Below, piece by piece: positions 1 through 28,287 of a stretch of DNA of 28,287 bases. Both the position numbers and the translations under genes were made by a program. This stretch comes from a virus. Every line of letters begins with the position of its first letter. Position 1 is the stretch's first letter. Where the stretch lies: the IMG/VR virus record IMGVR_UViG_3300009008_000192, positions 1 to 28,287 of that record. One strand, given 5' to 3'. A model generated the notes under the pieces. That model saw only the letters and a program-made list of their open reading frames with translations. It ran no database searches and was not told the origin of the DNA.

Positions 1-1
1 A

Positions 2-1348
2 ATATACTTTACGCACGTTGGTCAAGGGGGTGCAGGAATTGAAAAGTTTGTGGAAGGCGGATTGCTTTACGACCCGTTGACAAACTCTGTAGCGGAGACT
101 GCGGCAACATACGGGAATGCTGGGACACCTGATATAATTTGGTTGACGCAGAATGAGAACGACTGGGGAATACAGTTTGATGATTTCTTTTCAGATATGC
201 GTAGCTTGTATGGCGACGATATTAAGTTCGTGATCCGTGGGCGAAATGACAAATGGGGCAGTTACACGAACGCCAACGATCAACTTGCTATTCAATTGGC
301 GGCATCTGACACAAATGTTGTCTATGTGTCGGCAAAAAACCTGCCTCTACGAGATGACGGCATACATTTCACCGATCCGGCAATGCTGGAATGCGGACAG
401 ATCATGGCGGCGGGTAGTATGATGGCCCTCTCCGGGGCTGAGATACAAAGAAATATCACAGCATCAGTTGGAGCGTTTGATAAAGTGTCCGGTCGAATAT
501 TGGTAGCGGGGAGGTCAATATCGGGTAGCGCAGAGATCGGAACATCACTAAAGGCTGGCTATGCCGAAGATATTGGCGGGGTGACTATCAGCAATGGCGT
601 TATTTATAATGCGACCATTGACGGGCTTGCATCAATCGCGGCTCCGGCTGATTCGAGTGGTTTGAAATACAGGCTTGAGTTCGATGACGCGATAGACGTT
701 GGCCCAACTAATTATAACCATGCGCGTAACGGCGGGGTTGTGACTTCTGATGACAATGTGCCCGTTTGGTCGTTTGATACTGATCGGCGGACAGGAATTA
801 TTGAGACGGACAGGGCCGTTACTAATTGGGTAAGTCTCCCATATATTGGGCAGGACACAAACAGCGTAACGTTTTCGCTATGGTTTAATCCAACGGTTGA
901 CGGGAATGCAGACGCAATTATATCTTGTCGCGGGACTTCCGTTAATGCGTCCTTAACCATCCATAATGGGTTCGGGGGAACAGCCGGAAATGTGGCTTTT
1001 ACCGCTCGATCTTTAGGGGGTAACGCGCTCTCCGCGCATTCTTCCGGCGGTGGGTTTTTGCAAGTCGGTACATGGTATCATTTGGCGATGGTTTGTGACC
1101 GATCGAACGACATCCTTTCGGCGTACATCAACGGCGTTTTGGCGGGGTCAAATAATTCAGAGGATTTGTCTTCCGATGCCGCCGCAACCGGCCCGATGGC
1201 TATCGGCAAGTGGGGCTTTGATGGGTCATATATAGGGCTTAATAGCGGGGAATATGATAATGTTACTGTTTATGACAGAGCACTCGTTTCGGAAGAAATA
1301 GCTTCAATTTATGCATTAGAAGCGGCTGGAAAGCGTGGGGTCCAATAA
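2..1348 (+). CDS. SGNH-esterase-like / LamG-domain virion protein (5' end outside window)
   Basis: The frame is open to the first base, so the true start lies upstream. The N-terminal part (about residues 1-135) looks like the end of an SGNH/sialate-O-acetylesterase-like hydrolase: it has an IIWLTQNENDW strand and a late DGIHFTD segment, where this superfamily carries its catalytic Asp-x-x-His. The C-terminal part (about 225-425) looks like a concanavalin-type LamG domain (VTFSLWFNP, GTWYHLAMVCD, SAYINGVL, IGKWGF, YDNVTVYDRALVSEEI). Inference: a receptor-binding or de-acetylating fibre protein acting on host surface glycans. It overlaps the next gene as TAATG, indicating translational coupling. 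The domain reading is good; the virion location is inferred. Confidence 0.72.
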   Translation: MYFTHVGQGGAGIEKFVEGGLLYDPLTNSVAETAATYGNAGTPDIIWLTQNENDWGIQFDDFFSDMRSLYGDDIKFVIRGRNDKWGSYTNANDQLAIQLAASDTNVVYVSAKNLPLRDDGIHFTDPAMLECGQIMAAGSMMALSGAEIQRNITASVGAFDKVSGRILVAGRSISGSAEIGTSLKAGYAEDIGGVTISNGVIYNATIDGLASIAAPADSSGLKYRLEFDDAIDVGPTNYNHARNGGVVTSDDNVPVWSFDTDRRTGIIETDRAVTNWVSLPYIGQDTNSVTFSLWFNPTVDGNADAIISCRGTSVNASLTIHNGFGGTAGNVAFTARSLGGNALSAHSSGGGFLQVGTWYHLAMVCDRSNDILSAYINGVLAGSNNSEDLSSDAAATGPMAIGKWGFDGSYIGLNSGEYDNVTVYDRALVSEEIASIYALEAAGKRGVQ

Positions 1349-1770
1349 TGGAAGGCGGTCGCACAACAATGATAATGGTGTGGATCGTGGCGATCTGCTG
1401 CGCCATTGCCGTTAAGGGGCACGGAAAAGGAGTTCCGCCGCCGGTGCTGACCTCACTCTCGGTATCTAGTGAAGGGATGGCCTCTGTGTCATCCAATCCC
1501 GCGCCGCGTGTTGGAACGCCTACGGCCATCCAATGGGCTGGCGGTGTGACGAATGGGGTGGAGCTTAAAACTAGAAGCGTTGCTGATTACCCCATGCCGG
1601 CATTACCAAAAGCAACCGGCCCCAGTGGCCGCATGACACGCGACAACGGGGATAAGCGACCGTTCTACCGCGTGAAGGTCTGGAACGATCTACTTGGTGA
1701 TTATGTGGAATTTTGCGCGTATGCCCCCGGCAACACGGGATTCTTTCAGGCTGAACTGGTGACGGAATGA
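1348..1770 (+). CDS. Hypothetical secreted protein
   Basis: A 140-residue protein of unknown function. It begins with a hydrophobic segment (MIMVWIVAICCAIAV) resembling a signal peptide or membrane anchor, followed by a Pro/Ser-rich stretch and a mixed region ending in FCAYAPGNTGFFQAEL. The first ATG overlaps the preceding stop as TAATG; an ATG seven codons later is the alternative start. The 3' end overlaps the next gene as ATGA. The position after a fibre-like gene suggests a small accessory virion or envelope protein, but no family is recognised. Confidence 0.6.
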   Translation: MEGGRTTMIMVWIVAICCAIAVKGHGKGVPPPVLTSLSVSSEGMASVSSNPAPRVGTPTAIQWAGGVTNGVELKTRSVADYPMPALPKATGPSGRMTRDNGDKRPFYRVKVWNDLLGDYVEFCAYAPGNTGFFQAELVTE

Positions 1771-2039
1771 TAATATTTTCTCCATTTTCAGAACCCCACA
1801 AACGGATTATTAAAAGGGCGGGCGATGCTTATTACAGCTACCATGGGGAGCACCCTGATATTGTGGCCAAGCGGAATACAGAGACTCAAAAATCAAGATG
1901 TCGGAATTGGATTTATAGTAGGGGAATGAAGGCGGAGCCATGTATTATCCACACCGATGTCGGCCCGGTGAACTACACTCCGTTGCCGAGATGGTCGGGA
2001 AAGGCTCAACTTGCGGAACTGAAGAAAAGAGTAGCTTAA
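1767..2039 (+). CDS. Hypothetical protein
   Basis: A 90-residue basic protein with no recognised domain. It starts inside the previous stop codon (ATGA overlap), which supports it as part of the same coupled operon. It has a charged N-terminus and a C-terminal half ending in WSGKAQLAELKKRVA. No signal peptide or membrane segment is visible. Function unknown. Confidence 0.55.
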   Translation: MIIFSPFSEPHKRIIKRAGDAYYSYHGEHPDIVAKRNTETQKSRCRNWIYSRGMKAEPCIIHTDVGPVNYTPLPRWSGKAQLAELKKRVA

Positions 2040-2051
2040 TAGGGGTTAATA

Positions 2052-2444
2052 ATGGGAAACGGAGAGGTAGGATTAAATAATTTAACGGGGCCATTAAAGG
2101 TTCTTTTACTGCTCTTGTCTATCCTTGGGATTGTTGTTCCTTCTGTGCTTGGATGGGTAAACTTTGACACCCGTATTGATAGGGTGGAAGAGGATCAGAC
2201 CCGCAACAATATTGAGCAAAAACAGAAGTTTGCCAAACACGAGGCGTATGAGAAAGAGGAGCTATCTGCTTTAAAAAAAACAAACGAAAATCAAGATCTT
2301 AGAATTGTATCTCTTGAGAAGCGAGAAATTCAACGTAACGCAGATTTTAACATGCTTAGGCAAGACCTCAAAAGAACTGAGGCCAAACTTGATTTAATAT
2401 TATCCGAGCTTAAAGGCTGGGAAGGAAAACCAAACGGGGGTTAA
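2052..2444 (+). CDS. Membrane-anchored coiled-coil protein, possible lysis accessory
   Basis: A 130-residue protein with one strong transmembrane segment near residues 15-36 (VLLLLLSILGIVVPSVLGWV) followed by a long charged, heptad-like region (about 42-122) predicted to form a coiled coil. This architecture matches inner-membrane spanin subunits or XhlA/hemolysin-like accessory proteins of phage lysis modules. The next genes include a very short lipoprotein, which fits a spanin pair, and a DUF1353 gene lies further downstream. The lysis role is inferred from architecture and neighbours only. Confidence 0.6.
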   Translation: MGNGEVGLNNLTGPLKVLLLLLSILGIVVPSVLGWVNFDTRIDRVEEDQTRNNIEQKQKFAKHEAYEKEELSALKKTNENQDLRIVSLEKREIQRNADFNMLRQDLKRTEAKLDLILSELKGWEGKPNGG

Positions 2445-2447
2445 AAA

Positions 2448-2594
2448 ATGGCAGGAACTAACGGATACAACAACGCGACCAACAACACCAAGAAAACGGC
2501 CTACAAGAAGAAGAAAGGCACAGCGGAAAGAAAGCCCGCCCAACCCGCCAAGAAAAAGGAAAAGAAAACGGCACATAAAAAATACGGGTTATAA
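2448..2594 (+). CDS. Small Lys-rich basic protein
   Basis: A 48-residue open frame beginning 3 nt after the previous stop and ending 1 nt before the next ATG, so it fits exactly between two coupled genes. It is Asn/Thr-rich at the start and very Lys-rich afterwards (KKTAYKKKKGTAERKPAQPA). Low complexity and strong basicity suggest nucleic-acid or membrane-surface binding; no family is recognised. Spacing and lack of any other frame here support it being real. Confidence 0.5.
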   Translation: MAGTNGYNNATNNTKKTAYKKKKGTAERKPAQPAKKKEKKTAHKKYGL

Positions 2595-2595
2595 T

Positions 2596-2769
2596 ATGAA
2601 AGCGACAATCGCAATTTTGGCAGTTGCAATGCTGGCGGGATGCGTCGGCAACAAGGCTGAAACCGAAGTAACCGGCCTAAAGATCGAGCGTAAACCCTCT
2701 GTTGCAGAAGAGGCGCAGGGCTGGGCAAACGCTCTTGACACCGTTCTGCATGGTTCCGGCGATGAATGA
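2596..2769 (+). CDS. Small lipoprotein, possible outer-membrane spanin
   Basis: A 57-residue protein with a classic lipoprotein signal peptide: MKATIAILAVAMLAGC, with lipobox LAGC and the lipidated Cys at residue 16. The mature chain is only about 42 residues. Small lipoproteins close to a TM-plus-coiled-coil protein are typical of two-component spanins (Rz/Rz1-like), which fuse inner and outer membranes at lysis. The lipobox is seen directly; the spanin role is inferred. The 3' end overlaps the next start. Confidence 0.6.
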   Translation: MKATIAILAVAMLAGCVGNKAETEVTGLKIERKPSVAEEAQGWANALDTVLHGSGDE

Positions 2770-2908
2770 TCTTCAATCCGTTGCTGTTGCGTGCGTGGCT
2801 ATGGCCGTGATTTCGGTTTGCATCGTGGTTATACTAAAATTTGAAAACCTTGATCTGGAAGTACCCGGATTGAGGTTGCGGATAAACCGAAAGGATAAGG
2901 ATACATGA
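2762..2908 (+). CDS. Small single-pass membrane protein
   Basis: A 48-residue protein. The ATG at 2762 lies within the last codons of the lipoprotein gene, in another frame. A transmembrane helix covers about residues 6-26 (SVAVACVAMAVISVCIVVIL), followed by a short charged tail ending in INRKDKDT. It overlaps the next gene by 4 nt. Could be a holin-like or other lysis accessory protein; the family is not recognised. Confidence 0.55.
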   Translation: MNDLQSVAVACVAMAVISVCIVVILKFENLDLEVPGLRLRINRKDKDT

Positions 2909-4359
2909 AAAAACTCGTTCTATTTTGCTGCATGGTATCGCTGGCGTCATTTGCTGCAGACCGTTATTTTCATGCGCCGGGGCTTCAAAGCGATGGAACT
3001 CTGTCGAATGGAAGCATAGCAGTCTTTAACGAAGACGGAACGCTGGGCGATGGATCCGGTCAGTCAAACGCAACAACTCAAACCAGCATCGTTTTGCCGA
3101 CAAACTCCTTCCCGTACAAGAAAGGGCAACTTTCATTTGATACGGATTCCAACACAATCCTTGCTGACACCGGGTATGACGGGGTTCGGGTAAACATTGG
3201 TCAAGAGGTACACGTACCCATTTATAACGGGCTTATAGGTACAACGCTATCAAATGGAACGCCTGTCGCCGGGAGTGGATTGTATTTCAACGGCATTCCC
3301 AATGTAATCCCGGCTGATGCAGATAATGAGTTGCATGTAATCGGCTATCTCGGAGTAGCGACGGCGGATATTCCCTTCGGGGAAATGGGGCTTGCTACGT
3401 ATATCGGTGCGATTAGGGATGTTGATACCTCTGGCCTCGCGGTTGCCCCCGCGTTTCTGGCGAGTGGTGGCGGGCTTCAAAATGCTGTTCCGCTCTATCC
3501 GACCGCACGGCTTCTTATTGGGGGCGTGACGGCATCTGATGCGGTTAATGGCGTTGTGGGCACATTACCTATCTATATGCCGAGGACGGCGCTACGGGGC
3601 GCGTACAGCTTCACATCTCAAGGGATCGGGGCCGGAACGTATTACAAAGCCGGGTTTTACGAGTGGGAAACCAGCGACACAACCCTAAACCAAGGAAGTT
3701 TAACAGAGACGCTAGGGACGGCGGGGGCGGCAAAGGCAGCGCGACCCGGAATAGTTGTCAGCGGGGCGGGCACGGTCGATACTGGACAGGTTGGTTTGCG
3801 GGTTATCGGGATAGGCGATAGCGAGACAGGGATTCAAACGGCGAGTGTAACCAACATTATCACCACGAACATAACAGAGCTTGCCACCGACATTCTCTAT
3901 GAGTCTGACGGGAAAATGTCGGGACAGGTGACATATGAGCTTTATACCGTCACCGGATCGCCAACAACCTACAGCCTCACTTTCAATTACGGATGGTCTA
4001 AATACGAAGATTTCGGAGATCAGGACTTTACCGTTTCTGATATAGATGCGGTTTGGCAGGGCAACGCAAACAGCACTCTTGATATAGCCCTCATGCATCA
4101 CACCGTAAGCAACTGGACTTATGCGGCGACCGGATTTGCCCCAGGTAACGGCGATATTGCGCGGAAGTCGATTGATCAGCAACTTGCCGGAGACGCGGAA
4201 AACAATTTCGATGGATCTTGGAAGCACAAGGATTTAAACTTGTTCATCGATGGAAACGGCGGCGAGGGCTTTGTAATTGAGATCATTACCGGCGCAAACA
4301 ACACGATTCAGACGATGGATATTAATGTTGCAGCGTACAGCGAGGAACTAACGAGGTGA
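2905..4359 (+). CDS. Secreted fibre-like structural protein
   Basis: A 484-residue protein with an N-terminal signal-peptide-like sequence (MKKLVLFCCMVSLASFAA), then a long Gly/Ala/Thr/Asn-rich, beta-type sequence without catalytic motifs that I recognise. Segments such as NGSIAVFNEDGTLGDGSG and PVYPTARLL-like repeats of hydrophobic/Gly strands resemble phage fibre or appendage proteins. The C-terminal third (about 330-480) may form a beta-sandwich. A signal peptide on a virion-like protein is odd: either it is exported to the envelope, or the N-terminus serves another purpose. Start supported by a 4-nt overlap with the previous gene. Confidence 0.55.
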   Translation: MKKLVLFCCMVSLASFAADRYFHAPGLQSDGTLSNGSIAVFNEDGTLGDGSGQSNATTQTSIVLPTNSFPYKKGQLSFDTDSNTILADTGYDGVRVNIGQEVHVPIYNGLIGTTLSNGTPVAGSGLYFNGIPNVIPADADNELHVIGYLGVATADIPFGEMGLATYIGAIRDVDTSGLAVAPAFLASGGGLQNAVPLYPTARLLIGGVTASDAVNGVVGTLPIYMPRTALRGAYSFTSQGIGAGTYYKAGFYEWETSDTTLNQGSLTETLGTAGAAKAARPGIVVSGAGTVDTGQVGLRVIGIGDSETGIQTASVTNIITTNITELATDILYESDGKMSGQVTYELYTVTGSPTTYSLTFNYGWSKYEDFGDQDFTVSDIDAVWQGNANSTLDIALMHHTVSNWTYAATGFAPGNGDIARKSIDQQLAGDAENNFDGSWKHKDLNLFIDGNGGEGFVIEIITGANNTIQTMDINVAAYSEELTR

Positions 4360-4361
4360 TT

Positions 4362-4616
4362 ATGAAAACGATTATTGCGGTACTGGCTTTGGCACTTGCG
4401 CTGTCTGGATGTGCGACGCGGGTAGAAACCTCAACATGGGTCGCCACTGAGCCGGAGGATCCTGTAAAGCGCACGGTGGTTAAGCATAGCTGGTGGCTTG
4501 GACTCCCTGCAATTGCGCCGATGGACAGCAGTATAAAGGACGGCGATTTCGAAGTTGAAACCAAATCTTTCAATCTGCCGACTTTTGATATTGATACACT
4601 TTTTGAAAAAGACTGA
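4362..4616 (+). CDS. Small lipoprotein
   Basis: An 84-residue protein starting MKTIIAVLALALALSGC, with lipobox LSGC, so lipidation of the Cys at residue 17 is likely. The rest has no known domain. A GTG six nt upstream overlaps the previous stop and is an alternative start, but the ATG at 4362 gives a standard signal peptide. It is the second lipoprotein in this module, consistent with envelope-targeted lysis or superinfection functions; the exact role is unknown. Confidence 0.6.
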   Translation: MKTIIAVLALALALSGCATRVETSTWVATEPEDPVKRTVVKHSWWLGLPAIAPMDSSIKDGDFEVETKSFNLPTFDIDTLFEKD

Positions 4617-4617
4617 C

Positions 4618-4728
4618 GTGAATACCAACCCTCAGAACTACGACGACGCAATGGAGTACGTTCGGTTTCTTGAGGGCGCGTTGCACGACATGGCGAACGA
4701 TTTCCATAAGCGCCTGTCTGAGAAATAA
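4618..4728 (+). CDS. Very small hypothetical protein
   Basis: A 36-residue frame starting with GTG one nt after the previous stop and ending TAA at 4728. The product (MNTNPQNYDDAMEYVRFLEG at its start) is acidic and looks alpha-helical. Support comes from tight packing between two genes and from normal composition. No family is recognised. Confidence 0.42.
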   Translation: MNTNPQNYDDAMEYVRFLEGALHDMANDFHKRLSEK

Positions 4729-4750
4729 CAGGAAATTGCGAGTTTGAGAG

Positions 4751-5092
4751 ATGGGAAAGATTAAATACAAGAATCCAAAGCGAATCGAATATTTTAGCCG
4801 TCGATATGGGAAAACGGTGATCGTTCCGAAGGGGTATGAATCGGACGGGGCAAGCGGGCCTGCTATTGATATTCCGTCAACGGGATGGTGGATCCATGAT
4901 AAGCTGTGCGATACAGGCACTTTTGAGGACGGAACGCCCTGCACGAACTGGCAGGCTTCTATGGTGTTGCGCGACGTTCTGAGAGCCGAAGGCCGCGGTA
5001 TCCGCAAGGTAACGTGGTTCTGGTCAACGCTTTTCTTTGGTGGCGGTAAGGCTAGAGAGAACGGGATTTTCCGTTTAAAGGCGAAAAAATAA
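4751..5092 (+). CDS. DUF1353 family protein
   Basis: A 113-residue protein matching the DUF1353 pattern often found in phage lysis/late regions: YESDGASGPAID, then WWIHDKLCDTGTF, then a helical segment containing VLRDVLRAEG. The conserved Asp/Gly/Ser and His-Asp residues are present and the length is typical. The family has no firmly established biochemical function. It is the last plus-strand gene of the left module and faces the minus-strand operon tail to tail. Confidence 0.75.
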   Translation: MGKIKYKNPKRIEYFSRRYGKTVIVPKGYESDGASGPAIDIPSTGWWIHDKLCDTGTFEDGTPCTNWQASMVLRDVLRAEGRGIRKVTWFWSTLFFGGGKARENGIFRLKAKK

Positions 5093-5211
5093 AGCAGGGA
5101 CAGGCACACTACCGCCCGCCCCCGCCTTTGTAATAAACGCTTTTAGAAGGTGGACTTCTCCTTTGAGGCTGTTGCCCCGGTTATTTATACGGCGAATCAA
5201 CCGCGACCCGC
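5093..5211. other. Convergent intergenic gap
   Basis: This 119-nt gap lies between the ends of two converging transcription units. It holds C-rich stretches and short imperfect hairpins, but I see no hairpin followed by a T-run on either strand, so no rho-independent terminator can be called. Confidence 0.4.
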
Positions 5212-5502
5212 CTAGAAAACCTTTGATTTCGGCCTGCTGTGCGCCTCGATCCGTTTCCGGGCAATCTCTTTCAGGTATTCCTTTGGTAGCCGACCGTCGT
5301 TTGAGTGGGCAATCTGGTGGCAGTCGGCACAAAGCGCGATGAGGTTGTTAAGCTCGTCCGCATTCTTGCGCCCTCCCATACCCTTCTCACACACGTGATG
5401 GACGTGATCGGCCACCCTCCGGCAAGCGGGGTTTTCGCAGAGTACGATGTCCTGCTGCCCCGCGCCGATGGACTTTAGGTATTTCTTTTTATAGGATTTC
5501 AT
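5212..5502 (-). CDS. HNH endonuclease
   Basis: A 96-residue HNH nuclease. The zinc-binding and catalytic elements are visible: CENPACRR near residue 22, VHHVCEKGMGG near 35-46, NNLIALCADCH near 67-77 and a following His. The N-terminus is Lys-rich. Small HNH proteins of this size occur widely in phages and can act in packaging with the terminase or as free-standing nucleases. It is the last gene of the minus-strand operon. Confidence 0.82.
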   Translation of the reverse strand: MKSYKKKYLKSIGAGQQDIVLCENPACRRVADHVHHVCEKGMGGRKNADELNNLIALCADCHQIAHSNDGRLPKEYLKEIARKRIEAHSRPKSKVF

Positions 5503-5506
5503 GTTT

Positions 5507-5749
5507 TCAGCCGTTGGAAACTTTGAGAATCAAAGACCTATCACCACGGTCAGAGCTTAAATCATTCATGTGTGCGTTGTAATGGGATTGTCGCACCCAA
5601 CCGCCTCGGCAATCATAAAAAGAGCCGTTGTGCATTTTAGCCTCAACCTCTCCGTCTCCGATCATTTGCAACGTTGATTTTTCAAAGTCTGACTCAGGCG
5701 TTATCACCAACTGAGTAACCCCGTCTTCAATGTATATTGCGGTTTTCAT
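5507..5749 (-). CDS. Hypothetical phage protein
   Basis: An 80-residue protein of unknown function. It begins MKTAIYIEDGVTQLVITPES, with a strand-rich N-terminal half and a central Trp-containing segment. Its start overlaps the ssb stop by 4 nt (ATGA), so it is co-translated with SSB. Similar short proteins with this N-terminal pattern occur beside phage replication genes, but I can assign no activity. Confidence 0.6.
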   Translation of the reverse strand: MKTAIYIEDGVTQLVITPESDFEKSTLQMIGDGEVEAKMHNGSFYDCRGGWVRQSHYNAHMNDLSSDRGDRSLILKVSNG

Positions 5750-6096
5750 GATTCGCTACCTCCACCCGGCTTCCCGCTCAGAAACGTGACGTGGTTTGCG
5801 CGAACTCTGAGCTTACTCCGCTTCTCGCCGTCCTTCTCCCACGTATCAAGTTCAAGCGATCCTTCCACAAATACCGGCGAGCCTTTTTTAAGGAACTCGT
5901 TGCATGATTCGGCTTGTTTCCCCCAACAAGTAACGTCGCAATAAGTGACCTTTTCCTGCGTTGCGCCCGCCTTGTCTTTGTACGTCTCGTTGATTGCAAG
6001 TCCGAGATCAGCGACCGCCGTGCCTGACGGGGTATAGCGGATTTGTGGGTTGCGGGTTAAGTTGCCCATTAAGAGCGTTTTGTTATATGATGGCAT
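5746..6096 (-). CDS. ssb: Single-stranded DNA-binding protein
   Basis: A 116-residue protein with a full SSB OB-fold: YNKTLLMGNLTRNPQIRYTP at the start, VADLGLAINE, VTYCDVTCWGKQAE, KKGSPVFVEGSLELDTWE and RVRANHVTFL. The acidic C-terminal tip of cellular SSB is reduced to GGGSES, common in phage versions. It coats single strands during replication and recombination, matching the nearby Erf protein. The gene has a strong AAGGAG ribosome site. Confidence 0.95.
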   Translation of the reverse strand: MPSYNKTLLMGNLTRNPQIRYTPSGTAVADLGLAINETYKDKAGATQEKVTYCDVTCWGKQAESCNEFLKKGSPVFVEGSLELDTWEKDGEKRSKLRVRANHVTFLSGKPGGGSES

Positions 6097-6101
6097 GTTA
6101 T

Positions 6102-6116
6102 CTCCTTGTTATGATT
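6102..6116 (-). promoter_or_regulatory. Recurrent leader / RBS motif before ssb
   Basis: Minus-strand AATCATAACAAGGAG, one of several near-copies of AATCACAACAnnAGGAG found directly before minus-strand genes. It includes the Shine-Dalgarno sequence and overlaps the stop of the upstream gene. Confidence 0.55.
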
Positions 6117-6411
6117 GAAACATTTCCGTCTGAACTTCTGCGCATACGCAACCAACAACGCGCACCGTCTTTTCTGTAATCGGACACTTGACCGATCCGC
6201 GTTCCTCGACAAGCTTTAATTTGATCAGTTCCGTGATGCGCGGACGCACGGCGTTGGGTTCTGAAAAACCGAGGGACGCCATGACCTGGCGGTCGGTTTG
6301 CGGGTGCTCGCAGCTTTTCAGGTGGCTCAAAACCATTTCCGCCCGCTTGCTGAGTTTAACTTCCTCTTCGTGATATGCCTTTATGCTGTGCTGGTGTACG
6401 TTCGTTTTCAT
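6109..6411 (-). CDS. Winged-helix DNA-binding protein
   Basis: A 100-residue protein whose middle part (about 18-75) looks like a winged helix-turn-helix: KRAEMVLSHLKSCEHPQTDR leads into a recognition-type segment MASLGFSEPNAVRPRITELI, then a wing with VEERGSVKCP. This resembles phage DNA-binding proteins of the MarR-like winged fold. It could regulate early genes or assist replication; the target is unknown. A recurrent leader motif and a strong AAGGAG site precede it. Confidence 0.65.
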   Translation of the reverse strand: MKTNVHQHSIKAYHEEEVKLSKRAEMVLSHLKSCEHPQTDRQVMASLGFSEPNAVRPRITELIKLKLVEERGSVKCPITEKTVRVVGCVCAEVQTEMFQS

Positions 6412-6420
6412 GCTGTTGCG

Positions 6421-6437
6421 CTCCTTGTGTTGTGATT
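6421..6437 (-). promoter_or_regulatory. Recurrent leader / RBS motif
   Basis: Minus-strand AATCACAACACAAGGAG, overlapping the stop codon of the upstream gene and supplying the Shine-Dalgarno of the winged-helix gene. Near-identical to the copies at 7248-7265 and 14375-14391. Confidence 0.6.
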
Positions 6438-6876
6438 AATCCATGTCCATATTGTGAACAAGCTTGCCTTCGCACTTCTCGCAAACCCCGTGCTGTGGCG
6501 ACATGTGCAGGCAGTCCAGATGATCCTTGCACACCTTGCATCTAAAAAGCCGGCCTTTGGCGAGCAGGGCGACTATGCACTTGTCCCGGGTTTCTGCCGA
6601 AATGATGAACGCCCCGACGTATACGCCGCTGTTCGTTGCCATTTTGGAAAGTTCATAGGCCGCCGTGGTCTGCTCTGCCCGGGTAAGCCCTCTGATAACC
6701 CGATCGGTTGCGCTGTCGTCCTCCGTGTAAACCGGGATGTCCGTAGAAACGTTGTCTGGGTGGTTCCCGCGCCACCGGCCGCGCTCATCCCCGCCCCGGT
6801 AGGCGTTGGCGTCGTAATCCAGATTAAACCAGTTGTCGAGTTCCGCCATTAACTTGTTGAGGTTCTTATCCTTCAT
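6436..6876 (-). CDS. Hypothetical protein with C-terminal zinc ribbon
   Basis: A 146-residue protein. The N-terminal two thirds has no recognised domain; the C-terminus has a four-Cys zinc-ribbon-like pattern (CKVCKDHLDCLH and CEKCEG). A double-Cys knuckle pair suggests metal-dependent nucleic-acid or protein binding. It overlaps the end of the upstream gene by 11 nt, consistent with coupling. No function is known. Confidence 0.62.
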   Translation of the reverse strand: MKDKNLNKLMAELDNWFNLDYDANAYRGGDERGRWRGNHPDNVSTDIPVYTEDDSATDRVIRGLTRAEQTTAAYELSKMATNSGVYVGAFIISAETRDKCIVALLAKGRLFRCKVCKDHLDCLHMSPQHGVCEKCEGKLVHNMDMD

Positions 6877-7240
6877 TGTTCAGATCCTCCGCGTTTACGT
6901 GTCCGTTTTCGAGGAGCCAGATTAGCATTTTTGCGCGGGCGTCGGCTTCTGTCTTACCTGTAACCCAATAACCGCCTGCCTTATCAGGCTCGCAAAAGCT
7001 CTTCCAAACAGCTTCGGCGGGGTGATGGGTGTTAACATACCACGGCAACATCTCGCCCAACTCCGCAACGGTCGGCGCGTGTACATAATCGGAGCCGAAC
7101 ATTCTGTGATTCCACGCTACGATAGTTGGGATTTCTCCCTTTCCGAAGTTTATCCATTGGAACAGCCCGACCTTGCGAATGCCCAACTCTTCCAGCCTCT
7201 TCGCGTTCTCCAAACTACATACCTGATCTTCCAGTTTCAT
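6866..7240 (-). CDS. Hypothetical phage protein
   Basis: A protein of about 124 residues starting MKLEDQVCSLENAKRLEELG, a pattern seen in conserved phage hypotheticals: a predicted helix-loop, a Trp-rich middle (VGLFQWINFG) and a C-terminal helical segment EADARAKMLIWLLENG. I choose the ATG at 7240 because AGGAG lies 7 nt upstream of it; the ATG at 7246 is only 1 nt from that site. No enzymatic motif is visible. Confidence 0.68.
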   Translation of the reverse strand: MKLEDQVCSLENAKRLEELGIRKVGLFQWINFGKGEIPTIVAWNHRMFGSDYVHAPTVAELGEMLPWYVNTHHPAEAVWKSFCEPDKAGGYWVTGKTEADARAKMLIWLLENGHVNAEDLNNEG

Positions 7241-7247
7241 GCTCATT

Positions 7248-7265
7248 CTCCTAGTTGTTGTGATT
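7248..7265 (-). promoter_or_regulatory. Recurrent leader / RBS motif
   Basis: Minus-strand AATCACAACAACTAGGAG, directly after the stop of the ERCC4-type gene. One of the best copies of the leader found in this operon. Confidence 0.6.
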
Positions 7266-7771
7266 TATTTGTGTCTCAGAAAATACTTTGCCTGCTCAAC
7301 AATCCACTTTGCAGCGCGTTCCCGTGATCCGATCCAGTAATGGTGACAATTGAAGTCCACGCGAAACGCCTTTAAAGACCCAATCACGCCCTTTGCCCTT
7401 GTCGATGGATTCACCACCCGCTTGCGACCCTCTTCGCGCTGTATCTCCGCAATCCTGTGGCATTCTGGCAGTATCTCGGTGTGGTGACAGCCGATCAATA
7501 TACAGTAAAAATCGAAGCCGTCCTGCATTCTCTGCAATTCCAGCTTGAACCTCTCGCGGTTTGAATGCTTCTTATCGCCTTTGTTTGAATCCATCGTGCC
7601 TATGAGGTCGGAACAGGACTTAAATTCCACGCAGAACTTGTCCTCATAGCCTAAAATACTGTAGTCGCCAGTTTTCAAACTCTTGTCGATGACCTCAACG
7701 CCTTCGATGCCGTCGAAGTCTAGTCCGATCTGCTCGCGCGAGTCCCTGACAATTTGTATTTTCTCGCTCAT
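7265..7771 (-). CDS. ERCC4-type (XPF-like) nuclease
   Basis: A 168-residue protein with the ERCC4 nuclease pattern: DSREQ at residues 10-14, TGDYSI near 34-39, VEFKSCSDLIG near 48-58 (VEFK in place of the usual VERK), and a following NRERFKLELQRM helix. These acidic and Lys residues form the metal-dependent nuclease site in this family, which cuts branched or junction DNA. With Erf, SSB and a NinB-like protein nearby, a role in phage recombination or replication-intermediate processing is likely. Confidence 0.85.
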   Translation of the reverse strand: MSEKIQIVRDSREQIGLDFDGIEGVEVIDKSLKTGDYSILGYEDKFCVEFKSCSDLIGTMDSNKGDKKHSNRERFKLELQRMQDGFDFYCILIGCHHTEILPECHRIAEIQREEGRKRVVNPSTRAKGVIGSLKAFRVDFNCHHYWIGSRERAAKWIVEQAKYFLRHK

Positions 7772-8034
7772 GATTCCACAACCTCAACCGTTTCCCCGCC
7801 TTCCGCAATAACGCTTCTACGCACCCGCCCAAAAGCCTCGCTCATCTTGTCAACGCACTCCGGTATCTGATAGCCGTACAGGTGATTTCTGAGGATATGG
7901 AAGCGGTACAGATCATCCCGCGCCCGCTCCCTGCCCTTCTGGATCGCCTCGGCCTGGGGATGGTTCTCCTTGAAGCGGGCCTTGCGCTCGGCGGGGGACA
8001 GTGGCCGTTCCGACATATTTTGATTTTGCATCAA
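7768..8034 (-). CDS. Hypothetical protein
   Basis: An 88-residue charged protein with no recognised domain. It is rich in Arg/Glu in the first half (LSPAERKARFKENHPQAEAI) and probably helical. It overlaps both neighbours by 4 nt, the normal spacing of this operon. A second ATG (MSERPLSPAE) is an alternative start. Its place between NinB-like and ERCC4-type genes suggests a recombination accessory role, without direct evidence. Confidence 0.55.
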   Translation of the reverse strand: MMQNQNMSERPLSPAERKARFKENHPQAEAIQKGRERARDDLYRFHILRNHLYGYQIPECVDKMSEAFGRVRRSVIAEGGETVEVVES

Positions 8035-8468
8035 TCTTCCTCCGGCTGTGTCAGTTCTACACCCATCCCTGAATAATGAAGGAACATGTCATCCATACCC
8101 TTGCTCATCTGCTTCACCGTGCAAATCGATGTCACCGGCAGCAGGTCGATAAGGTGCATCTTCTGTTCCTCCGGCATACCCGAAAGCGAAACGAGGATGG
8201 CGTTAAACTCCTCGTCTTCCGCCCGCAATATCGGAATAAAGAACATGCGCTTGCAGATTACTTTTGTTTCCGCAGCCGTGTGCTCTCCGCGTTGCTCTGA
8301 AATTTCTCCAAACCACTTGTGAATAAGCGCGTTTTGCTCAAGCGACCGATCGCGACCGAAAGACAGCGTTACCCGCATGTACTTCTTTTCGCGCCAAAGC
8401 TTCGCCGCCTCTCCAACGAATGCCGTCCAGGTTGCTTGCGAATTAACGATGTACTTTTTTGGTTTCAT
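8031..8468 (-). CDS. NinB-like recombination protein
   Basis: A 145-residue protein matching the NinB/Orf family of lambdoid phages in length and in the signature RSLEQNALIHKWFGEISEQ (residues about 41-59), followed by a helix with KVICKRMFFIPIL. NinB binds single-stranded DNA and SSB and can help load recombinases, replacing host RecFOR. The setting with Erf and SSB agrees. The start overlaps the previous stop as ATGA. Confidence 0.72.
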   Translation of the reverse strand: MKPKKYIVNSQATWTAFVGEAAKLWREKKYMRVTLSFGRDRSLEQNALIHKWFGEISEQRGEHTAAETKVICKRMFFIPILRAEDEEFNAILVSLSGMPEEQKMHLIDLLPVTSICTVKQMSKGMDDMFLHYSGMGVELTQPEED

Positions 8469-8647
8469 TTGCAGTACTCAAGTTTATAGTTTGCCCGCTT
8501 TCCGGTTCTCCCCGCAAGGTTTGCGTGGGCGTGAGTGCGCCCAATACCAATGGCACGGGCGGCACTTGAAACGCTTGGAAACTCGAAAGTTTCTCCGCTT
8601 TTGAATGATACGGTTACTGATCTAGGCTTGCTGCTTACATGTCTCAT
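8465..8647 (-). CDS. Small NUMOD/IENR1-like DNA-binding protein
   Basis: A 60-residue protein whose C-terminal two thirds (SVSSAARAIGIGRTHAHANL, then LAGRTGKRANYKLEY) resembles the IENR1/NUMOD helix-turn-helix repeat normally attached to HNH or GIY-YIG homing endonucleases. Here no nuclease domain is attached, so it is either a stand-alone DNA-binding protein or a remnant of a homing endonuclease. The gene is intact and coupled on both sides, favouring a functional small protein. Confidence 0.55.
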   Translation of the reverse strand: MRHVSSKPRSVTVSFKSGETFEFPSVSSAARAIGIGRTHAHANLAGRTGKRANYKLEYCK

Positions 8648-8648
8648 T

Positions 8649-8825
8649 TTAGCCTCTTATTGATTGTAAAATTTGCATCAACCGATGAGACCCGCGTCTA
8701 TCGCAAGTTTCGCACTGGGTTTTGATTGACTGGGTTTCAAGACTTACAGAAACCCGTCCGTCAATGCTCATAATCGCCATGCGCTCTCCGAGATCATCGC
8801 ATGTTTTTGGATTACAACCGCTCAT
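8649..8825 (-). CDS. Small Cys-containing hypothetical protein
   Basis: A 58-residue protein starting MSGCNPKTCDDLGERMAIMS with a later CETC motif, so a Cx4C plus CxxC zinc site is possible. The ATG overlaps the stop of the helicase-methyltransferase gene by 1 nt (TAATG on the minus strand), and the stop is 1 nt from the next start, which argues strongly for real translation. Function unknown. Confidence 0.55.
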   Translation of the reverse strand: MSGCNPKTCDDLGERMAIMSIDGRVSVSLETQSIKTQCETCDRRGSHRLMQILQSIRG

Positions 8826-11071
8826 TATATTAACTGCATCTGGTCTTTTTCGGCGCGTTCAAGATTCTTCACGGCCTGATTAAAATACGACTCTTTTAGC
8901 TCAAACCCGATAAACTTGCGATTGAGCTTCATTGCAACATGACCCTCGCTTGCAATGCCCATGAATGGACTTAAAACCGTATCCCCTTCATTGCTCCACA
9001 ACTGCATAGCGCGTTCGATTACATCAAGCTGAAGCGGGCAAATGTGGCGTTCGTCGTCATGTTCTCTTGCTGATCTGTGCTGCAGCGTATTTGACGGGTT
9101 AATGTCCATCCAAACCGGCGATGCGTAACGTTGCCAAATGTCGATTGAAAGGTTTCCAGTTTGTTTGAACGTGGATTGGTCGCCTGAGAACCATTCAAAC
9201 TCACCAGCAACGGGGTTTGGGTTTACGCCGTCCTTGCGCATTGTTACAAGATAATCAGGTATTCCTTGACGACTCATGCAAGAATCTTTTTTTACCTGCT
9301 TATGAAGCAATCCGAGCGCCTTGGTTCGTTGCATGGCAGTTACAGGATCTTTCCATATACAAACCTCGGAATGAAAGATAAAGCCGCAGTCCTCAAAAAT
9401 CTTGATGAGTTCTCCGCGGAAATCACGAATGCCGATAACCCCATCACGTGCCTTGCTGGTCGGCAGGTTCATGCAATGGAAGCTCATCAGTCTGCCCGGT
9501 TTCGTCACGCGGAACAATTCGCTTGCCAGATATTTGAAATGCTCTGAAAACTCCTCATTACTTTTGCAGTTACCCATATCGCGGTCGCTGTTCGAGTATG
9601 TGTAAAGCGATGCAAACGGAGGGCTGTAAACCGTGAAATCTACGCTATTATCTTCGAGTCCAGAAACGCCCTCAACGCAATCTCCAAGATTCGCATTCCA
9701 TCCTTTTCCTGTTGTGCTTTTCACTTTGTATTCTCCTTTGGTACGTGATGTGCCTTTTATGTTCTTTTCGTTGTAAACGTGCATGTTTGAAACCATCTCC
9801 GCAGCCATTTCTAGAGCGTCACGTTCCTTACGTTCAATATTTCTAACCACAGCGCCCTCGGTTTCAGCCGTGATTATGTAGCAATCGACTTCTTTTGTCT
9901 GTCCGAAACGCCAGCAACGACGGATAGCCTGGTAATACTGCTCGTATGAGTCCGAAAGTCCGACAAACGCAGCCTTGTTGCAGTTCTGCCAGTTCATGCC
10001 GTGGCCGGCAATCTTTGGCTTTGTGACGATGATACGATATTTTCCAGATGAGAAACCAAGCATCCGCTCTGTTTTTACATCATCGCTATGAGATCCGCTA
10101 ACCTCAACGGCATCGGGGATCTTATCAATAATGGCTTTCGCCTCATCGTTCAGATTGCACCATATAACCCATTGACCGGAATCAGACGCAACGATCCGTG
10201 CGCATTCTTCCGCCCGATCATCGATGGTCAATTTTCGTTCTTTCTGACGCTCTGAAAGCGTAGATGCTGGAAGCCGGAACAAAAGGCCGTCCGCCGAATC
10301 GGACTCAGTAACTGACGTTGTTATGTTGTGCATTTTGAGACTTGGAAGTTTAAAATCTTTATCTTCATATCCTAGGTCGGATGGCTTCCTGATCATTACT
10401 GCCCATGAGCAAACCCACTTCCAAAAATCCTTTTTAGCGTGTCCCTTGAGTCGCCATTTCTGAGTTTCACCACCATCATGCACAAAGAACATTGAAAGCA
10501 TTTCTGTGCGGCTCATTGATCCAACAAATTCAGCATGGTTTCCAAGCTCCATAAAATCGTTAGGTGCAGGTGTTGCCGTACACGCAAGTCGGAACGGGAT
10601 AGACTGGCACGATTTAATAATCTGATTACGTATCTTTCCCGTGTAGCTCTTGAGAATAGAGCTTTCATCAAGCACTATTCCTGAGAACTGCGAAAGATCG
10701 ACCTTGTGCAACTTCTCATAGTTGGTGATATGGATTCCAAAGTCCGGCGTGTATTCGCTATCTTCAAGTAATTCAACCTTTATGCCGAACTTTTCACCCT
10801 CTCGGATGGTCTGGTGGGAAACCGCCAGCGGAGCAAGAATCAACACTGGATTGTTCGTGCTATCTGATACTCGGTGCGCCCATTCAAGTTGCATGAGTGT
10901 TTTGCCCATCCCGCAATCTGCGAAAATGCAAGCACGGCCCCTCTTTAAAGCCCATCGTACAATGTCGCGCTGAAAATCGAAAAGGCTATCGTTCAGTTCG
11001 GCGCGAGGTACTTCAAACCCTGTATCAGGATTCGTTACTTCTTTATCTTTCAGAAACGTGCTGTATTCCAT
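8825..11071 (-). CDS. SNF2/SF2 helicase fused to DNA methyltransferase
   Basis: A 748-residue fusion. The N-terminal ATPase has Walker A DCGMGKT (52-58), a DESS box (135-138), a TAT motif III (165-167) and a C-terminal helicase half ending in QAIRRCWRFGQ (about 381-391), as in SNF2-like enzymes. The C-terminal part (about 455-745) is an N4/N6 DNA methyltransferase of the beta order: SPPF catalytic motif (483-486) precedes the SAM-binding SPFMGIASEG (701-710). SPPF favours N4-cytosine modification, though N6-adenine enzymes cannot be excluded. Likely role: modifying phage DNA, perhaps while translocating, against host restriction. Confidence 0.88.
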   Translation of the reverse strand: MEYSTFLKDKEVTNPDTGFEVPRAELNDSLFDFQRDIVRWALKRGRACIFADCGMGKTLMQLEWAHRVSDSTNNPVLILAPLAVSHQTIREGEKFGIKVELLEDSEYTPDFGIHITNYEKLHKVDLSQFSGIVLDESSILKSYTGKIRNQIIKSCQSIPFRLACTATPAPNDFMELGNHAEFVGSMSRTEMLSMFFVHDGGETQKWRLKGHAKKDFWKWVCSWAVMIRKPSDLGYEDKDFKLPSLKMHNITTSVTESDSADGLLFRLPASTLSERQKERKLTIDDRAEECARIVASDSGQWVIWCNLNDEAKAIIDKIPDAVEVSGSHSDDVKTERMLGFSSGKYRIIVTKPKIAGHGMNWQNCNKAAFVGLSDSYEQYYQAIRRCWRFGQTKEVDCYIITAETEGAVVRNIERKERDALEMAAEMVSNMHVYNEKNIKGTSRTKGEYKVKSTTGKGWNANLGDCVEGVSGLEDNSVDFTVYSPPFASLYTYSNSDRDMGNCKSNEEFSEHFKYLASELFRVTKPGRLMSFHCMNLPTSKARDGVIGIRDFRGELIKIFEDCGFIFHSEVCIWKDPVTAMQRTKALGLLHKQVKKDSCMSRQGIPDYLVTMRKDGVNPNPVAGEFEWFSGDQSTFKQTGNLSIDIWQRYASPVWMDINPSNTLQHRSAREHDDERHICPLQLDVIERAMQLWSNEGDTVLSPFMGIASEGHVAMKLNRKFIGFELKESYFNQAVKNLERAEKDQMQLI

Positions 11072-11225
11072 CTTGTGACTCCTTGTTCTCCGTGTAGTGA
11101 TTATTCGTCATGATCCTGACGCATTCCCCGTAGATGGGAAGCCCGTTCGCCGTGTGGCTTGCCGGGTTGGGGCACGGGCTTCCGCATCTGGCGCAGGGTT
11201 TAATAGTTGATGCTGATGTTTTCAA
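11043..11225 (-). CDS. Small zinc-finger-like protein
   Basis: A protein of about 60 residues whose core CARCGSPCPNPASHTANGLP plus a later GEC gives a four-Cys zinc-ribbon pattern. It overlaps the 3' end of the coiled-coil gene and the 5' end of the helicase-methyltransferase gene. No ATG is present at the right place; the TTG at 11225 is my choice, with the TTG at 11240 as alternative. The Cys pattern makes it likely to be real, but the start is uncertain. Confidence 0.42.
   Translation of the reverse strand: MKTSASTIKPCARCGSPCPNPASHTANGLPIYGECVRIMTNNHYTENKESQDGIQHVSER
11079..11102 (-). promoter_or_regulatory. Variant leader / double RBS
   Basis: The minus strand reads AATCACTACACGGAG followed by AACAAGGAG, a diverged copy of the operon's leader motif with two Shine-Dalgarno-like blocks. 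It lies inside the small overlapping zinc-finger gene and serves the helicase-methyltransferase start. Confidence 0.4.
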
Positions 11226-12204
11226 TCTTTCCGCCCGCAATAGCTTTTACGAGTTTTATAGCCGTTTCCGAATCAATTCCGATGTTCTCGAAATCAGATT
11301 TGACTTGGTTGTTTATGGTTTTCCGGTGCTCCTTATCTGCGACACGCGCAGCTTCTTCCTGTTCGGCCTTTTCTTTGGCTTCGCGCTCTGCCTTTTCCTT
11401 GGCTTCCTTTTCTGCCTGCTCACGCTCTAGGCGTTCCCGTTCTTCGCGCTCGGCTTTAATTTTGGCTTCGTATTCAGCCTTCTGTTTTGCCTCAGCCTTT
11501 TCGCGCTTCTCCCGTTCGGCCTTTTCTTTGGCTTCGCGCTCCTTTTCGATGCGCTCACGCTCGGCGCGTTCTTCCGCCTCTTTCTTTTCGCGTTCGGCAG
11601 CTTCACGTTTCAGCTTTTCATTTTCAAGGCGGATCCGTTCGCGCTCTTCGGCTTCCGCTTTTTCCTTGGCAATCCGCTCCTCCTCGGCCTTGCGCTCTGC
11701 TTCTTCCTGTTGTTCCTTGGCGATTTTAGCGCCAGAAAGGTACTTTTCCCAAACTTCATCTTCCATCTGGGCGAGTCCGGCCGGGATAAATTCAACGCCG
11801 AGGTTTTTAAGGGCTTCGCTACGCTCTTCATTCAGCTTTTTGATGCGCTCGGCCTCAATGTTTTCAAAGTGCTTTTCGATTCCAGCAAGCTTTTCTTCGA
11901 TTCCCTGTGAGGCGTGAAGCTGTGCGTTTTTCCATCCGTCCACGCAACGACCAGCGGAAAGGAAATAGGCTTTGCGCTCTTTGTGGATCGCTGCCGTGCC
12001 GGTTCTGACCTTAACATATTTCAGCCGGAGCGTTTTTGCTTTGGCGCAGGTTTCGGCGTTAATATCAAGCTTGATGATTTCGTTATATTCATCTTCAAGC
12101 TCTGTCATTTTGGCGAGCATCGGAACAAAGGCCGCTTCTATTTCTTTGGCTTTGGATTCTTCAAGGTTGTATTCCGCAGCGTTTACTTTTACGATTTCTG
12201 ACAT
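11200..12204 (-). CDS. Long coiled-coil phage protein (recombination-associated)
   Basis: A 334-residue protein. Residues 1-120 are a helical domain; about 125-295 are an extreme Glu/Lys/Ala/Arg-rich coiled coil (AEREAKEKAE-type heptads); the last about 40 residues form a small globular tail with TAIKLVKAIAGGKIENISI. Proteins of this plan commonly sit next to Erf/RecT-type annealing proteins in phages, and here Erf is the adjacent upstream gene. It may be a structural or exchange partner in recombination; the activity is not known. Confidence 0.72.
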   Translation of the reverse strand: MSEIVKVNAAEYNLEESKAKEIEAAFVPMLAKMTELEDEYNEIIKLDINAETCAKAKTLRLKYVKVRTGTAAIHKERKAYFLSAGRCVDGWKNAQLHASQGIEEKLAGIEKHFENIEAERIKKLNEERSEALKNLGVEFIPAGLAQMEDEVWEKYLSGAKIAKEQQEEAERKAEEERIAKEKAEAEERERIRLENEKLKREAAEREKKEAEERAERERIEKEREAKEKAEREKREKAEAKQKAEYEAKIKAEREERERLEREQAEKEAKEKAEREAKEKAEQEEAARVADKEHRKTINNQVKSDFENIGIDSETAIKLVKAIAGGKIENISINY

Positions 12205-12244
12205 TTCATTTCTCCTTGTTGTGTTCGGGTAATTATTATAACGA

Positions 12245-12907
12245 CTATTCAGCGTTCTTGCTGATACGGTCTTGGATTTCCTGATCCAACCTCTTTGATT
12301 CCGTTCCGATGGCCATCAGCTTTTCTTTAGAATTAACCTGCTTAATAAGCTCGCGGGTCATTTCTTCGGGATCATCAGATTCGGAGATGTATCCAGAAGC
12401 CTCGAATGCCTGTTGTATAGCCATGATATCATACTTCAAAAGCCTTGGCAGAATCGCGCCCTTGAATTTCTGAAGCTCATCTTCCAAAGCCTTCTTTTCT
12501 TCCGCCCGCGTCATTGCCTTTTCAGCCCCCACGCCGTCGTCATCATTGTTCATTCCGATTCCGAGCGCTACGCAGTACCCGTAACGGCGCGTATACGTAA
12601 GAGCCGATCCGATACCCTGCGCTGATTTCTTGTCAGCTTCCAGAGTCACACTTGATTCGATCCACTCTTCGGATTCAATGTGAATAACGCGGGTGTTGCA
12701 GGTGATTGACAAACCCTCCGTGTTTACATGTTGCAGAACCATCAACCCCGCCTCTTTGATGATTGGGCGGATTGTTGCCAAAATACCGTCAAGGGTGGCA
12801 TACTTCGATTTGAGGTGTGAGTTTTCCGCATCTGCATCGACCTTCATGTTTTCCTGAACGTCGAACATTGCCTTTAGTACCGTGCTTGTTTTCTCGCTTG
12901 TGTTCAT
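12245..12907 (-). CDS. erf: Erf-family single-strand annealing protein
   Basis: A 220-residue protein with an Erf core in residues 1-130: SKYATLDGILATIRPIIKEA, GLMVLQHV, a central IESSVTLEADKKSAQGIGSA and LTYTRRYGYCVALGIGMNND. The Tyr-Thr-Arg-Arg-Tyr stretch is a hallmark of ERF proteins. These anneal complementary single strands, promoting phage recombination and genome circularisation. The C-terminal about 80 residues are helical and variable, as usual. It sits with SSB, ERCC4-type nuclease and NinB-like genes, so the phage seems to carry its own recombination set. Confidence 0.9.
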   Translation of the reverse strand: MNTSEKTSTVLKAMFDVQENMKVDADAENSHLKSKYATLDGILATIRPIIKEAGLMVLQHVNTEGLSITCNTRVIHIESEEWIESSVTLEADKKSAQGIGSALTYTRRYGYCVALGIGMNNDDDGVGAEKAMTRAEEKKALEDELQKFKGAILPRLLKYDIMAIQQAFEASGYISESDDPEEMTRELIKQVNSKEKLMAIGTESKRLDQEIQDRISKNAE

Positions 12908-12908
12908 T

Positions 12909-13226
12909 TTATGCCTCCTTCGCTTCTGTTTTATGAATGATACTTACCGGTGAAAAATACTCGGATCCGCAACTGATGCAATGCGGTGGCTTGATGGCGT
13001 AGCCGTTGTCGATCGAAACGTTCCCGCATTTTTTGCACAGCCAGCCCTCAACGCGCTTGGATCGGTATTCCGCGGCGTCGAAATATGCTTGTGCAATCCA
13101 TTTCGCGGGCTTGTTTCTGTGCTTTTTTCTTGTCCACGAATAGACCGTTCCAATTGGCACGTTCAGAATTTTAGAAAACCGCTTCAAGCTTCCAAACCGG
13201 TTTATAATTTCTTCTTTTATGTCCAT
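12909..13226 (-). CDS. Helix-turn-helix / zinc-ribbon protein
   Basis: A 105-residue protein. The N-terminal 35 residues resemble a Cro/YdaS-like helix-turn-helix (FGSLKRFSKILNVPIGTVYS then WTRKKHRNKP). The C-terminal 45 residues have a zinc ribbon: CKKCGN and a later CISCGS. This may be a DNA-binding regulator of early genes. It stops 1 nt before the erf start, so the two are cotranscribed. Confidence 0.65.
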   Translation of the reverse strand: MDIKEEIINRFGSLKRFSKILNVPIGTVYSWTRKKHRNKPAKWIAQAYFDAAEYRSKRVEGWLCKKCGNVSIDNGYAIKPPHCISCGSEYFSPVSIIHKTEAKEA

Positions 13227-13279
13227 AATTTTCCTGTTGTTTTAAGAAATGTACACCCAAATAATCACCCTGTAAAGTT

Positions 13280-13564
13280 TTAAATAGTGGGTAATGGTAC
13301 TTTTTCGGCCCTAACCCTCTCCTTATACTTCAAATCATAACCGCGCTTCTTCTCTGGGTTCTCCTGGTTCCACTTGGTTGACTTTGCGATAATGGCTTCC
13401 CGGTTGCGCAGGTAATACCTCCGCTTCTCGTCCCTGATCCGCTGCTTGCGATCCTCTGGCGTCTGACAGTTTTTCCGACGCTTCCGGGGTTTGGGTGGGG
13501 CCTCGCAATTGTCACAAGCGCCGTTGACCGTGTATAGTACCTCTCTGCCGCATTTACATTTCAT
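13280..13564 (-). CDS. Basic zinc-finger protein
   Basis: A 94-residue, very basic protein. The N-terminus has CKCG and CDNCE forming a likely zinc knuckle; the rest is a Lys/Arg/Tyr-rich helix with RRYYLRNREAIIAKSTKWNQ, similar to small phage proteins carrying degenerate HNH or DNA-packaging-type motifs. The second half of an HNH is not visible. Nucleic-acid binding is likely; the exact job is unknown. Confidence 0.6.
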   Translation of the reverse strand: MKCKCGREVLYTVNGACDNCEAPPKPRKRRKNCQTPEDRKQRIRDEKRRYYLRNREAIIAKSTKWNQENPEKKRGYDLKYKERVRAEKVPLPTI

Positions 13565-13649
13565 TTTTGACCCTGTTTACTACGTCGCATAATTCTTCAT
13601 AACTCAAGTAATCCGCATATTCACTGGTTCGCAAGCGATAGAACGTCAT
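13554..13649 (-). CDS. Tiny conserved-looking phage protein
   Basis: A 31-residue frame, MTFYRLRTSEYADYLSYEEL at its N-terminus and ending NRVKNEM. It begins inside the 3' end of the gene at 13621 and overlaps the next start by 11 nt. Its composition (Tyr/Glu-rich amphipathic helix) is protein-like rather than random, and it fills what would otherwise be the only sizeable gap between these genes. Too short to classify. Confidence 0.45.
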   Translation of the reverse strand: MTFYRLRTSEYADYLSYEELCDVVNRVKNEM

Positions 13650-13911
13650 CGCACCAATCGATCACTTTTTGACAATCATAGGCGTATGCGTTCACCTTGC
13701 CATATTCAGCGACAAACTCACCTCTGGGGAATTTTGGCGGCTTTGAGTTTTTGCGCTTCGGCCACGTCAATTGAACGTGAGTGTGTTTCCGTTGTTGAAG
13801 TTTGCACTTTGCTTTCAACGCGAGAATCCACTTTTTAAATTCTGGATCAAGTTGCGAACCAGAACATGGAGAGGTACGTGTGCCCCGCCCGGCATTCTGT
13901 GATTTAGTCAT
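13621..13911 (-). CDS. Hypothetical basic protein
   Basis: A 96-residue protein starting MTKSQNAGRGTRTSPCSGSQ. I choose the ATG at 13911 because AAGGAG lies 6 nt before it and it overlaps the stop of the upstream gene; the frame is open further upstream but that part lies inside another gene. The chain is basic in the middle and ends with an acidic/hydrophobic helix. No known domain. Confidence 0.6.
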   Translation of the reverse strand: MTKSQNAGRGTRTSPCSGSQLDPEFKKWILALKAKCKLQQRKHTHVQLTWPKRKNSKPPKFPRGEFVAEYGKVNAYAYDCQKVIDWCDDVLSLANQ

Positions 13912-14254
13912 GGTTGTCTCCTTGGGGCACACGCCCCTCATGTTTAGCGTTAGGAATAGCAATATAAGACCCGCTCGCCCCGAAGCACTTCGCCTTTTCT
14001 TTGATCTGTCGTCCCATGTGATCGAATAGCCCGATTTCAACCGGCTTGTCGGTCGGCAGCCCGCTGGTTATGGATTCAATCAGCTGTTCGGTCGTTACAC
14101 CGGCCTCGGCCTTGAAAGTGCCTTCCCATCCCTTGCGCGGGTGTTCGGCCTCAACGACCGATTTTGATACCTGCAGGCTTTCGTGAAGCTCGTTTTTTGC
14201 TTCCTCGATGATTGATCCAACCTTTTCCCATTGCTCTAATGACCATGCTTTCAT
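13904..14254 (-). CDS. Hypothetical protein
   Basis: A 116-residue protein starting MKAWSLEQWEKVGSIIEEAK. It has a helical N-terminus and a later strand-rich part with GLFDHMGRQIKEKAKCFG. The frame stays open about 400 nt upstream of this ATG, but that region covers the promoter and the small membrane gene, so the internal start is preferred. No family is recognised. Confidence 0.6.
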   Translation of the reverse strand: MKAWSLEQWEKVGSIIEEAKNELHESLQVSKSVVEAEHPRKGWEGTFKAEAGVTTEQLIESITSGLPTDKPVEIGLFDHMGRQIKEKAKCFGASGSYIAIPNAKHEGRVPQGDNHD

Positions 14255-14268
14255 TGTGTCGCGCCTCG

Positions 14269-14367
14269 CTATTTTGTGATCCACGTTAAGAAAATCTGAC
14301 CGAACGCCATCGCCTGGAGAAGCGCGAGGCCGGTTAGGATTAATGCTGTGTATGCTTTGGCTATCAT
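14269..14367 (-). CDS. Very small membrane protein (first gene of minus operon)
   Basis: A 32-residue frame, MIAKAYTALILTGLALLQAM onward, ending in LTWITK. Almost the whole chain is a single hydrophobic helix. AAGGAG lies 7 nt upstream, within a clear copy of the operon's leader motif, and the gene follows a strong promoter. It may be a tiny early membrane effector (for example superinfection or host-takeover), but no family is recognised. Confidence 0.5.
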   Translation of the reverse strand: MIAKAYTALILTGLALLQAMAFGQIFLTWITK

Positions 14368-14374
14368 GTGATCG

Positions 14375-14391
14375 CTCCTTATGTTGTGATT
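14375..14391 (-). promoter_or_regulatory. Recurrent leader / RBS motif
   Basis: Minus-strand AATCACAACATAAGGAG, the first copy downstream of the minus-strand promoter, ending 7 nt before the first ATG of the operon. Confidence 0.6.
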
Positions 14392-14410
14392 TCCCGCTTT
14401 CGATGATCCT

Positions 14411-14439
14411 GTTATACGGATGGCGGTTTTGGATGTAAA
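14411..14439 (-). promoter_or_regulatory. Sigma70-like promoter of the minus-strand early operon
   Basis: On the minus strand, -35 TTTACA and -10 TATAAC are separated by exactly 17 nt. The site faces the 9-kb minus operon and lies about 45 nt before its first start codon. Host housekeeping RNA polymerase would be expected to use it, consistent with early expression. Confidence 0.65.
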
Positions 14440-14473
14440 GAGAAAATATGAAAAAACATTTCCTTATTTTTCC

Positions 14474-14502
14474 TTGCGTGCAGATCTGTTGTCCCGTATA
14501 TT
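14474..14502 (+). promoter_or_regulatory. Sigma70-like promoter of the plus-strand regulator/replication genes
   Basis: -35 TTGCGT and -10 TATATT with a 17-nt spacer, about 33 nt before the ribbon-helix-helix start codon. It faces away from the promoter at 14411-14439; the 34 nt between the two -35 boxes are A/T-rich and could hold an operator. Confidence 0.6.
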
Positions 14503-14534
14503 CTCCACCATAAACACAAACTAAAGGACTGAAT

Positions 14535-14681
14535 ATGAAGCTAAAACAAATAAAGGTTGACACGCTGGTTGATGAGAAAACCAACGAAAAACTTGAGAAA
14601 ATAGCCCAAAAACGATTTCTAGGAAACCGGCGATTGGCGGTCAAACTTTGCATTGATGAATATTTTAAGCGCCGGATCTAA
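14535..14681 (+). CDS. Small ribbon-helix-helix (Arc/CopG-like) regulator
   Basis: A 48-residue protein: a strand-like N-terminus MKLKQIKVDTLVDEKTNEKL, then helices with KIAQKRFLGNRRLAVKLCI. A beta strand followed by two helices in under 50 residues is the layout of Arc/CopG-type DNA-binding dimers. It is the first gene after the plus-strand promoter and lies beside a divergent promoter pair, the usual position of an autoregulating repressor. AAAGGA is 8 nt upstream of the ATG. Fold assigned by pattern only. Confidence 0.55.
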   Translation: MKLKQIKVDTLVDEKTNEKLEKIAQKRFLGNRRLAVKLCIDEYFKRRI

Positions 14682-14703
14682 AAGATAATAAGGGTTAATT
14701 ATC

Positions 14704-15618
14704 GTGAGCGATAAAACTGCCAAGCTATACCGCATACTCAATTGGGACACCCATTTTGAGGGCGCAAAGAGTAAGACGTACAACAATAAAACGACATGCT
14801 CTATGCCGTGTAAGCATGGTCTCGGCTATAAAAGACTGATAAGATCAGATAATGGACCAGCTCTTTTCGGTGCATGGTGTGCGCTCATACAGGTTGTCAG
14901 TAGACATAAAAAGCCACGCCAAGGATACTGCACGGATACTGGACTATCTGACGGGGTTCCATACACAGCTACTGATATTGAGCTGCTAACCGACATTCCC
15001 GCCACAATTATTGAAAAAATGCTACAAGCTGTCTCGTCTAAGTATATTGGATGGGTTGATGTTACAGAATCTAAGGATACCATAGGGATACCACAGGAAA
15101 CTATAGTTCCCTCTAACTCAGACTTAGACTTAGACTTAGACTCTAAAACTACATTGTCGAAATTGCATTCCGACTTTCTGGAACGCTTCAATGAAGCCTC
15201 TGGAAAGAAATGTAGGGTTATCGACGCAAAAACAAAGCGTCAACTGTCCGCAAGGCTCAAAGACGGGTACACAGTCGATGAAATCATTAAAGCCACTGAG
15301 AACGCCTCTAAGGACGATTATCACAAGGAACACCGGCAACACCTGACGCCTGAGTTTATCACTAGGGCCGATAAGCTGCAGAAGTGGTTAGGGGCTGATG
15401 CCGGTCAGAAGATCGAAGAAAAGCCGGAAATCACCGAGGCCGACAAATACCGCGATTGGGCAATGCTGGGAGAATATGGTTTTGAGGGCAAGCACGGGAT
15501 GACGCATTTGGACTACGCTGACAAGATTCGGGTTGATCTTGCGGATATGACGGCTAAGGATTTCGGGATGAAGTACAAACGCTGCGCCAAGGATGCGCGG
15601 GAAGATTTGAATAAATAG
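14704..15618 (+). CDS. Phage replisome-organiser-like protein
   Basis: A 304-residue protein. The N-terminal about 120 residues look like a winged-helix replication-initiator region. A short DLDLDLD linker is encoded by four GACTTA hexamers. Residues about 155-230 match the 'conserved phage C-terminal domain' of DnaD/O-like replication proteins: FLERFNEASGKKCRVIDAKT and LTPEFITRADKLQKWLG. Such proteins bind the phage origin and recruit the helicase or its loader. No helicase or loader is seen in the window, so the host or another part of the genome must supply it. Confidence 0.75.
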   Translation: MSDKTAKLYRILNWDTHFEGAKSKTYNNKTTCSMPCKHGLGYKRLIRSDNGPALFGAWCALIQVVSRHKKPRQGYCTDTGLSDGVPYTATDIELLTDIPATIIEKMLQAVSSKYIGWVDVTESKDTIGIPQETIVPSNSDLDLDLDSKTTLSKLHSDFLERFNEASGKKCRVIDAKTKRQLSARLKDGYTVDEIIKATENASKDDYHKEHRQHLTPEFITRADKLQKWLGADAGQKIEEKPEITEADKYRDWAMLGEYGFEGKHGMTHLDYADKIRVDLADMTAKDFGMKYKRCAKDAREDLNK

Positions 15619-15621
15619 AAC

Positions 15622-15700
15622 ACTCAACATGAGCCGACACGGGATTAGGGTTCAGCTTTAAAAATCCGGCGTCGGCCCGTGTCGGCTCCAAGTTTTGGTT
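15622..15700 (+). repeat. attC-like site S1 (weak member)
   Basis: An ACTCAAC box (fits RYYYAAC) is followed by a perfect 13-bp stem (15631-15643 with 15676-15688) and, after CAAGTTTTG, by GTT at 15698-15700. It lacks the extrahelical base seen in S2-S6, so it could also be a plain hairpin. It marks the left edge of the cassette-like region; an ATG follows immediately after the GTT. Confidence 0.4.
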
Positions 15701-16189
15701 ATGCTCATGACTCATACAGATTTAGTTTTACGGGCTGAAAAATGGCTCAAAACATTCGGTTGCGCTGTAACTCTTCGGGAGCTGGTTGCTTTCACTTCGT
15801 CTGGGGAAATACCCGATGCGATTGGATGGAAGGGCGGGTTCTCCATTTTGGTTGAGTGTAAGGCAAGCCGTTCTGATTTTCTGGCGGACCGAAAAAAGAT
15901 ATTTCGCCAGAACCCAGAAATGGGAATTGGCTCAACGCGTCTCTACATGTGCCCTCCGGAAATTATAAAAAAGGAAGACCTTCCTGATGGGTGGGGACTT
16001 CTCTGGGTGCATGAAAAGAGGGTTGAACGAGTGGTAGCGCCGAAGGGGAATTGTTTTGGCCTTGATGACGGGTTGAAGACCTTTCACGACCGAAGTATGC
16101 AGGGAGAGGTTGCGCTTTTACTCTCAGCACTCCGGCGACTTGGTGAGCATGTGGATACGGAACTGATGTACAAATCTAAAAGAGCATAA
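15701..16189 (+). CDS. PDDEXK-like nuclease-fold protein (cassette gene 1)
   Basis: A 162-residue protein. The core EIPDAIGW followed by FSILVECKASRSDFLADRKK gives the D...ExK arrangement of PDDEXK/restriction-endonuclease-like folds (Asp in PDAIGW, Glu and Lys in VECKAS). The later GIGSTRLYMCPPEII and GWGLLWV segments occur in a conserved family of phage and cassette hypotheticals resembling MmcB/VRR-type proteins. It may act on DNA ends or repair structures; catalysis is not shown. A TTG 6 nt upstream is another possible start. It is the first ORF inside the cassette-like array. Confidence 0.65.
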   Translation: MLMTHTDLVLRAEKWLKTFGCAVTLRELVAFTSSGEIPDAIGWKGGFSILVECKASRSDFLADRKKIFRQNPEMGIGSTRLYMCPPEIIKKEDLPDGWGLLWVHEKRVERVVAPKGNCFGLDDGLKTFHDRSMQGEVALLLSALRRLGEHVDTELMYKSKRA

Positions 16190-16239
16190 CGACTGAAATG
16201 AGGGGCGGGGCAGCCGTACCCTCGATTGAATGGTTCGTT
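16184..16239 (+). repeat. attC-like site S2
   Basis: An AAC box (16188-16190) overlaps the stop codon. The stem is AAT/ATT (3 bp), one extrahelical G (16224), then GAGGG/CCCTC (5 bp). The 3' spacer is GAATG (5 nt), followed by GTT (16233-16235) in TGGTTCG. Geometry is the same as in S3 and S5. Confidence 0.6.
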
Positions 16240-16253
16240 TTAAATTAACCCAG
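16240..16253 (+). promoter_or_regulatory. AT-rich leader motif shared with the capsid gene
   Basis: TTAAATTAACCCAG, identical to 25914-25927 in front of the major capsid gene. It sits just before a purine-rich ribosome site. It could be a late promoter element or a translation-enhancing leader; two exact 14-mers argue against chance. Confidence 0.45.
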
Positions 16254-16268
16254 AAAGGGACATAGGAA

Positions 16269-16661
16269 ATGAAAAAGAAGATTGCACTAGAAGGTGGAAT
16301 AAACGGATTGACTGACGATGCCTGCACTAATTGGCGCGATCGTGTGATGCACGAACTCGGTGGTATTTATGATTTTCACAACCCGATGGATTTTGACTGC
16401 CGGGGTCGTGAAAAAGAACTCGAGCATGAACTTGTGGCTTTCGATGAAACTGGAATCGAAGCAAGCGACATTCTTCTGGTGAACGCCTCGACTGGTGGAT
16501 GGGGAACGGCGATGGCGGTTCAGATGGGGCATGATCAGAAAAAAAACATTATCACCATCTACAACCAAGAAAAGCCTATCAGTCCGTGGTTGAACAACCG
16601 AAGCACGACTGTTGTGGAAACGCTGGATGCGGCACTGGAGCATTTAAGGTTTTTGGGGTAA
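16269..16661 (+). CDS. Nucleoside 2-deoxyribosyltransferase-like protein (cassette gene 2)
   Basis: A 130-residue protein with a Rossmann-like layout. It has an N-terminal KIALEGGING strand-loop, a conserved WRDRVMHEL helix, and SDILLVNASTGGWGTAMAVQ, which resembles the D-x-x-x-x-N-x-x-x-x-x-G-T-x-E/A-x-A region of the nucleoside deoxyribosyltransferase/DUF4406 group. NIITIY and PISPW follow. The family moves deoxyribose between bases or hydrolyses nucleotides. The DpdA/TGT-like gene 3 nt downstream suggests a joint role in base metabolism or modification. Family moderately sure, substrate unknown. Confidence 0.55.
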   Translation: MKKKIALEGGINGLTDDACTNWRDRVMHELGGIYDFHNPMDFDCRGREKELEHELVAFDETGIEASDILLVNASTGGWGTAMAVQMGHDQKKNIITIYNQEKPISPWLNNRSTTVVETLDAALEHLRFLG

Positions 16662-16664
16662 CAT

Positions 16665-17291
16665 TTGAAGATTTACACGTCAGGATGTGGTGGAAAGAAA
16701 CTGGATGAGATTGCCCGGTTAGACATGGGCATTCTCGCCACACCACCGGAACCACTCCGCACTAACTGGAAAGAGTTTAGCGTAGCCCTGGATAATGGGG
16801 CGTTTTCCTGTTGGATGCGTGGTCTTCCTTTTATGGCGGAAAACTTTTTGAACCACATCAAATCCGCACACAAATCAGGATGCACTATAGATTTTATCGT
16901 GTGCCCGGATATTGTTGCCGGTGGATTAAGGTCGCTGGATTTCTCATTGGATTGGGCGAACTCGAAACACCTGATTTCTTCCTCAAATCTTTATCTGGCG
17001 GTGCAGGACGGAATGGAACCGAAGCACATAACGCCGAACATCTACAAACGCTTTGCCGGAATCTTTATTGGAGGAACGGTTGAGTGGAAGTGGAAAACCG
17101 CTGCTGAATGGGTTTCCTTTGCGCATGGTCTCGGAAAGAAATGCCACATCGGGCGATGTGGAAAAATTGAGTCACTTCACCGGGCTAGGGAAATAGGAGC
17201 CGACTCTGTCGATTCCTCAAACTTTGCGCGGAATGACTCTTTTAAAACTGTGGAACGATTTGAAACGGAAGGCGTGTTGGCGCTGAATTAA
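16665..17291 (+). CDS. DpdA/TGT-like transglycosylase (cassette gene 3)
   Basis: A 208-residue protein resembling phage DpdA, a relative of tRNA-guanine transglycosylase. Seen: ALDNGAFSCW (near 41-50), an FIVCPDIV strand (near 77), the signature FIGGTVEWKWKTAAEW (near 134) and CHIGRCGKIESLHRAREIGA with DSVDSSNF (near 160-188). DpdA enzymes exchange guanine in DNA for a 7-deazaguanine, shielding DNA from restriction. No preQ0 synthesis genes lie in the window, so the precursor would come from the host. Start is TTG with GGGG 6 nt upstream. It shares one cassette with the deoxyribosyltransferase-like gene. Confidence 0.65.
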   Translation: MKIYTSGCGGKKLDEIARLDMGILATPPEPLRTNWKEFSVALDNGAFSCWMRGLPFMAENFLNHIKSAHKSGCTIDFIVCPDIVAGGLRSLDFSLDWANSKHLISSSNLYLAVQDGMEPKHITPNIYKRFAGIFIGGTVEWKWKTAAEWVSFAHGLGKKCHIGRCGKIESLHRAREIGADSVDSSNFARNDSFKTVERFETEGVLALN

Positions 17292-17292
17292 A

Positions 17293-17375
17293 CGAACGAC
17301 TAACATGACTTTCGGTGGGTTCAGCATCGACGACTCACCGGACGTTTCAACGTAAAGTCGATGGACTGGTTGGGT
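17293..17375 (+). repeat. attC-like site S3
   Basis: CGAAC box, spacer GACTAA, stem CAT/ATG, extrahelical G (17360), stem GACTTT/AAAGTC, spacer GACTG, then GTTGGGT (17369-17375), an exact match to GTTRRRY. The interior folds into an 8-bp hairpin (17313-17320 with 17333-17340) plus a small one at 17342-17353. The most complete attC-like site in the window. Confidence 0.65.
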
Positions 17376-17379
17376 TATT

Positions 17380-17595
17380 ATGAGCATTTATCAAGTACCA
17401 ATAAAGGAATGGTTTTGTGATGAATCGTCGCCTTTTCACGCAGACTTATTTGTTGTTGAGGCGGCTTTGAATGCAGGAACAACCTGTGAAAAATGTGGAG
17501 GTGTTGTGACAATGCAAACTGGTTATTGCTCTCACGGAATCGCATATGGATTTGGAGAGATGCATTGCTGCGCTAAGTGCGCTGGCTACAAATAA
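17380..17595 (+). CDS. Small Cys-rich zinc-ribbon-like protein (cassette gene 4)
   Basis: A 71-residue protein with CEKCGG near residue 36 and CCAKC near the C-terminus, plus Cys and His in GYCSHGIAYG, giving a likely zinc ribbon. The first 30 residues are a short helical lead. The ATG is 11 nt after the GTT of site S3. No close family recognised. It is the only gene in its cassette-like unit. Confidence 0.55.
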   Translation: MSIYQVPIKEWFCDESSPFHADLFVVEAALNAGTTCEKCGGVVTMQTGYCSHGIAYGFGEMHCCAKCAGYK

Positions 17596-17600
17596 GACAA

Positions 17601-17688
17601 ACCTAACAAAATGGTGAGCGGCGCGGGAGAGTGACGCTGGCATAAAACGGGGCGTCGTACCGCGTCGCGCTCCACGAACTGGTTCGAT
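17601..17688 (+). repeat. attC-like site S4
   Basis: ACCTAAC (17601-17607) fits RYYYAAC exactly. Spacer AAAATG; stem GTG/CAC, extrahelical C (17672), stem AGCG/CGCT, then a 1x3 internal loop and CGCGG/CCGCG; spacer GAACTG; GTTCGAT (17682-17688). The terminal loop holds a further GACG/CGTC hairpin. Confidence 0.58.
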
Positions 17689-17706
17689 TAAAATTAAAGG
17701 AGATAA

Positions 17707-17946
17707 ATGATGAAACAAGCATACGAACTTGCAATGCGCATACAAGAGGCCAAGAACGAGGCCGCTGACAAAGCTATAGAAAAAGTCATAAACCATAGCA
17801 TCCCCGCTGAATCTAAACTTCTTGCAAAATTTAAGGAGAAACTTATCTGTGCTGTCGTTGAAGCTTCTGATATCGGCTTTGATGAGGGCATTCAATTCTA
17901 CTTATCGAACACTGGCGTGAGTGGCGTGGCTCAAGACGTTGATTAA
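17707..17946 (+). CDS. Small helical hypothetical protein (cassette gene 5)
   Basis: A 79-residue, mostly helical protein (YELAMRIQEAKNEAADKAIE, then LLAKFKEKLICAVVEASDIG). No family recognised. The start has AGGAG close upstream; a second ATG is adjacent. The last about 14 codons lie inside the attC-like site S5, so the C-terminus is encoded by the recombination-site-like sequence, as happens with some integron cassettes. Confidence 0.55.
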   Translation: MMKQAYELAMRIQEAKNEAADKAIEKVINHSIPAESKLLAKFKEKLICAVVEASDIGFDEGIQFYLSNTGVSGVAQDVD

Positions 17947-17988
17947 GCGGCCAGCGTTGCCCACGTACACTCGACGCACTGGTTGGAT
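17904..17988 (+). repeat. attC-like site S5
   Basis: CGAAC box (17906-17910), spacer ACTGG, stem CGT/ACG, extrahelical G (17973), stem GAGTG/CACTC, internal loop, stem CGTGG/CCACG, spacer CACTG, then GTTGGAT (17982-17988), an exact GTTRRRY. It overlaps the end of the preceding ORF. Confidence 0.62.
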
Positions 17989-18001
17989 TTAAGGAGGTCA
18001 A

Positions 18002-18232
18002 ATGAACTACGAAATCGACAATACAAAACACGTTAAAATCATGGTGATTGAGGCGAGTGATAACAAACCAGAAACATCGAAAGAATTAACCGACGTTACT
18101 TGTGGTTATATCGACAAAGGGTGGATGGTTCTTGAGTCGCTGACATTTCACCCAAACTACAGGATCGTCCTGTACTGGCCGGGACACAAATCCAACGAAC
18201 AAGTTGACCGTGAGCGAAGCGATACAGTCTAA
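18002..18232 (+). CDS. Small hypothetical protein (cassette gene 6)
   Basis: A 76-residue protein with alternating strand/helix character: VKIMVIEASDNKPETSKELT, then GYIDKGWMVLESLTFHPNYR, then IVLYWPGH. The K-G-W-x-V-L-x-S pattern resembles small DUF4177-like proteins, but I would not assign it. GGAGG is 6 nt before the ATG, which lies 20 nt after the GTT of S5. The 3' end overlaps site S6. Confidence 0.52.
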   Translation: MNYEIDNTKHVKIMVIEASDNKPETSKELTDVTCGYIDKGWMVLESLTFHPNYRIVLYWPGHKSNEQVDRERSDTV

Positions 18233-18245
18233 CGCTTGGTTCGAC
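18194..18245 (+). repeat. attC-like site S6 (short)
   Basis: CGAAC (18196-18200), stem GTT/AAC, extrahelical T (18230), stem GAC/GTC, a loop of about 18 nt, 3' spacer GCTTG, GTT (18239-18241). It keeps the 3-bp/extrahelical-base order of S2-S5 but with a shorter stem and a 2-nt 5' spacer. It contains the stop codon of the preceding ORF. Confidence 0.5.
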
Positions 18246-18261
18246 ATAAATGGAGAAAACT

Positions 18262-18483
18262 ATGACAGAAAAACAAATGGATAAAATTATCTCAAAGTGC
18301 AAGACGGGGTGCGCTGATGGCACAGCTCTCCTTGTGTTTCTAATTTTCCTTCACGGTTGCTTTGAAAACAATCTCACCAAAAAAGATGTGGAAGATGTTT
18401 TGCGCGAAAATGGACTGATTGAGCAACAGGTTGACGATCAGTCGAACGTTAGAGATGAGACGCGGGGAGATAGACGTGATTGA
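18262..18483 (+). CDS. Small hypothetical protein (cassette gene 7)
   Basis: A 73-residue protein with a possible hydrophobic helix GTALLVFLIFLHGCF (near residues 20-34) and charged ends. I choose the ATG at 18262 (GGAG 6 nt upstream) over one at 18250. The tail (DDQSNVRDETRGDRRD) reads across a degraded attC-like sequence at 18424-18450 into the start of the next gene, so the original C-terminus may have been shorter. Function unknown. Confidence 0.5.
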   Translation: MTEKQMDKIISKCKTGCADGTALLVFLIFLHGCFENNLTKKDVEDVLRENGLIEQQVDDQSNVRDETRGDRRD

Positions 18484-18832
18484 GGATGGAAGTGGAATGC
18501 AATTCGTTGAATGCACAAGAAGGCGTTGCCCTGCTTTTGATGAAAGCGGCCTTTGTACAGCGCTTGAATGTACACAACGCATTCCGACGGAACCCGAACA
18601 AAGCGCGACGGCCCCCGTCGAAGATTCTCAATCGACTGGTTCGGCACCTAATCTCGACCAGATGGCACTAAACCACGTTGCTTCGGAAATGCGCAAAACT
18701 GCGATGAAATTTGTGAACGACAAAGACCATGCTCGTTTGATGCGAGCTGGGGAACTTTTGGCGAAAGCCATTGAAAAGGATGCGAGCCGGATTGGTGCGA
18801 AAGGTTTGATGACGCCGAACCATAGAATATAA
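18455..18832 (+). CDS. Cys-rich protein reading through an attC-like site (possible cassette fusion)
   Basis: A 125-residue frame. Residues about 10-40 hold a Cys cluster (ECTRRRCPAFDESGLC then ECTQ), a probable metal site. The middle is the low-complexity translation of site S7. The last about 57 residues, from an internal ATG at 18661 (MALNHVASEMRKTAMKF onward), form a separate-looking helical unit, and that ATG is 22 nt after the GTT of S7. Either one fused protein is made, or two ORFs once in separate cassettes now share a frame. GTG at 18476 is another start. Confidence 0.5.
   Translation: MRRGEIDVIEDGSGMQFVECTRRRCPAFDESGLCTALECTQRIPTEPEQSATAPVEDSQSTGSAPNLDQMALNHVASEMRKTAMKFVNDKDHARLMRAGELLAKAIEKDASRIGAKGLMTPNHRI
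18593..18645 (+). repeat. attC-like site S7 (degenerate, inside an ORF)
   Basis: CCGAAC (18594-18599) and GTTCGG (18639-18644) are complementary, with the same 3' spacer GACTG as S3. The interior has a CGACGG/CCGTCG hairpin, but the 3-bp stem and extrahelical base of S2-S6 are not clear. It lies wholly inside an open frame. Confidence 0.42.
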
Positions 18833-18850
18833 GAAGCGTGCAAGGTTGCT

Positions 18851-19018
18851 ATGACCTACATAAAGCGTACAAAAGAATGCTCGGCCCGCGAAAAGGATTT
18901 CTTCGTGTCGGTTCGGCGGATTGGAATTGACAAATCGTTAAATATTCGCAAGGGTTTCAAAACGTCAACCAGGGGGATCGGTGAGAATCGGCAACGACGA
19001 ATTGAGGCGCGAGCTTGA
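18851..19018 (+). CDS. Small basic hypothetical protein
   Basis: A 55-residue frame, MTYIKRTKECSAREKDFFVS at its start, strongly basic and overlapping the next gene's GTG start by 38 nt in another frame. It begins just after an AAGGTTGCT sequence that resembles the GTT boxes of the cassette array, though no partner repeat is found. Coding status is uncertain; it may alternatively be untranslated leader of the downstream gene. Confidence 0.35.
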   Translation: MTYIKRTKECSAREKDFFVSVRRIGIDKSLNIRKGFKTSTRGIGENRQRRIEARA

Positions 19019-19328
19019 AAAAAGTATTAAGGCCGGTCAAATGACGGAGGAGTTTGCAACAATGGCGAGCATCATAGCAAACGGGCACATAGCAAGGCAC
19101 TTCGGGGAGTCGATGCACCTGAGACACGAATTTATATCAGCCTTCCATCTGGCAATCGTGCAGAACTGGCAGAAAATCAAGGTAGACGGCAACATTCACG
19201 CTTATATCAGCACTTTGGTTGGCAACCGGGCGCGAAACGTGATCAGGAGCGAGAAAAAGCAGGACAGGCGGCGACGGGATGCGCGGTATTTGCGCGATAA
19301 GTACATCAACAAGAGAGTTTTAATATAA
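18981..19328 (+). CDS. Sigma-factor-like protein (possible late transcription factor)
   Basis: A 115-residue protein with GTG start and a GGGGG block upstream. The middle (about 42-95) resembles sigma70 region 2 / T4 gp55-like sequences: RHEFISAFHLAIVQNWQKIK, then IHAYISTLVGNRARNVIRSE with a basic KKQDRRRRD tail. Small phage sigma-like proteins of this size direct host RNA polymerase to late promoters that need only a -10-like element. It lies immediately before the packaging/structural genes, the expected position. The resemblance is moderate. Confidence 0.45.
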   Translation: MRIGNDELRRELEKSIKAGQMTEEFATMASIIANGHIARHFGESMHLRHEFISAFHLAIVQNWQKIKVDGNIHAYISTLVGNRARNVIRSEKKQDRRRRDARYLRDKYINKRVLI

Positions 19329-19344
19329 TCCGTGTAAATTAACT

Positions 19345-19893
19345 ATGGGCAAGCTAACTCCAAAGCAAGAGGCTTTATACGGCAAAAACGACCTAATAGC
19401 CGATCATGGCGAGTGGGTAGAGGTTGATATATCGACTAAAAAATGGCCAAACAAGGTTATGAAGATCGATAAAGCCGGTCTAGGTGCGCTTCGAGAGGCT
19501 GGAATAGGGCGCTTCTTCTATGCTTCATGCGGATACGTACAATGCATGATGGGAGGAAAAACTACGTATGTCCACCGGATATTGCTGCCCGGATCCAAGG
19601 TTGTTGATCATAAAAACCACGATACACTCGACAACAGGATGAAAAATCTGAGGGCATGCACCCAAGTGGAGAATATGCGCAACAGTGGTCGCAGAAAAAA
19701 CAACACCTCTGGACATAGGGGTGTTAGTTGGAGCAAGAGGTCTAAAAAATGGCAAGTTCACGTTATGGTAAACAGGAAAAGCATATTCATAGGCATGTTC
19801 GAATCTATAAATAATGCTGTGAGTGCTAGAAAGGAAGCCGAGCTTAAATATTTCGGTGAATATGCATATTCCCAAGAGGTTACTTTAACATGA
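19345..19893 (+). CDS. HNH homing endonuclease with AP2 domain
   Basis: A 182-residue protein. An HNH_3-type core is seen near residues 90-112 (VDHKNHDTLDNRMKNLRACT), preceded by a Zn-free beta region with TTYVHRILL, and followed by an AP2-like DNA-binding domain (GHRGVSWSKRSKKWQVHVMV, then FIGMFESINNAVSARKEAE). This is the common free-standing phage homing endonuclease type. It is inserted between the regulator and terS, a favoured place for such elements. Confidence 0.88.
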   Translation: MGKLTPKQEALYGKNDLIADHGEWVEVDISTKKWPNKVMKIDKAGLGALREAGIGRFFYASCGYVQCMMGGKTTYVHRILLPGSKVVDHKNHDTLDNRMKNLRACTQVENMRNSGRRKNNTSGHRGVSWSKRSKKWQVHVMVNRKSIFIGMFESINNAVSARKEAELKYFGEYAYSQEVTLT

Positions 19894-20342
19894 GCGGTAA
19901 AAAAAACAGAGGCCGCCCGCCAAAATACAAAGACGAGTATACTAAGCAGGCCGAAAAGCTTTGCTTACTTGGCGCCACCGACGACGAAATAGCTGATTTC
20001 TTTGGCGTGGACGTTCGAACTATTTACCGATGGAAGAATGACCATGATGATTTTTGTCATGCCTTAAAGGTCGGAAAGCAATCCGCTGACAGCCGAGTGG
20101 AGCGCAGTTTGTATCAAAGGGCGGTGGGATACGAGGTTGACGACCTAAAGATATTCATGCCGGGCGGGGCGGATAAGCCGGTATATGCGCCTTACGTGAA
20201 AAAGGTTCATTCCGATGTGACCGCAGCAATATTCTGGCTAAAGAATCGTGATCCCGAAAAGTGGCGCGATAAACAAGAGCATGACCATAAAGTCGATGCC
20301 AATATCAAGTTTGTGATGGAGGAGCAGAAAGCGGATGACTGA
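19890..20342 (+). CDS. terS: Terminase small subunit
   Basis: A 150-residue protein with an N-terminal helix-turn-helix (LCLLGATDDEIADFFGVDVR then TIYRWKNDHDDF), a middle oligomerisation region, and the conserved AAIFWLKNRDPEKWRDKQEH near residue 110-130 that recurs in small terminases. It recognises packaging sites on phage DNA and stimulates the large subunit, which starts 8 nt inside its 3' end. Overlaps both neighbours. Confidence 0.85.
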   Translation: MSGKKNRGRPPKYKDEYTKQAEKLCLLGATDDEIADFFGVDVRTIYRWKNDHDDFCHALKVGKQSADSRVERSLYQRAVGYEVDDLKIFMPGGADKPVYAPYVKKVHSDVTAAIFWLKNRDPEKWRDKQEHDHKVDANIKFVMEEQKADD

Positions 20343-21630
20343 GGTTGTGCGCAAAATCCCAACAACACCGAACTATCGCAGGCTAAAAGAAGCCGATGCG
20401 AATGATTTTTTCTACAAGGTGCTTGAGGGAAGCTCTGGAAGCTCCAAAACATTCAGCATTGTTCAATACCTAGTCGAGAAGGCTCTTACCAAGAAACGAC
20501 GGATCCGCGGGTTACGATATGACCAGCGAACGTGTCGAGATTCAATCATTGCCGACTTTAAGACTGTGATGATGGAGCAATTCCAGATATGGGATGATAA
20601 GTGCTGGAACCAGACGAATATGGAATACACCTTTCCAAACGGTTCGTATTTTCATTTCCGAGGGTGTAAAGAGGCTCAAAAACTGCACGGCCCGCGCTAC
20701 GACATCACTTGGGCAAACGAGGTGATGGAACTGCCCTACGAGTCGCACCGCCAGATTGTAATGCGCACATCTGAGGAGATTATCTACGACTTCAATCCAT
20801 CGCTAAACAGCCATTGGATATTCGAGAAGGTTCAAAAGCGCGATGATTGCGCGTGGATACACTCAACATTCAGAGACAACCCGATGTTGCCGGCCACCGA
20901 CCGCGCCGAAATTCTCGCCTATGACCCAAACAATCCCGAAAATGTACGACAGGGAACTGCGGATAAGTGGGCTTGGGCTGTGTATGGCTTGGGTCAACGC
21001 GGTCGCAGAGAGGGCGCCATATTCAACATTGCCCCGGAAATCATCGACTATTGGCCCGAACAGCACCTTTGCGACAAGTGGGGATTCGGCCTGGACTTCG
21101 GCTATAGCGACGATCCTGCTGCGCTCATCGAATGCTGCATCCACCAGGGATCCCTGCTATTGCGCGAAAAGGTCTACGAAACAAAGCTTATCACCATCAA
21201 AAGCCATGCAGCACCAAACACGCCGAGTTTGCAGGGACGCTTTGAAGAGTGCGGAATCAGCAAAAACAGCAAGATAAAGGCCGATCAGAGCCGCCCGGAT
21301 CAGATAGCGGAACTGCGCACCGAGGGATACAACATCAGCGCAACGCCGAAAACGAAAGGTTCGATTGTGGCCGGTATAGATTTAATGAAGCGCTTTCCGA
21401 TCAAGGTTCATCGCGCCTCGGTCAATTTGCAGATGGAATTTCAACAATATGCTTGGAAAAAGCATTCGACCGGTCTAAATTTAAATGAGCCGGAGGACAA
21501 TTGGAATCACGGAATCGACGCGGCGCGATATTGGGCGCTCGATGAGTTGGTGAAATGGCAACCGGCCCGCCCTGGAAACCTTGGGCGCAAGCTGGCGAGA
21601 GCGTCAGGCAAACCGAGGAAGAGGTATTGA
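20335..21630 (+). CDS. terL: Terminase large subunit (PBSX/Terminase_3 type)
   Basis: A 431-residue DNA-packaging motor. The ATPase half has Walker A EGSSGSSKT (31-39) and a YDITWANEVME Walker-B region (122-132). The nuclease half begins with GLDFGYSDDPAA (Asp near 254), followed by IKADQSRPDQI and NHGIDAARYW, which carry the other metal-binding acids of the RNase H-like fold. It cuts concatemers and pumps DNA into proheads through the portal encoded downstream. Confidence 0.95.
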   Translation: MTEVVRKIPTTPNYRRLKEADANDFFYKVLEGSSGSSKTFSIVQYLVEKALTKKRRIRGLRYDQRTCRDSIIADFKTVMMEQFQIWDDKCWNQTNMEYTFPNGSYFHFRGCKEAQKLHGPRYDITWANEVMELPYESHRQIVMRTSEEIIYDFNPSLNSHWIFEKVQKRDDCAWIHSTFRDNPMLPATDRAEILAYDPNNPENVRQGTADKWAWAVYGLGQRGRREGAIFNIAPEIIDYWPEQHLCDKWGFGLDFGYSDDPAALIECCIHQGSLLLREKVYETKLITIKSHAAPNTPSLQGRFEECGISKNSKIKADQSRPDQIAELRTEGYNISATPKTKGSIVAGIDLMKRFPIKVHRASVNLQMEFQQYAWKKHSTGLNLNEPEDNWNHGIDAARYWALDELVKWQPARPGNLGRKLARASGKPRKRY

Positions 21631-21631
21631 G

Positions 21632-21772
21632 ATGATCGGCAAAGTTCTTGATTTAATAGCCACACTCCTTGCGATTGTGATTATTTACGCTATAGTCAGC
21701 GTAGGAATCGGGGCATTTGAGAAGGTTGTTGCGCGGGATTATTACGAAAGGGCTGTGAGGGTGGTAGAATGA
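21632..21772 (+). CDS. Small membrane protein
   Basis: A 46-residue protein: MIGKVLDLIATLLAIVIIYA followed by IVSVGIG, a single transmembrane helix, then a charged tail. ATG at 21632 with AGAGG upstream, 1 nt after the terL stop; the frame is open further upstream inside terL. A small hydrophobic protein after terL may be a holin-like or assembly-related factor; unknown. Confidence 0.5.
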   Translation: MIGKVLDLIATLLAIVIIYAIVSVGIGAFEKVVARDYYERAVRVVE

Positions 21773-22005
21773 ACCAGAAGACGATTCAATCGATGGACAA
21801 CATCGGCAAAACTTGCGCGTCAATAGACCGTCGTCTAAACTTAATGGGGCCGCTTATGGATCACGTTGCCCCCACCGTAATGCAACTCATGAGGGATGAC
21901 GTTCCGGCTGACAAGATGAATATCGAACTAGACCGTACCGCATGGAACTCGGTTTATGAAGAGGGAATCGACCGCGTGATGGGCCTAAACATAATCTGGG
22001 TGTAA
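21769..22005 (+). CDS. Hypothetical protein
   Basis: A 78-residue helical protein (LNLMGPLMDHVAPTVMQLMR in the middle, WNSVYEEGIDRVMGLNIIWV at the end), overlapping the previous gene by 4 nt. No domain is recognised. It lies in the small-gene stretch between terminase and portal. Confidence 0.52.
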   Translation: MNQKTIQSMDNIGKTCASIDRRLNLMGPLMDHVAPTVMQLMRDDVPADKMNIELDRTAWNSVYEEGIDRVMGLNIIWV

Positions 22006-22006
22006 T

Positions 22007-22210
22007 ATGAAGCGAAACCGCAACAAAAGGAAAAAGTCGGAACGTCTGACCCACTGGCAACAGATGGAGCAAAAGCGCATGTTTGCCGCAAATCAGGGCT
22101 TCATGCAGGCGGTAATGGATCTATGCTTTTCGATGCGGTGGCGTTTCGGCTGGCAGGTTATACGCGGGATTAATCCAATGACGGGGAAGAGGCATGAGCA
22201 AAGAGATTAG
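22007..22210 (+). CDS. Small basic hypothetical protein
   Basis: A 67-residue protein with an Arg/Lys-rich start (MKRNRNKRKKSERLTHWQQM) and a Trp-rich middle (FSMRWRFGWQVIRG). It starts 1 nt after the preceding stop and overlaps the next gene by 17 nt. Function unknown; its basic nature suggests DNA or capsid-interior binding. Confidence 0.5.
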   Translation: MKRNRNKRKKSERLTHWQQMEQKRMFAANQGFMQAVMDLCFSMRWRFGWQVIRGINPMTGKRHEQRD

Positions 22211-22340
22211 AGCCAAGAATCGGAAGTTTCGCAAGGAGGCGGAAGCGGCAGAGCGCAGGGATCTCCGCAGCCGAACCTACAGCACGAAAGAGGCGCGGGA
22301 CAACTTTGACCGGATCTTTGGCAAGAAAAAGCGCGGTTAG
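22194..22340 (+). CDS. Small charged hypothetical protein
   Basis: A 48-residue protein, MSKEIRAKNRKFRKEAEAAE at its start and ending FGKKKRG. Highly charged, helical. GGGGAAGAGG lies just upstream of the ATG. Its stop codon lies inside the promoter-like motif in front of the portal gene. Confidence 0.5.
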   Translation: MSKEIRAKNRKFRKEAEAAERRDLRSRTYSTKEARDNFDRIFGKKKRG

Positions 22341-22349
22341 TGTATATTA
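22336..22349 (+). promoter_or_regulatory. Promoter-like motif before the portal gene
   Basis: GTTAGTGTATATTA, identical to 25771-25784 upstream of the capsid leader. A TATATTA core without a clear -35 box would suit a late -10-type promoter, as in T4 late promoters. It lies 13 nt before the portal ATG, so the transcript would have a very short leader, or the motif may act differently here. Confidence 0.5.
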
Positions 22350-22361
22350 ACCGAGGACACT

Positions 22362-23996
22362 ATGGGAAAATCTAAAGCCGATAAAGCAATCCAAGCCTAC
22401 GAGGGCGGGAAGCACGAACTTGACAGCGTTGACTCGCTGACGAGGATATGCGCCCGCTACTTCGTACCTGAGTACAACGACCTGACCATTGACCCGAACG
22501 AGAGCGAAATATCTCTGCCGAACACCAGCGCGGGGATTATTTCTCATCAGAAAATGGTGGGCGGTCTGTTTTCAAACACCGTTTCCATGGGGCGTGGTCA
22601 CATTGAAAGCGCTGATCCTGAAATGCGAGAGCGTGAGGAAGCCCAGCGGTTCTATAAGAAAATCGGGGAAAAGGGCGACGACATTATGGGAATCGTGTTC
22701 CCAGAGGCGTACCATGAAAGTCTCAGCGACTATTCACTCGGCTCGGTTGGCGTTCTCTATGTCCATTTCGACGAAGAAACGGGCGAGCATGAGATTGAAG
22801 CCCACGGTTCGGCGGATTGCGTCTGGTATCTTGATCGGCGCGGGCGGGCAACCGAAATGTATCGCAAATTCGAGTATACCGCCGACCAGGCCGTCGAGCA
22901 CTTCGGATATGACTCTGTAAGCGATGAGGTTCGCAAGGCTTACGACAAGAGCGATAAGAAGAAATTTGAGTTCATCCACGGTATGTACCCGAGGAAGAAA
23001 CGCAACGCCAAAAGAAAAGACTCCAAAAATATGCCTTTCGAGGTGGTTTATGTGGAAGTCAAAAACCGTAGAACCGTTATGGAATCGGGTACATATCGTT
23101 TTCGCTATGTGGTGTACGTTCAGAACAAGCGCCGCGGGATGCGGACGGGCTACTCAAGCGCGATGCATTCGCTTCCGGCCATGCGAACGGCGGTTAGGGC
23201 AATCGATGACTATTTTGATGCGAGCGAGTTCCGTACCCGCCCCGCAATGTTCATGAATGACGAAAACAGCGTTGACAATGCGAATGCGCTGCGGCCGGGG
23301 GATGTCCGGTATGCTGATTTGACCACAACGCCATTTCTTTACGGTGGCGACACCGACCCGAATGGAGCGCGGGAAGTCGCAGAAGTGCAGTTTTCCGAGG
23401 TCGAACAGCTTCACTTCCTCGATTTGTTCCAGGCGCTGGAGCATTTCAAGGAAGGGCAAAAGACCGCTTACGAGGTTTCGCAGATCATCGCTGAAAAAAT
23501 CTTCATGATTTTCCCGGTAATCAACTCGCTTAAAGGCATGTTCTCGGATGTTATCACCATTCTGGCGCAGGATATTATTCAGTATGGGCTGGCAGACGTT
23601 GAGGTTCCTGACGTTCTTTTGAGCAAGGACGAGGGCGGGAATATCGCAATGGGCGACCAGTTCCGTGTTAAGTACACCAGCCGTATTGACATGCGGGTTG
23701 CCGGGGTGGAAACCGAAAACGTCCTGTTCGCGATACAAGAGATGGTTCAGGCCGAACAGTTGCTCGAAGGAAGCACTCACGCGCAGGCCGTGGTTAAGAT
23801 CGAAGAAACCCTTATGCGGATTGCCAACAAGCGGAATCTGGATGTTGACCAGACGCGGAACAGCATTGAGTACAAAAACGAATTGGCGCGGATCCGTCAG
23901 GAGCGAATTGCAATGGCAAACGCGCAGGCCGATATTGAAGCGGCATCTAAGCGCGACATTCAGAAGACCCCTGAGCCGGGTAGCGAGGCTGAATAA
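22362..23996 (+). CDS. Head-tail connector / portal protein (T7 gp8-like)
   Basis: A 544-residue protein of the podovirus head-to-tail connector family. Seen: an N-terminal helical region with ICARYFVPEYNDLT, a middle with FPEAYHESLSDYSLGSVGVL and the LDRRGRATEMYRKFEYTADQ strand-helix typical of this family, a later RTRPAMFMNDE, and a C-terminal helix-rich crown including KTAYEVSQIIAEKIFMIFPV. It forms the dodecameric ring through which terminase pumps DNA. Length is close to T7 gp8 (536). Confidence 0.88.
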   Translation: MGKSKADKAIQAYEGGKHELDSVDSLTRICARYFVPEYNDLTIDPNESEISLPNTSAGIISHQKMVGGLFSNTVSMGRGHIESADPEMREREEAQRFYKKIGEKGDDIMGIVFPEAYHESLSDYSLGSVGVLYVHFDEETGEHEIEAHGSADCVWYLDRRGRATEMYRKFEYTADQAVEHFGYDSVSDEVRKAYDKSDKKKFEFIHGMYPRKKRNAKRKDSKNMPFEVVYVEVKNRRTVMESGTYRFRYVVYVQNKRRGMRTGYSSAMHSLPAMRTAVRAIDDYFDASEFRTRPAMFMNDENSVDNANALRPGDVRYADLTTTPFLYGGDTDPNGAREVAEVQFSEVEQLHFLDLFQALEHFKEGQKTAYEVSQIIAEKIFMIFPVINSLKGMFSDVITILAQDIIQYGLADVEVPDVLLSKDEGGNIAMGDQFRVKYTSRIDMRVAGVETENVLFAIQEMVQAEQLLEGSTHAQAVVKIEETLMRIANKRNLDVDQTRNSIEYKNELARIRQERIAMANAQADIEAASKRDIQKTPEPGSEAE

Positions 23997-24211
23997 TGCC
24001 ACCCAACAATGAGGACAGCAGGGCGAAGCAGCACCGTCACGCGATAAAGCAACTCGCAAAGACGGCGAACGGCAAGAAGGTTCTGGATTATCTGGTAGAG
24101 CAGGGCGGTTTTTACAAGACGCTTTCGCACTCCGATCAAAAAACTCAAAATGATGCTGTCGCAAGGCGTGATTTCGTGGTAAAAAACATCATCAACCCAA
24201 TGAACAAGTGA
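23996..24211 (+). CDS. Small Bbp19-like hypothetical protein
   Basis: A 71-residue basic, helical protein that starts inside the portal stop (TAATG). The pattern KKVLDYLVEQGGFYKTLSHS followed by DAVARRDFVVKNII resembles the small Bbp19-type proteins found just after podovirus connector genes. It probably has a head-assembly accessory role; family assignment is tentative. Confidence 0.55.
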   Translation: MPPNNEDSRAKQHRHAIKQLAKTANGKKVLDYLVEQGGFYKTLSHSDQKTQNDAVARRDFVVKNIINPMNK

Positions 24212-24217
24212 GGAATT

Positions 24218-24859
24218 ATGAGCGAACCGATTACAAAAGAAGCACTGTTAGCGGGCGAACTTGATCCGGAAGCGGTCAGCCTGACTGATATTATGGCGTT
24301 TTGCGCTGAGAACGACATCGACTACGATGTCAGCAGCGAGAAGGAAAAGAAGGATATTCTTAATGACCTTTGCGATATTCTTTCGGGGCCTGTTTTTGAG
24401 GAGGTTTCGGTCGAGCAATATGCAGATTCATTCGGCTGTTCTATTGATCTCATCAAAGAACTTACCGGCCTGCCCCGCAAAAACAGCAAGATCAGTTTGG
24501 AGATTCAAGATAAGCTACCGGGCAAGATTCTTGCGCACCACGCGCTTAATGACGACGCACCGCCCGAGAAGAAAGATGTTGTTCAGGATGAAGGTCCGGC
24601 CAAACCCAAAGAAAAGCCGAAGTCAGACTTCCTTTCGCGCCGTGCCAAAAAGATCGAACAGGCAAAGATGCGCACCGGAACCACGGACGGCAAGGGTGCA
24701 AGCGGTCAAGATTTCCCGCTTGAAAAATACAAGGATCTTCCGGAAGAAGAATACGACAAGTTGCCGGGGCGTATTCGTCGCAACCTGGAGCGCAACGACC
24801 CTGATTTAAAGGAGCGTGAAGCCAAGAAGGCCGAAGCCAAGAAACAGCAGGGTAAATAA
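24218..24859 (+). CDS. Hypothetical head-module protein
   Basis: A 213-residue acidic-then-basic protein. Residues 1-115 look globular and helical (SLTDIMAFCAENDIDYDVSS, FGCSIDLIKELTGLP); about 115-150 is a Pro/Lys-rich linker; the C-terminal 60 residues are charged and end KKAEAKKQQGK. It lies between portal and scaffold genes, so it may be a scaffold accessory, protease cofactor or internal protein. No family is recognised. Confidence 0.55.
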   Translation: MSEPITKEALLAGELDPEAVSLTDIMAFCAENDIDYDVSSEKEKKDILNDLCDILSGPVFEEVSVEQYADSFGCSIDLIKELTGLPRKNSKISLEIQDKLPGKILAHHALNDDAPPEKKDVVQDEGPAKPKEKPKSDFLSRRAKKIEQAKMRTGTTDGKGASGQDFPLEKYKDLPEEEYDKLPGRIRRNLERNDPDLKEREAKKAEAKKQQGK

Positions 24860-24860
24860 T

Positions 24861-24931
24861 CGCAGTGGGGCTGGTGCTCGTGTTGGGTTCATAGTCCAAT
24901 AACGCGGGTTCGATTCCCGCCACAGCAACCA
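24861..24931 (+). tRNA. Aberrant initiator-like tRNA-Met (CAT)
   Basis: 71 nt with encoded CCA. The T-arm is perfect (GCGGG/TTCGATT/CCCGC at 24904-24920). The anticodon arm is TTGGG / TTCATAG / TCCAA with CAT at 24890-24892. The acceptor arm has C1:A72, the hallmark of bacterial initiator tRNA, plus an A:A mismatch; the discriminator is A. The D-arm is reduced (stem GGGC/GCTC, 4-nt loop TGGT) and the usual two linker nucleotides before it are missing. It may be a degenerate or regulatory tRNA-like element rather than a working tRNA. It sits within the late operon between two head genes. Confidence 0.72.
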
Positions 24932-24947
24932 ACAAGGAGAGTAAGTT

Positions 24948-25697
24948 ATGGCAATTGAAGATTTTGAAGGCGTAGATTTCGGAGATTACACCCCATCCGA
25001 TAAAATTCACGAGTTCGGCGGTGTTGGCCCACTTGCCAAAGCGTATGACGAACTCCGTTCCGACAATTCCACAAAAATCAGGGTTCCAGGGGATGACGCG
25101 AGCGAAGAGGACAAGACGGCATTTAACGCCGACCTCCGCACGCGCCTTGGAATCAACCCGCCCGAAACCGCTGACGGTTACTCATGGAAGCCCCCAGAAG
25201 GCTTGGAAAAGCAGTTTGAAGGGATGGCCGATGAGTTCAAGAAGTACCATGAAGCCGGGTACGACGACGCAACTGTTTCTTTTATGATGCAGGAAAAGGC
25301 GGACGCGCTATCGGCTGTTCAGGCATCCATGCAGGATAAACAGGCAGAGATTGCCAAGGAAGCCGAAACCGCCCTTAAAGAAAAATGGGGCGACAATTAC
25401 GAAGAAAACATGAAGGCGGCGAATGGAATGGAAAGCCGTTTTCCTGAGTTATTCGATACGCTCAAAGCTGCGGGGCTGGTAAACCACCAAGCAACGATTG
25501 AAACCATGTTTGACGTTGCCATGAGCGTGCGGGAAGATAAACCGCCTGCCAATGACCCGACTGTGGTTAAGAGCCTACAGGAAGAGCTTAAAACGCTCAA
25601 AGCGGATCCGTCCTATATGCGGGGCAACCACCCGGATCATCATAAGACAATGTCTCGCGTTCGTGAAATTCAAGCAAACCTCTCAAAACAGGGGTAA
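24948..25697 (+). CDS. Scaffold-like protein
   Basis: A 249-residue acidic, mostly helical protein placed between portal and capsid genes, the classical scaffold position. The N-terminus has FGDYTPSDKIHEFGGVGPLA; a LGINPPETADGYSWKPPEGL segment is common in phage scaffold/head-assembly proteins; the C-terminal half is a long helix with LKEKWGDNYEENMKAANGME. GGAGAG precedes the ATG. Such proteins guide capsid assembly and leave the prohead. Confidence 0.72.
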   Translation: MAIEDFEGVDFGDYTPSDKIHEFGGVGPLAKAYDELRSDNSTKIRVPGDDASEEDKTAFNADLRTRLGINPPETADGYSWKPPEGLEKQFEGMADEFKKYHEAGYDDATVSFMMQEKADALSAVQASMQDKQAEIAKEAETALKEKWGDNYEENMKAANGMESRFPELFDTLKAAGLVNHQATIETMFDVAMSVREDKPPANDPTVVKSLQEELKTLKADPSYMRGNHPDHHKTMSRVREIQANLSKQG

Positions 25698-25725
25698 AAT
25701 AACTTTCAACTTCTCCTCAAGTTGG

Positions 25726-25762
25726 CCGCTCATCTCTTTTTTTAAGGGGTGGGCGGTTTTTT
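25726..25762 (+). terminator. Rho-independent terminator after scaffold gene
   Basis: A 9-bp stem CCGCTCATC/GGTGGGCGG with G:T pairs (25726-25734 with 25748-25756), a 13-nt loop and six Ts. It separates the scaffold transcript from the capsid transcript, which has its own promoter-like motif 9 nt downstream. Confidence 0.75.
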
Positions 25763-25770
25763 ATTACGGA

Positions 25771-25784
25771 GTTAGTGTATATTA
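25771..25784 (+). promoter_or_regulatory. Promoter-like motif before the capsid leader
   Basis: GTTAGTGTATATTA, an exact copy of the motif at 22336-22349, placed right after a terminator and followed by more AT sequence (TATATATAAG). This setting strongly suggests a transcription start for the major capsid gene. Confidence 0.6.
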
Positions 25785-25808
25785 TATATAAGCAGGGAAT
25801 AACCTTAC

Positions 25809-25885
25809 GGCCCCTAAAAATGAGCGTAAACGCTTCGGAACGGCCCGGACGCCTAGCAAGCCCCCCTTGGTTAAGGGAACAAGGC
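25809..25885 (+). ncRNA. Structured leader of the capsid mRNA (candidate)
   Basis: Within the 156-nt leader, GGCC (25809-25812) can pair with GGCC (25842-25845) around an AGCG-TAAA-CGCT hairpin (25823-25834), and GCCT (25851-25854) with AGGC (25882-25885) around a CCCTT-GGTT-AAGGG hairpin (25864-25877). CAAG at 25857 could instead pair with CTTG at 25866. It may stabilise or regulate the abundant capsid mRNA. No known RNA family is recognised. Confidence 0.4.
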
Positions 25886-25913
25886 AAGCGACAGATTAGA
25901 AATTGTTGTTTGA

Positions 25914-25927
25914 GTTAAATTAACCCA
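25914..25927 (+). promoter_or_regulatory. AT-rich leader motif before the capsid RBS
   Basis: TTAAATTAACCCAG, identical to 16240-16253. It ends in the ribosome site CAGGAGGG of the capsid gene. Related sequences precede other plus-strand genes (GTGTAAATTAAC at 19332, GTGTATATTAAC at 22340). Confidence 0.45.
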
Positions 25928-25940
25928 GGAGGGTACGAAA

Positions 25941-26999
25941 ATGAAACTTACCAAAATTCTGTATATGCTGTTTGTAGCCGGCTTCATGCCTCGCTTTGCA
26001 ATCAGTGACACCGACGCAGTACATCACATTAAGCAGTTCCATGAAATGGTTCAGGAACTTGCGGGCGGGCCTAAACGTGCGTATTTGAAAGAAACGTTCA
26101 GTTTCCAGAATACTGCCGGTGAAGCCGACTTTATCGACGGAATGCACCCGGCGAACGACGCGGGCGTTGATAATGCCATGGCGGACGTAACAAGCCGTCA
26201 CTCGTATGATCAGATTGGTTCCCCGTCTCAGGCGCAGCTGGTTGATAGCGTTCTGACCCGAAACGATAGTGTTCAGGGCCAGCGTACGCAGATTCTTCCG
26301 CGTCAGTTCGAGATTGGCAAATGGTTTGCACCGAGTGAAAAGAACTTCCTCGAATACACCGATCCTACCAGTCGTAAGATTCGCGCTCTGTGGGCCGGAT
26401 ACTGGCGTAAACAGGATCTTCGTGGTATGCATGCGCTGTTTGATGCTACCATGAACCGCGTTGCCGATGATGCGACCGATTCTACCACGGTTACGACCGA
26501 GGCGATTCCGGCATCCCAGATCATGGCCGACGAAACCCGCGACACAATCGATCATAAAATTTTCTCTGCGATCAAAGCTAAGATGCTCACGCAGTATCTT
26601 ACCGGCGAGCATATCTATGTTGGCTTCGGCCCGGATACATGGAAATCTCTGGTTGATAACAGCGGCGACCGCCTGCTGAATCAAGATTACGTTTCGAGTG
26701 CCAAGCACTTTGAAAGCGGCGATCTGCCGATGGTTTACGGTTGCGTTCCGGTCGTTCATCCTCTGTTTGACGATGTTGCTACCCTCACCGCTGCAGGGCT
26801 TATCTCTGGCGAAGAACAGGGACTTATCGCCGGTTGGACAGAAGACGGCATTTGCTGGGGCGAGTTCATGGCTGAAAAGTCCCTGATGGAAGCTCCAAGC
26901 GGCTACTTCAAGGGCCAGTGCGCAATTCACGTTGAGCAGTATGCCAACGCCGTTCGTGCCGACGACCTCCAGGTTGTACAGGGTGCTGTTGTAGCGTAA
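25941..26999 (+). CDS. Major capsid protein
   Basis: A 352-residue protein following scaffold, with its own promoter-like motif and a strong GGAGGG site, as expected for the most abundant virion protein. It has an HK97-type-looking layout: an N-terminal helical part, a TSRHSYDQIGSPSQAQLVDS segment, a central TIDHKIFSAIKAKMLTQYLT spine-like helix and a C-terminal VVHPLFDDVATLTAAG with EQYANAVRADDLQVVQG. The first 20 residues (MKLTKILYMLFVAGFMPRFA) are unusually hydrophobic for a capsid protein; the RBS supports this start. Confidence 0.82.
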   Translation: MKLTKILYMLFVAGFMPRFAISDTDAVHHIKQFHEMVQELAGGPKRAYLKETFSFQNTAGEADFIDGMHPANDAGVDNAMADVTSRHSYDQIGSPSQAQLVDSVLTRNDSVQGQRTQILPRQFEIGKWFAPSEKNFLEYTDPTSRKIRALWAGYWRKQDLRGMHALFDATMNRVADDATDSTTVTTEAIPASQIMADETRDTIDHKIFSAIKAKMLTQYLTGEHIYVGFGPDTWKSLVDNSGDRLLNQDYVSSAKHFESGDLPMVYGCVPVVHPLFDDVATLTAAGLISGEEQGLIAGWTEDGICWGEFMAEKSLMEAPSGYFKGQCAIHVEQYANAVRADDLQVVQGAVVA

Positions 27000-27010
27000 T
27001 TGATTGAACA

Positions 27011-27026
27011 GGGGGCTTCGGCCCCC
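27011..27026 (+). other. UUCG-loop hairpin after the capsid gene
   Basis: GGGGGC-TTCG-GCCCCC is a very stable tetraloop hairpin 12 nt after the capsid stop. There is no T-run, so it is more likely a 3'-end stabiliser or processing block that keeps capsid mRNA abundant while letting some readthrough continue. Confidence 0.6.
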
Positions 27027-27054
27027 GTAAATCTAAATTAAACGGAGAAATAAG

Positions 27055-27459
27055 ATGAAAAAATTGATTACACTTACAGCGGTTCTGGTGGCAACCCTTG
27101 CGATTGCTGATGTTCAGATTCGGGAGCGCAATTCTGATGTGGACGGCGATACTACCATCACGATCACTGATTATTCCCGCGTTCTAAGCACGGTTGACGA
27201 TGTGCAGGTGTCCGGGCAAACCAATACCTATACAGCATCCGTAACGTCTTACTTCAGTTCGGGCGGAACGGCATACACCAATACTTATGCGTATTTGGGT
27301 TCTGTTGCATCTGTTCAGGGTTCAGAAGCCGAGCAGTTTTACAACTCGGACGCAGATGCCTCTACAGATGACGCTGGATGGTTGAAGCCTGGTGATGTGC
27401 TGACGATTAGCGGTTCCACGCAGACCTTGTACAAGGTTGTGCTCGAAAAGGCTGATTAA
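27055..27459 (+). CDS. Small secreted-type head or decoration protein
   Basis: A 134-residue Ser/Thr/Asp-rich beta protein starting MKKLITLTAVLVATLAIADV, which looks like a cleavable signal peptide. The body (TITITDYSRVLSTVDDVQVS, YTASVTSYFSSGG) is typical of small capsid decoration or adhesin-like proteins. The position between capsid and tail-tube genes argues for a virion protein, but the signal peptide is odd for one. GGAG is 9 nt before the ATG. Confidence 0.5.
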   Translation: MKKLITLTAVLVATLAIADVQIRERNSDVDGDTTITITDYSRVLSTVDDVQVSGQTNTYTASVTSYFSSGGTAYTNTYAYLGSVASVQGSEAEQFYNSDADASTDDAGWLKPGDVLTISGSTQTLYKVVLEKAD

Positions 27460-27484
27460 ACCCGCGCTAAATTGCATGTTGAAA

Positions 27485-27514
27485 GGGGCGGGTCGATTGT
27501 GCCCGCCCTTTTTT
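27485..27514 (+). terminator. Rho-independent terminator
   Basis: A 7-bp GC stem GGGCGGG/CCCGCCC (27486-27492 with 27502-27508), a 9-nt loop and six Ts. It closes the capsid/decoration transcript just before the tail gene. Confidence 0.82.
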
Positions 27515-27527
27515 CATAGGAGGTAAC

Positions 27528-28166
27528 ATGGCAGCTCCCGCAAATTGGCCGAGTACCATAGAAGAACTTGCAAACGACACCATGGATCTGCTTGGTGAAG
27601 ACCAGATTTTCACTGATCTAAGCGCGGATACCACCGATAACGGCTTGATTCTAAAGCGCATGGTCTACCGCATTATGCGAGAGGTGCAGGCGGAATTTCC
27701 ATGGCCGGAACTACGCGCCTTTTCAACTATCGAAACGCCGGACGCGACCTTTGACAACAACGCAGGGGCTTATGACTACAGCTATCGGTTCAGCCTGCCC
27801 GACGATTATCTGCGCCCATTCAATGCCGAACTGTACAATTACGACATTATCGGCCAGTTTGTTTATGCGAACGTTCCAGAAGACCTGAAATTTCATTATA
27901 TCAAGTATACTGAAACGATCTCGGAATGGAGTTCGCAACTTTATCAGGTGATTATGTACCAGCTGGCAATTATGTCGTGCTTGCAGATCACTCAGAGCAA
28001 AGACCTAAAAAACGAGCTTACGGTGTATTACGAGGCCAAAGTGCTACCGAAAGCAAAAGCCGTTAAGTCCCAGAGCCAACGCCACCCGAACCAACGTAAC
28101 CGGGTCACAGGCAATTACAGCAACTCACGGCGCAACGCAGGCGGTGAAAGCGGGTTTATTTACTAA
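27528..28166 (+). CDS. Tail tubular protein A-like (gp11-like)
   Basis: A 212-residue protein resembling podovirus tail tubular protein A, which attaches below the portal and gates DNA exit. Seen: an N-terminal helical region with WPSTIEELANDTMDLLGED, a RIMREVQAEFPWPELR segment, a YRFSLPDDYLRPF strand pair, and YQVIMYQLAIMSCLQITQSK leading to a basic, Asn/Arg-rich tail. The AGGAGG site is 6 nt upstream. Confidence 0.72.
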   Translation: MAAPANWPSTIEELANDTMDLLGEDQIFTDLSADTTDNGLILKRMVYRIMREVQAEFPWPELRAFSTIETPDATFDNNAGAYDYSYRFSLPDDYLRPFNAELYNYDIIGQFVYANVPEDLKFHYIKYTETISEWSSQLYQVIMYQLAIMSCLQITQSKDLKNELTVYYEAKVLPKAKAVKSQSQRHPNQRNRVTGNYSNSRRNAGGESGFIY

Positions 28167-28287
28167 TGGATATTACACGCGACAGTTTCGCAGCGGGCCT
28201 GATTGGGCGGGAGTACCAATTTCAACCGGAATTGCCGGAATATGCTAACGCGCTTGTCCAGGCGGATAATGTTTTGATCGATCCTTA
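28166..28287 (+). CDS. Tail protein, partial (3' end outside window)
   Basis: The first 40 codons of a gene overlapping the previous stop (TAATG). The start MDITRDSFAAGLIGREYQFQ followed by YANALVQADNVLIDP matches the beginning of phage tail/stabilisation proteins with the 'F-A-x-G-x-x-x-R-x-x...N' opening that often follow tail tubular protein A. Too short for closer assignment. Confidence 0.55.
   Translation, partial: MDITRDSFAAGLIGREYQFQPELPEYANALVQADNVLIDP

Follow-up and report, generated by a model that had tools for sequence, protein, structure and literature searches.

A probable phage-borne integron cassette array with attC polarity inverted relative to its genes

RESULTS

Seven attC-like sites and their cassettes lie between a phage replication gene and the terminase gene

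The window, by which we mean the whole 28,287-base stretch that was analyzed, is an entire IMG/VR virus record and may be a fragment. Its terminase gene identifies the source virus as a tailed phage, and another IMG/VR contig (L001) matches positions 18889-28287 at 99.84% identity. Between the replication-initiation gene (14704-15618) and the terminase gene (20335-21630), we found the seven AAC...TGGTT sites that the initial annotation had reported, all at the positions given there, so that seven attC-like sites (S1 to S7) are packed into 3.1 kb. These sites and their cassette genes lie on the plus strand.

S1 (15615-15704) sits directly behind the stop codon of the replication gene, with its R'' AAC at 15619, its R' box GTTATGC at 15698 and 7 of 8 pairs formed. 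The cassette 1 gene that follows (15701-16189) belongs to the phrog_631 family, and its product resembles phage P1/P7 proteins (47% identity). S2 (16184-16240; R'' GCATAAC, R' GTTCGTTT) is chained on both sides, and its R'' pairs with the R' of S1 over 9 bp. Cassette 2 (16269-17291 as a whole) holds two genes, the first encoding 130 aa with a weak match to nucleoside 2-deoxyribosyltransferase (16269-16661) and the second a 208-aa DpdA/TGT-like protein with no relatives in IMG/VR (16665-17291). S3 (17290-17376; R'' AAACGAAC, R' GTTGGGTT), of which near-identical copies occur in three other phage contigs (G002, G003, and G004), precedes the cassette 3 gene (17380-17595; 71 aa, weak zinc-finger match). 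Next are S4 (17600-17688; R'' AACCTAAC, R' GTTCGAT) with the cassette 4 gene (17707-17946; 79 aa), S5 (17904-17990; R'' ATCGAAC, R' GTTGGATTT) with the cassette 5 gene (18002-18232; 76 aa), and S6 (18188-18245; R'' AAATCCAAC, R' GTTCGAC) with the cassette 6 gene (18250-18483; 77 aa). S7 is a site with a long loop, about 200 bp in length and reaching back to 18441 (18441-18645; R'' GTCGAAC, R' GTTCGGC), and it contains the start of the next ORF, the cassette 7 gene (18455-18832), which encodes 125 aa from its ATG within S7 and reads across R' (GTT at 18639). A terminal R'' box, GCCGAAC (18814-18820), pairs with the R' of S7 and closes the array, and no clear hairpin was found downstream of it. 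A one-cassette copy of the arrangement occupies 13627-13955 on the minus strand, where a site of the same geometry (13852-13955; R'' AAC 13951-13949, R' GTTCGCAA 13859-13852) accompanies a lone cassette gene (13621-13941) that starts within the hairpin and has its partner R'', TTGCGAAC, at 13634-13627.

The sites keep attC geometry while their sequences vary

The initial annotation had described a common order of elements in S2 to S6. We found the order AAC-6-L3-stem...stem-E-L3-5-GTT in S1, S2, S3, S6, and S7, while S4 has a right spacer of 6 nt and S5 a left spacer of 5 nt; in each of the seven sites, 7 or 8 of the 8 L-box/stem pairs form, and the single unpaired base sits on the 3' arm, which is the arm that carries GTT. 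The R'' AAC positions that fit both geometry and complementarity are 15619, 16188, 17295, 17605, 17908, 18194, and 18445. As for the box consensus, full boxes are present as proposed at 17369 and 17982 (GTTRRRY) and at 17601 (RYYYAAC), but the RYYYAAC at 15622 is not the R'' of S1, since geometry and complementarity place that box at 15619. AAC and GTT are invariant, and the fourth base of R' is often C (GTTCG), so GTTRRRY is frequently unmatched.

Across a set of 30 sites from the window phage and its three relatives (G002, G003, and G004), we found R''...R' boxes, an imperfect hairpin, an L box, and an unpaired base, with 6 to 8 of 8 pairs formed per site and covariation in every pair. All eight L-box/stem pairs vary and pairing is mostly retained, which bears out the earlier observation of changing stems within a constant geometry. 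We searched for sites with a geometry detector and compared the counts with those in dinucleotide-preserving shuffles. Canonical attC geometry was detected at four sites on the window's minus strand, all of them chained, while 1000 shuffles yielded at most three sites and at most two chained sites per strand and none (0/1000) reached the observed sites. A scan for the motif alone (TCGANNNACTGGTTNG, with mismatches) found the short motif by itself not above chance. On MW202573 (first 30 kb) and P12002L, the detector returned no chained attC-like array, and it therefore misses some published sites.

Two other readings of the sites were rejected. Taking the TGGTT motif as coding for a peptide (S-x-x-W-[LF]) fails because the frames differ among sites and S3 loops of unequal length keep pairing, and a terminator reading was set aside as the hairpins have no T run following them in the sequence.

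The ends of each cassette are complementary

Since each integron cassette was once a circle, its 5' box R' (GTT...) is complementary to the 3' box R'' (...AAC) of the next site. In the window, this complementarity to the following site extends over 9, 8, 8 (one G-U), 7, 9, 7, and 7 bp for the seven cassettes. By comparison, R' and R'' of the same site pair over 3, 3, 3, 3, 3, 3, and 7 bp, so that six of the seven sites share AAC/GTT alone. When the order of the boxes was permuted, only 2 of 5040 orderings scored as high as observed, the true order among them. Far-end R'' complementarity was found for all seven window cassettes and for 20 more in the relatives, and the 27 chained cassettes average 8.5 bp to the next site versus 3.8 bp within their own sites, a comparison in which the chained pairs beyond the window were partly selected by their complementarity. 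In genuine arrays (Vibrio anguillarum phage p16, Shewanella phage M16-3, and Tetrasphaera phage TJE1), neighboring sites mostly pair over 7 to 12 bp. This end-to-end complementarity of gene units is the mark of once-circular integron cassettes.

The unpaired base lies on the arm opposite to that of known attC sites

The polarity of attC is held to ensure that a captured gene faces the integron promoter. With the same detector, published attC sites were found on the gene-sense strand, whereas the present phage sites were found on the antisense strand. Of the 30 phage sites, 27 carry the unpaired base on the GTT arm and the other three are ties; of 32 control attC sites, 31 carry it on the AAC arm. 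Likewise, a G stands beside AAC in 26/30 phage sites, while in the controls that G belongs to the opposite strand, seen as a C before GTT in 28/32. Read in the direction of the genes, the unpaired base is thus missing from the R''-L'' arm, where it does appear if the sites are read antisense to the genes; the full attC layout, with spacers of about 5 and 5-6 nt, is likewise present on the antisense strand. The attC layout proposed in the initial annotation therefore exists, though not in the gene sense that it had assumed, and the sites are attC on the antisense strand.

Many cassette ORFs have a possible start inside the hairpin

Of 28 phage cassettes, 18 have a main ORF with a possible ATG start ahead of R', mostly deep within the hairpin and generally by 45-88 nt; such ORFs span about 90-101% of the cassette. 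Only 2 of 25 control cassettes have an ATG upstream of R', both borderline at 8-9 nt. Within the window, possible starts inside the hairpin occur at S7 and at the minus-strand site, while the genes after S1 to S6 begin behind R'. A crossover at R'' would leave hairpin-start ORFs whole, and one at R' would re-fuse them with every move. These hairpin-borne starts favor an inverted mechanism but fall short of proof, because identical hairpins in G002 have differing neighbors on either side; joint travel of a hairpin with its downstream gene is likewise not proven by such comparisons. In G002, an 86-bp hairpin is present twice, and the identity of its copies stops near the boxes.

Distant phages share the S3 hairpin

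A search of IMG/VR with patterns derived from the sites recovered three more contigs with S3-type hairpins, namely, G002 (41.7 kb), G003 (53.5 kb), and G004 (38.7 kb, with two copies). The S3-type hairpins of IMG/VR phage contigs are 81-95% identical, and the arrays on these three contigs are chained like that of the window. The phages that bear them are unrelated or distant: the window portal protein is 21-22% identical to the G002 and G004 portals where they align, and the S3 hairpin is the sole window DNA that aligns with G002, G003, or G004 at an E value of 1e-3. The edges of the shared hairpin fall at AAC and just past GTT. This bears on the expectation that gene gain and loss would break at the boxes, in that hairpin-bearing homology blocks mostly end at or near AAC and GTT, although the blocks do not come from array variants of the same phage.

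Beyond these contigs, a search of 84,980 cellular genomes recovered no S3 hairpin, its nine right-arm matches all lacking the remainder of the site, and blastn of the hairpin against phage and plasmid collections gave no matches; S3-type hairpins are accordingly rare among the sequence collections that we searched. A CTCNATNGACTGGTTSGA pattern hit 28 viral loci, none with a chained site, and we treated these as chance. Patterns for the repeated hairpins added no contigs, and in a host search, none of the four genomes reached through chance matches contained the site pattern. The initial annotation had raised the capture of host cassettes. We found no support for this, as the identifiable cargo is phage-type and the S3 hairpin is shared by unrelated phages and was not detected in the 84,980 cellular genomes.

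The array has no integrase in the records searched

In line with the initial annotation, no integrase gene was found in the window: TIGR02249 had no match in the record, which may be incomplete. Searches for tyrosine and serine recombinases were likewise negative, with no PF00589 match in G001-G005, records that may also be incomplete, and none for PF00239 in G000-G004. A complete integron (intI plus attI) is thus not seen in these records, while at least two clustered attC sites without a nearby integron integrase, which defines a CALIN, are present. The claim of a CALIN-like array inside a phage genome is backed by geometry, covariation, closure complementarity, and positive controls.

DISCUSSION

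The integron-type cassette array described here is real, and what is new about it is the consistent inversion of polarity, the starts borne by hairpins, and the hairpins common to unrelated phages. Our main reading, to which we assign a probability of roughly 0.6, is a phage-borne integron cassette array without an integrase (a CALIN) whose attC polarity is inverted relative to its genes and whose cassettes would move by crossover at AA|C. Bouvier et al. (2009; PMC2727003) showed that when the extrahelical bases and spacer of VCR sites are moved to the other arm, the top strand recombines at the level of the wild-type bottom strand, and that the recombination point of these mutants shifts to R''. 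By this rule, the coding strand would be the recombining strand in the present phages, cut at AA|C, as judged from sequence. We propose that the coding strand, when single-stranded, folds into a recombinogenic hairpin, and that the AA|C box (R'') may be cut by a tyrosine recombinase of the integron type, which would come from the host or have escaped detection. An integrase of the host acting in trans is the simplest candidate. The mobile unit would then be hairpin-GTT-ORF-AA, so that a gene would take along the hairpin that precedes it, together with any start codon this contains, and would be read by the phage operon rather than by a host integron promoter. Counting against this mechanism, no recombinase was found in the searched records and GTTRRRY is often unmatched; nor was a circle or a same-phage array variant seen. 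A wider and more tentative version, which we hold at slightly below even odds, is that phages of some uncultured host clade may share a private cassette pool with inverted attC polarity, in which the coding strand would recombine with crossover at R'', and each gene would carry the hairpin along at its 5' end, often receiving a start codon and leader peptide from it.

The present array is like TJE1-type phage CALINs in having attC-like sites and small genes without an integrase, R'(n)/R''(n+1) complementarity, and equal spacers and L box. It differs in that the unpaired base of TJE1 is on the gene-sense AAC arm rather than the GTT arm and in that many ORFs of the window's relatives begin within the hairpin. 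With the VCR-type sedentary arrays of V. anguillarum phage p16 and Shewanella phage M16-3, it shares circle complementarity of 7-12 bp, hairpin geometry, and similar repeated sites, but those sites are gene-sense, have an integrase in the record, and are followed by genes that begin behind R'. The closest likeness in polarity is to the laboratory VCR mutants (Bouvier et al. 2009; PMC2727003), in which the L'-R' arm carries both the unpaired base and the asymmetry of the spacer; those sites were made by mutation, whereas the phage sites appear natural. In the open-licence literature, covered mostly as titles and abstracts, we came across no earlier description of an array whose attC polarity is inverted.

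An ordinary phage CALIN, with attC-derived sites, crossover at G|TT of R', cassettes from a host integron, and no importance to the position of the unpaired base, is an alternative that we regard as unlikely, though it has several observations on its side. CALINs have been described in phages, including TJE1, and IntI1 recombined five of the six phage attC sites tested (Qi et al. 2023; PMC9892861). The genes after S1 to S6 begin behind R' as in normal cassettes, and in G002, the leader MSDKNAAGQDVPSID is joined exactly at GTT to two bodies (|WLAV.. and |WLEV..), as is the leader MKDKISGGFHRMVHFL (|VSFR.. and |VSFF..). On the other hand, every polarity marker is opposite to what such an array would have, hairpin-start ORFs would be re-fused at each move, and the search of cellular genomes found no S3 hairpin.

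Clearly less probable is that the hairpins are intergenic phage elements made of structured RNA or DNA (for translation control, processing, or as homology patches), attC lookalikes that were spread by homologous recombination. The hairpins do often contain a ribosome-binding site, a start codon, and the stop codon of the gene before, identical copies are repeated inside G002, and one G002 site has an entire ORF between two half-copies of the loop. This reading leaves unexplained the preference of R' for the R'' of the following site over that of its own hairpin, as well as the exact attC spacers and the unpaired base common to genuine attC. We consider it very improbable that each cassette is a small transposon-like unit bounded by short terminal inverted repeats; inverted repeats of 7-12 bp do flank each gene body, but they vary from unit to unit, the hairpin between units retains attC geometry, and the PF00239 search found no serine recombinase.

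If the inverted reading is right, an all-inverted array in several unrelated phages would be nature's equivalent of the inverted VCR sites made in the laboratory, and it would show how whole, expression-ready genes could be exchanged by phages that lack an integron promoter. The near-identical hairpins in unrelated phages point to a gene-swapping scheme that phages share with one another, and a phage-phage cassette pool is directly testable. Judged from the sequences, the recognizable part of the cargo, a minority, is phage-type. Cassettes of G002 and G004 have weak Lar-like matches together with a radical-SAM match, and with the DpdA-like gene of the window, the Lar-like cargo suggests a possible traffic in counter-defence genes.

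Flanking sequences and related elements

The IMG/VR contig L001 matches the window at 99.84% identity from window position 18889 onward. Positions 1-115 of L001 diverge from window 18775-18889, with the divergence lying shortly 3' of the terminal R'' box, and this stretch is a contig end of only 114 bp. Some R'' boxes are followed by a second type of element, AAC-AGAGGTATAGATATAAAAAG... or AACAGAGGGATAGGTGGAAAATG, which lacks a clear attC hairpin. We found these elements at positions 400, 3743, 6975, and 7823 of the array-bearing phage contig G002 (L018), at about 17065 of L019, and at 20187 and 21454 of G004, another such contig, and they possibly represent array ends or a different type of site.

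G002 and G003, a third array-bearing contig, have in common a 42-bp stretch reaching the R'' box (5110-5151 and 1464-1505, minus strand, respectively; 95% identity), which lies at the 3' end of a different gene in each contig, and the hairpins after the R'' box differ. In G002, the hairpin at 5147-5382 has two loop half-copies (GAGCCGAAGGAGAAAC.ATGAC, repeated) that flank one whole ORF, an arrangement resembling the insertion of a gene within the hairpin loop.

The window also carries a lone cassette of the same kind as those in the array but on the opposite strand (13621-13955, minus), whose ORF starts within its hairpin. A helicase-methylase protein of 748 aa is encoded at 8825-11071 (minus strand), with 60% identity to Synechococcus phage S-CBS3, and similar proteins occur in phages of many hosts.
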